From: Boswellia sacra
Lineage: Eukaryota > Streptophyta > Magnoliopsida > Sapindales > Burseraceae
NCBI GenBank assembly: GCA_013180625.2
Contig: SNVD02009150.1
Location: forward strand, 1 to 64,000
DNA length: 64,000 nt
Direction of reading: 5' to 3'
In this document: positions 1 to 64,000 of the stretch, in pieces
Position numbering within the stretch: the first letter of the stretch is position 1
Layout: each line of letters opens with the position of its first letter
Notes under the pieces: model-generated
Told to the model about the DNA's origin: nothing
What the model saw: the letters and a program-made list of their open reading frames with translations, nothing else
The model's database searches: none
Program-made: the position numbers and the translations under genes

Positions 1-692
1 ACAATTAATAAATCATCATTTTTTGTTTTAACAAAAAAGAGTAGTATCAACTTTTTTTATTTCAAAACCATTATCAATGAGAAATTTGCTCAATCTATCA
101 TACCATGCTCTTGGTGCTTGTTTCAAGCCATAAAGTGCCTTTTTGAGTTTGAAAACATGGTTTGGAAAATCATGATTTTGAAACCAAGAGGTTGCTCTAC
201 ATATACTTCCTCCATAATGTAACCATTTAAAAATGCACTTTTGACATCCATTTGGTATAATGTAAAATTTTTATAACATGGAAATGCACACAACATTCTA
301 ATGGATTCTAATCTAGCAACCGGTGCAAAGGTTTCCTCATAATCAATACCTTCTTCTTGATTGTATCCTTGAGCAAAGGGTCTAGCTTTGTTTCTAATAA
401 TGGTGCCATTTTCATCTACTTTATTTCTAAAAATCTATTTAGTACCTATAATAGAATGATTTTTGGGTCTAGGGACTAATTCCCAAACTTGATTTCTTTC
501 AAATTGGTTCAATTCTTCTTGCATAGCCAAAATCCAACTTTCGACATTTTCGGCTTCTTTAAAAGTTTTTGGTTCAAATTGAGAGACAAATGCAAAATGA
601 TTCCAAAAGTTTCTAAAAGAAGATCTAGTTCTCATACCTTGTGATGGTTCACCAATAATAAGATCTTTAGGGTGAGCTTTTGCATACCTCAA
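1..692 (-). pseudogene. copia reverse transcriptase, N-terminal part, broken
   Basis: The minus strand reads the start of a copia RVT_2 reverse transcriptase: AMQEELNQFERNQVWELVPR around 470-540, the hallmark opening of the domain, preceded by the SIRE linker IIGEPSQGMRTR. The longest intact piece is 435-692. A stop near 435 and further frame changes towards position 1 break it. The catalytic YxDD region lies beyond the left edge and cannot be judged. It belongs to the SIRE-type element and follows its integrase on the same strand. Confidence 0.8.
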
Positions 693-779
693 TTTCTTTG
701 GTAATTCTTGGGAAGAATCATTTACTTCCTCAAGCTTTTCTTGTTAAAGTTGTAAATCATCTTGACTCTTTTCATCAAG

Positions 780-2110
780 CCTTGATTCTTTGATTTGCCT
801 TTCTACTTCAACAATATCATCATCTAAATTCTTTGAAGAAATCACATTAGTTTCATCAAATTCAACATGCATAGATTATTCAATAGTAAGAGTCTTTTTG
901 TTAAAAACTCTATATGCTTTACTATGGTTGGAGTAGCCAACAAAAATTCCAACATCGGCTTTTGCATCAAATTTTCCAAGGTTATCCTTAGTGTTTAAAA
1001 TAAAACATTTACATCCAAAAACTTTAAAAAATCCAATGTTGGGGTTTCTTCCTTTCCAAAGTTCATAAGGAGTTTTCTTTATTAAAGCTCTAACATGGAC
1101 TCTATTGATTTAAAGCATGCGGTATTAACGGCTTCGGCCCAAAAATATTTTGGCAAATTATTTTCAAGCAACATGGTCCTAGCCATTTCTTGGATAGTCC
1201 TATTTTTCCTCTCAACAACACAATTTTGTTGTGGAGTTCTAGGTGCGGAAAAATTATGTTCAAAACCATTTTCATCACAAAGATTTTCAAACGCAACATT
1301 GTCTACTTCACCACCATGATCACTTCTAATGGATACAATAGAATGCCCTTTTTGATTTTGGACTCTTTTTGTAAATTTTGAAAAAGTTTGTATGGCCTCA
1401 TTTTTAGTTTTCAAGAATAACACCAAGTGAATCTTGAATAATCATCTACAATAACAAAAACATAATACTTTCCACCAAGGCTTTGAGTTCTTGATGGTCC
1501 AAATAAATCCAAATGAATAATTGTAGAGGTTTATTTGTTGAAATAAATTTCTTTTGTTTAAAAGAAGTTCTCACTTGTTTTCCAAATTGACAAGCATCAC
1601 AAATCTTATCCTTTTCAAAATTTATTTTTGGAAGACCATCAACTAAATCATTTTTAGAAATTTTTGAAATTGTGTCCATGCTAGCATGACCTAATCTTCT
1701 ATGCCATAACCAGGCATCATGATTAACAACGAAACACTTTTCTACATGATCATAAATATTAATATCAATTGTATAAATATTACCACATCTATTACCAATA
1801 AATAATGTCTTATTATTACTAACATCCTTAATCACACATCTATTAGGCTCAAAAACAACAAAATATCCCTTATCACACAATTGACTAATGCTAATCAAAT
1901 TATGTTTCAAACCATGAACAAAAAAAACATCTTTAATAATAGGTGAAGAAGGGTTACCAATATCACCATGTCCGATTACCCTTCCTTTGGCATTATAACC
2001 GAAGGTCACATATCCTCCTTTCTTCATGATTAATCTTGAAAATTTGGAGGCATCTCCGGTCATATGCCTTGAGCATCCACTATCTAAGTACCACTTGTGT
2101 TTGCCACTCC
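780..2110 (-). pseudogene. copia protease-integrase segment, broken
   Basis: Reading the minus strand, the aspartic protease motif WYLDSGCSRHMTGD is near 2060-2100 with its DSG triad intact. The GAG-pre-integrase zinc region follows (WLWHRRLGHAS near 1680-1720, then CDACQFGK near 1590). The integrase core includes RSDHGGE near 1310-1330 and SAPRTPQQNCVVERKNRTIQ near 1190-1250, with the aspartate and glutamate of the DDE triad kept. The tail VGYSNHSKAYRVFN near 900-950 is typical of copia integrase C-termini. Frameshifts near 1440-1500 and stops near 880 and 1080 separate the pieces, so no functional polyprotein is possible. Confidence 0.85.
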
Positions 2111-2370
2111 TTTGTCTCTACAATCAACATTCAAGGAGTAACATTTTGGTACCCAAAAGTTCTTGGGTCCTTGGGGGTTAGTTATGGTACTTTTTGGAAC
2201 CCATATTTGTTTCAAATTAGGATTTCTCTTAATATAGCAAGAATGCATTTGTGTCCTTTTTTTCCACAATAAGTACATAAATGATTAGGATTATTTCTAG
2301 AAGATGCATGAGCAAAATAATTTTTAAAATACTTTTGATTTTTATGACTTTATAGACTAACCCTCTTTTA

Positions 2371-3487
2371 TCAAAAACACACCTTTGGTTTTGTAACATA
2401 GCAATTCAAATTTTTTGTGCTTTTTGTAAAACTATCAACAATATTTCTTAAGTCATTATTTTCCTTTTTCAAAAAAACATTTTCTTTCTCTAATTTATCA
2501 AAATCCTTTTGTTTTAAAATCTCATTTTCAGTTTTTAAAAAATGCATTTGACTTTCCAAACTTTCAAAATCTTTTTGCTTTAAATTTCATTTTCATTTTC
2601 TAAAGCTTCATTTATTTCCACCAACTCTTCTAATTGAGATAACATGATTTTTGAATTCTTTTTGAAAGCATTGATTTTTGAATTTTGTTTATCAACTTGC
2701 ACATGTAAATTTTGAAATGCTTCAAGTAATACATCATATGAAAGCTTAGGATCATGGTTTAGAATACTTATCTCATTTTCTCTTAAAGCCATGAAGCACA
2801 TGTTTGCCATTTTGCAATCTTCTTCTTCATTCTTCTTCAAGGTGATTTCATGAGTCATGAGAGAACCCATAAGTTCTTCTAATGGTAGTTTGGTGAGGTC
2901 ATTTGCTTTTTGAATTGCCGTCACCTTTGGCTCCCAAGTTTTTGGTAGACACCTAAGAATCTTTCTCACCATTTCAACATTAGAATAAGATTTACCGAGA
3001 GATTTCAAACTATTAATAATTTTCGTAAATCTAGTAAACATTTCAGAAATTGATTCATCCGATTTCATCTTAAAAAGCTCATAACTATGAACTAGCATAC
3101 TAACTTTAGATTCTTTAACTTGACTAGTTCCTTCATGAGTTACTTCAAGTGTGTGCCATATTTCTTGTGCCGTAGAACAAGTAGATATTCTATAAACTCA
3201 TTTCTATCTAGAGCACAATATAACACATTCATAGCTTTAGCATTCAAACTCAATTTCTTTTTATCATCTTCACTAAACTCTTTAAGTTCTTTAAGCATGC
3301 ATTCCCCATTTTCAATTTTGGTAGGAACAAAAGGTCCTTCCAAAACAATAGACCACAAATCATAATCAAAAGATTTCAAGAAAATAATCATTCTAGTTTT
3401 CCAATAAGAGTAATCACTTCCATTAAAAAATGGAGGTCTAGAGATAGAAAGCGCCTCAACATGTGAAGTTGGATTAAAAGTTGTCAT
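2371..3487 (-). pseudogene. copia gag, broken
   Basis: A gag-type reading frame starts with ATG at 3487 (MTTFNPTSHVEALSISRPPF), 41 bases beyond the primer-binding site, and holds the UBN2-like gag signature (FNGSDYSYWKTRM, then FTRFTKIINSLKSLGKSY). Breaks at about 3140 and 2580 split it into three pieces. The last piece (2371-2559) is coiled-coil-like and rich in Lys, Glu and Asn, as is common in SIRE gag. Gag would form the virus-like particle in the cytoplasm; this copy cannot make a full-length product. Confidence 0.85.
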
Positions 3488-3528
3488 AGCTCAAAAATCG
3501 ATTAAGATTTAAAAAATTGAGCAACCTT

Positions 3529-3540
3529 GCTCTGATACCA
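3529..3540 (-). promoter_or_regulatory. primer-binding site (initiator tRNA-Met)
   Basis: The minus strand reads TGGTATCAGAGC, complementary to the 3' end of plant initiator tRNA-Met, 2 bp inside the LTR end at 3543. It fixes both the orientation of the element and the inner border of its 5' LTR. Confidence 0.9.
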
Positions 3541-3818
3541 CTTGTTGACCCAGGTATGACAACCCAAGAGGGGGGGGTGAATTGGGTTTTATTTATCAAA
3601 ACGAATTTATAAAACTTTTCTTGAAAGATAAAAATTATTTCACTTGTTCTTTTGAGAATAGAAGTGAAGAAGATGAAAATAGAAGTTATCTAAGATGCAA
3701 TCAAGAGAATAGCAATAATAAATAATCTCAAATGCAAGTAAATGTAAAAGAGTATAGGGATAGAGAGAGTGCAAACTCAATTTACGTGGTTCGGCAAACC
3801 TTGCCTACGTCCACGGGC

Positions 3819-3940
3819 TCCCCCCCCCCCCCCCCCCCTCCCCCCTCCCTTCCCCTCTCTTCTCCCCCAGCTCCCCCCCCCCCCCCCCCCCCCCCTCCCC
3901 CCCCCCGCCCACCCCTCCCCCCCACCCCCCCCCCCCCCCG
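3819..3940. repeat. poly-C / poly-pyrimidine tract inside the LTR
   Basis: About 120 bp that is almost purely C with a few T, A and G, flanked on both sides by the same 14-mer CGTCCACGGGCTCC (about 3808-3821 and 3938-3951). The related solo LTR at 32805-34705 has no such tract at the matching place (about 34425-34440), so it is an expansion or an assembly artefact specific to this copy. The minus strand is poly-G. Confidence 0.85.
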
Positions 3941-4394
3941 TCCACGGGCTCCTAGCTCCTCCACAAGCTAGGCTTTCCACTAAGTTGTAGAATACTTTAC
4001 AACTTGCTTGATGAACAACTTCACCAAGACTTTTTTCCTTCAACTCTTGATAACACCACACCAAGAGTTCTTCTTGATGAACAACCTCACCAAGGAAAGA
4101 GTTCTCTCAAGGATATCTTTTATCCTTTACAAGAAGATCTCACTCTCACACAATATAAGAACAAAGAAAAGTTTTTACAACAAAAGTACAACTCTCTTCA
4201 AAGAGTAGATAAAGAATATAAAAGCTCTATAAACTTGATATTTCTCTTGGCTTTTTTGCTTGATAAAATGCTTCTCTTGCACTTGTTGAATGCATGGGAG
4301 AATGGCTCCTTTTATAGGCAAATGAGATGAACTTAATCAAGTGAAGACACCATCTCCAAATTTTCTGCCCACCATAAAAACTGTAATCTTTTCT

Positions 4395-5110
4395 GCCATT
4401 TTTGTCAATGTTCCGTTTGAAATTTGAAAATCTATAAAACATAAAAGATCTGCACATTTGAATAAGCTTTCCAACGCATCAAGAACCAAGTCATTTGGAT
4501 ATCTGTAGCTCAAGATATGGCCAAAACACCATTCGGTGCTCAAGTGACTTGATTTTTCTTCCATGTGTCTGTCCACTGACTTGAATGATAATTCTGTCAG
4601 CCTTCCATTTGAAATTTGAATTTCTTCAAAACATAAAAGATCTTCATATTTGAATAAGATTTCCAAAACATTAAGAATCAAAGCAATTGGATATCTCTAT
4701 CTCTAAGATATGGCTAAAATACCATTCGGTGCTTATGTGAGTTGATTTTTCTTCTCTGTGTCAGTCCACCGAATTGCATGTCAATTATGTCGGTCTTCCA
4801 TTTGAAATTTGAATTCTTCAAAACATATGAAATGTGGCCCATTAAGTCAGCTTTCTAATGCCGCAAGAATCAAGTCATTTTGATTTTTCTAGCTCAAGAT
4901 ATGTCTAAAAAGAGTATTCGGTGCTCATGTCAGCTGCTTCCATTTGTCTTTCACTTTGCATGATGATTTGGACGATCTTGCACTTAAAATTTGAATTTCT
5001 TTAAAACATATGAAATGTTATAAATTGAGTAAGTTTTCCAAAGGCTCAAGAATCACATTATTTGGACATTTGTAGAGAAATATATGACCAATTGATAGAA
5101 CATTGCTCAT
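4395..5110 (-). repeat. ~190-bp tandem repeats inside the SIRE LTR
   Basis: Three to four diverged copies share the block TTGAAATTTGAA (about 4420, 4610, 4803, 4988), followed by AAAACATA and a segment with AAGATATGG. Spacing is 185-196 bp. The same array is seen in the other orientation at about 33060-33760 in the solo LTR, so it is ancestral to this LTR family. Confidence 0.8.
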
Positions 5111-5333
5111 ATATCACATTCCTTGAATCAAACCTTGTACTTAAACTTTGATGCCTTTAACATGTAGTCTTCTCCTTAGCTTCAACACTTCATTTTAATA
5201 AGCCCCTTCTTGATTTTATAATTATTTAAATAATCTTATTCTTGCACATAAATAAATATATTAGTAAATCTCAATGAATCAATGTGTATTGTTATCATCA
5301 AAATTATCATATAGCCTTAGGGCTAACATCCAC

Positions 5334-6660
5334 AAGACCTTGACTAACGGAATGGTCTTGCCACGTAGGACTTGCACTCTTGTGTCCAAGATTTGAATAG
5401 GAACCTCTTCATATGAAACATCTTGTTGAATATCCAACTCACCTCAATCCAGTACATGTGTTGGGTGAGGTTCGTACTTCCTTAGCATCGATACATGAAA
5501 TGTGTTATGAATTTCTAATAAACGTGGTGGCAATGCTAGCTCATAAGCAACTTCGCCAACCCGCCTTAGAATTTCAAATGGGCCAATGTAGCGTGGAGCT
5601 AGTTTACCTTTCTGCCCAAAACACATAAAGCCTTTACGCGGAGACACTTTTAAAAACACATGGTCACCCATTTTGAATTCTAATGATCGTCTCCTTTTGT
5701 CTGCATAGCTTTTCTATCGACTAAGAGTTGTAAGTAAACGTTGACGTATCAACTTCACCTTTTCAGTTGTCTCTCGTACAAGCTCGGGTCCTAATAAGGT
5801 AGCTTCTCCCACTTCTACCAACATAAAGGGGATCTACACGGCCTACCATAGAGTGCCTCAAAAGGTGCCATTCCAATACTTGACTGATAGCTATTGTTGT
5901 ATGCAAATTCTACAAGTGGTAGATGATCCTCCCAATTACCTTGAAAATCCATCACACAAGCCCTCAACATATCTTCCAAAACTTGAATAGTATGCTCTGA
6001 TTGACCATCAGTTTGAGGATGGAAAGCTGTACTAAATAACAATTGCGTACCCATAACTCTTTGAAGGCTTTGCCAAAATTGAGCTGTAAACCTGGGATCT
6101 CTATCTGACACCACTGAAACTGGAACTCCATCTAATCTCACCATTTCTTTAATGTACAGCCGACTCAAAACATCCACCGAATCGGTTGTACAAATAGTAA
6201 GAAAATGTGATAATCACCCATATTGCATCCTTTCCTTTCAAAGAACGTGGTAATCCAGTAACAAAATCCATGGTTATGTAATCCCATTTCCATTCTGCTA
6301 TAGGAAGTGGTTGGAGTCTGCAGGCCTTTGATGCTCAGCCTTCAATTGTTGACAAGTAAGGCATCTGGACACATATTCAACAACATCCCTTTTCATTCCT
6401 TTCCACCAAAATTGTCGACGTAAGTCATGATACATCTTGGTACCACTAGGATGAACAACAAATTTAGAGTGATGAAATTCCTTAAGGATATCATCTTTAC
6501 ACTCTTTACTTGATGGAACAAAGATCCTGCCCTTGAATCGTAAACTCCTATCCAAACCAATTGTCCAATCAACACTTCCATCACCGTGTAACACTTGCTC
6601 ATACAAGGCTTTAGTCTCCAAATCCTGATGTTGCAACTCAATCACTCTATGCACAAGAGA
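5334..6660 (-). pseudogene. Tekay integrase with start of chromodomain, broken
   Basis: Minus strand: the zinc-binding HHCC region near 6320-6480 (HHSKFVVHPSG, then CLTCQQLKAEHQRP); the core with [15 protein letters not shown] (about 6070-6130) and [13 protein letters not shown] (about 5990-6030), which keeps one Asp and the Glu of the DDE triad; and the C-terminal [20 protein letters not shown] near 5530-5590. After [18 protein letters not shown] comes a TGA, then an open frame ending in RGKTIPLVKVLW at 5334, where the SIRE insertion cuts the chromodomain. Stops and frameshifts near 6180-6300 and 5670-5815 kill the gene. Confidence 0.88.
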
Positions 6661-6690
6661 CGGTTGAGTAACACGTGTAACAAGGCGAAT

Positions 6691-8106
6691 TTAATCTCCA
6701 CGATCCTCAACCAAGATATCATAATCAGGAATAGACTGCAATATGCTCCATTCTCCTATCATTGCACTAACTATAGCTCTCGACTTTCTACTTAATGCGT
6801 CAGCCACCACATTTACTTTACCTGGGTGATATTGGATAAAGAAGTCATAGTCTTTCCAATACTCAATCCATCTTCGTTGTCTCAAGTTCAAGTCTTTTTG
6901 GGTGAAAATGTATTTCAAACTTTTATGATCATAAAAGACTTCCAACCTCTCACTATATAAATAATGTCGCCAAATTTTCAAAGTATACACTACTGCAGCA
7001 AGTTCTAAATCATGGTTGGGATAATTCTGCTCGTAAGGTTTCAATTGGCGAGAAGCATAGGCTACAACCCAACCTTGTTGCATTAACACACACCCTAATC
7101 CATTCAAGGAGGCATTAGTGAATACTACATAATCAACTTCACATTGTGGTATCATAAGAATAGGTGTTGAAGTTAATCTCTTCTTCAATTCTTGGAATGC
7201 TTGCTCACATGCATCATTCCGTTCGAATTTGACTCCTTTCCTTGTTAACCTGGTCATTGGTGCAGCCAATCGAGAAAAATTCTCAACAAAACGCCGATAG
7301 TAACCTGCTAGACCCAAAAAGCTACATACTTCAAACACATTCTTTGGTCGTTCCTATTTCATAATTGCTTCCACTTTCGATGGATCCACTGAGATTCCTC
7401 GTCTTGACACCACATGGCCTAAAAATTTTACTTCTGATAGCCAAAATTCACATTTACTTAGCTTGGCATAAAGACGATGCTCTCTTAGTGTTTGAAGTGC
7501 TATACGTAGATATTGCTCATGTTCAACTTCAGATGAAGAATAAATAAGGATATCATTCACAAACACAATTACAAATTGATCCAAGTGAGGTCTGAAAATA
7601 CAGTTCATCAAATCCATAAAGGCAGCAGAAGCATTAGTTAGTCCAAATGGCATGACCAAAAACTCATAATGCCCATAACGGGTACGAAAAGCGGTCTTTG
7701 GTATGTCTCCTTCCTTTATTCTCAACTGATGATAGCCTGAACGAAGGTCTATCTTGGAAAAACAACAAGATCCTCTTAATTGGTCGAATAAATCATCGAT
7801 CCTAGGTAAAGGATATTTGTTTTTCACTGTAACCTTATTTAACTGCTTGTAATCTATACATAAACGCAATGAACCATCTTTCTTCTTCACAAATAATGCT
7901 GGTGCACCCCAGGGAGAAGTACTGGGTCGGATGAATCCTTTTTCTAACAATTCTTCTACTTGTAGCTTTAGCTCTCTCAACTCTGCTGGAGCCATTCGGT
8001 AAGGAGCAACTGATATAGGTGCCACACCTAGATACACCTCGATAGCACACTTCTCTAGTTGGAGGTAACCCGGGCAACTCTTCAGGAAAAACATCAGGAA
8101 AATCAC
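6691..8106 (-). pseudogene. Tekay reverse transcriptase and RNase H, broken
   Basis: RT (7354-8106) has [20 protein letters not shown], the [11 protein letters not shown] block and [16 protein letters not shown]. The catalytic box reads [11 protein letters not shown], so one of the paired aspartates is now Asn. RNase H (6691-7338) follows with [39 protein letters not shown] and [17 protein letters not shown] stop near 7340-7354 separates the two. In an intact element these domains copy the RNA genome into cDNA in cytoplasmic particles. The Asn substitution alone would be expected to abolish polymerase activity. Confidence 0.9.
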
Positions 8107-8169
8107 TTACCACACGAGGAAGTTCAGAAACCCCTTTATTAGTCTCTTCTACTAGTATACTTGCTATCA

Positions 8170-8600
8170 TGTTCCTGACCCCTTTCTTGTTTTACGACCC
8201 AAGCAGAGGGTAATGCAATGATGCATATTTGTCCCCATAAAAACTAAAAACGATCCCCTCAGGCATGTGAATTATCACTTTCTTCTTGTAATAGTCTAAT
8301 ATAACTCGATAAGTTGACAACCAACCAATCCATTCCTAATATCACATCATACTTAGTGAAATCCATAAGTATCAAATCAAATGACAACCTGTGCCTATTG
8401 ATCCCTAGCACACAAGAACGACATATCCTCCCAACTTCTAAGGTACTGCCCATGGGTGACTCCACGTGTAATACAGAATCCAACAAATCAGACTCTAATC
8501 CTAGTGCAGATGCAAAATGAGTAGATATAAAGGAATGAGTAGCTCTAGAATCAAATAAAACACGAGCCTATGCGTTAAAAATCAATAATGTACCTCCAAC
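8170..8600 (-). pseudogene. Tekay aspartic protease, active site altered
   Basis: The minus strand around 8530-8575 reads ARVLFDSRATHSFIS, where gypsy proteases have Asp-Ser/Thr-Gly; here the Gly is Arg. The downstream part is normal (DLILMDFTKYDVILGMDWL at about 8330-8390). A stop near 8486-8500 and another around 8255 break the frame. The retroviral-type protease would process the polyprotein; this one should be inactive. Confidence 0.8.
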
Positions 8601-8845
8601 AACCACATTATTTGTAGGCTTTGTCGGCTGAGTTAGAGCAAAAACTCGTCCTTGAGTTATCTGTCCCTTATGTCTACTACTCTGTGATTGTCTTTGAGGC
8701 CTAACGGATTAAGAAGATGCTACCTGAGACCTCGGAGTTGCCTGATATGACTGAGTATGACGTCCTTGAGACAGTGGTCTAGATTGTGGCTCTGACCCTT
8801 GTTGAGGAGTCAATTGGGTCTGACTAGTGATACTTTGAGGATCTT

Positions 8846-9827
8846 TCATCCCTGCTGGACAATCCCGTTGAATGTGACCTTATTGTCCACATCTATAGCA
8901 TCTGGGACACTGATATCACAAATGACCTGGTTTCCCACAATCATAGTAGACTTTCTGACTTTGTGAAGACCCACCTGATATGGAGCTTTGAGATTGCAGT
9001 TGCTGAGATTGGGAATTAAAGGAAGTTTTACTAGAATGAGTTCTCTGTCTTTTAGCTGAACGATCATGCTGTCTCATTCCTCTAGAAGGTAAGCCAATAC
9101 CCCCCATTCTATGACTCTGAGAGATCTCCTGTTCTGCAACTAAGGCAGTCTCCACCATATCAGCATATGTCTTAAATCTACATACTGCAACTGAGGGTCT
9201 AATGTCATCTCTCAATCCCTTTTGAAATCTCTGAGCCTTGCTAGCCTCATCTGCTACTAAACCAAGTGCAAAACGGGATAAAGTAGTAAATCGTGCCTCA
9301 TATTGTTGCACTGTCATGTTCCCCTGTGTCAAGTATATGAACTCATTTTCCTTTTGATCACGAAAAACTGTAGGAAAATATTTGTCTAGAAAAGAAGTAG
9401 AAAAATCTCTCCAAATAAGGATATTTCCTTCTCTAATACGCTCAACAGATATCCACCACTGTAATGCAGCTCTTGTCAACAAGTGGGTTGCCACCCTAAC
9501 TTGTAAATCTTCTTCAACTTGCAAAAGGTTAAAGAGGCGCTCAATTCATATAAGCCAGTCTTCAGCAACATTCGGATCGGGCTCCGCATGAAAAATAAGA
9601 GGATTGTGACGTTGGACATCTCTAAGAGCATTCTTCATTCGATTGTCAACACCTGTTACTAATATCGGTTGTGGTGGTGGTGGGTTAGCACGAAGAGTAT
9701 CTCTAACTGTGTTTGCCACTGTCTCTACCAATGTATTGGCCACATCTCTCATAACCCTATAAAACTCCGACCTCTCACTACCCTCAGGTGGATTGGAACT
9801 CGAAGCACCTCGCGTACAAGAACTCAT
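8846..9827 (-). pseudogene. Tekay gag, broken
   Basis: The frame starts at 9827 (MSSCTRGASSSNPPEG) and runs through the retrotransposon gag domain (ATHLLTRAALQWWISVERIR, then FLDKYFPTVFRDQKENEFI) to a CCHC-like knuckle beginning YYDCGKPGHL near 8920-8950. A TGA near 9545 and a stop near 8916 interrupt it. The Gln/Ser-rich linker between the gag domain and the knuckle is typical of Tekay and other chromoviruses. Confidence 0.85.
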
Positions 9828-9990
9828 TATCTAATTCATCAATGGAAAAAACATAAGTGGCAGAATTCTATAACATATAGAACATAAACATAACAAACAA
9901 TTACTCAAGGCACATGCAAGTACACAAGACATAACTCTACCCCTCCCAAACCATCTACATTCTTTTTCCAGGTCCACAGTAAAGCTTAAC

Positions 9991-10001
9991 CTCTGATACC
10001 A
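9991..10001 (-). promoter_or_regulatory. primer-binding site (initiator tRNA-Met)
   Basis: The minus strand reads TGGTATCAGAG three bases inside the LTR start at 10005, complementary to plant initiator tRNA-Met. Confidence 0.85.
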
Positions 10002-10539
10002 CTCTGTCACGCCCTAAGATCTCTTATTTAGAGACTTTAAGGGTGATTGATTAAGGAAAATAATAAAAACACATCATCAATATCTCACTTTTTTTTTTAA
10101 AATCATTTTCCAATTCATACATATATTTATACATATCATATGAATCCATTACATCATCTGGCTATTTGTTCAAGATAAACTTTACATACACCGATGACCA
10201 AACTTAGTACATAGGTTGATAATCACATAATAAAATTTCCTATCACGATTTAGGCTAGTCAAAACATTTCCCAAAACCATCGCATGCATGTAAATGCCAG
10301 ACTCCCTAGGAAAGCTCTTGAACACCACTAGTACGAATATCTTTTTGTTCACCTGTGGAAGGAGGGGGTGAACATATAGCCCAATAGGAAAGATTCTAAC
10401 ATTATATTAAATCACAAGCATTCAAATAGTTACTCAATTACATAGTTAGACAACCAATTATAATAAGTCAAGCAATCATTCTCATTCACACATCAAGGTA
10501 TCACTTATTCACTTGACAATCAAAATTTTTCATCTAATG

Positions 10540-10715
10540 TTTCCCTTAGACCCGTATTCAAACGGCCCATCCAAGGTCTAACATTTTAAGTTTATAATCG
10601 TGTTCCCTTGGATCCGTATCCAAAACGGCCCATCCAAGGTCCAACACTAAGAATTTCATATCTGCATTCTCCTTGGATCCGTATTCAAAACGGCCTATCT
10701 AAGGTCCAATGCATA
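10540..10715. repeat. three tandem ~66-bp repeats
   Basis: Three copies of a block with CCTTGGATCCGTATTCAAAA, CGGCCCATCCAAGGTCCAA start near 10544, 10608 and 10672. They differ by a few substitutions and lie inside the Tekay LTR. Confidence 0.85.
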
Positions 10716-10795
10716 CACTTATAAACCTTTCAATATAATTTATAAAATAAGTCTTAAGGCAATACAGTTTTTATGAAAAATCCAGACCTGGCAGG

Positions 10796-11345
10796 AGGGG
10801 TGCACATGGGTCGGGTCGGTTCTGTAATTCTGCTCGACACTCGACACTTTCATAACTCGACACTCGATACTTACATGTCGAGTCATGTCGGATTCACAAC
10901 CGACACTCGACACTTACATAGTTGTGTCGGATTCACTCGACACTCGACACTTACATAGTTGTGTCGGATTCACTCGACACTCGACACTTACATAGTCGTG
11001 TTGGATTTACTCATCACTGTACACTCGATATCCACCTACTTTTTGACACTCGACACCATCCACTCGACCCTCGACACTTACATGTCGAGTCATGCATACG
11101 ACACTCGACACCAACCTTTCGACACTCGACATCTAGATGTCGAGTCGTGTCAGATTCACAATCGACACTTGACACTTACATAGTCGTGTTCGATTTACTC
11201 GTCACTCGACACTCGATATCAGTCTCAATATTAGCCTACTTTTGAAGACATCGAGTGTCGGATGATGCATCTGACACTCGACACCATACACTCGACACTC
11301 GACACTTACGTGTCAAGTCGTGTCAGATTGAATATCAGTCTCAAA
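10796..11345. mobile_element. TCGACAC satellite-bearing insertion (truncated relative of 58589-59482)
   Basis: The left edge reads AGGGGTGCACATGGGTCGGG, the reverse complement of the right terminus of the hAT-like element at 58589-59482. The body is built from CGACACTCGACAC, TTACATGTCGAGT and short unique spacers, the same units as in that element. The opposite terminus is not recognisable near 11345, so this copy is truncated or rearranged. It lies in the Tekay LTR. Short reading frames across it come from the repeat and are not genes. Confidence 0.65.
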
Positions 11346-12149
11346 AGATACAAAATCGTGAAAATGTTCAAATCTGTCGGATGAACAGTATCATTTCCAG
11401 ATTTGAACCTCCAATTTCAAAAATTCACTAAAATTTCATTTTAAATCCAAATTCAATGAAATCAGTGGCTATTTAAAGCTTCATATGTCTATTTTCCTAA
11501 ACAAAAGAGAAATTATATAAATCACAGTCCACAAAAATGTAGCAGCTCAAAGAACATAGAACAGTCACATGAATCACAACTTCCATCAAGAACAACATCT
11601 CCTTCACTTCATAAGCACATTATTTCACAAGTAATTCATCATCCAAGCAACAAACAATCAATTTAACAATAAATCACATGTATTGCAACCCATATCAATT
11701 AAGAACAACAAAAATAAATAACAAAATTTAAGTATAGTGTTAGAAAATCCTTACTTGGTTTCCAAGCCTATACACCTCTTTGTTTTTTTTCCTTCTTCTC
11801 TCTTTTCTTCCTTCTCTTTTTCTTCTTCTCCTTCTTCTCTCTCTCTCCCTTTAGCCGTAAGACTCTCCTCTTCTATAGCCAAATGAAAGAAAAATCCTGC
11901 CCCTTTGGAATCCTAATGTCTCTTATATATACAAGGCCTTAATTCATGGGCCTAAATCCACTTATTTTCCAAACCCATTTAATCCTTACCAAATTCTAAC
12001 ACAAGCCCATAACTACAATCCAACCCAATTCTCATTTATTTAAACATGGTTTTACAACTACTTCATGGCCTAAAGCCCATCAAATTCAAATAAAATTACT
12101 CAAATACCCTTAGGCATAATTTCTAAATTTTGTAATGTATATATACATA

Positions 12150-12959
12150 CATTTTTTTTTGGAACTATACAAAAATAGATAAATGATACATAAAAGCTCA
12201 CCTCTAACCTTGCCAAGAGCTCTAACCTAACTTACAATTCATTCCCACCATTTCTAGAGATAAAATACAAGAGAGAATTGTAAGATACAATGATACAATA
12301 GAATCCAACGGATTTTTTCCATCCTCCATTCAGCTCCTCAAGGTGTCCTTATATAGGTAATTAAATGGACTATTCTAGTGTGAACCAAATCTTCCACATT
12401 TTCAGCTAGCAACCCTTCCACCAATTAGTAACACATTTTTGGCTACTGAAACGATTGAATTAGGCTTCATGGAAAACATGGCAGTTGTAGTTTTTTGTCC
12501 CATCTTTCCATAGCCACTAGATTCATGCAATTTGGACAATTATTCAGTGAGATATAGTCAAAATACCAAAGATGGGTTGGGCTAAGTAGTAGTTGCAGCT
12601 AAGTTTTATTGTGTCTAAATTTTAGCTCATCAAATGTTGGATTTGGGCTTTTGATTTTTTGTCAACTTTGTGTAGGATTGGGTCATGTTGCTCTAGGTTC
12701 AAGAATCTCTTCATTTTGATTTATAAATTGAGAGTTATGTCCATTTTGCTAAACATGCGCAAAGATTTCCATTAATCACAATTTAAGGACAATACTTTAT
12801 TTCAAGATAAAGACTATAAAAATGCAGAAGAAATGAAATAAATGTCAAATAGGCATAGGCAAAATAATTATGCTAAAATATCATAAAAAGTTTTACAATA
12901 TTGACCAATTAGCATTAATTATTTATGCTTAAGAGTGTATTTGCATGCGTTTATCAACA
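12150..12959 (-). repeat. Athila-like LTR remnant (low confidence)
   Basis: No coding potential. The right edge (minus-strand start TGTTGATAAACGCATGC at 12959) resembles the start of the Athila LTR at 28150 (TGTTGATGAAC). A minus-strand TATA-like site (CCTATATAAGG near 12350) and a segment GAGATATAGTCAAAAT match the layout of the LTR near 20240. The left part is presumably displaced by the Tekay insertion. Confidence 0.45.
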
Positions 12960-12999
12960 CATGACTTAGGATCGAGACATTGAAAGCCTCAAACAACAA

Positions 13000-14115
13000 G
13001 TGGAGCAAATTTAGTTACTTTTTCAAACTCAGCATCAAGGTAACATTAACCTTTTTCCTAAGTTAGACTTGAGCTCTCCCTTTCTTGATGAAATAGTTAG
13101 GTATCCGTTCCCATCTAACTTCAGTGTGCCAGCACTCAACTCATATAACTGTCAAAAAGACCCAGTAGAGCATTTTGAATGTTTTACCACTTGATGGAAT
13201 GTTACAACCCAATTGATGTAATGTTATGTAAAACCTTTTCCTTGACATTGACTAAACCAACCATACAATGGTTTCGGTCTTTAGCTCCAAACACTTTTAC
13301 CACTTTTAGGCAGTTTAGGAGTCAATTCATAAGTTACTTTCAAGCATTTAAGGGGGTCCAAAGAAATAGTAATGTGTTAGCCAATTTCAAGCAAAGGGAT
13401 AGGGAGTCAAGTTTGGAGTTTGTATAATGTTACCACAATAAGATCACAAGCTTAAGAGCCTTCAAAGACATAATAGCTTTAACTTCATTCATGAGCAATT
13501 TTTTACTAATCGACTCTGGAGATACTTTTCTGACTGCCCTTTTTAGATTTATGAAGATGCATATTATATTGCCTTGAATATGGTAAGAACAAATCAACTT
13601 GAGGATCAATGATTGCAAGAAAGAAGAAATGTGACTGCATGTCATACTAGGCCAAAAGACTACCATATTGACTCTAAGCAAACAAGGTGCTGTCATACTA
13701 AAGGTTGCTAGTTAGGTAACCATCAAACTAGTAGCTCGTCTAGGAGATACTCCACTTATGCGGTTATCAATGACACTCAAGTTAATATATTTAATGGAAT
13801 GCAGCCCACCATATTATTTGGAGATCCACCACTAATGAGGAGCAAAGTCTCCATGAGAAATCAGTCTAAGTGTTGTTATTATCATCAAGCGACTGGGCAT
13901 TGCATAACAGACTGCTATAAAATAAGAGATTCAATTGAAGAGTTAGTTAGAGTTGGAGAACTACAAGATTTTGTCCAACAGACCATTGAAGAGCGTGGAG
14001 ACAAAGACATGGAGTGCCTTAAGTATGTAAAGGAAGGTCAAAATGATCGCTTTCCAAATTCCATAGAATATCAATTATTTCATGAGGCCTTAACTGAATA
14101 TGGAGTGTAAAACAC
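13000..14115 (+). pseudogene. Tat-type gypsy gag, broken
   Basis: Plus strand. A gag block at 13179-13427 reads CKTFSLTLTKPTIQWFRSLA, then FRQFRSQFISYF, typical of Ty3/gypsy gag and closest in style to Tat/Ogre. A second block at 13799-14110 holds a knuckle-like CCYYHQATGHCITDCYKIRD followed by SIEELVRVGELQDFV, again Tat-like. Stops near 13430 and rearranged sequence at 13430-13800 separate them. Beyond 14115 the frame decays and is cut by a solo LTR at 14232. No Tat pol on this strand follows in the window. Confidence 0.7.
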
Positions 14116-14231
14116 TTGAAGAAATGTTTCTAATGATGAACTGAAACAACAAGACTTTGTTATTATCCATATGGTTTTTCAGTCAAGTACCTATTTCTAC
14201 AATATGCAAAAAACTTCAATATGCTTTCTAC

Positions 14232-15968
14232 TATAGGATCCTCGATGCGATTTCAATCAAATCGACACAGAGGAAGCGGCTCGGGGACTTGGATCTAGCA
14301 ATCATAGACTTCAAAACTTCTGTTGTGCTTTCTCACCACTTTAGTTCCTAGGTATGTCTGAAAACTGCCTGAATGAGACATGTAGGCATCTTAAAATCAT
14401 TGGACTATGTTCGATAAACAGTGATCGATGAATAGTGATAGATGAACAGTATATGATGAATAGTGACAGGTAAACAGTATCAGTGAACAGTCTTTAGTGA
14501 ATAGTAACTATGAACAATATCTGATGAACAGTGACGGCTTGTTACTTGTTCACTTCAACTCTCACAATATTGACCTAATTCATCTTTTTTATGTTATTGT
14601 TAATCCCTTTCCAATTTTGACTAGTAAACCTAATCCTATTAGGCTAAGTCTAACTAATTTTTTGAGCTCCTAGAACTTAATCCCTTTAAGTATTTAATTA
14701 GGCTTTTAACACTTAATTAGGTCCAACCCAATTTTGTGTAGGCTTTTAATTAATCATATTAATTATAAGCCCATTAATCTAATTAATTAAATTAGCCCAA
14801 ATACTTATTATTTAATTAATCAAATTAATTAAATAATGAACCCATTTACTAGTCAAATATATTTAATTTAATACCTGGGTTTTATTCTCTAATAAATCCA
14901 ATTAAATTAAATAATTAATTTCTCAAGTCCAATCCCTGTTCAGACAATTTTATATCAGCTATCTAGGGAGTTTAATAGACATATTTAATTATAAGCTCCA
15001 ATAAGTTTGACCCAATACTTTATTATTTCATAACTGTAGTGGGCTCCACCTATTAACTTTGGCCCATTCCACTACAAGTCTAAAGCTGCACACTTGAATT
15101 AAATACTCTCTACAGGCAGCTTAATAATTTAATCTAATTATGTTATTTCTTTAAGCCCTATCCATTGAGCATCAGGTTTACATAACTACCCTTCATGGAA
15201 TACCAATAATTGGAGGTAGGTATGATTTATCTTGTTATCCCTCCAATTATATTTTGATCCCTTGATACCAGTTTTACACCATTTAAATGAGTTGAGATGT
15301 ATTAAGATAAATCTCGATTTAATGAACAGCTTTCATAAACACTTAGCCAAAATTCTCTCAAATAAAACCTTGTAAAACCATCAAGATAGTATTCTGCAAT
15401 TCTTTCGGAGTAATGAATTCTATATCTATAGTATAGTGTTTATTAGCAAACAGATCTTACAATCATAACTAGCCAAGGTATTAACCTTACTCTTTTAAAT
15501 CTCATTTTTTATTCTAGTAAAGACTATAGTCTGTATATTAGAGATACACTATCACTTAGGATTAAGGTAGGAAAGCCTTTAGTGCTTAGTTGTGATAATT
15601 TACATTTAGTTACGGTATTTTCACCAAATATTGTAATTACTCGTGGTACATGTTCAATACATTCATTAATCCACTAGTGTCTTTGTTTTGAAGTCTCTAC
15701 TTCAAATAGTTAGAGACTCACTATTTCCCATTGAAGACAGTCCAACTTTTGTTTATAGATTATGAACTAGTTTTGAGCTATTATAAAGTTCTATGTTTCA
15801 TATATATCTCATATATACAGAACTTTATTAATGTAAAATCTCTGGAGCCTTTAGTCATTGATACAGTCAAACTTGGGTAATTTATAAATAATAACTTCTA
15901 TTCATTCATAACAACAATGTTTACATATTACAGAAAAACATTTGTACTTTGAGGGTATATCTCTAACA
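14232..15968 (-). repeat. solo copia-type LTR with 5-bp target duplication
   Basis: On the minus strand it starts TGTTAGAGATATACCCTC at 15968. The other end reads ATCCTATA, where a normal terminus would be CA; a single substitution explains this. The 5 bp TCTAC occurs on both sides (14227-14231 and 15969-15973). No coding domain lies inside, so I read this as a 1737-bp solo LTR. At 14400-14540 there are about eight irregular copies of a GATGAACAGTGA-like unit. Confidence 0.65.
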
Positions 15969-15973
15969 TCTAC

Positions 15974-17695
15974 AACTTCAGTCAGTCACCACTTTATTGT
16001 TTATGTCCACAAGATAAGTTATTCAAGCGTCTACAATCACTATCTTGTAAGTTGCAAAAAGCCCAGGAGCCTTTTACTAGTAAAGACAAAGAGCCTATAA
16101 GCTCCCACTTTTGAAATGAACCCAAAAGCCAACTTTATATCAATCAATGAAAGTCTTCATAGGTGTTATTCAAAATTTTGTATTATGAACTTCGAAGGTA
16201 CCTACTATGGGTTTCTTCAGCTAAGTCCCAATCAGTTAGGTGTTCCAACACCAATGCTTTCCACTGAGATTAAGCATGTCAGTTAGGTGTTCCAACACTA
16301 GCGCTCTCCTCCGGGATCAAGCATAATAGGCAAGTGTTTCGACACCAATGCTCTCCTCCATGGTTGAGCCGTTCAATTAGATGGTAAGCCACTAATGCTC
16401 TCTTTCAGGATCGAGCCTCTTAGTTAGGTGGTATGCACCAATGCTCTTCTTCAGGATCGAGTAAATAGAAATCCCTGCCACATAGGACTCATAAGTCCTT
16501 GACAATTAGGTATGCTCTCTCTCCAAAGATAGAGCCAAAAAATGAAAATCCCTGTCACATAGGACTTATAAGTCCTTGGCAATCATGTATGCTCTCTCTC
16601 TAGAAATAGAGCCAAAAAATAAAAATCCTTGCCACATAGGACTTGTAAGTCCTTGGTAGGCAACAATGCTCCCTTTTGAGATCAAGCTTTTCAATTAGGT
16701 GGTAAGCCACCAAAGCTCTCATCCAGGATCGAGCCTTTCGGTTAGGTGATACACCACCAACACTCTCCTTTGGGATCAAGCAAATAAAAATCCCTACCAC
16801 ATAGGACTCATAAGTCTTTCGTGGTCAGGTATGCTTCTCCCTAGAGATAGAGCCAAAAAATAAAAATCACTACTACTCAGGATTTGAATTACAACATTTG
16901 TAATAGCATACCTAGTATGAATGCAAAATAAAAGAAAATGCAAAAAAACCCAAGCCTTTGAGAGTTGTTTTTCGTAATAACCAAATCTTATTTTTTGTTT
17001 GGCATTTAACAAGTATCAAATTATTTTACTTAACACCTTAGTAGTGTTGGACGAATAGTTACGAAGCAGTATGAAAAATAAGCTCGATAATATAAGGAGT
17101 TATCAACTGAAGTCAGATGTTTGTTGGGCAATATACTGAGTTGTAGAATATTATGTTTGCATTTGGAGAATTAAGAGTAAGTTGAGTATTTAAATAGATA
17201 TTGGCTAATTTATCTAAATTTTTTAAGAAGTTGCTATTTTTCAAAAGACTCTCTAAAAATGTGTTTTTCTTTTTATATGAAGAAATTTCCTTTTTCACTC
17301 GTTACGATGATATGCGTAATGCACAAAATTTACCAATTTGACTAAAGGGGATCATATTAGCAAAAAATGAAAAGAGGGCTGTAGTTTATTTTGCATTTTG
17401 GTTTGTGTTGGATTTGTTAGATTAGATTTAGGATAGGATTCTATTAGGATTTGAAACAATTTTAAAAATCATATATCCTAGAGATAATTGAATTTGCATT
17501 AAATTAAGATCTTTTAAAATTTGTAAACTATAAAATGCAGAATTGCCCTAAAGCAAGCATATATATATATAAAACGTAAACTCAACACTATAGGCTAGAC
17601 CGAATATCTAACCTAGGGGTACTTCTTGTCCCTTAGTTTTAACCATCCATGGAAATAAAAGTAAGATAAATTAACACAATGACAATGAAGGCTAC
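15974..17695. other. Tat-like noncoding region with diverged tandem repeats
   Basis: No reading frame with family similarity. 16210-16870 is a field of tandem repeats (listed separately). 15974-16209 probably continues the interrupted Tat sequence. In 16871-17695 I see only AT-rich DNA with no supportable feature. Tat elements often carry such repeats in untranslated parts; that link is inference. Confidence 0.5.
16210..16870. repeat. interleaved diverged tandem repeats (~60 and ~77 bp)
   Basis: One unit contains TTAGGTG, CACCAATGCTCTC and AGGATCGAGC (about seven copies, 16210-16450 and 16660-16790). The other contains CACATAGGACTCATAAGTCC, TATGCTCTCTC, ATAGAGCCAAAAAAT and AAAATCC (about 16483, 16556, 16632 and 16798; ~77-bp spacing). 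The two types alternate in blocks. Confidence 0.8.
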
Positions 17696-20600
17696 CATGG
17701 AAATAAGAGGTGAAACCATCCACGAGGAAGGGGATTTAGCACAACAAACTAAAAGGTAAGCAAATATGATATGAATAATCAAGATGATATCAACGAATAG
17801 AAGTACAGATGTGATGTGTTTGAAACTAGCAAGTATACTAGTTGCACAAGTAATAAAGTGATGAGTGAGATATCGTTCCCACGAGGATTGATTCTAACTA
17901 AATTTGTTATTTCCAGCAACAATAAACTAAATGGGGGGGTTTTGTTGAATGATTAACTAAATGAAATAAGAATGCAAATTAAGAATAACAAAACAGAAGT
18001 TAATTTGAATGAAAGATCAATGAGAGAAATCTGGTTAAGGGATCCTTCTCTACCACAAGATATGATTTGCGAATTAATCGTAGAATTGTCATCCAATTAC
18101 AGCATTGAAGTTATCAACCGTAGATAACAACAAGCTCTGTTATCCCAATCTTTCCTTACTTTGTTGTTAAATAAAACAAGCTCTTTATTTAATCTCTATC
18201 CATTAAACAACCTAGAACAAGCTCTCTAAATTTAATTCAATGGATGCATTACGAAAAGAAAGATAGGTTGATCTAAGCAATAAACACACAAACTCGGATT
18301 ATTTAACTTAGGTTATATTCTCCAATTGCAATCTCTGATCACAATTTTGCTACTAATGATTAGAAATTCAGGACAATTACGGATCAAGATTTCTAGTCTA
18401 GCAATAAATCACAACCAGATTATATTCAGTTGGCCACTCAAATACAATCAGCAAGCAATCATAAGCATTAAATATGGGAGAATACAAGCAACTTCAATTA
18501 GAGAATTGGATAACAATTCCTTACACAATCAACTTACAAAAACCATATTAGGGGCTTTGAAATCACCCTCAACCAATTCAGATTCAGTTACACATGTTTA
18601 AGAACGTGGTAAATACAATACAACATGGAGACATTCCAGAAAATGAAAGGGAAGGGAAAAACTTAGCAAATTTGATGTAATTCTCTTTGGATTGTAGTTC
18701 TTCCTCTTTCCAAGCTTCCTTTCTCCTTCAAGAACTCCAAGAGATGAAAGAATTCCAGAGCTGAGCCTCCACCACGTTCTCCCCTCTTCAAGTTATGAAA
18801 ATAAAACCCTAAAATGTGTTTAAATACTCTGCTACAGTGACTTGCTACAGTGCCCCGTATTATACATGCTACAGTGCTTGTGGAATTATATTTCTATACA
18901 TCTCACACTGTTTTGATTACAACTTTTGGTACACTGAATGGATTTATAAACCGTAAATTTCTCCAGAAAATAGACTTCGAGAGCTTTCCAACGGTATATA
19001 ATATGTCATCGGGTTCATTGTATATCAATACAATTAAATCCGAGAAGATCACTGACTAGCAGAGGTGAAATGAAGGGTTTTACTCCATTTTTGTGCAAGT
19101 TGCTCCAAAACTCCTACAAACATCAAAACCACACAAAAACATAAAAATACCAAGGAATATAGCAAAGAAACATGGACGAATTGATATAAAAGTAATACAT
19201 AAATAGACACCTATCAAGATGGTAGACGGTACTCCTGACCATTCAAATGTAAAAAAAAAAAAAAAAAAAGGTGGTAAGACCATCCATGAAAATAGGAGGT
19301 AAAACCTACCATAGCAAATGAATGAACAATTTCATATGCAATAAATAAGAATAATTAAAGTACAAAAGTAAGATAAATTAACACAATAACAATGAAGGCT
19401 AAGGTTAGGGGATCCGCCCTTGATATATCAAATAAGGATAAACAACCCAATTATAACTCAATTGGAATCCACACATCGAGGAGTTTTCAATCGGAAGGTA
19501 TGTCATTTAAGTCCATTTTAGTTATATGAATTATATTTGTTTCATTACCAATATTTATACCACTTCTTGTAAATGGGTTCAAGTATCCAGTGTGCCAAAC
19601 ACCATATGTCTACAACAAATCAAGGTTCCTAATTAGACTTATGTCGGTGAGAAAGAACCATACAACATTTAGAAAGGCTCTAAGCATTTGATGTGCCAAA
19701 GATTGTCTACAATGGATCAAGACCTCCACTTTACGGGTGGTGTCAATATTGGTAGGGAAATAAATAGAAATCATATAAATTAAATAACAAAAGATTATGA
19801 TTATTAAGCACATATCAAAGGGTTAGAAAATTCTTATTCTCATATCAAGGGTTTCACCCTTTCACCTTAGCAAAAGATGATTTAGCAAGACATTATAAAA
19901 GAAAGAAAACAAATTACAAGAAAAAGAAGATTTATTAATAACATTAAGAGAACAAACACAAGAGAGAAAACACAATAATAAGAGATCCCAGCCAAAGCCA
20001 AGATGCCTTCATGGGTCACAAGACACTTCTATTTATAGATACATTCAGGGGCAAACTTGTCAAATTACAAAGGGACAATTGTAAAATATCTTGTTGACAA
20101 TTTGGATCATCTGTGCACCGACTTTGACCACCAATTTTGGCATCGAATTATTTAGAATTTTGATCACATGTCTTCATAAAAGTTGTAGATATTTCTCTCA
20201 GCTTTTTAGAACATCTTGATTCATACAATGTGGATATATATATCAAGAGATATGGTCAAAATATGGAGGCATGGTTAGGCCAGGCTAAAACTGCAGATGG
20301 GTTTACTTCAAGCCCATTTTTAGTCCACTAAGAGCCTAAATTTGATGATGCTTGTGAAATACAATCTTATAGATAATTTAATAAGCTTTCTAACAAATTA
20401 AGATTTGCACCATTCGGATCTATAAATAGAAAGTTATACTCATTTTACCGATTCTGTAATAAAAAATGAAATTAAGATAAAGCTAATTCAAAAGATTGAA
20501 AGACTACAAATATGCTTAAATTGAGGACTTTAATGACACTATTAAAGTAATATGATGAATTAAGCTCTTCTTAAACAAACATATTTAAGTGTTCATTACA
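17696..20600 (-). repeat. 3' LTR of the Athila element, split and rearranged
   Basis: Segments 17716-17811 and 19217-20600 align with the right LTR (26607-28150) and are separated by the solo LTR 17812-19216. The inner end is TGTAATGAAC on the minus strand at 20600, next to the polypurine tract. The outermost ~80 bp of the right LTR are missing here; instead 17640-17715 repeats internal LTR motifs (AAGTAAGATAAATTAACACA, then CCATGGAAATA), so the outer end was rearranged. Confidence 0.8.
17812..19216 (-). repeat. solo LTR, copy A of the LOG-carrier LTR family
   Basis: Length 1405 bp; TGATAGGTGTC start and ACATCA end on the minus strand. Flanked by a perfect 5-bp duplication AGATG (17807-17811 and 19217-19221). 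The empty site is visible in the partner Athila LTR (AAAGATGGTAGG near 26767), which proves the insertion. It is highly similar by eye to copies B (31158-32568) and C (60082-61492). Confidence 0.95.
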
Positions 20601-20612
20601 ACCCCCAGCTAG
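20601..20612 (-). promoter_or_regulatory. polypurine tract of the Athila element
   Basis: The minus strand reads AGCTGGGGGT directly before the LTR start at 20600. This is the expected place for the plus-strand primer and fixes the LTR border. Confidence 0.75.
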
Positions 20613-21971
20613 CTTATTGCTACTTCTTAGCAAATAAAGCGTTATTATTTAGAAGTCATTTATAGAATTTTACATCCAATGTGGTCATTATTACACTCTC
20701 CTTGATTCTATCCAAATAAACAAACTCTAAACCGATTTTTTTCTCTCTTTTTTTTAAAGACTCATATGTCCTTCAGTCAAGATATTAACAAACATTCTTT
20801 TTGTGCTCAATTGACAGATGACTATGGGGCTTATTAGAAAGAAGCCATATCGGTTCTAGTATTTATTAAGGCTAACATCCTTAGGCAGGTGGGATTCATT
20901 CATCTTTATATATATATATTGAAACAATGCATCTTTAACCTATGTAGTGAGCCTTAGGCTAATGACTCCCAGACCAGTTGGCCTTAGGGCATTAGGTGTC
21001 AAGGCACCTCTACAAGCTTAACGACTCGAGTTGCCAATGCTTTATTTTTTATTAGAAACTTGTGGATAGTTGAATGTTCAATCCCATTAAGCTTTCTCTT
21101 TAATTCGTGTAATGAGCTTTGGGCCAATAGCTCCCAATCCAGTTGGTCTTAGGGCATTAGGTGTTGACGCACCCCTCGGCCTTAATTGCTCGAATTAAAG
21201 AGGCTACGAGCCCAAACTTATCCACAATTTTTTTTACTTTCACTTTTTTTTCTCTTTTTTCTTTTTCTTCTTCTTCTTCTTCTTTTTTTTTTTAACTTTC
21301 CCCTTCCTTTTGTTGTTATCCTAAACAAAACAAAAGAACTCAAATATTGCAACATTTCATTTTGTAACCCATAATCATGCATCAAAGTATGTGTGTGTGT
21401 GAAGAAAGGTTCATGAATACTTGCATAATGAGCACATGAGCAAATAGTTTATTAAATGATAAGGTTGTGGGAGTTCATAGATTTGAATAATTCAAAGTGA
21501 AGTGAATAAGACATCCTCGTTATAAAATCCAAAAATCATAACTAAATAATATCAGGTTAGCTAAAATGAGTCTTCAAAAGTGTAAAATCAAAACAAAATG
21601 ATAAATTGGTTAGAGTGTGTCTCTAGAGTTCAAAATGGCCCTCTTTACTCTATCATTCCTGACCCAGAATGCATCTCAAGAGGATTTAAACTCCCTACAC
21701 CACATTCTGAATCTAATTACTAACTCGTTTTTTTTTGTAATAAGAAAATATAAGACACACTTATGTCTACTATCCTTCTCCCCCCCAACCAAATGAAACA
21801 TTGCCCTCAATGTTTAAATGTAGAGAGATAAAGTATAAGAGACATTACTTGAAGCTTCAGTTATTCAAAAGAGATGACATGAAAGACACGTAAAATAAAA
21901 TGCTACAAATAAAAGAAAAATTACAAATGGAGATTTAGATCCAATTTGCACTTTTTGTTTTGTCCCCTTAA
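20613..21971 (-). other. 3' noncoding region of the Athila element
   Basis: No supportable gene. It holds pyrimidine tracts (21225-21300), a short repeat near 20935-21180 (AGGGCATTAGGTGT twice, with GAGCCTTAGGC-like flanks), a C-run CTCCCCCCCAACCA near 21778-21791 followed by ACATTGCCCTCAATGT, and segments near 21657-21700 and 21920-21960 that resemble the region beside the intact LOG frame (63300-63520). Confidence 0.6.
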
Positions 21972-22224
21972 CTAATTAATTTGAGTTATAGCTGGGTCAG
22001 GTTCATACTCGGCTGCTTGTAACTTGTTAAGTAATTCACTAGTGGTAGTGGCAGAAACAAGGATTTGTCGCACCGAATGAGGGATAAAATTCTGTTCTAC
22101 AGCTGCATCAACAAAACGTATCAAAGGATCAAAGAAATTTTTAACATTCAATAAACCTATGGGTTTTTGATGGAGATTTAGTTAGGTCCAAGAGCCAAAA
22201 TTCCTTCTAGAGTACCAAAGTCAC
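21972..22224 (-). pseudogene. LOG-like cytokinin riboside-monophosphate phosphoribohydrolase fragment
   Basis: The minus strand reads FGTLEG, then after a small indel SWT(stop)LNLHQKPIGLLNV, then NFFDPLIRFVDAAVEQNF, then RQILVSATTTSELLNKLQAA, ending in TAG at 21972-21974. It aligns along its length with the C-terminal half of the open LOG frame at 63548-64000. LOG enzymes release free-base cytokinin from its riboside monophosphate. The Pro-Gly of the PGGxGT motif is lost: the copy starts at the junction with integrase sequence (RCIPDNE, about 22225-22245). No intron interrupts about 80 codons. It lies in pol sense, between pol and the 3' LTR. Confidence 0.85.
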
Positions 22225-22990
22225 CTCATTGTCGGGTATGCATCTTTTAATTATTTGGTCTGGACAATATTTGAATAGATATGGGTCATTCCAATAAAAA
22301 TTTTTCACCTCGATCAAAAACTTCATTTTGTCTAGAGCATTCCAATGAGGTGGCATTTCTCATTTTGCAAGAAAATTTACAATGTTAGCAAACCAAGGTA
22401 CTGCCATAACGAAGAATAAAAATTCATCAGGAAAAGAGTCATTGATAGATGAAGTTTCAATTAATGTCTCTGTCGTTAATCTTGACAGATGAGCTGCAAT
22501 GATATTTTCAGCTCCTTTCTTATCCTTTATCGTGATGTTGAATTCTTGGAGCAATAAGATCCACCGTATCAATCTAGATTTTGCGTCCTGTTTAGACATT
22601 AAATATCTCACAGCTGTATGGTTAATGTAAACAATTGTTGTAGAACCAATTATATAAGATCAAAATTTGCCCAATGCAAATACTACTACAAGTAGTTCTT
22701 TTTCAGTTGTTGTGTAATTCATTTGTGCATTATTTAAAGTCCTACTTGCATAGTATATCACATAAGGTTACCTTCTTTTCTGTGTCCTAAGACAACACCA
22801 ATAACATAATCACTTGCATCACACATCAATTCAAAGGGCAAGGACCAATTAGGAGATTGCATAATTGGAGCAGTTGTTGAAAGTCCAATTAACTTATCAA
22901 AGGCATTTTGACATTCTTGAGTCCATTCAAAGAAGTGTCTTTTATTAAGAGGTTACAAAGAGGTTTAGATATAACACTGAAATTTCTTAT
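22225..22990 (-). pseudogene. Athila RNase H and start of integrase, truncated by fusion to LOG
   Basis: RNase H (minus strand) contains RYLMSKQDAKSRLIRWILLL, EFNITIKDKKGAENIIAAHL (about 22490-22610) and a decayed N-terminal half up to 22990. The frame continues through WNDPYLFKYCPDQII to RCIPDNE near 22230, the opening of Athila integrase before its zinc-binding domain, and then passes straight into LOG-like sequence. The zinc region, the DDE core and the C-terminus of integrase are absent, so a deletion or recombination joined integrase to LOG. Confidence 0.82.
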
Positions 22991-22999
22991 GAACCTCCT

Positions 23000-24215
23000 A
23001 TGATATCCGGCATACGCTAAGAATGAACGGACCTCTTTGACTGTTTTTGGTGGAGGGCGAAAATTAATTCCACTTTTGCTTTGTCCACTTCAATTCCCTT
23101 GGAAGACACCACATGACCTAAGACAATTCCCGAAGTAACCATATAATGACATTTTTCCCAATTCAAGATAAGACCTTTTTCTTCACACCGTTTTAGGACT
23201 TTTTCTAAGTTTTCAAGACAATTATCAAAAGAATTTCCAAAGACAGTTAAATCATCCATGAAAACTTCTAAACAATGCTCAATCATGTCACTAAAAATGC
23301 TCAATATGCATCGTTGAAAAGTAGCTGGAGCATTACAAAGTCCAAAAGGCATCCTTCTAAATGCAAAAGTGCCGAAGGAGCACGTGAATGTGGTCTTTTC
23401 TTGGTTTTCAAGTGCAATGAGAATTTGATAATAGCCTGAGTATACATCGAGAAAGCAGTAGTATGAGTGCCCTACTATTCTTTCTAGAATTTGATCAACG
23501 AATGGTAAGGGAAAATGGTCTTTTCTGGTGACAGCATTTAATTTTTTGTAATCAATGCACATCCTCCAACTAGATGAGACACGAGTTGTAATGATTCACC
23601 ATTTTCATTTTTGACTCCTGTAACGCCATATTTCTTAGGTACTAGTTGTGTAGGGCTTACCCACTTACTATCAAAAATAGGGTAGATAAGTCCCACATCA
23701 AGTAGTTTGAGAACTTTAGCCCTAATGACCTCTTTAATGTGGGGATTTAATCTCCTTTGAGGTTGTTGGGATGTTTTGACATTTTCTTATAAATGTATTC
23801 TATGTGTACAAATCAAAGGGTTAATACCTTTTATGTCTTTTAAAGTCCACCAGATTGCATTTTTATGCCTTTGAAGCACTTCTATCAACTTACCTTATTG
23901 CTCGCTTGTGAGGGATGAAGAAATTATCACTGGATATGTCTGATTCTCCTCAAGATATGCATATTTGAGTCCTTCAAGTAAGGGCTTCAGCTTTAACTTG
24001 GGCGCTTCCTCTTCTTTGCTTTCATTCATTTCCCCCAATTCTTTGAATCGTGGTTTTGAGCCTTTTTCCATCACCTGTGCACAATCCAGTAAAGAACATA
24101 TATCAGAAAGATCAGGCTCTAGTTCAATATTTGATTCTAATGAATTGACTAAACAAGTTTCCAAAGGGTCAGAAGAACTCCCTTTTTTGGATGTGGTCTT
24201 CCACAATAGTTTCAA
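23000..24215 (-). pseudogene. Athila reverse transcriptase, broken
   Basis: Upstream part: LKLKPLLEGLKYAYLEENQT (about 23940-24010) and IYPIFDSKWVSPTQLVPKK (about 23640-23700). Core at 23017-23562: CIDYKKLNAVTRKDHFPLPF, FLDVYSGYYQILIA, RRMPFGLCNAPATFQRC, and the catalytic box EVFMDDLTVFG with both aspartates kept. Frameshifts near 23562-23600 and 23760-23895 split it. The sequence style is diagnostic of the Athila clade. Confidence 0.9.
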
Positions 24216-24816
24216 TCATATTAGCCTCCTCAATTTCATCATCTTCTTCCTGTGGTTGTTTGCACATATTAAAAACGTTAAGTTCCAATGTCATGTTCTC
24301 GAATGATAGCTTCATGACTCCATTCCTGTAATTAATCAAAGCATTAGAGGCAGCTAGAAATGGACGCCCTAAAATGACAGGAATTGAATTACATACTTCC
24401 ACTAGTTGTGTATCCAAGATGATAAAATCCACTGGGTAAATGAATTTATCGACTTGAACTAACACATTTTCTACTACTCCTCTTGGCACTTTAATTGATC
24501 TATCAGTAAGCAAAAGAGTCACAAAAGTTGGTTTTAACTCACCTAGATTTAGTTTCTAAAATATCGAGTATGGAAGCAAATTTATACTAGCACCAAGATC
24601 AAGTAAAGCTTGTTCAATTTTACGGTCTCCAATAACACATGAAATTGTAGGACATCCTGGATCCTTATATTTGATTGTATTATTGTTTTGAAGAATAGCA
24701 CTTACTTGCTCGGCTAGAAAGGCCTTCTTTTTCACATTCAATTTTCTTTTCATAGTGCACAAATCTTTCAAAAATTTTGCATAAGAAGGTACCTGTTTGA
24801 TCACATCTAGCAACAA
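24169..24816 (-). pseudogene. Athila aspartic protease, broken
   Basis: The minus strand has QALLDLGASINLLPYSIF near 24560-24610, the Athila protease active-site region (DLGA in place of DTGA), followed after a stop at about 24550 by VPRGVVENVLVQVDKFIYPV and VILGRPFLAASNALI (24300-24500). Protease lies between gag and RT in the usual order. Confidence 0.88.
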
Positions 24817-24819
24817 AAT

Positions 24820-26476
24820 ATTGCCTTCACCTGTTTGAAAATTTCAAAAATTTCAGAAACGTGGGTTGGCTTCTTTTGTGTGGCTAATGCTTGAGGAAAT
24901 GGAGGCATAGGTGGGGATTTGATTCCTTCTTCGCTTGGTGTTGGTTTGGTAACCTATTCCTTATCCTTAGAGATGGATTTATCTTCTTTCTCATAAGGTT
25001 TAGGAATGTGTTTTTCCATAACCTTACCATTGCGGAGGGTCATGATTGATTTAGCTTGATCAATGTAATGACTGTTTGAGCTGCTCACACCTGAATTAGA
25101 TTTATCTTTGGGATTTTACAATATATGGGAAGGAAATTTTCCTTTTTCTTGGATGATAAATGTGGATGCAAATTTTGCAAGAGTGTTTGACAAATTTGCT
25201 AATGTTTGAGCAATTTGACTATTGAAAGTCTCTTGCTTTGTAATGAATGAATGTAATGTCTCTTCAAGGTCCTTCCTAGGAGGAGGAGCATATGTATGAT
25301 CATGAGAATTTTGAAAATTTTGATGTGTTTGAAAAGGGAATTGTGAAGATTGTGTATGATTGTCATTTTTTCAACTAAAATTTGGATGATTTCTCCAACC
25401 TGGATTGTAGGCTTGTGAGTATAGATTATCATTTGGCCTTTTGAAAGTGTTTAAGGCATTGGCTTGTCCATGGAGACATTCCCTAAAGGCATGCAAAGTT
25501 GGGCACTCATCAGTAGGATGGTCATTATCATTACAAATATGACAGACAATTTCGTGAATAGAATTCAATTGACCACTCTTTTTCATTTCTAAAGCCTCGA
25601 CTTTTCTAGCTAGGGATGCATATTTGGCTTCAAGGTCATGGTCTTCCCTAAGGTTGTAAATGCCTCTATTGGATGTCGAGGTTGGGGCTTTGCTTGGTGC
25701 ATCATAGGTGCCAGCAGTGTCCCAATTTTGGGCTTTGTCTACTAATGAATCTAGGTAGTCAATTGCTTCATCAGGGCCCTTATCTCCAAATTCTTCATTA
25801 CATATTAGCTCCACTAGTTGTCTATCTTGAGGTGTTAACCCTTCATAGAAGTGCGCAACTATTCTCCAAGTTTCAAAACCATGGTGAGGATAGGTATTAA
25901 GTAATTCTTTATACCTATCCCAACATTGGTAAAGGGTTTCTTTCTATTTTCGAGTGAAGGTGGTGATTTGTCTTTTAAGAGAATTTGTTCTATGGGTAGG
26001 AAAATTTTTTTTCAAAAATTGTTGTTTCATCTCATCCCATGAACTGATGGAACTTGACCTCAAATTTTGTAACCATGTTCTAGCTTTATCTTTTAAAGAA
26101 AAAGGAAAAAACTTTAATCTAATGGTGTTTATGCTACAATTTGGGTCACTGTAGGAGTTACACACCTATTCAAAATTTTTAAGTGTGAATATGGGTTCTC
26201 CATATCAAGGCCATGAAAGGTGGGTAGAATTCAAACAAAACTCGGTTTGAAATTGAAATGAATTGCATTGGGAGGAGAAATTACACAAGATGGTGCACTA
26301 GTCCTTACCGGATTCATGTAATCTCTGAGGGTTCTTGGTTGGTTTTGGTCATTTTGTTGGGAACAATTGTCCCCTTTATCTGTGAACCTTTCTACTAGAT
26401 TATCGGCCATGTTTTCTAAGGAAGATGATGTTTTCCTAACAAGTCTACCACTAGATGTGCGTGACCAAATTTTCAT
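24820..26476 (-). pseudogene. Athila gag and gag-protease linker, broken
   Basis: The N-terminus starts at 26476 (MKIWSRTSSGRLVRK), with RTLRDYMNPVRTSAPSCVIS and NAIHFNFKPSFV, typical of Athila gag. The central gag domain at 25944-26165 has CSINTIRLKFFPFSLKDKAR, TWLQNLRS and NFPTHRTNSLKRQITTFTRK. The C-terminal part at 25371-25814 has GPDEAIDYLDSLVDKAQNWD and a CHICNDNDHPTDEC knuckle. Stops near 26230, 25940 and 25370 separate the parts. 24820-25370 is the Lys/Glu-rich linker, heavily decayed. Confidence 0.88.
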
Positions 26477-26583
26477 GCAATTTCCAAAGAGAAAAGGAAA
26501 GAAAAGATGAGCACAGAAAGAAAAATTAAGATCTAAAAAAGAGAAAAAGGAATACTAACAATTTTGCACGCCAAATTTTACCT

Positions 26584-26600
26584 TCCCCGGCAATGTGCCA
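26584..26600 (-). promoter_or_regulatory. primer-binding site (tRNA-Asp type), mutated
   Basis: The minus strand reads TGGCACATTGCCGGGGA. Athila-clade elements use the 3' end of tRNA-Asp (TGGCGCCGTTGCCGGGG); the differences concentrate at former CpG positions. It lies six bases inside the LTR end at 26607. Confidence 0.75.
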
Positions 26601-26606
26601 AAAACT

Positions 26607-28150
26607 TGACACATCCAAAAATAGGATTACTCTCAAGTATAGGAGTGTCGAAGTAATAAATCCAGTGAGACTGGGGTCAATCCACGAGGAAGGGGAATTA
26701 GCGCTACAAACTAAAAGGTAAGTAAATATGATATGAATAATCAAGATGATATCAACGAATAGATGTAAAGATGGTAGGCGGTACTACCGACCATTCGAAT
26801 GTAAAACAAAAATAAAAGGTGGTAAGACCATCCGTGGAAATAGAAGGTAAAACCTACCATAGCAAATGAAATAACAATTTCATATGCAATAAATAAGAAT
26901 AATTAAAGTACAAAAGTAAGATAAATTAACACAATGGCAATGAAGGCTAAGGTTAGGGGATCCACCCTTGATATATCAAATAAGAATAAATAACCTATTT
27001 ATAACTCAATTGGAATTCACACATCAAGGAGGTTCCAATCGAAAGGTATATCATTTAAGTCCATTTTAGTTATATGAATTATATTTGTTTCATTACCAAT
27101 ATTTATACCACTTCTTGTAAATGGGTTCAAGTGTCTAGTGTGCCAACACCATATGTTTACAACAAATCAAGGTTTCTAACTAGACTTGTGTCGGTAAGGA
27201 AGAACCATACGACATCTAGAAAGGATCCAAGCATTTGATGTGCCAAAGATTGTCTACAATGGATCAAGACCTCCTCTTTACGAGTGGTGTCAAGATTGAT
27301 TAAGAAAATATATATAAATCATATAAAATAAATAACAAAAGATTATGATTATTAAGCACATATCAAAGGATTAGAAAATCCTTATTCTCATATCAAGGGT
27401 TTCGCCCTTTCACCTTAGCAAAAGATGATTTAGCAAGACATTATAAATGAAAGAAAACAAATTGCAAGAAAAAGAAGATTTATTAATAACATCAAGAGAA
27501 CAAACGCAAGATAGAAAACACAATAATAAGAGATCTCAGCCAAAGCTAAGATACCCTCATGGGTCACAAGTCACTTCTATTTATAGATACATTCAGGGGT
27601 AAACTTGTCAAATTACAAAGTGACAATTGTAAAATATCTTGTTGACAATTTGGATCATCGTATGCACCGACTTTGACCACCAATTTTGGCATCGAATTAT
27701 TTAGAATTTTTACCACATGTCTTCATGAAAGTTGTAGATATTTCTCTCAGCTTTCTAGTACATCTGGATTCATACAATTTGGATACGTATGTCAAGAGAT
27801 ATGGCCAAAATACGGAGGCATGGTCAAGGTGGGTTGAAACTGTAGATGGGTTCACTTCAAGCCCATTTTTGGTCGACTAAGAGCCCGAATTTGATGATGC
27901 TTGTGAAATATGATCTTATAGATAATTTAATCAGATTTCCAAAAAATTAAGATTTGCACCATTATGATTTATAAATAGAAAGTTATGACCATTTTACCAA
28001 TCATGCAATAAAAACTGAAATTAAGATAAATCTAATTCAAAAGATGCAAAGACTACAAATATGCTTAAATTGAGGAATTTAATGACACTATTAATGCAAT
28101 ATGATGAACTAAGCTCTTCTTGAACATCCATATTTAATTGTTCATCAACA
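26607..28150 (-). repeat. 5' LTR of the Athila element
   Basis: 1544 bp, TGTTGATGAAC start (28150) and GGATGTGTCA end (26607) on the minus strand. It aligns with 17716-17811 plus 19217-20600. The uninterrupted target of solo LTR copy A is seen near 26767-26775. Confidence 0.85.
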
Positions 28151-29277
28151 ATTTTTGGATTAAGTTACCATTGATGAAAATTGGTGGATTGAGAATTGTT
28201 TAGATGAAGAATTATAAATTGTGGAATTTGAGATAGTGTCTAGTCTTTTGTTTAATTGGGGTATTTAAGCTATTATGAAACTGCAGTGAATATTATGAAT
28301 GATTTTGATAGAGTTAAGTCCAATTTGTGACTTTTAGGATTTGCTTTTGATGTTTTTTTTGGTGGTACTGGTTAAGGTAAATAACATCGTACGAGTACTT
28401 ATTTGGGTGTAATATGTTTTTAAAAAATGAAAACATTATGTTATGAATTGCTTTGAGCTAAATTAATGTGTGCTACTAGCTATTTAAAAAAAATTATGAA
28501 ATTTAACGGTTCATGAAGAGTTGACCCTTTTTCGCAACTATTTAACTACTGAAAACCAATTTTTGCCAAATAATTTTTATAAAACTGTTTCTAAAACTTA
28601 ACTAAGATGTTTCCAAAAATTTTATCATTAAAATGTATTCATATTCATGTATTTATATTCATGTTTTGAATAATAATAGAATGTATATTTGCGGAATGAT
28701 TGTGACATGGATTTTTTTGTAATCATTCGTGGTTATTGAATTCAATTTTGAGATTTGATATTTGGATTTGGTAATGGAATAGATTTGAACTTTGAATACT
28801 AGTTATAGTTTTATTTAAACCAATATGAGTATATTTGATTTATTGCCTAAATATTTAATATTTTAAGCTACTAAACAGTCTTGTATTGTTTTACTTACCG
28901 AGTTAACAACTTACCTCTTTTCACCACCATTTTGTAGATCAAGTTCGTTGACAAGGGTATGATCAATTAATTTTTAGTTAGTTGAAGTTATACTTTGGTG
29001 AAAGAATGGATTTAGCCATGGACTAGATTTGGTTGACTTTCTTGAATTTGCATTTGAGATTATAAGTTCTGGCATGTGGAATTATTTGTTGGAGAATTTA
29101 GAATTTGGTTTAATGTAGTTTTTGGATTATTGTATATTGGGTGATTTGAGATTGTCGTAAGCATTGTAGTTTGATCTTTGGAGGAAAAAAAAGTTACCTG
29201 AGACTGAATTTCGTGGCTCTTTGAACTCGATTCGTCATGAAAGCGCGATGGGTCTAGAGGGTAGCAATTGAAGTACC
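28151..29277 (+). other. noncoding; possible Tekay-like LTR remnant
   Basis: No reading frame with support. The stretch at 28890-28950 (TTACTTACCGAGTTAACAAC, then a pyrimidine run and TTTGTAGATCAAG) resembles a conserved block of plus-oriented Tekay/Del LTRs. I cannot define ends. Confidence 0.3.
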
Positions 29278-29469
29278 CAGGGGCGGAGCATAACGTATTG
29301 TGGGGAGGCCTCCCCAGCCCAAAAATTATAAAGTTTTTAGTTAGTCCTTCATATTCATATTTATCACAGTTTTGCCTCCTTTACTTATGCGTTTTGTAGT
29401 AACATCACTTTTTAATTTTTATGTTTTACTATTGGCCCACCTAATTATCTAATTCTGCCTTTGCCCTTG
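29278..29469. mobile_element. small hAT-like MITE candidate
   Basis: 192 bp with ends CAGGGGCGGAGC and CTGCCTTTGCCCTTG, which are imperfect inverted repeats. CAGGGGCGGA is a frequent hAT-type terminus in plants. Imperfect 8-bp flanks GAAGTACC (29270-29277) and AAAGTATC (29470-29477) match at six of eight positions. No coding capacity. Confidence 0.55.
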
Positions 29470-31157
29470 AAAGTATCCTATTAAATTCAAGTGGCTTGAA
29501 AACTATTGTCACCAATCACAAAAATTTTTTGAAAGTTTTGAAGCCTAGGATCTAGTTACATCAGATAACACATGAAGTTAAATCTAAAGAAACAACAGGA
29601 AAGTAAAAAATGCATGTCCAACTTTTACGTGGTTTGGCAATAACTTGCCTACATCCACGAGTAGCCAAACTGCAATCCACTATTTCGTTCACGTTTACAA
29701 GGATAAAGACCTTTTATAAGATGAGAATCCCCATCTCTCACACTCACGCATCCTATATAAACCATGCTCCCTCTAAGAACCAACTTCCTTAACTCGCTAC
29801 ACTTCACTATCCAATAGTTTAAGGCCCACTTGACTGTTATACAACTTCCCTAGTGAATACTCAAGCCCCCTGGAGCATTCGGTGATCGCTCATTAACATA
29901 AATCAATAACACAAGTATAACACAAAGTTTTCTCGAACTATAAAAATAAAAGCTTGTTCTACCACTAAACTTCAAGTAATCTTTTTTCTCTATATACTGC
30001 ACGACCAATGATCCTTATTGCATAAGGATTCTTGAAAATCATCCAATAACTGCACATCACGAATGCTAGGAAAACAAACTTACTGTTAGGATATTCAATA
30101 ATAGAACAAAATAAAGAATCTTTCCTAAAGTAAAGTTAAATAAACCAAAATTGAAATAAGATTTTGGAAATCAGTATCAATAAATCTTTCCTAACTAAAT
30201 GAAGTAAAATACGAAACAAAATAATACTGTAGTATATTTCTTGTTTTCCTCCAAAATAGCCAACTCCGCAATGCCACATAGACTAACATGTGGCATGACA
30301 CGTGGCATGGTCATAACACTGTTTAATATAAACTAACTATCCATGGCTAATAAATCTTTTAACAATTAGTTTCTGTCTTACAAAAACTTGTTTCTTGCCA
30401 CAATTTGACAATATGATTATTACCAATTTTAAGTTATGGAGCGTTTATAAACTAGAAAGGAAAATTAAAAAAAAATTTTTAAGTCAAGCAATTATTATAA
30501 GGTTTAGATTGTATTTGACTCCGCTGTTGTACAACAACTTTTGACTTTGCTACTATCTAAAACTATTTGAATGTTTGGTAAACTCTTTGGAAACTAATTC
30601 TCTAAGAATTTGCTACTCCAAGAACCTATTTTGTAGTAGGAGTGTGTTTGACCCCATTGTAAAATGACAACTTTTGACTTCTACTACTAGTTAAAGCTAT
30701 TTAGGTATTTGGTAAACTATTTGAAAACTAATTTTCTAAAGATCTATTGCTCCAAAAATATATTTTGTATAAGATTTCAAAAGTAGGTGAGGACAGCTTT
30801 TGAAAATCTAATTTTGAAAATTTAATTTCTAGATTAATCAAAATACCTAATTATCCCTCTACAATAATATAATTTCAAAAATATCCTTGTATATTAAAAT
30901 TTAGAATTTATCAATTAGTTAATAAATTATAAAATTAAATAAAATTTATTTTCTTAAAACTAATTTTGAAGAAATTAAAAAGGGTCATGTGCAAGCGTAG
31001 AAATTTTGCTTATGGTTTCGAAGCCCAATGATGATAATTAGAGACATCAGTTAGAAGCCTTTTTTGATCTGTAGGGCCATCAAAGCTCAAACACTAAAAA
31101 TGGGATAGAAAGCCAAGCAGGCTTAGGATCAGTATGGTACTGGTAGTGAGTGGTCAA
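29470..31157 (-). other. noncoding; copia-like LTR remnant and a local duplication
   Basis: 29620-29665 has TTACGTGGTTTGGCAA, then GCCTACATCCACGAG, the same conserved block as in the SIRE LTRs (3780-3820, 34430-34470), so about 29580-30250 is probably a minus-oriented copia LTR of another family. Its TATA-like site is near 29750-29760. At 30275-30310 ATGCCACAT and ATGTGGCAT form a short inverted repeat next to an ACACGTGG G-box-like site. A duplication at 30509-30780 is listed separately. Nothing else is supportable up to 31157. Confidence 0.4.
30509..30780. repeat. imperfect direct duplication, ~130 bp units
   Basis: Two diverged copies in tandem (about 30509-30640 and 30641-30775). Each holds TTTGAC, CAACTTTTGACTT, CTATTT, TTTGGTAAACT, GAAACTAATT and a TATTTTGTA-like end. 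No terminal inverted repeat was found. Confidence 0.65.
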
Positions 31158-32568
31158 TGATGTGTTCGAAACTAGCAAGTATACTAGTCGCACAAGTAAT
31201 AAAGTGATAAGTAAGATATCGTTCCCACGAGGATTGATTCTAATTGAATTTGTTATTTCCAACAACAATAAACTAAACAGGGGGGAATTTTTGTTGAATG
31301 CTTTACTAAATGAAATAAGAATGCAAGTAAAGAATAACAAAACAGAAAGTAAATTTGAATGAAAAATCAATGGGGGAAAGCTGGTTAAGGGATCCTTCTC
31401 TACCACAAGATATGGATTTGCGAATTAATTGTAGAATTGTCATCTAATTACAGCATTGAAGTTATCAACCGTAGATAATAACAAGCTCTATTACCCCAAT
31501 CTTTCCTTACTTGGTTGTTAAATAAAACAAGCTCTTTATTTAATCTCTATCCATTAAACAACCTAGAACAAGCTCTCTGAGTTTAATTCAATGGATCCAT
31601 TATGATAAGAAAGATAGGTTGATCTAAGCAATAAACACACAAGCTCGGATTATTTAACTTAGGTTATATTCTCCAAATGTAATCTCTGATCACAATTTTG
31701 CTACTAATGATTAGAAATTCAAGACAATTACGGATCAAGATTTCTAGTCTAGCAATAGACAACAACCAGATTATATTCAGTTGGCCATTCAAAATACAAT
31801 CAGTAAGCAATCATAAGCATTAGATATGGGAAAATACAAGCAACTTCAATTAGAGAATTGGAAAACAACTTCTTGCACAATCAACTCACAAAAACCATAC
31901 AGGGGCTTTGAAATCACCCTCAACCAATTCAGATTCAGTTACACATGTTTAAGAACGTGGTAAATACAATACACATGGAGACATTCCAGAAAATGAAAGG
32001 GAAGGGAAAAACTTAGCAAATTTGATGTAATTCTCTTTGGATTGTAGTTCTTCCTCTTTCCAAGCTTCCTTTCTCCTTCAAAAACTCCAAGAGATGAAAG
32101 AATTCCAGAGCTGCAGCCTCCACCACGTTCTCCCCTCTTCAAGTTATCAAAATAAAACCCTAAAAATGTGTTTAAATACTCTGCTACAGTGACTTGCTAC
32201 AGTGCCCCGTATTATACATGCTACAGTGCTTGTGGAATTATATTTCTATACATCTCACACTGTTTTGATTACAACTTCTGGTACACTGAATGGATTTATA
32301 AACCGTAAATTTCTCCAGAAAATAGACTTCGAGAGCTTTCCAACGGTATATAACATGTCGTCGGATTCATTGTATATCAAACAATTAAATCCGAGAAGAT
32401 CACTGACTAGCAGAGGTGAAAATGAAGGGTTTTACTCCATTTTTGTGCAAGTTGCTCCAAAACTCCTACAAACATCAAAACCACACAAAAACATAAAAAT
32501 ACCAAGGAATATAGCAAAGAAACATGGACGAATTTATATAAAAGTAATACATAAATAGACACCTATCA
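31158..32568 (-). repeat. solo LTR, copy B of the LOG-carrier LTR family
   Basis: 1411 bp, the same termini as copies A and C (TGATAGGTGTC start on the minus strand at 32568, ACATCA end at 31158). A perfect 5-bp target duplication GTCAA flanks it (31153-31157 and 32569-32573). No internal coding region, so it is a product of LTR-LTR recombination. Confidence 0.95.
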
Positions 32569-32804
32569 GTCAAGACCTTAGAATTAGGAGTCATGTTAGT
32601 ATCTTACGTTTGTCTGCCCTACGCATATGCCGATCTACCTTTTACCGGTAAACAATGGTGTTATGACCCAAAAAATAGGGCTGGTGCCTTTAACTTGAAG
32701 TTTGTGTCTTTAGTCTTGTAGGTGCATGCCTTTAGTCTTAAAGATGGCTCACGAGCGCTGTGAATAGGGGGTCCTTTTCACGGGGCCCCAAGAAGCCACA
32801 GAGG
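32569..32804. other. short spacer between two solo LTRs
   Basis: Only 236 bp. It joins across the SIRE solo LTR to 34706 onward, which has Tat-LTR-like character. I see no gene or promoter that I can support. Confidence 0.4.
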
Positions 32805-34705
32805 TGTTAGCCCTAAGGCTACATGATAATTTTGATGATAACAATACACATTGATTAATTGAGATTTACTAACATGTTTATTTATGTGCAAGAGTAAGAT
32901 TATTGAAATAATTGTAAAATCAAGAAGAGGCTTATTAAAATGAAGTGTTGAAGCTAAGGAGAAGACTACATGTTAAAGGCACAAAAGTTTAAGAACAAGG
33001 ATTGACTCAAGGAATGTGACACATGAGCAATATTCAATCAATTGGTCATATATATCTCTACAAATATCCAAATGATGTAATTTTTGAGCCTTTGGAAAGC
33101 TTAATCAATTTATAACATTTCATATGTTTTAATGAAATTCAAATTTCAAGTGCAATGTTGTCCAAATCATCATGCAAGTTGAAAGATAAATGGAAGCAGC
33201 TGACATGAGCACCGAATACTCTTTTAGACATATCTTGAGCTAGAAAAATCAAAATGACTTGATTCTTATGGCATTGGAAAGAGGACTTAATGAAGCACAT
33301 TTCATATGTTTTAAAGAAATTCAAATTTTAAATGGAAGGCCAACATAATTGACTTGCAATTCGGTGGACTGACACAGAGAAGAAAAATCAACTCACTTGA
33401 GCACTGAATGATGTTTTGTCCATATCTTGAGTTAGAGATGTCCAAATGACTTGATTCTTATGGCATTGGAAAGATGATTCAATGGAGCAGATTTCATAGT
33501 CTTTGAAGAAATTAAAATTTTAAACAGAAGGCCGACATAATGCACATGCAAATTGGTGGACTGACACATGGAAGAAAAATCAAGTCACATGAGCACTGAA
33601 TGGTGTTTTGGCCATATCTTGATCTACAGATATCCAAAGGACTTGGTTCTTGATGCCTTGGAAAGCTTATTCAAATGTGCAGATATTTTATGTTTTTCAG
33701 ATTTTCAAATTTCAAACGTAACATTGACAAAAATGTCAAACAAAATTACAATTTTTATGGTGGGCAGAAACTTTGGAGTTGGTGTCTTCACTTGACTAAG
33801 TTCATCCCATTTGCCTATAAAAGGAGCCCTTCTCCCATGCATTCAAGAAAAGCAAGACAAGAATTTTATCAAGCAAAAAATAAGAGAAATATCAAGTCTA
33901 GAGAGCTTTTATATTCTTTATCTACTCTTTGAAGAGAGTTGTACTTTTATTGTAAAAATTTTCTTTGTATTGTGGTGAGAGTGAGATCTACTTGTAAAGG
34001 ATAAAAGTTATCCTTGAGAGAACTCTTTCCTTAGTGAGGTTGTTCATCAAGAAGAACTCTTGGTGTGGTGTTATCAAGGGTTGAAGAAAGTTGCCTTGGT
34101 GAGGTTGTTCATCAAGAAGAACTCTTGGTGTGTGTTATCAAGAGTTGAGGAAAGTTGCCTTGGTGAGGTTGTTCATCAAGAAGAACTCTTGGTGTGGTGT
34201 TATCAAGGGTTGAAGGAAGTTGCCTTGGTGAGGTTGTTCATCAAGAAGAACTCTTGGTGTGGTGTTATCAAGAGTTGAAGAAGTTGCCTTGGTGAGGTTG
34301 TTCATCAAGAAGAACTCTTGGTGTGGTGTTATCAAGGGTTGAATGAAAAAGTCTTGGTGAGGTTGTTCATCAAGCAAGTTGTAAAGATTTCTACAACTTA
34401 GTGGAAAGCTTAGCTCGTGGAGCTAGGAGCCCGTGGACGTAGGCAAGGTTTGCCGAACCACGTACATCGAGTTTGCACTCTCTCTATCCCTATCCTCTCT
34501 ACATTTATTTGCACTTGTGATTGCTCATTATTGTTATTATTCTTTTGATTGCATCTTTGAGAAATTCTAATTTCATCTTCTTCACCTTTATTCTCAAAGA
34601 AAGAGTGAACTAATTTTGATCTTTCAAGAAAGGTTTTCTAAATCCGTTTTGATAAATAAAAACCCAATTCACCCCCCCTCTCGGGTTGCCATACCTAGGT
34701 CAACA
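32805..34705 (+). repeat. solo SIRE-type LTR, plus orientation
   Basis: 1901 bp from TGTTAGCC to GGTCAACA, with a perfect 5-bp duplication AGAGG (32800-32804 and 34706-34710). It is the same family as the LTR at 3543-5328 but opposite in orientation, and longer mainly because of the expanded 64-bp array at 34030-34375. A plus-strand TATA-like site (CCTATAAAAGG near 33813-33823) precedes the array and fits the expected promoter position. Confidence 0.95.
34025..34378 (+). repeat. ~64-bp tandem array inside the solo SIRE LTR
   Basis: Five to six copies of a unit with GGTGAGGTTGTTCATCAAG, AAGAACTCTTGGTGTG and TTATCAAGGGTTGA, at about 64-bp spacing. The 5' LTR of the element at 3543-5328 has only about two copies (about 4000-4100). 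Small reading frames across the array repeat with it and are not genes. Confidence 0.9.
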
Positions 34706-34710
34706 AGAGG

Positions 34711-36905
34711 CTCAAGCTGCTTCGGGAGAGTCGCTTTAGGAGTCGCCACCCAGGTAATTTAACCATAGGTAAAAGCTTTGAGTGATGGTAGTCCAATCCC
34801 TTGCTTATGGACCTCAATTACCTTCACCCTTCAGAAAGGGGTTCGAAAAGCTAGGTACCAATCTTCGACCCGCTCGGACAAAGTCTGGCATCCACTAGGG
34901 TTTACTGAGGCTATGGTTTTGGATTGTTAGTTACTATCTATTTTGATCATAATTTGTTCTAAATGCACACAATGGATTTTATCTTTTAGTGCATGTGAGG
35001 TTAGACGATCATGACTAAAAAGAATTAAACACATTTCTAATCAAACATGTGAAACACTATCTTTCCTATTACGATAAAGTAAGTCTGAAGATAAAGGCAA
35101 TTCAAAGTAGAGAGATTGAAAGCAAAACACTCTCGATATTACTTCGACACTGCATAATTGCACCACTAACTCCAATTAAAGGTTCACCGTTGGAAAACTA
35201 GCCTTTCACTAATTAATGCAAATCCACTCATTGTCCAACCACCCATGTGGTGGCACTCACATCTTGATGCTTCAATAATGGCATTTTATTCCCATTCTTA
35301 TCCCCCAACATATTTCCCACTGACAAAGTGAGCCTATCTGACATCCAATTCTATCGACTCATCCAACCGAACCTCCAATCTCCAAGATAAGCCCTTTGCC
35401 ATCAATGCGAGTTTGCATGCCGTCAACACCTTCAAGTCATCTTATTCAACATAAATTGACAACCTGAGCAATGCGCACCTGACCAACAATGCGAGGCCAC
35501 TCACTACTCACTTGCTCACATTTACTCTTTCTCCTCAAGGCACCATTATCAACATTATAGCAATGTATAAAACATCCACGTGCATTACTAAATAAAGAAC
35601 GAATCTTGGAATCTCAACTAATCATGCAAATACTTTACATCCTACGTTAGTAACATACGTTACTAACTCATTAATCATTATAAAGCATATAAACAACTTA
35701 AAAAGCATGGCATGGCATGGCAACTAAACACATCAAAACAGCCCACTTTTCATACAAATTAGGCATGTGAATAAAAACAAAGATGACTTTAAACTTATAG
35801 ACATGCTTTTAATAACCACAAACATCATTTTTATCACATAAACTACTTTAAACACTTACTAACGAAAAAACATGACACAACCAACCCTCTGTTTCCTTAT
35901 ATTGAACATGCAAAGATGAAAAAAAATGGCATTTAAACATGAACATGCTAAGACTAATCACAAGCAACATTTCCCACATATTAACCAAATTAAACAACCA
36001 TGGATTGATGAACCTAAAGTGGATAGCCCACTATTCACATAGTATTATGCATGAAAACTTCTCAAAATGAGAGGAAACATGCATATATTGGAAATACCAA
36101 AAGGGAATATGGCCTAGCATACATTTCTATGTATATAAACCATGAACAGGCATTAAAACTCACAAAAATCATAATAAAATATCAAAATTCATAATAAATG
36201 TAAAAGTGGCATAAAAAATACTCATAAACTCATATTGTAACTAGGAAATGACAAAATAAAGCAAATATAGTTATGACAATACCCATATTCAAAAGATGCA
36301 TAAAAACTCAAAAAATCGCATATAGCAATTGAGACGTATAGAGAATCATAAAAACACAAAGAAAAGCATAAAAACATGTAAACATATGCATATATTCATA
36401 AAAACAGGGGTGGCAATGCGTTCAATTCCCTTGGACTCACCAAGTTGTCAAAAAGAGTGTTGAGCGTACAAAACTCACAAAGTAATCAAAATAGGTAGAA
36501 AATAATGTTTAAAGGCCACTAGAATTAAGAACTCTCTCTGCATGCATCCCCAAAATGACTACTAAGCCCTTTCTCTTGGAATAATGGGTTTTTTTATATA
36601 CTGCAGCACAAGTGGTGCACGCTAGTATGAAGTGGCACATGCCAAAACAAAGTGTCTTACACTAGTTTAAACTGGTGCATAGCCCTAGGCAAAAACCGTA
36701 GTTTCTTTTTCTTTCAATTTCGCAACTAAGCTATGATTTTTTACGTTTTCATATATTGATCCTCATTTTGACTTTGGCTTATGGTTTATAGTCACAGGGC
36801 TTCAAACCATAGGTGACTCTTTGGTGCTTATAGTTTTACCCTTTACTTTGGAGGGGTTTATGGAACACAACCACTAAGAGAGTACACTGCGAGCATACTT
36901 ACCTG
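34711..36905 (-). other. Tat LTR/untranslated region, noncoding
   Basis: The block 34730-34910 (GGAGTCGCCACCC, AAAGCTAGGTACCAA, then ACTAGGGTTTACT) has a counterpart in the same orientation at 51630-51800 (GAGTCGCCATTC, AAGTTAGGTAAGAG, ACTAGGGTATACC). I read the two as the LTR-type blocks on either side of one Tat element. The rest is AT-rich with no reading frame of known type. Confidence 0.5.
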
Positions 36906-36917
36906 TCATGTGTCTAA

Positions 36918-37175
36918 ACTCCACTGTTTTGTCGACCACTGTAGCAAGTCGATCAAGGATTTTATTTGTTATTGCTACAGGCTAGTTGAGGTCTTAATCG
37001 ACTATTACTATAGGCCGATCAAGGATTTCATTAGATATTGCGACAAGCCAGTTGAGGTCCTAATAGAATATTGCTCGAGGTCCATTAAGGACTTCACCAG
37101 CTATTGCGACAGGCCTATTGAGGTCTTAATTGACTATTACTGCAAGTTGATCAAGGATTTCACTTGTCTTGATGC
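36918..37175 (+). repeat. 33/66-bp in-frame minisatellite
   Basis: About seven 33-bp units alternate as two types, giving a 66-bp higher-order period: GATCAAGGATTTCA..TATTGC at 36951, 37017, 37083 and 37149, and GTTGAGGTCTTAAT..TATTACT between them. Because 33 is a multiple of 3, one plus frame (36910-37185) stays open and repeats an 11-residue pattern (IKDFICYCYRL / VEVLIDYYYRP). No known domain; probably not a gene. Confidence 0.85.
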
Positions 37176-37935
37176 TAGAATTTGATGGTGGATACTTTCA
37201 TCCTGGCGCTTTGTGCTCTCATGAGGACTTGCTTCAATTTTGGATGCTTTCTCTTGTTACTGGTTCCATAGTTTCTTGGAGGTAAATTTTGTTTAGACTT
37301 AGTGTCCTACTACGGATTGAACTGGACATGTTGCTTGGTTAGAGGTTTCCTCTATTCTTCGTCATGCTCGACTAAGGATCTAATTTGAACTTTATGCACT
37401 TTAAGGTGTCTTCATATTTTTTAGGTTTTGTAGGCTTGGTGATTGCTGCCACTGGTCGTTTGATGATAGGGTTTGATTGAGGACCACTGCCGCTAGTTGC
37501 CCATGATTTTGTTGAATTTGTGACCACCTCTGCTGGTTGATCTAGGATCTTATTGAATTTGTGACCACCTCTGCTGCTCGAGATGTTACTTTCATCGATT
37601 CAAAAAGAAAGTGGGTTTGGTTGTACTCCACTGGGGATCCATTATGAATATTCGTATCTCTGAAGAACCTCACTCCCTGTGTCTTGTTGCATGTATGCGT
37701 TTCATTTTCCTTGCTCCATTGGGTGGGTTTGAACTTTTCAAGCTCTGATTGTTGTTCTTACTCCATTATTGGCGTGACATTATGACTTTCTGGTGCTATA
37801 ATGGAATTTTGATATTTGCATGCTGTCTTGATTCTGCCAATGATTGGATGTGGCCACCTTCTGGGTGCCTTGAATGCAAGTGATCATCTTGTGGGAAAGT
37901 TGTGCTGCCTCCTTACAAAAGGGGTATTTCACCCT
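37176..37935. other. noncoding spacer with a short duplication
   Basis: TTGAATTTGTGACCACCTCT occurs twice (about 37512 and 37553), and similar CCACTGCC/CCACTGGTCG words occur near 37450-37500. No gene seen. It probably belongs to the 3' untranslated part of the Tat element. Confidence 0.5.
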
Positions 37936-38420
37936 TTTGGTGCTGTAAGGGCATTTTGGTCATTTTAAGTGTCATGAAGGCATTCTGATCATTTTATGTC
38001 ATGAGGGCATCTTGGTCATTTGGGGTGTTGTAAGGGTATTTTGGTCATTTTGGGTTGTGTGGTTGTCCTTATCATTTTGGATGTCGTAAGGGCGTCCTAG
38101 TTGTTTTGGGTGCCATGAGGGAATTTTGGTCATTATGGGTATCGTGATGGTATTTTGGTCATTTTACATCGTGAGGGTGTTGTGGTCATCTTGGTGAGAA
38201 TCTGGTTGAGAAAGGGGGTATTTTGGCCATATAGGGTGTCGTAAGGACATTTTAGTCATTTTGGTTACTGTGAGGACGTTTTGGTCATTTTGGGTATCGT
38301 GAGTGCATTTTAGTTATTTTGGTTGTTGCGAGGGCATTCTGGTCATTGTGGATACTATAAGGACGTTTTGGTCATTTTGGCACGGTAGGGGCTATTGTGG
38401 TAAAATTTGGTTAAGGGAGG
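37936..38420. repeat. ~30-bp GGTCATTTTGG minisatellite
   Basis: Some 15 diverged units of 27-33 bp, each with AAGGGCATTTTGGTCATTTTG and GTGTCGTG-like words. The array ends about 100 bp before the chromovirus insertion at 38536. Confidence 0.85.
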
Positions 38421-38535
38421 GGTATTTGATAATTTGTAAATAGGGGTTTCTGTAAAATTTACTATTTATGGGGGTATTTGTGAAATTAAGCTTCGGGGGC
38501 ATTATTTGCAATTTTTCTTGCAAGAACTGGCATAA

Positions 38536-39045
38536 TGTCACGAGCTTAGAAGTTGCGCAGCACGCTCGTGCGGCACTTAGGCAACTCGAACCCAAAAGTT
38601 GCTAAGTAAGCCTTGATTGTTGGCTTGCTTCGCTTGGGAAGAAGCTTGAGAGGCTAGGATCGTTGAGCTTAAGAGCTTTACGGCAAAGAGAAGAGAAGTG
38701 TTGGAAGGTTACGAACAAGTTTTGCTAGGAAAGAAGGCTTTTGTATTGCTTGAGAACTCTTTACAAAGGCTTGTGTTTTCAATGCTTTACAATTGAGCCT
38801 TGGAGGGGTATTTATAGTGAACCACCTCCTCAATGGACGGCCGAGATTTAATACATTCGACGGCCGTAATTCGTTCTCTAGACTTTTCTACAAAAGAATC
38901 TAGATATTTACATGGAGGCTTCTTAAAATATCCAAGATATTTATAAAGGAAGCTTGCTAGAGATTTCTAGAAAATGGGCTTGGACTTGCCAAGCCTTGGC
39001 GCAATTTTGGGCCACTCTAGCAAGCAATTTGGGCGGGCCGTAACA
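38536..39045 (-). repeat. 3' LTR of the chromovirus
   Basis: TGTTACGG start (39045) and GCTCGTGACA end (38536) on the minus strand; 510 bp, alignable without gaps to 43726-44235. Minus-strand TATA-like ACTATAAATACC near 38810-38822. Confidence 0.95.
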
Positions 39046-39058
39046 TCCTCCCCCACCT
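39046..39058 (-). promoter_or_regulatory. polypurine tract of the chromovirus
   Basis: The minus strand reads AGGTGGGGGAGGA directly before the LTR start TGTTACGG. It marks the 3' end of the internal region. Confidence 0.85.
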
Positions 39059-40440
39059 ATTTTCGCGACGTCCTCGGCGAGCTTTCCTCCTTGTAGCGTT
39101 GGATGTGCTCGCCAAATTGCCACAAGGTGTCTTCACGTTCCCAACTTGCTTCGCTGTCTGGGAGGTCCTTCCACTTCACTAGGTATTCAACATATGGTGG
39201 AACTCATCTCCTTCGTATCACTTGATCCGCAAGGATGCACTCCACGTCCTTGTCGAATGCGGTGACGACAGCTGTTGGCGCTCTCTTGGACTCGCTCCTG
39301 CTTCGATCTTCCTTGTCTTCATGGTATGGCTTGAGGAAGCTAACATGGAAGACCGGGTGGATCTTGAGGTTAGGGGGTAGTCAAACTTGGTAGGAGACTT
39401 TGCCCACTCGCTTGATGATTGGGAAGGGGCCTTCGTATTTCCTTACCAACCCCTTGTGCACCTTACGCAAAGACTTGAATTGTTGGGGTAGAAGCTTCAC
39501 AAGCACCAAGTCCCCTTCTTGAAATGTGAGGTGCCGTCTCCTTGTGTCCGCCCATTTCTTCATTCGTTTGGCGGCCTTGTCCAAGCATACTCTAGTAATA
39601 TCGGCTTGTTCATGCCATTCCTTCGCAAGCTTGTAGGCCGCTAGACTTTTCCCTCCGTATATTGAGGCTATGGCATTTGGTGTCATAGGTTGTCGTCCGG
39701 TTACAATCTCGAATGGACTTTTGCCGGTAGCCTCACTTCGTTGGAGGTTATACGAGAATTGGGCAACATCAAGCAACTTTGCCCAATCATGCTGATGAGC
39801 GCTCACGTAATGCCTCAAGTATAGCTCAAGTAAGGCATTGGTGCGCTCGGTTTGCCCGTCAGTTTGGGGGTGGAAGCTTGTTGAGATGCTCAAGTCGGTC
39901 CCCAATAGCTTGAAGAGCTCTCTCCAAAAACGACCGGTGAAGCGAGGGTCTCGATCACTTACAATGTTTTGTGGAACTCCCCATAGTTTCACTACATGCT
40001 TGAGGAACGCTCGAGCAGCTTCATCCGCAATGCAATCCGCAGAGACGGGTATGAAGGTGGCGTATTTGCTAAATCGATCAACCACCACCATGATGCTTCC
40101 ATATCCCTCAGACTTTGGCAAGGCCACGATGAAATCCATTGATGCACTTTGCCATGGCCTCTCCGCTATAGATAGGGGTTCTAGCAACCCCGCCGGGTGT
40201 TGATGCTCAACTTTATCTTATTGGCATACTAGGCACGTCCTCACATAGCTCTCCACATCTTCCCGCATTTGGGACCAATAGTAGGAATCTTGCACGAGTG
40301 CAAGGGTTTGCACCATACCTGGGTGTCCAGCCCACTTGGAGTCATGGCACTCCTTGATGATCTCTTTTCGCAAGCTCCCATGTCTTGGCACAAACAAGCG
40401 GTTGCCCGTTGTGAGGAGTAGGCCTTCATCAAGCCAAAAG
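39059..40440 (-). pseudogene. chromovirus integrase and chromodomain, broken
   Basis: Minus strand. Zinc region near 40235-40370 (ECHDSKWAGHPG, then CLVCQ followed by a TAA). Core 39381-40187: [57 protein letters not shown], with the DDE residues in place. C-terminal GPFPIIKRVGKVSYQV, a TGA, then HPVFHVSFLKPY. After a further TGA comes the chromodomain VEYLVKWKDLPDSEASWERE near 39125-39190, a histone-mark reader that would direct integration to heterochromatin. Three stops make it non-functional. Confidence 0.92.
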
Positions 40441-42005
40441 CGCCTTGTTTTTCCCTAACTTGCCAATTGTAGGAGGTTCTTGGCTATGGGATTGTGCTCT
40501 AGGCCTTGTTTGATGCGGTCGATGATTACACTTTGTGGTCGACTCACGCTCAAAGTGGCGAGTTTCGCTTTGCGACTTAGGGCATCGGCCACAATATTTG
40601 CCTTTCCCGCTTTTTTACTCGAGCTTACAGTCGAACTCGGCCAAGAAATCTTGCCATCAAGCTTGCTTGGGGCTTAGCTTCTTTTGTGTTTGAAAGTAGC
40701 TCATTGCCACATTGTCAGTCTTAATGACAAAGTGCGAGCCAAGCAAGTAGTGACGCCAAACCCGTAGACAATGGATGATGGCCGTCATTTCTTTCTCTTA
40801 GACTGTGTATCGTTTCTCTGTGTCATTTAGCTTGCGGCTCTCGTATACAATGGGGTGCCCTTCTTGCATGAGAACTCCCCCTATGGCATAGTCGGAGGTG
40901 TCCATGTGCATCTCGAACGGCTTTGTATGGTCGGGCAACACCAACATCGGTTCTTCGGATATGGCCTTCTTTAATTCTTCGAAGGCATGTTGGCATTTTT
41001 CAGTCCAATGCCATGTGTTGTTCTTTTTAAGTAGATCCGTGAGTGGGGCGGCCTTGGTGGAGTAGCTTTTGATAAACCGCCGATAGTAGTTCACCAACCC
41101 AAGAAAAGACAGTAGCTCCGGAACTTTTGTGGGAGGCTCACATTCTTGGATGGCCTTCATCTTTGCTGGATCCATCATTAGTTTCCCATCCCGTATTCGG
41201 TGGCCGAGGAACTCTACTTCTCTTTGAGCAAAAGAGCATTTTTCTTTCTTGACGTAGAGTTCATGCTTCCGAAGTACTTGGAATACTTGCTTAAGATGTT
41301 GCACATGTTCTTCAAGAGTGGCACTATATACCACTATATCATCCAAGTACACCACAACAATTGATCGAGATAGGGATGGAATAACTTATTCATAAGAGTG
41401 CAAAACGTAGCGGGTGCATTGGTGAGGCCGAATGGCATAACTAGAAATTCAAAGGCACCGTACCTTGTAACGCACGCCGTCTTTGGTTCGTCACCCTTGG
41501 CAATGCGAACTTGATAGTACCCCGATCTCAAATCGAGCTTTGTGAAGCAGCGAGCCTTCCCAAGTTGATCAAATAACTCCGCAATTAGAGGAATCGGGTA
41601 CTTGTTCTTGATGGTGATCTTGTTAAGCGCCCGATAGTCAATGCACATGTGGAGAGATCCATCATTCTTCTTTTGGAAGAGGACGGGAGCACCATATGGA
41701 GTTTTTGAGGGTTGGATATAGCCCGCATCAAGTAGATCTTGGAGTTGCCTTTTCAATTCCGTAAGCTCGGGTGGCGCCATGTGGTAAGGCGCCATAGATG
41801 AGGGTTTGGCACCGGGCTCCAACTCAATTTGATGGTCTACTTCTTGACGTGGTGGCAATTTCTTTGGGAGTTCTTGGGGCTTGACGTCCTTATATTTCTC
41901 AAGGACGGCTTGGACCTCTTTTGGTGTTGGATCCTTGGCAATGGTGACATCTTCCCCATCGTTCAATTCTCGAACTGTGGCAAGGAAGCTTGGATCCTTC
42001 TTCAA
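40441..42005 (-). pseudogene. chromovirus reverse transcriptase and RNase H, frameshifted
   Basis: RT N-terminal part 41334-42005: [56 protein letters not shown] one-base loss in a T run just before the catalytic box (about 41350-41360) shifts the frame; YLDDIVVYS continues in the next frame (40798-41355) with both aspartates intact. RNase H follows (FLGLVNYYRRFIKSYS, PILVYESRKLNDTEKRY-like), then decays at 40450-40800. Confidence 0.92.
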
Positions 42006-42017
42006 TCCCCGCTTGAA

Positions 42018-42884
42018 TTATAACGCGGATAGCATTTTGCTCTCGACCTTGGCTACACGTTCCGCCATGACCGTGCACGAGTGACTCCCATCAAGGATGC
42101 TGAGGGAGTTAGAGGCGGGTATGGGGAAAGCATGGACTTGGTCGAAGAACTCCATACCCAACACTACTTGAAAGTCGTCCATGGGGACGATGGAGAAGTC
42201 GAGGTTTCCCTTCCATGCACCAATTTGTACCGAGGTGGCCTTAGATACCCCCACTATTGCCTTAGCGGGTGAGTTCACCGCCTTGATGGTGCCTCCTCCG
42301 TTGTTGTACTTGAGGCCTAAACGTTTGGCCTCTTCAATAGAAACAAAGTTGTGCGTGGCTCCCGTGTCAAGCATCGCTCGCACATTCTTTCCATTGATAG
42401 TGGCGCTTATATACATGAGACCCTTCTTGGCATATGTGGGTCTCTTAAGGGCGCCAATGGTGCGGAGAGAACCCATCTCCGCTTGTGGCTCATCACCACG
42501 TGAGCCCTCATGTTGAGCCGCTAATCCATTAAGGGTATTTCTCTTTGGGCAATCTTTCACCCAATGAGGACCGTCACAAATGAAACAAGGGCTCTTAGGT
42601 TTAGGGGCGTCGGACTTACCTTTACTAGGCTTGTCGCGCTTGTCCCCTCCGGAAGACTTCTGTGCACCACCTTCCTTTCGACCATGGTCCTTCTTGGTGC
42701 TCCTCTCTCCCCCACCTTTGCCATGACTGACCTTCCTATCCTTGGATTGGGAAGCATAATCCGTGAGGGACTCCGCTGCGGTTATGGCTTCGTCGAGGTT
42801 TTGCACGCCACGCCTTTCGAGCTCAACTCTTGCCCAATCCTTGAGCCCATCAAGGAAGTAGAAGAGAGAGTCCTTGTCAGACAT
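42018..42884 (-). pseudogene. chromovirus gag C-terminus and protease
   Basis: A single open stretch of 288 codons holds the gag knuckle CFICDGPHWVKDCPKR (about 42540-42590) and the aspartic protease VRAMLDTGATHNFVSIEEAK (about 42310-42370) with DTG intact, followed by FSIVPMDDFQVVLGMEFFDQ. A TAA at about 42018 separates it from RT. Confidence 0.9.
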
Positions 42885-43689
42885 ATCCTCGATCTTAAGG
42901 ATGATGGTGGTAAAATCCTTGATATATTCACGAATAGTGCCACTTTGCTTTAGACAACGGAGGCGGCCCCTTGCCTCCTTTTCAGCATTGCTTGGGGAGA
43001 AATGCTTCTGAAGCTCCCTTTTAAAGTCCTCCCATGTGCGGAGGTTGACGATGCCTTTGCCGTGTCGCCATGCTTACGATGCCACCATAGTTGGGCTGCA
43101 TCTCGTAAGAATGTGGGTGCAATGCCTATTCTTGATGCGTCATCGTGGACACCCTTGGCCTGAAAGTATTGCTCAAGGCCGAATAAGAAGTTCTCGACCT
43201 CGGTGGCATTGCGGGTGCCGTGGTATGTAGCGGGTGTAGGCACTTGCATGGTGTTGAGTGTGCTAGCACTTGTATAGGATGGACTAGCTCGGTCGTAACG
43301 ATGCCTCTCCCATTCCATGCGAACTTCCTCCACTTCCGCACGAACAGCCCGTAATTCGTGCTCCACAAAGGTGCCCAAGCCATGGAGTTCTCGTGTAAGG
43401 TTTTGTAGCTCCTCCTTGTCGGACTTGCTATACTCGAGAATGCTGGACTTTGTGGCTTGAGTAATCTCCCCATAGTCCGTCTCTAGGCCATCAAGACAGT
43501 CGGTGAGACTCTCAATCACATTGTCCATCCTCGAGATGGCTTGTTCTATGCTAGCAACACGAGGCTCCAAGGCTTCCACGGGTGCAGCTTTAGACTTGCC
43601 ACGTTTGCCTTGGGGGCGTGGTGGTGGCTGAGGTTGCTCCTCACGTCGCGTACTTGCTCTTCCATCGTCACTTCAATTTCGGATGCCAT
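42885..43689 (-). pseudogene. chromovirus gag N-terminal part, broken
   Basis: The likely start is at 43689 (MASEIEV), 21 bases from the primer-binding site, with a frame change near 43660. 42950-43579 contains MEALEPRVASIEQAISRMDN, a coiled-coil region, then TYHGTRNATEVENFLFGLEQ, YFQAKG and DAAQLWWHRKHGD, which are gag-domain features. Frameshifts near 43040 and 42950 break it. Confidence 0.85.
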
Positions 43690-43709
43690 GTCACTCTAGT
43701 GCTCGAACC

Positions 43710-43723
43710 TGGCTCTGATACCA
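43710..43723 (-). promoter_or_regulatory. primer-binding site (initiator tRNA-Met)
   Basis: The minus strand reads TGGTATCAGAGCCA two bases inside the LTR at 43726, a full match to the initiator tRNA-Met complement used by chromoviruses. Confidence 0.95.
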
Positions 43724-43725
43724 AC

Positions 43726-44235
43726 TGTCACGAGCTTAGAAGTTGTGCAGCACGCTCGTGCGGCACTTAGGCAACTCGAACCCAAAAGTTGTTAAGTAAG
43801 CCTTGATTGTTGGCTTGCTTCGCTTGGGAAGAAGCTTGAGAGGCTAGGATCGTTGAGCTTAAGAGCTTTACGGCAAAGAGAAGAGAAGTGTTGGAAGGTT
43901 AGGAACAAGTGTTGCTAGGAAAGAAGGCTTTTGTATTGCTTGAGAACTCTTTACAAAGGCTTGTGTTTTCGATGCTTTACAATTGAGCCTTGGAGGGGTA
44001 TTTATAGTGAACCACCTCCTCAATGGACGGTCGAGATTTAATACATCCGACGATCATAATTCGTTCTCTAGACTTTTTTACAAAAGAATCTAGATATTTA
44101 CATGGAGGCTTCTTAAAATATCCAAGATATTTACAAAGGAAGCTTGCTAGAGATTTCTAGAAAATGGGCTTGGACTTGCCAAGCCTTGGCGCAATTTTGG
44201 GCCAGTCTAGCAAGCAATTTGGGCGGACCGTAACA
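43726..44235 (-). repeat. 5' LTR of the chromovirus
   Basis: 510 bp, same ends as the left LTR. The differences are mostly C/T and G/A, several in a GGCCGT/GATCAT block near 44050-44056. Confidence 0.95.
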
Positions 44236-44389
44236 GTAAGCTAGCTTAAATTGGCGCATACCACAAAGGACTGATGCACACCAGTTGGCTCTCCTCTATA
44301 TAAGCCAAGTCCTTTTCCCTCATCCGTCAACCTAGAATCTGCCAAAGTTCTTTTTAGGCTTACAGAACTTCAATAATTTCTCAAAGCCT

Positions 44390-46690
44390 TCAACATCTTT
44401 CTTTTTGACTTCCTCTATGGTCGAGCCACTAGTAGATCCTCCAGTCATTTCTTACCACTTTGACCTCCCTTACATGCCAGTCTTCCAATGGACGACTCTG
44501 GATGGGTCGGTCATTGGTGGCTAGACGAGCCTCCTCTGTAACCTCGACAAGCATGACCACACTTGGGTCGGTCTTTCTTCCCTTCTGTTTTGGTTTTTTG
44601 CAATTCGCATGAGATTTAAATTTTGTATAGGGAAAATCCAGACTTGTAGACTTAGAACTCGACATCGTTTTGCACAACCTCAACTCTCACACTTTTATTA
44701 TGGGACTATTAACGGGGCTCGCCTATGGTATGATGAGATTACCAACGAAGAGGTCAGAGCACGATTAGAGCGACGGGCTTCGAGGAGTTCATCATGAGCC
44801 GACCGACAATACAGGTTCATAGTGACATTCAGACTATTATAGTCTTACTCGGCAGGTGGATGGATACGATCCACATGTTCCATCTTCCTTTTGGTGAGAT
44901 AATGATCACACCTTTTGACTTTACTATCTCAACCGATCTCGTTTTCAAGGGTGACCTGATCATATTTGATTGTTGTCTGGTTCCTGTGAGGGACGATCTT
45001 TGTGCAGGCATCATAATAGAGCTATTGGTCATTTTTCCTGGTAGTCATGCATTTGAGACCCTTATCTATGATTAGCTTGTGCGCCATTAGAAAGCGCGCA
45101 ATGAGCTTTCTGAGGTTGAGGTCGATCAATGTGTGAGGAGCTTCATAGTCTATCTATTGAGTACCACTTTCTTTGCGAACTCTTAGAGTATGGGTGAGGT
45201 GTATCTCCTTCTAGCATTATAGGATTTGGACTGAGTGTGTCATTTTGATTGGGCTACATCGGCCTTGTCTCATTTGTACCTTGGTTTGGACATCGCTTGC
45301 AGACGGACTCAGCACATTCTCAACTTCGACTGCATCCTTGAAGTATCTTTTGCTCTCTTTTTCCTTTTTCCTTAAGTGTTAGCATTAATTCTTGATTATT
45401 GGCTTTGTAGATGTGAGCCTATGAGATGGGGTTATTTTCATCTCTAAATTTGAAGGTGCCTGTTCTGGGATATCCATGCTGTCGTACTCGAAACGATGGG
45501 TGTAAGAGGAACGACATCTCCCACTCTTTAGTGCTTTGACTAGCTTGGATCCACAATCTCACTTGGATAAGGTAAGCTAGCTTCGCCTATTTTTTGCAAA
45601 GAGACTTGAATTGGATCTTGAGAATTTGTTAACACAATCAGATTGGTTGGCCCAATGATGGGGTGAACCCTTGGTTTGTCGACATGGCTGCGATGGGCGA
45701 GCTGTCAGACTATAGGATATTGCTCTTGGGATCGAAGCACGTTTGAGACTGGTATGATGGGCCAGATCAGCGTCACATTCCTCCTCCATCGGATGAGATG
45801 GTGAACATTCTTTATATGTCCACAGCATGAGCTACTAAGCTTGTTATGGCTGAGTTATTCAGCGAGCTTCTCTTTCAGCTCCTACCACAACTTATCTAGA
45901 GTGGGTGGCCACATAGCTTTTGCCATATAGGTGCAATAGTGCCTCGTTTTCGTTTGGACACCATTTTTGCCACGTCCACGAGACGACGGTTTCCACTTTA
46001 GCAGTCTCCCGATCCCTAGCCTTTGATTAGTCGGTATAAAAGGCCATGAGTCCCTTCTCCCTTCATTGCGGGTAGTACTTTTATGACTGAGACTACATAT
46101 GTTGTTCTTGGTGACTTTTGAAACCTTTTTGGTACCACGATTGCTACCATTGACTAAGATAGATAGCTTATACAACGCACCTTCAATGTAGGTGACAGTC
46201 AGGCGGTCGTTTGTGATTCGCACGAGAGCACCCATCTGAGTCTCTACATTCTCCTTTTGCTCCTTTTGATTTCTTACCTACGAACGCAAACTAACAAAAT
46301 GCAAATGCAAGTTCCTAGAGTTATCGTTGTGCAGCTGAGCGGACTGTGTGTCTAGATTCAGCTCCTCACTATGGGGATACCACATGATCACCGAATGAGT
46401 ATGATTTCATGTATGCATGCATTACTTCCCTCACAATTTTTCTTATGACTGATCATTCTTCATGCTATTCCCAGACAGTTGTGACCGATTATAAGAGAGG
46501 CATGGCAGATCTGTAGTAGAGGTTGCATAAGGCTGAGACAGCTAGAGCGCAGCAGCATGACCCAATCATGGAGCAGTATTTGACGATTCACCAGTAGCAA
46601 GAGAGGATTATTGATTTGGAGAGGAAGGTCTTGTAGTAGGATGCTGAGCTTACTGCTTTTCTGTAGTCAGTTAAGGGAAGATAGAGGTGA
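44390..46690 (+). pseudogene. PMD (plant mobile domain) protein, antisense ORF of the Tat element
   Basis: Plus strand, opposite to pol. Segments include LWYDEITNEEVRARLERR (44720-44780), then one base out of frame MSRPTIQ and LLGRWMDTIHMFHLPFGEIM (44794-44900), which has the aminotransferase-like/plant mobile domain pattern W..x-T-h-x-F-H-x-P-x-G-E. WATSALSHLYLGLDIA follows near 45250-45300. A GT-AG intron appears at 45343-45410, after which WAYEMGL-like sequence resumes (with TGA for Trp). A coiled-coil tail at 46480-46690 is broken by TAG codons. Function of PMD proteins in elements is not settled; some Tat elements carry such genes antisense between pol and the 3' LTR. Confidence 0.65.
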
Positions 46691-47182
46691 TGACTAGCAG
46701 GGTTATCGCACGACTTTTTAGGATTTTTATTTTTTTTTTAGGATTTTTGGACTGTATTTTGGGAATTTTGCGGATGCTTAGTTTTCTTTCCTTTGTAGAA
46801 ATTTTGATTCTGAAAAAACATTGATATGTAGATTTCTCTTTCTTGAGCAAATTCTCTCTCTTTCTTTTTTTTTAATTAGTTTGCTACACATTTGATACAA
46901 CTATAAGCTGTTACATACGCATGGTTAGAAAACCCCACCCACGGGATGCCCTACACTTGATATTTCCTTGTTTGGATGACTTTTCGCTGGGACCACTTGA
47001 ACTGGTGCACGTGAGGCATGTGTGTGTTAGAATCGGTGCACACCACTTCAAACTGGCACACGTCATAATTAACTAACTTCCACCAATGCTTCACTACTAT
47101 ATGCAGGTAAGCCTGCCTTACCCCCAGTTTGTAGAGCTATAAATTCAGACTCGACCTTCTTTCTCCTTCATTCGCTCCAAAC

Positions 47183-48360
47183 ATGTCTGAAACAAGCTGG
47201 AAGGTTCTTTAAGCCAATCTGAAGTCCCTGGATGATCAAGAATGGCTTCTTTTTCAGCCAAGTGGGCTTTTCGGATTGAAATTTCTTCGCTAGGTAAAGC
47301 TCGATACCCATTTCCTCAATGCTGTCTCTTCCTTTTAGAGCACCTAGCGATCATGTCTTTCATTTCAACTATCAAGAGTTGTGTTCATTGTACGAGGAGT
47401 TTAGTGCTATATTACGAGTCTATTCTGTCGATACAAAAGACATCATCATGCCTCCTTTGTCACCACCTTCTGTGAGGGACATGGCTCACTTTTTCCACCT
47501 TCTTGAAGCTGTAATGGGTACTTATGTTACCAATGGCAAGATAGATTTGCCTTTTTTAATTCCTCTCATCACTGTAGCTAACAAAGGATCTCTCTCCAAG
47601 TTTCACCTTTTGCAGTTCTGTCTGCTTGCATAGTTTCTGTTAGTCACTGAAGATGTCTAGGAGACTCTCACCTAGTGGCTTTCATCTCGTAGATGAATAC
47701 TGGTATAACATTGGTGCCACTAATCTTAGCCGAGACCTTGCATAGGTTAGATCATTTCTGATTCGGATAGAGTCAAGCTTTCTCTGGCAGTCCATTGGTA
47801 CTTCAGGCATTTGTTTTTTATTTTTCTTCTTTTAAAGCAAATTCATTCACCGTGCTAGTTTATGTCATATGGTCTAAACTCCACTTTTGACATTAAGAAT
47901 TTCCCTTCTCTTCTTCAGATTTGGCTATAGGAAAAATTAGCTATTCTAGCCCCTCTTGAAGCTAATTAGGCATGGTATGGGCTAAGAGACCATCAAGCTA
48001 GAGGGCTTCATAGGCAAGAATTGTGGATTGATTGGCTTCGTTTTGTTTCTGATGCCATGATCTATTGGACTTATCCTTAGTGGCATCTACAACATGTGAC
48101 TATCAAAACCAACACCACTTATATTCCTTTCGCGGGTTTGACTCATAACTCCTTCTATTCCCTTTTCTGCCTATGTCGTCAATATGGCTTTAAACAAAGA
48201 ATCGTGACTAGGGTGCCCATATTTGATCTAGGGCCACTAATAGCACGCTTTCTCTCTACTGTGAAAGAGACTTGGCAAACGGGTACCATTGAATGGCACT
48301 TGCCCACTTCTTATGACATTACCACTGTCTATTAGTACAAGGCGTGGGTTATTTCCCAGA
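47183..48360 (+). pseudogene. DUF7745-like second antisense ORF of the Tat element
   Basis: Plus strand from ATG at 47183. HVFHFNYQELCSLYEEFSAI (about 47355-47415) and RDMAHFFHLLE lie in one frame (47319-47633). After about 250 bp of decay, WLRFVSDAMIYWTYP and ITFAGL-type sequence (TYIPFAGLTHNSFYSLFCLC at 48117-48176) plus RQYGFKQRIVTRVP follow. This layout resembles the plant DUF7745/mobile-domain relatives found near Tat elements. Internal stops are mainly TAG. It lies between the PMD pseudogene and the 3' end of pol, all in one element. Family assignment is from recalled patterns only. Confidence 0.5.
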
Positions 48361-48729
48361 CTACCTCTTATAGTTCTCATTAGCATGATCTTGCATGATT
48401 AGCATGGTTTTGCAAAATTTGACACCAAGCAATTAGGGATCTGATGTATTTTAAATTTCTATCTCTTCATGTCAAATGCCTCTTTTTCTAATGGATTGAA
48501 GGCGTAATGAAATCCAGTTTCACAAAAAATTTGTTTCCAACTAATTCATCATTTTATTAATCAAAACATATCTGTTAAGAGCATGATGTATACAGGAAAC
48601 AGTTCTTGTCACTAACCTGCCCTTTACGGGTTTTTCGATTAGTTATTTTTCCTCACTATGTTTGTCACTCTTTTCCTCACAGCATTTGCCTCTCTCTTTC
48701 TCTCTCTCTCTCTCTCTTGCACATACACA

Positions 48730-51535
48730 CACATGAAGTGTTTCTTTAGGTTGTCCATGTTGACAGGTTCTTGGAATTCATTGCCATCCATGTCTGCTAT
48801 CTTGATTGCCCCATTTGATCACACCTTCTTTACTAAGTATGGACCTTCCCAATTTGGTCCAAATTTCCCTCTTAGATCAAAGGCTACTGCTTTGGCTTGC
48901 TTAAATACCAGGTCTTCTTCATGAAATCTCTACTGCTTCGCCTTTTTGTCAAAGGTTCGTGCCATTCTTTTTTGATAAAGCTACATGTGATGCAATTCAT
49001 CCATTTTTCATCCACTAGCGCTAACTGCTTACATCTATTCTTAACCCATTGGTCTTCTAGAATCTCAGCTTCAATTAGGACTCGCGATGAGTGAATTTCT
49101 AGCTTGATCCATAGCATAGCTTCCATGCCATACACTAGTACAGTGGCGTGGCCCTAGTTGAACTACAGGCTATGGTTTAATATTTGTAAAGCATCATCGA
49201 TAACTTCTCAGCCCAATCCATTCCAGTTTTTATCATTTTGGCTAGCATTTTCTTCACATTCTTATTAGTTGCTTCTACTGCAACATTGACTTATGGCCTA
49301 TACGTTGAAGATTTCAGAAGCTTGATTTTGTATCTTTGGAACGAACCCTTTGTTTATGCCTGAAATTAAACACCGTTGTTTGTGACCACATGATATGGAA
49401 CCCCAAATCTACACATGATATTTCTTTCGATAAATCTTGCCATTTGCTTGGCTCTAACTTTGTTGAAAGATTCAGCTTTGACCTATTTTGAGAAGTAATC
49501 GATAGCCCTTATCACGTATTAATGGCCGTTAGAAGTTGTTGGTTTTAATTCACTAATGATGTTAATACCTTATGTGTCAAAGGTCCAAGATGATGATAGC
49601 GTTTACAATTCCTTGAGAGGTTGATGCATTAGATCTTTATGGATTTGGCATTGGTGGCATGCTTTCACGAATTTGACATAGTTCGTCTCCATAGCCATCC
49701 AGTAATATTTTTGCCTTATGATTTTCTTTGCCAAAACCAATCCATTCATGTGCGACCCGTAAGCTTCGCCATGTACCTCCTCCATAATATTTTTGGCCTT
49801 TCCTTGGTCCACATATTTCAATTGCATAGCATCTACCATCCTTTTATACATGATACCCTGTTGGCAAGTGAACTATTATGCTAATCTTCGTAGAGTTCGT
49901 TGGTCTCTTTCATTGGCCTCTTTTGGAAAAACTCATTCCTCGATGAGCTTTTGGATGTCAGCAAACCTTTGCCTTTCACTTACCCCCAATTCTAGTAGTT
50001 GCTCTCCCTTATAGCATGGATATCGTAGCTATATCAGTGTCAATGGTTTAGTCATCACCTCCTCTGAGTCCTCCCATACAGTTGCCAATTTGGCTAGGGC
50101 ATCTGCCTTTTGGTTCTTATCATGAGTCACAATGTGCACTTTTTAAATTGACTTATCAATTTCTTCAAGTATTCCAGGTAAGGCTTTAATTTTTTGTCCT
50201 TGACATCCCATTCTTACTTTAGCTGTAAAATCACCGACTGCGAATCTCATTCAATTTTGACCTCTTCTACTCCTAAAGGGATGAGAGCTTCTAATCCAAA
50301 TGCGCAAGCTTTGTATTTGATCGTATTGTTCGTGACCTTAAACCTCAATCTCTTAGCTAGAGGAAGCACTTCTCTAGTAGGCGAGACGAGGACCACCCCA
50401 ATTCTGGCCCTCATCCTATTTATCACCCTATTAAAGTACATTTGCCATCCCATTATTGCAATTACCCTGGTGCTCATCTGGGAACTCTAACTCCTAAGGT
50501 TCATCTCTATCAATTAGACTTGCCGTCAAGAATTTACCCATAATTCTCCCCTTCACGACTTTCTTTGTGATGTATTTGATGTCGAATTTCAACAACTGTA
50601 TTAGCCACTTTGCCAATTTTTCAACTAATGAAGAGGACTCGTATAAATACTTCATTGGATCAATCTTAGAGACCGCTTGTATTTTGTACAAATGGAAGTA
50701 GTGATGTAGTTTCTTTAAAGCCCACACCATGACTGAACACATCTTATTAGTCTGACTATACTTAACCTTCTAAGGCAGTTTCACTTTCCTCTCATTCGCT
50801 TAAGCTAACATAGCATCAACCGCCTTTTTTTCAAGAGCCATATACAAAATCAAATATCTACTTGGTTTAGAATGTCTTAGTACAGGTGGTTTCACCAAGT
50901 ATTCTTTAATTTTCTCAAAGGCAGCTTGGCATTGGTCATTCCAACTTACTGGCTGATCTTTCTTCAACAACTTGAATATCGGTGTGCATACCACGGCCAG
51001 CTTAGCAATAAACCTACTTATGTGCGAGTGCAACCCAAGAATTCTTGTACTTCCTTTTCTATCTTAGGCATGAACATATTGATAATTGCCTTTACCTTGT
51101 CAGGATCCAGTTATATGCCTTTCTCACCTACTACGAATCCTAATAGTTTCCCAAATATGACTCCAAATAACACTTCTTTTGGTTCAACCTCAATTTGTAT
51201 TTCTCTATCTTCTCCAAGAACTTGTCCAGCGCTTCGAAGTGTTGCTGAGAGTCAGATTTGACCATCATATTATCCACATAAATTTCTATCTCTTTGTGGA
51301 TCATGTCATGAAAGAGCGTAGTGGCTGTCATTCTCTGATATGTGGCATCGGTGTTGTTTAACCCAAACGATATCACCTTTTTACAATAAACTTCCCATTC
51401 CGTGATGAAAGCTATTTTGATCTAATCATATTTTGTCATTAGGATATGGTTATACCTCAAAAAGCAATATACAAATGAAAACACCTTGCTTAGAGCCGTA
51501 CTATCAACTAAAACATCTGATATGTGGTTGTGAAC
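48730..51535 (-). pseudogene. Tat pol: RT, RNase H, archaeal-type RNase H, integrase; broken
   Basis: Minus strand, in order. RT 51140-51535: ALSKVFSFVYCFLRYNHI-like, FGLNNTDATYQRM and IEIYVDNMMVKS (one catalytic Asp is Asn). RNase H 50494-51033: PVSWNDQCQAAFEKIKEYL, then EKLAKWLIQLLKFDIKY. Archaeal-type RNase H 50247-50477: WQMYFNRVINRMRARIGVVL and TNNTIKYKACAFGLEAL (acidic residues replaced by Lys). Integrase: HGEAYGSHMNGLVLAKKI and ACHQCQIH (49603-49851), C-terminus MYGMEAMLWIKLEI (about 49100) and KFGPNWEGPYLVKKVW (about 48835-48880), ending near 48730. The second RNase H is diagnostic of the Tat lineage. Many stops. Confidence 0.85.
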
Positions 51536-52148
51536 GAGGCTTTCATCTCGCCAGAGTATTTGTGACCATGACTCTGTGTCAAAGCCCTTTTTGAGACATA
51601 AGGGAACACAAACGAGCCATGGGCATGTCTATAGAAATAGAGTCGCCATTCAATTCTTCAATTAGGAATGAATGGCGGCAATTCTATCCCTCGCTTTATG
51701 ACCTAAACTACCCTCATCTCTTTAGAGATGGGCTTAAGAAGTTAGGTAAGAGCCATTGGCCTTGCCCGGATCAAAATTTGGCTTTTACTAGGGTATACCA
51801 AATAGGAATAACTCATGTTTTTATACAATCTACTTAGGGTTATTTGTTTTATGCACACATTTTTCATTTTTATCTTCATTAAAACGTGTGAGGTATATTC
51901 AACCAAAACAGTAGTATCTTCATACATAGAAAGAGAAAGGAGAATAGAGTTACGATTCTTTTCAAACATGGGGGATAGGGGATAGGATTACATCAATTGT
52001 TCTTTAACAATAAAAGGGTAAACTGCTTCTAGCACTTCAAACATTGCATTCATTCATAGAGTTCATTATAAATCAAGCATCCAATAAAAAATCATATTCA
52101 TGCATATTCAATACAAGCATTCTAGTCGAGATTCAATAGATAATGAAT
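51536..52148. other. Tat LTR-like noncoding stretch
   Basis: Pol homology stops near 51535-51550. From 51630 the GAGTCGCCATTC...ACTAGGGTATACC block matches 34730-34910, so this looks like LTR or 5' untranslated sequence joined to truncated pol. 51850-52148 is AT-rich with no further feature. Confidence 0.45.
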
Positions 52149-52794
52149 TCCCACTACAAGAAAAATGACCATATTTGGCGGTCTTAAAAGCACCACCAAT
52201 GGCACCGCCAAATATAGTTTGACTATATTTGGCGGTCAGTCAAAGTGCCAAATATGCATCTGACTATACTTGACGATTTTTGACCGCCAAGTATAATAGG
52301 TTTAAAAAAATAAAAAAAAATGTACTTGGCTGTTTTTGGCCGCCAAGTATAATAGTTTCAGAATTTAAAAAAAAAAATGTAGGATGTCCACCCAAGACTC
52401 CTACATTAACTAATCATAGTGTGCCAATATCCTAACCAATCAGACTTTGCCAACCTTTGAACCAGTAAAACGAATCCCCTGCATGAAACAATCAATGAAA
52501 ATTGCCTCTCTATTATGCAATAGTAAGCGATGCAGCAACCATTAACAGTTATAACAAGCTGTGATCAGATTGCTTATAAGTAAGGCAAGTTTACATGTCA
52601 TCAAGTTTCTATTTTCCTTCGCACAAAAGAAATTCAAAGAGTAATCTATTGTCAAAGGGAATGACCATTCAAGAAAGTAAAATGAAAGAGCACAACAATC
52701 GAGCACATATCATTTAGAAATCTAAGTACAGGACTGTGAAACATACAAGCTGAACAAGACTCAAGAAACTGTGACAACATAATAGGACAGAGGT

Positions 52795-53709
52795 AATCAA
52801 ATGGAATAAAAGCTAGGAAAAGTGATGTTTACAATACAAAATGCCCTCAAGGGCTGCATAGTTTGATGGGGCTTATTGAACATCCACCGTGAGAGCATTT
52901 GAAACATGTCTTGTGGTACGCCTAGCTCTCCACTACCACCTGCAGATTTTTAACACAATAAACCCATTTTAAATATCACATCAGACCCTTTCAAAGTTGT
53001 ATAAACCAGAAAACCCCGATCATATTAGTATAAATACAAGTGAGACATCATCTAATCTTATAACAAGTTGTTACATTTTGCTTTAGAAGTAACAAACCTA
53101 AGAGGCCTACAGACCCTCCTACATACATCTAATATAAAACTACTTTCCAGATTGATCTTCAACTTTCCAACATTTTTTCGAATAGTATTGCGAGATAAGC
53201 CATACAAATCAAAAGTTGAGCACTAGCAAATACGGGGTCTACAATTGTAGAAAAGTATGAAATTTGATGACTTGTTAAAATAATGGGACCCTACCTTCTC
53301 TAGTGGATACACAGTTTTACTACAAGTAGCACACTTTTCTTGCGTTCCAGAAAACATGCTGGCATCTTTGCTAGGAGACCTTGTCTGAAATCAAGACAAA
53401 GCATTGGGAATCAGCATTATGTGACATTACCTTAACATGACTTTGCACAGTTGAATGTCAAACACATGCAGGGTAGTATGGAAGATTTACCAGCTCGGGA
53501 GTTAACTTCTCAGCTGACTTTGCAGCTGTAACAATGAAATAGATAGCTAATTACACAGGCAAAAGAAAACTGTCGAGAAATCACACAAAGAGCATCTTCA
53601 AATACATACGTGACTGAAAATTCTTGTTGAAATTTCCTGACTCCTTGAAAAGCTGCTCGAAGTGAGGTTTACAGTAAAGAACACCTTCCATGGAGGAGTA
53701 ATTGCTTAG
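52795..53709 (-). pseudogene. WLIM2: captured WLIM2-like LIM-domain gene fragment with introns
   Basis: Minus strand, four exons with intact GT-AG introns: 53610-53709 (LSNYSSMEGVLYCKPHFEQ, end of LIM domain 1), 53491-53525 (AKSAEKLTPEL linker), 53295-53384 (RSPSKDASMFSGTQEKC, then TCSKTVYPLEK, start of LIM domain 2), and about 52795-52939 (AYHKTCFKCSHGGCSIS, then NYAALEGILYCKHHFS after a one-base insertion). Phases agree across the first introns. WLIM proteins bind and bundle actin in plants and have two zinc-binding LIM domains; the first exon and the C-terminus are not found here. Two in-frame TAG codons and the insertion show it is not functional. Intron retention means capture at DNA level. 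Confidence 0.9.
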
Positions 53710-54209
53710 CTGAAAACATTTCAATTTTGTATCTTAGCAACTAAAAAATTTCATTAAAATAATCTAGGTATGCAATATTCTTAATTAACAGAACCAGGTT
53801 TCAGAAACCTGGTACAAATTCAATTAGCTTAAATATTATTGAAGCTATTTACAGAGCAAGCAACAAGAACAATTTTATCAAAGAAAACCAACATCATTTG
53901 ACTACACAGACCACCTAATAAAGAAACAATATTGTGCAGTGGAAAGAGAACTGAAACATGCTTGACGACAATGTACGAAAAGGAATAGCAATGATTAATT
54001 CCAACGTATCAGGTTTCGACCAAAACAATGCGCATCAAAGGAAGCCTATCAACTACAAGCACAATAATTTACCAAGTTATTAGTCTACCAAGTTATTCAC
54101 AATCTCAGTCCAGAAAAAGTATACAAGCAGACCACAATAAAAATAAAAATTACCTCATTAACCAAATCAACCACAATTTAAGCAATCCAATGTGATTAAG
54201 CAGTTAAAT

Positions 54210-55140
54210 TACCTAGATGTCAGAGCCGGGGTTCCTAGCTGCTAATGCAAAGTTTGACGAAGGAGTCATATCTACAAGTGAATATGAAGACGAGCTCACC
54301 TGGGTGGAAAATGTTGCCATCACTGAATGCTTCCTTTCCCGATCTCGGACACACAACACTTTGAAAGTGACACAGCGTCTGCAAAGTCGGCCTGCATATA
54401 CTTCGGATTAGACTTCTTGATCCGCAAAGACCTTCTGAGACTTGGCTGATTTTCAGTCGTGATGTCTTCCATTGGTAGTGGTCTCTTCTCTCGACTATCT
54501 CGCAACTCTGTTCGTGAGCTACTCTCTTCTGGGGGAAGGCTTTTCCTGGCTTATGGGCTTCGGAACTTTGAACCTCGCGAACACCTGTCTTCTATCAAAT
54601 GGGGCTCAAAGAACTGCCAGTTCGTGAACTTGATTTTTGCGACTCTACTGGTTTTGAGTTGCTCCCGACAGAAACCTCCTGCCGCTCTAGTAACTGCGCT
54701 CGCATACTCGTGTCTAAACTCTCCGAGTCTGGCAACACTACATTCTCGGTAGACCACTATGATGATGCCTCATCAAAGACAACATGCGGCGAGACTACAA
54801 GAGTCTTACTTGGAGGCGTGAATGAAGGTCCTGCGATAGCGAGCTGGAGGTGTGGCCGTCCTGCGACAGCAAGCTAGAGATGTGGCGGTCCTGCGACAGC
54901 GAGCTGGAGGCGTAGTGGTCTTACAACAGTGAGCTGGAGGTGTGGAGCTGTTGTGCCTGCGATGCTGGAGTTGCGACGGCAGAGGTGCTGCAGCGCTGAA
55001 GCAATGCCTAAGATCTAAAGCCGTGGAGGTGCTGCGAGCCTGTGACGACGGATGCTGAAGGGTGCTGCGGATGGCCGAGTGGTCTGACAGTGGTGCTTAG
55101 GTTTAGGGATTTAAACAAGAAGGAAGGAGACGGCTGGGAA
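54210..55140. pseudogene. second captured gene-like fragment in the CACTA element, unidentified
   Basis: More GC-rich than its surroundings. Overlapping frames occur on both strands (plus 54459-54752 and 54599-54877; minus 54320-54505 and 54551-54757). The minus frame contains PSLRRSLRIKKSNPKYMQAD, a basic stretch reminiscent of linkers in copia polyproteins, but I do not recognise a domain and cannot choose the strand. A 30-bp tandem array lies at 54831-54950. It may be 5' or exon sequence of another captured gene. Confidence 0.35.
54831..54950. repeat. four 30-bp tandem repeats
   Basis: Four units of exactly 30 bp with the pattern GTCCTGCGACAGCGAGCTGG followed by AGGTGTGGC; the fourth has diverged. 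30 is a multiple of 3, but the array runs into a stop in the plus frame. Confidence 0.85.
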
Positions 55141-55701
55141 GGGAATATGGTTTAGGTATTAGGAATTATTATGTTTATATAGTATAGTAAAATTACGTGG
55201 TTTTCTAAAACATTATAATTTATCATAATCACCCCTAAAAAGTATTTGTAAGTTTAAATACTTTAATTTTTTTCATACACATTCTAATTTGTGCATGTAG
55301 ACTTTAAAATTTAATAAATTTATATTTAACCATTATATATTATTAAAATTTTCTATTATTTATAAATTGTTAGCTAAAGATTTTAAATTCTAATATATCT
55401 ATATTTAACCATAAAATCATAATTTTTTGAACAAAATATTTATATTACTATTTGAATTTCTTAATATTTATCTAAATAAAAAAATGAAATTACTATAATT
55501 TTACATAAATTTTAGAATTCACATACTTATCACAATTTAAAAAATGTGATAAATATGTGATTGAATAAAGACAAATATGACAAATATGATAAATAAATGG
55601 GTTTGACTTCTAAACCAATGTTATACTTCTCACTTTTTAAAAAAACTGCCAAATAAAAAAAATGCAAAGTGACAAATATGAAAAATATTCTTGTAGTGTC
55701 C

Positions 55702-57300
55702 TTACCACCATATGTGAGTTTATTCAATACCCATCAAGCCTCTTTCATGACATCATTCAAGTATTTATCCTAAGTAATGGTCCCTCACCATCAGTGTGAG
55801 TTCACCATCACTTCATAGCATCATTCTGATCATAACATATTCATAGTTTATTCATACATTCATTCATATCAATTAATTGAAATTCTATACGAAGCCATAA
55901 TTTAGAATCATAACATTTTGACCCATATTTGATAATTCCATCATTGTAATTTTACCTACTGTTATTCTAGCATCAGTCATATTAATTTATAATGAATCAT
56001 GACATTTCTAGCCTAAACATAGCATTTCTAGCCTAACTTAATCAATCAAAATCAAACAAGGCTATTCTAACTCAATCCAAGCACTCAAGGGGCAAATAAG
56101 GTGATTCATACCTATTCTATACTATTTCCTACATACTTCAAAGCACTTCTAAGTTTCCTAACATAATTTTAAGCATGTGCTCTTAAGCATGATTCTAGAC
56201 ATGTTCTCCTAAGCACAATTCTAAGCATTCGCAAAGAAAATAAACTTATAATCATGATTCCAGATGAAAGGGGGAAAGTGGACTTACCTTGACACGCTTA
56301 TCCATCTTGTAGAATAAATAATGCGTTAAACAATTTAATAAAATCCTAAACATGCTTCTAAGCATCAAAATAAATCCTAAACATGCTAATTCTAAGCAAA
56401 CCTAAACATGTTTAATTCTAAATAAGAAAAATAAATAAGAAAATAGGAGGGAGAAGAGAAAATTGCTCTCAAGACGTATCCTTTTTGGGTTTAGAGCAAT
56501 ATAAGACGTTCGAAAAATATTAGACTAGAAAGGACTCATTGGAATTCTCATAAGTCTATCCTAGAGGGAGAAAGAGAGGATTTCTGGATGTCTTAGAAGT
56601 AAAGAGGGGGGGCTATTTATTAGGAGAGGATTTTAGTTGAAAAAGGAAGAAGAGAAAACAAAAAAGAAGGTCTTATAAAAGTTTTTCCAAGAATACGTGA
56701 CCAACAGTCGACCGACTATTGACAGACTGCTAGTTGACACTTGGATAGTTGACTAATTGTTAGCTACCAGCCGGTCGACACTTTGACAACTGGTCGATTG
56801 TTGGTTAACAGTCGGTCGGTTGTTGTACACCAAACCTTCATATCTTGCAACTTTTCAATGTAGTCTCTTCTATCCTTTGTCTGTTCAATCACACATAAGT
56901 TTCTGAGTTCAATTTTGAATTACAATCTGTAAATTTTTATAAAAACTAGGCATCCATAGCTTCGTAATAGTATATGATTTATTACTATATTCCTCCTGGA
57001 TTTATTTCGATGATTTTTTGAAGTCACATGTCAGTTTTTATGACTTTTGGTTGGTTTCTTCTAACCCTTCTCCCTTTGGCTTTCAAGGGCATTTCGATCT
57101 TTTCCATTACTTAACTTCATCTTCATTTCATCATCGAGCCTTAAAAATCAAGTGTCTATAGCTTGCCCCATACTTTGGAAAAGTTTGTGAGGCATAAAAA
57201 TCAACAAAGTACTCTCGCTTTGTCTTTCCTCTTCTTATCTTGACATCTTCACCTTTATTCACATTCTGTTAGACTTCTCATCATATTCTTTTGTCTTCCA
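55702..57300. other. noncoding LTR-like DNA
   Basis: No gene. 56130-56430 has many irregular TTCTAAGCAT / CCTAAACATG words. 56700-56830 has GGTCGAC / GTTGAC / ACCGACTATT words like those near 58560 and 59500. 56275-56310 (GTGGACTTACC) resembles a spot in Tekay-type LTRs. Borders cannot be set. Confidence 0.35.
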
Positions 57301-57304
57301 TTTC

Positions 57305-57800
57305 TACAAAAAGGTGTGCCCACTCAAGGGCTAATGTACATCCTTCTAATGCAAGCAATGCACTCTTTTAGTACAACAGATGCATTCTTATGATGCACAA
57401 TATACACTCTTCTAGTATAGACAAATGTATCCTTCTAATGCATGAAGTGTATCCTTACGATGCTAAGGCAAAACACACTTCAGTGCATTTACTTCTTAGG
57501 GTTTCTAACACTCTTTAGTGCACCTACTTCTTAGGGTTTGTTAGCACTCTTTAGTATGCCTATTATAAGGGTTTTAAACATTTTTAAGTGCACATACTTT
57601 CTAGGGTTTTCAACACTCTTTAGTGCATCTCTTTTTTAAAACTTATGCCTATTTTAAAGGCTTAAAACACTCTTAAGTGCACTTACTTTCTAGGGTTTCA
57701 ACACTCTTCGATGCACCTTTTCTTAGTGCTTGTGCCTATTCTAAAGGCTTAAAACACTCTTAAGTACACCTACTTCCTAGGGTTTCTTCTAATGCATCCC
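57305..57800. repeat. diverged minisatellite field
   Basis: Two repeated patterns follow each other: ATGCACTCTT/ATGTATCCTTCTAATGCA words (57330-57470), then units with AACACTCTTTAGTGCACCTA, TTCTTAGGGTTT and TGCCTATTTTAAAGGCTTAA (57470-57800) at about 55- to 120-bp spacing. Confidence 0.75.
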
Positions 57801-58588
57801 ATCGGGAAAACGTCTATATGCACCATTTCGCAGTCTTTAGACCTTTTCATTCTTCCTACCTTTGGCTCAATGTTCTTCTTTAATCTCTTTAGACATTTAC
57901 ATCCATTAGGTTTCATGCTCTTCTTCTGAGCATTCTTCATTCTGTTCTTGATTTCTTTAGTCCACTGGGGGAAATTCTTGATTTCTCATGCTTGAACATT
58001 CTTTGTTCTTGATCTCTTCAATTTTTGCATTCGTAGGACCCTTTACTGGGGAATTCTTATCATGTTGCTGATTCTTGGACTCACTAGGGATCTTTCCATT
58101 GTCCTTGCAAATTCCTGCAAAGTATCAAATATCTCTTGATGATTTAAAATCAATTCAAAATTTACCTCATTGGGTGTGTTCTTCAACAATCCGCTATTTA
58201 GTTTCTGGAGGAATTCTTCCATGTGATTTCAGTCGAAGATTTTATCGACTGATGTACTCTTCTTTCCTTGTAAGTTACTAAGCTATTGCCATGGTTGGGT
58301 GCTTGTCACTAGTTTGTTCGAAAATTCCTTCAGTCTTAAGGAGAATGTAGAGTTTTTCTTCCTTTTTCTTTCTTTTTCTTTCTTTCTTTTCTTCTTCTCT
58401 TTTTTTCTTCTCTCTCTTATTTTTTCTCTCTCTTCTTTTCTTTTTCTCTCTTTTTTTCTCTCTCTTCTTTTCTTTTTCACTCTCTTCTATCTCTTTCTTC
58501 TTTTCTTTCTTTTTTTCTTTTTTCTTTCTTTTCTTTTATGTTTTTGCACCTCATTAAAGGGATAGTTGGCTGGTTACTGACCAACAGT
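57801..58588. other. noncoding with a long CT-rich tract
   Basis: 58350-58540 is almost pure pyrimidine (TTTCTTTCTTTTCTTC-like). Frames of Phe/Leu/Ser or Lys/Arg/Glu across it come from base composition. In 57801-58350 I see no supported feature. Confidence 0.7.
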
Positions 58589-59482
58589 TAGGGGTGTTCA
58601 AAATTACCCGACCCGATCAGGTTTTATCGGGTTTATCGGGTTACGAGCGGGTTAATGTAATAAAAAACCCGAAATCGGGTTATAAACTTCAGGTTTTTTG
58701 CAATCGGGTTTGGGATCGGGTTTAATTTATGTAACCCGACATGTAAGTGTCGAGTAGATAGTGTCTAGTGTCGAATGATGCATCCGACACTCGATGTCTT
58801 GGAAAATAGTCTGATATCGAGTGTCGGTTGTGAATCCAACATGACTCGACATGTAAGTCTCGAGCGTCGAGTGTCGGATGCATCATCTGACATTCGATGT
58901 CTTTGAAAATAGTCTGATATCGAGTGTCGGTTGTGAATCTCGACACAACTCGACATGTAAGTATCAAGTGGCTAATGTCGAGTGTTAGATGCATCATCCG
59001 ACACTCGATGTTTTCAAAAATAGATTGATATCGAGTATCGGTTGTGAATCCGACACGACTCGACATGTAAGTGTCGAGTGTCGAGTGGATAGTGTCGAGT
59101 GTCAGATGCACCATCCGACACTCGATGTCTTAAAAAATGGTCTGATATCGAGTGTCGGTTATGAATCTGAAATGACTCGACATGTAAGTGTCGAGTGTCG
59201 AGTGGATTGTGTCGAGTGTTGGATGCATCATCTGACACTCGATGTCTTCAAAAATAGACTGATATTGAGTATCGGTTGTGAATCCGACATGACTCGACAC
59301 TTACATGTCGAGTGTCGAGTGGACCCGACAGACCCGACCAACCCGACCATTCGGGTTATATCTCAGGTTACATGCTTCAGAAACCCGATTACGGGTTTAA
59401 AATGTCTAACCCTATCATGTATTGGGTTTTGTTGGGTTGGGCAAAACCCAACCCGACCCGACCCCACCTGTGTGCACCCCTA
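58589..59482. mobile_element. hAT-like non-autonomous element filled with TCGACAC satellite units
   Basis: Ends TAGGGGTG and CACCCCTA with ACCCGACCCG inside both. Flanking 8-mers CCAACAGT (58581-58588) and CTAATAGT (59483-59490) match at six of eight positions, both differences being C to T; 8 bp is the hAT target-duplication length. The interior has about five units of roughly 118 bp with CGAGTGTCGGATGCATCATC, CGACACTCGATGTCTT and GATATCGAGTGTCGGTTGTG, plus TCGACATGTAAGTGTCGAGT palindromic parts. No transposase. A truncated relative is at 10796-11345. Confidence 0.7.
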
Positions 59483-59699
59483 CTAATAGTAGCCTGGCGA
59501 TCTGAATGTCGATCAACTGTTGACCAACAGCCAACTAACGGTCAGCCAATAGCCACCTGGTGGTATGACTGTCAGCCAGCGGTGAAAGGTTTAGATAAGG
59601 ACCTTTCACCTTCCTCCCTTTCATTTCCATGCCGTTTCTTCGTTTTTCATCCAATTCGCCTTCGATTTTCTGCTACATGCTTATCTCGGCTTCTATTGC

Positions 59700-60081
59700 C
59701 AATGGCGGGTTATCCAGTCTATCTTGACTTGAATGAGAGAGATTTGGTTTGGAATCGACATTGAAGGGTCTTCCAAAAGATTAAGAGGTGCCTATTGTCG
59801 ATGATGTGCATTCCCACACGATCACCCAGGTATACATTCTTCTTCATTCGTTAGTTTTTTTTCATTTTTTAGGAATTTTGTTGGTATGTACTTATGTAGA
59901 GACTTCCATTTCTTGCCTTAGGATTTCCATGAGAATAATATGTGTGGGTCATTTTTCAGAGCCTATACTTGGTTCTTAAAAATAGAGAATGATGCCGTTG
60001 GAAACAAGATTGTTGATATCGGCTTTTATGAGTTTATTACTTGTCTTCCACATGCTTCTTGGTACACTAATCATCGAGCAC
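59700..60081 (+). pseudogene. PMD-like gene fragment interrupted by an LTR (tentative)
   Basis: Plus-strand pieces MAGYPVYLDLNERDLVWNRH (59701-59760) and IENDAVGNKIVDIGFYEFIT, CLPHASWYTNHRAL (59960-60083) resemble the N-terminal part of plant mobile-domain proteins of the Tat antisense type. A possible intron lies between about 59829 and 59920. The LTR at 60082 cuts the frame; any remainder is beyond the window. Identification is by pattern only. Confidence 0.35.
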
Positions 60082-61492
60082 TGATGCGTTCGAAACTAGC
60101 AAGTATACTAGTCGCACAAGTAATAAAGTGATAAGCAAGATATCGTTCCCACGAGGATTGATTCTAATTGAATTTGTTATTTCCAGCAACAATAAACTAA
60201 ACAGGGGGGGATTTTTGTTGAATGCTTTACTAAATGAAATAAGAATGCAAGTAAAGAATAACAAAACAGAAAGTAAATTTGAATGAAAAATCAATGGGAG
60301 AAAGCTGGTTAAGGGATCCTTCTCTACCACAAGATATGGATTTGCGAATTAATTGTAGAATTGTCATCTAATTACAGCATTGAAGTTATCAACCGTAGAT
60401 AATAACAAGCTCTATTACCCCAATCTTTCCTTACTTTGTTGTTAAATAAAACAAGCTCTTTATTTAATCTCTATCCATTAAACAACCTAGAACAAGCTCT
60501 CTAGTTTAATTCAATGGATGCATTATGATAAGAAAGATAGGTTGATCTAAGCAATAAACACACAAGCTCGGATTATTTAACTTAGGTTATATTCTCCAAT
60601 TGTAATCTCTGATCACAATTTTGCTACTAATGATTAGAAATTCAAGACAATTACGGATCAAGATTTCTAGTCTAGCAATAAATCACAACCAGATTATATT
60701 CAGTTGGCCACTCAAATACAATCAGCAAGCAATCATAAGCATTAAATATGGGAGAATACAAACAACTTCAATTAGAGAATTGGATAACAATTCCTTACAC
60801 AATCAACTTACAAAAACCATATCAGGGGCTTTGAAATCACCCTCAACCAATTCAGATTCAGTTACACATGTTTAAGAACGTGGTAAATACAATACAACAT
60901 GGAGACATTCCAGAAAATGAAAGGGAAGGGAAAAACTTAGCAAATTTGATGTAATTCTCTTTGGATTGTAGTTCTTCCTCTTTCCAAGCTTCCTTTCTCC
61001 TTCAAGAACTCCAAGAGATGAAAGAATTCCAGAGCTGCAGCCTCCACCACGTTCTCCCCTCTTCAAGTTATGAAAATAAAACCCTAAAATGTGTTTAAAT
61101 ACTCTGCTACAGTGACTTGCTACAGTGCCCCGTATTATACATGCTACAGTGCTTGTGGAATTATATTTCTATACATCTCACACTGTTTTGATTACAACTT
61201 TTGGTACACTGAATGGATTTATAAACCGTAAATTTCTCCAGAAAATAGACTTCGAGAGCTTTCCAACGGTATATAATATGTCATCGGGTTCATTGTATAT
61301 CAATACAATTAAATCCGAGAAGATGGTTGACTAGTAGAGGTGAAAATGAAGGGTTTTACTCCATTTTTGTGCAAGTTGCTCCAAAACTCCTACAAACATC
61401 AAAACCACACAAAAACATAAAAATACCAAGGAATATAGCAAAGAAACATGGACGAATTGATATAAAAGTAATACATAAATAGACACCTATCA
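60082..61492 (-). repeat. 3' LTR of the LOG-carrying element (copy C)
   Basis: 1411 bp; TGATAGGTGTC start at 61492 and ACGCATCA end at 60082 on the minus strand. It is highly similar by eye to the solo LTRs at 17812-19216 and 31158-32568. All three have CACTGTAGCA three times within about 50 bp (here 61105-61151), just upstream of a pyrimidine-rich region in element sense. A small conserved frame across this segment exists in all three copies but is explained by recent common origin. Confidence 0.93.
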
Positions 61493-61508
61493 AATTCCCC
61501 CACACTTA
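61493..61508 (-). promoter_or_regulatory. polypurine tract of the LOG-carrying element
   Basis: The minus strand reads TAAGTGTGGGGGAATT, immediately before the LTR start TGATAGGTG. It proves that 60082-61492 is a 3' LTR and that the internal region lies to its right. Confidence 0.85.
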
Positions 61509-63547
61509 GACTTTGCTAGTCCTCGAGCAACTAAAATGATACGAAACAAAACTAAACCGAAACAGAATCAGAGAAAAATTAAAACACACAATGCTTCAAC
61601 TTGTAAATAGGCCTCAAAGATTGTACTTAATTATAACCCAAGGAAAACTTCAAAATAATGCACTTGATCAAGAATTTTATCTCAAAGATTAGTTTCGCTT
61701 CACTTCAATTCCTCAAGTGTGTGTGTGTAGAGCCATTCTCACCTAATCACTTGTAACCCGGATGAGTTTATGCATAAAAATGAATCATATTTAATATTGA
61801 AGATGTGTGTATAAATGAACTCCATAGGCCTGCTTTTCAAGTCACTCTCCACTAATGTAGACATGCACAACACCAAGGATCAAGTAGGACTTTATTAAGC
61901 TTGTAACGTTTGGCTTGGGTGAAGGTATGATAAAGGATAATAATTTGGCTCAAATCACCCACAAACACATAAATCATTCAAGACTATGTAGAGCTCAACC
62001 CTATAACACAACTTCATTTCAATTCACCAGGTTACTCCCCCAAACTTATTTAGAACACTCAATCTTTTTTTTTTTTTTTGCAGAAAACAAAAGAAAACTA
62101 CACCCCCACACTTTGTTGTTTCATTCTTTTTAAGAACACTTAAGGGTATAGATCTCTTATTCTTCTTCTTTTGTTCTTCTTTTTTTTCTTTTTTTCTTTT
62201 TTTTCTTTTTTTTTTTATTACACTTCCCCTCCCCCACACTTAAACAACACATTGTCCTCAATGTGTAAGTACGTGGACGATAAGTACAGATTGGCTTTTT
62301 TTTTTCTTTTTTCTTTTTTTTTCAAACACAATAGAACTCACTTGCATTGCTCATGACACATCCCAACCTCCTCTAACTTCCCAAAACCAGAACATAGCTC
62401 AGAATTTAATTGTGAATGATCTACATGCTCATAGGTAAGGGATAAACTGTTTGGAACAAATTCATTTGAGGTTAGGAAATCTTTTAGTGAGTTAACAAAG
62501 AAAAAGGCTTACAAAGGCTCAAAGGGGTAACTAGGGATCAATTTCAGTCAAGGTTGGCTATTAAGGCTCAAACGGTCCAAAGATGGCCTAAATCATTTCC
62601 CCAATGTTGCACAGTCTAGGATTTCGCCTCGAGTGACCATCAAACAAGTTCTAGAATTCATCGAAATCTGAAGAAACATTTAAATTACATAAACTTTCTC
62701 TAAGTGAACAAATAACTCAGTGATAATAGCTCAGTGCTCAATGTTGCGCAAGGAATCAAAAGCAAAGCGAAAACCAATAAACATTTCAAGCACACAGATC
62801 CATGCATCATTTATCATTTTCCAGGAGTTATTCTTAATTCAATCATTATCTTATCATCGACCCACAAAATGCAAGAAAAGAGGTACGTGGCGTTGTTACA
62901 CCTGAGTCAAGATTGTATATTTCAACAATCCTTAGGACCAGTAGCCCGCAGACTTAAGGTTTCCAGCCTATATACCTTTATTATGAAAGAACAAAACAAG
63001 AAACAAGACACTTCAAACAACATGAAATAAACAAACTACAGATTTATGTCGAGAGAATGCGTTTCAAGGGTTAAAGAAAACCCCATATTCTGCCATTCTC
63101 AGGTTTTTCCACAATTGTTTTTTTTTTAAATCGAAACTGATAAAGATAAAAACACATAACAACTCTAAATTACGCAAAACTAAACTTACTCATAAAATAA
63201 CAAAGTTCAACAAGTCAGCAAACAAAAACAAGTTAGTTAGAATGGGTCTAAAAAGTTTAGAAGTTAGCCTCCTTATTCAGCCATTATGGATTGAAGAGAT
63301 CCAGAATGCGTTTCAAGAGAACTTGAACTTTTTAAGCCACCACTCTAAAAACCGAGATTAGAAAATATTACCTGGGACGAAAGAAATAACCTGAAAAAGC
63401 TCAAAAGAAATAACATGAAAAATCTCAAATAAACACAATAAAAAGAAAGCAAACAAAAACGAAGCAAACCAGCAAATAGAGATTACAGATGGAGCGTTAA
63501 ATCCAGTTTACGCCTCTTATTGCCTTCTCCAAACCAATCTATCCGAG
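61509..63547 (-). other. 3' noncoding region of the LOG-carrying element
   Basis: About 2 kb without a gene. It has a second polypurine-like site at 62225-62242 (minus strand TAAGTGTGGGGGAGGGGA) next to ACATTGTCCTCAATGT, T-rich tracts (62065-62085, 62160-62225, 62290-62335), and segments 63296-63360 and 63480-63530 that resemble the region beside the LOG fragment of the Athila element. Confidence 0.65.
62225..62242 (-). promoter_or_regulatory. second, internal polypurine-like tract
   Basis: The minus strand reads TAAGTGTGGGGGAGGGGA, sharing TAAGTGTGGGGGA with the LTR-adjacent tract at 61493-61508, some 730 bp away. A comparable C-run followed by ACATTG.CCTCAATGT is at 21778-21815 in the Athila element. 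Confidence 0.6.
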
Positions 63548-64000
63548 CTATTGTGGATCAGGCGAATAGACGAATGCTTGTAATTTGTCAATTAACTCCC
63601 CTGCAGTTGAAGCTGTAACCAGGATTTGCCTCGCCGACTGTGAGATGAAGTTTTTTTCTACTGCTTGATCAAGAAAAGACAACAAACCATCAAAAAAATT
63701 ATTGACATTTAACAAACCAATGGGTTTCCGATGGATGTTTAGCTGTGCCCAAGAGGTGATTTGAAATATCTCCTCTAATGTACCATAACCACCGGGCAAA
63801 GCTATAAATGCATCAGATTTAATGACCATATGTGCAATACGCTCATGCATACTAGAAACCTGTAACTCTTCCCCCATGGTGTTGCCTACGATATCTCGTA
63901 CAGCTAATGGTTTAGGGATAATGCCGAGAACTTTGCTCCCTCCCAAGGATGCAGCTGTCGACACACACCCCATTAACCCAAGACTACCCCCTTCATAAAT
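63548..64000 (-). CDS. LOG: LOG-family cytokinin riboside 5'-monophosphate phosphoribohydrolase, partial, in a retrotransposon
   Basis: Minus strand, open for 150 codons from the right window edge to TAG at 63548-63550; the N-terminus is off-window because the frame is already open upstream of the Met at 63973. Residues in order: YEGGSLGLMG (end of the nucleotide-binding glycine region), SSMHERIAHM with the conserved Arg, DAFIALPGGYGTLEEIFQIT with the PGGxGTxxE signature and its Glu, SWAQLNIHRKPIGLLNV, then a helical C-terminus ending SPDPQ. Plant LOG proteins are about 210-230 residues and convert cytokinin nucleotides directly to active free bases in the cytosol and nucleus. Plant LOG genes normally have several introns; none is seen here. 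It lies in element sense between the expected pol and the 3' LTR. Whether it is expressed or active is not shown by sequence alone. Confidence 0.88.
   Translation of the reverse strand: MYEGGSLGLMGCVSTAASLGGSKVLGIIPKPLAVRDIVGNTMGEELQVSSMHERIAHMVIKSDAFIALPGGYGTLEEIFQITSWAQLNIHRKPIGLLNVNNFFDGLLSFLDQAVEKNFISQSARQILVTASTAGELIDKLQAFVYSPDPQ

Follow-up and report, generated by a model that had tools for sequence, protein, structure and literature searches.

The window analysed here, a stretch of 64,000 nucleotides of Boswellia sacra DNA, ends inside an open frame of the LOG family that lies upstream of a long terminal repeat (LTR) on the same strand. The locus raises two questions: (i) whether the LOG frame is a host gene that happens to adjoin an LTR, or is cargo of a retrotransposon; and (ii) what such a cargo would do. 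To the first we give a confident answer. The LOG is very probably cargo of a Gypsy-type element, carried between pol and the 3′ LTR, the focal copy being visible only up to position 64000. The answer to the second is graded, and is built up below.

The minus-strand LOG frame of 150 codons named in the original prediction is present. It matches PF03641 Lysine_decarbox (Pfam, E 2.6e-39), contains the PGGxGTxxE motif and aligns without gaps to the Arabidopsis LOG3 structure 2a33 (173 bits) over 143 residues, corresponding to LOG3 residues 49-191; this stretch therefore contains no introns. The gene had been called open and intronless, and the absence of introns holds for the aligned stretch, but the frame is not whole: its start lies beyond 64000, and a frameshift near 63557-63548 shifts the last ~24 conserved residues out of frame. 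The focal LOG also has Glu at a position that is Gly in 145 of the 155 proteins of its clade (described below) with a letter there and in 122 of 122 host LOGs, and the copy may therefore be decaying. It is damaged, with a tail-less protein as its probable product at most.

The LTR with a polypurine tract (PPT) that had been placed some 2 kb from LOG was likewise recovered, and two further LTR copies of the same family, here family A, lie elsewhere in the window (Table 1). Both are solo LTRs, 97% identical to the focal LTR and 95% to each other in a self-comparison of the window. Unlike these duplication-flanked copies, the focal LTR has a PPT-like run upstream of it, and is therefore assigned as a 3′ LTR. 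With its 3′ LTR, its PPT and LTR copies elsewhere, the focal copy has the features of an LTR retrotransposon in the part that lies in the window (60082-64000).

Table 1. Positions in the window of the features of the two LOG-bearing elements and of the related solo LTRs.
Feature	Positions	Strand	Evidence or remark
Focal element (family A)
LOG-family frame, 150 codons	63548-64000	minus	Pfam, structure alignment; 5′ end beyond 64000
Conserved LOG tail (basic stretch and LxLxL)	63486-63557	minus	tblastn with P0003, P0129, P0122; in another frame
Non-coding stretch, LOG to 3′ LTR	61493-63547	minus	2055 bases
PPT-like run directly before LTR, ending GTGTGGGGGAATT	61493-61505	minus	
3′ LTR	60082-61492	minus	window self-comparison
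Related copies (family A)
Solo LTR	31158-32568	minus	5-base target duplication TTGAC
Solo LTR	17812-19216	minus	target duplication CATCT; inside 3′ LTR of second element
Second element (family B)
5′ LTR	26680-28145	minus	part aligning to 3′ LTR; true end perhaps ~26607 (by eye)
Primer-binding-site-like sequence	26585-26600	minus	presumed from motif
gag piece	25944-26165	minus	PF03732, E 2.5e-12
Reverse transcriptase	23017-23595	minus	PF00078, E 2.3e-29
RNase H pieces (span 22360-22952)	22758-22952; 22360-22659	minus	PF17919; PF17917
Integrase-start-like stretch	22210-22329	minus	presumed from motif; without Pfam match
LOG remnant	21933-22202	minus	PF03641, E 2.2e-10 for a 69-residue open piece
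3′ LTR, first part	19217-20596	minus	
3′ LTR, rest	17718-17811	minus	beyond nested solo LTR

A second element in the same window, decayed, occupies 17718-28145 and carries gag, reverse transcriptase, RNase H, a LOG remnant and a 3′ LTR, all on one strand; its two LTRs (91% identical over their main part), gag, reverse transcriptase and RNase H identify it as an LTR retrotransposon. The LOG remnant was found with eight of nine relatives used as tblastn queries against the window, at 49-61% identity for seven of them and at 32% for P0124, a query that is itself partly deleted. A deletion apparently joined the remnant to the stretch that we take to be the start of an integrase, for which Pfam gave no integrase match. 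The LTRs of families A and B did not match each other in the window self-comparison (E 1e-10, matches >60 bases), and we therefore conclude that this window contains two separate element families with LOG in front of the 3′ LTR. The region between LOG and LTR in the focal element has short motifs in common with the corresponding stretch of the second (40 and 32 bases, E 6.5e-4 each, the best matches outside an A-rich run); these matches are weak, because their order differs.

By its motifs we take the focal element to be Athila-like, and the presumed likeness extends to the slot between pol and the 3′ LTR, the strand, and the type of LTR and PPT; the slot holds LOG in the window, whereas it holds an env-like gene in Athila. 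Between 22360 and 22329 of the second element, the latter being the presumed integrase start, there is no room for an archaeal-type RNase H. According to passages of PMC6317226, such a domain between RNase H and integrase marks Ogre and Retand. The Athila ORF-1 domain PF03078, which the same passages report in 16% of Athila elements, was unmatched in the eight pieces scanned, which cover part of the second element.

Sequences related to the focal LOG are widespread. A protein search gave 2557 matches, of which the best 120 were listed. Clusters of Reevesia pubescens accounted for 45 of these 120, with 18 chromosome numbers and 210 member sequences, a sum of hand-copied counts whose members may not all share one source. 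Diplodiscus, Melia, Rhamnella and Populus are also among the best 120 of the 2557, and a further search added Xanthoceras and Acer. Several listed relatives are fragments, and three Xanthoceras proteins (P0224, P0225, P0227) contain two LOG units or parts each, perhaps fused neighbouring copies. One search of viral contigs found no relative, and another gave 27 loci at 23-44% identity.

In a few of the relatives the gene model itself extends beyond LOG. Three from Rhamnella (P0112, P0124 and P0129) begin with a common N-terminal stretch, presumably the end of an integrase, and continue into LOG; in these three, Pfam recognized nothing but LOG, and no integrase. Compared with the window, the integrase-like start of P0124 gave a 16-residue match at 5871-5824 (E 0.004), the others being at E of at least 2.9. 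Acer P0228 and Rhamnella P0131 have another coding stretch in common upstream of LOG, 50% identical between them (residues 1-134 of P0228 corresponding to 33-178 of P0131). This stretch gave no Pfam match under E 0.1 and only two PDB matches touching it, at chance level (E 0.33 and 0.89). An integrase-like or common upstream stretch occurs in just these 5 of 292 proteins, and because context is known for those five only, the element origin of the other clade members is inferred from their place in the clade.

These observations bear on the possibility that a host LOG gene, or a processed LOG copy, merely lies beside an LTR. Such an arrangement would be compatible with a window that stops at 64000, inside the LOG frame. 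It is contradicted by the second element, which repeats the arrangement within this window, by the Rhamnella and Acer models with element-type, non-LOG sequence upstream of LOG, and by the separation of the clade from host LOGs (below). We regard it as very improbable and, given the second element and these gene models, have set it aside. The cargo reading of the original prediction is thus upheld, because a second element with gag, reverse transcriptase and RNase H has LOG in the same slot and on the same strand, and because gene models in two other genera join element-type sequence to LOG.

Three trees were built, and the LOG remnant of the second element is in none of them. The first contains 108 hand-picked rows (107 of 223 proteins, and the window LOG) and separates 67 derived-type rows (SH-aLRT 97), 37 host rows (100) and 4 basal-type rows (90); P0074 of Populus trichocarpa falls in the same clade as the window LOG. 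For the second tree, 12 of the 292 proteins were omitted beforehand (six odd models or fragments by name, and six shorter than 160 residues), and 88% thinning left 103 of 281 rows, in which 72 clade rows stand against 31 host rows with SH-aLRT 100. The third, a FastTree of 295 rows (292 proteins, the window LOG and two LOGs of Arabidopsis) with Arabidopsis LOG8 as its root, gives a clade of 169 proteins and the window LOG that does not include Arabidopsis LOG3, with a FastTree support of only 60. Judging by the names of the nearest host proteins, the captured LOG was presumably LOG7/LOG3-like. A recent capture of LOG was rejected because of the diversity within this clade; capture of a spliced LOG, as originally proposed, is kept as the explanation, and a recent single event is not.

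The residues of the active site distinguish most of this clade from host LOGs. Passages of PMC4979012 propose Arg99 and Glu122 as the catalytic pair of CgLOG, and list Met96, Lys100 and Glu121 at its adenine site and Met96, His97, Lys100, Glu125 and Trp129 at its prenyl site. In CgLOG numbering, the window LOG keeps Arg99 and Glu122, and has Ile for Lys100 and Gln for Glu125. Both Lys100 and Glu125 are kept in 19 of the 169 clade proteins, including those named Xanthoceras and Acer. We call the other 150 derived, a class defined by not keeping both residues rather than by the tree. Among the derived proteins Lys100 is kept in 2 and lost in 148, and Glu125 is kept in 1, replaced in 148 and gapped in 1; Arg99 is present in 141, Glu122 in 142 and His97 in 90. 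P0080 and P0238, the latter an Acer fragment, keep Lys without Glu. All 123 host LOGs have Arg99, Lys100, Glu122 and Glu125.

The clade also differs at its C-terminus. An EAR-type LxLxL stretch lies within the last nine residues of 117 of the 150 derived proteins, of 1 of the 19 that keep both pocket residues and of none of the 123 hosts; it is absent from 33 derived proteins and from 18 of the 19, and is out of frame in the window copy. In the 117 derived proteins with [DN]W in the last 25 residues, LxLxL is found in 99 and a K/R pair before the end in 108. In the second tree the earliest branches lead to members that keep Lys as well as Glu, and one of these, P0236, is already tailed, which suggests that the tail came first and the pocket change later, an order that we infer from this early branch.

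How the cargo acts may be considered in light of these residues. The most direct scenario is that it is a plain cytokinin-activating LOG, which would provide more free cytokinin, and more cell division, wherever the element is at work. The PGGxGTxxE motif is indeed kept, as are both catalytic residues, Arg and Glu, and the 19 clade proteins with an intact pocket pair would fit; the altered Lys and Glu positions in 148 each of the other 150, at sites assigned by PMC4979012 in the passages cited, do not, nor does a focal copy that lacks both. The gene had been predicted to be a cytokinin-activating LOG: its family membership stands, and activation is doubtful because the pocket Lys and Glu are replaced in the focal copy and in most of the clade. 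We consider it unlikely that the cargo is such a plain LOG, and equally doubtful that it would activate cytokinin in the manner of plant LOGs. We lean slightly toward the view that hydrolysis of a nucleotide of some kind is retained.

Comparison of the two window LOGs provides evidence on selection. In the 63 ungapped codons compared between focal LOG and remnant, dN is 0.217 and dS 1.173 (NG86), a dN/dS of ~0.18; the corresponding values are dN 0.203 and dS 0.801 by LWL85, and dN 0.192 and dS 1.502 by YN00. Bootstrapping of the NG86 ratio gave 0.07-0.41, with no value of 1 or more (474 of 500 replicates usable), and third positions hold 28 of the 53 differences (binomial p 0.003). The ratio is low despite decay of the remnant, which would push it toward 1. 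That the two LOGs diverged after capture rests on their common tail and slot. A dN/dS among copies had been suggested as a check in the original prediction, and these two copies supply one.

This ratio is pertinent to the scenario in which the captured LOG is a passenger, riding along without function for the element. Damage to both window copies, and the fragmentary state of several listed relatives, are what a passenger would show; a dN/dS of 0.18 between those same copies is not, and full-length relatives with the catalytic pair and the tail occur in several named plant genera. We think a passenger improbable. The cargo resembles an ancient, modified LOG maintained by natural selection more than a recent unaltered copy, and it probably serves the element in some way.

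The focal sequence is very probably the 3′-terminal part of an LTR retrotransposon of the Ty3/gypsy type. Its lineage presumably captured a spliced host LOG long ago, the source being LOG7/LOG3-like, and has carried it since between pol and the 3′ LTR. A possible mechanism is as follows. The cargo gene would be read off the element transcript, and its product would be a LOG-fold dimer that splits a nucleoside 5′-monophosphate, with a preference for a base other than the prenyl-adenine of cytokinin precursors. The tail, with its basic stretch and LxLxL, would direct the protein to the nucleus and dock TOPLESS-type co-repressors, and so aid the element in the host cell. In short, the lineage may have made a host hormone enzyme into its nuclear accessory protein, with the catalytic pair kept, the pocket rebuilt and a basic, LxLxL-type TOPLESS dock added. 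We put this mechanism forward tentatively; the whole of it, including a nuclear, co-repressor-docking tail, has well under an even chance of being right, less than its separate parts on service to the element and hydrolysis. If it is true, the element could target either some modified nucleotide or the transcription and silencing of its host.

The tail itself could be read otherwise. A leucine pattern of the LxLxL type also fits nuclear export signals, and the tail may be such a signal, or simply a structural end, rather than a co-repressor dock. We give this alternative real weight, somewhat short of an even chance. The basic stretch that precedes the leucines and their position at the extreme C-terminus point away from it, and the tail fits the LxLxL type that is linked to TOPLESS in passages of PMC10942257.

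Elements of this general kind are known. The original prediction held that no such retrotransposon had been described; this was mistaken, for a passage of a 2022 survey (PMC9289625) reports Gypsy consensus sequences with a YgdH (LOG) domain from Citrus sinensis and C. clementina and, without filter, also from Populus trichocarpa, and calls the result in line with Steinbauerova 2011. The Citrus and Populus elements resemble those of the window in being plant Gypsy LTR elements with a domain of the LOG family; the report is a short passage that covers neither the residues and tail of the LOG nor its phylogeny or selection. The same survey describes an AlkB-type RNA demethylase in Gypsy elements of orchids, where a Gypsy lineage has likewise retained an enzyme taken from its host; these differ in the enzyme, and in that activity was shown in vitro. 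Compared with plant LOGs such as AtLOG3 (2a33), the window LOG has family membership by sequence, PGGxGTxxE and the catalytic Arg and Glu in common, and differs in its pocket (Lys to Ile, Glu to Gln), in being carried by an element and in having relatives with a basic and LxLxL tail. The main texts of PMC11963269 and PMC7264820 do not contain ‘cytokinin’, ‘lysine decarboxylase’ or ‘YgdH’, and PMC6317226 does not contain ‘lysine decarboxylase’. Among the papers listed, judged by title and abstract opening, none concerned the pocket or tail of element LOGs. The kind of element is thus known, and the separate clade, the pocket change, the tail and the selection on element LOGs are possibly new.

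In the portions of the literature examined, elements with a LOG domain had been noted and not explained. With a pocket change in most of the clade, an added tail and a low dN/dS, they provide a case in which it can be tested whether a retroelement has reshaped a hormone enzyme of its host to its own ends. There is also a practical implication. Some LOG-type proteins in databases, such as LOGL10 of Populus and the Rhamnella ones, probably belong to elements, and their context should be checked before they are counted as cytokinin genes; LOG family counts in genomes like that of Reevesia pubescens are probably inflated by element copies.

Finally, we note other repeats in the window. An apparently complete Gypsy-type element lies at 38536-44235, with LTRs at 38536-39045 and 43726-44235 that are 97% identical and, between them, frames that by eye resemble gag and pol. 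Degenerate repeats occur at 58734-59323, 10836-11329, 4394-5086 and 33058-33738, and two pairs of repeats are in inverted sense, 10836-11329 with 58734-59323 and 4007-5328 with 32805-34116.
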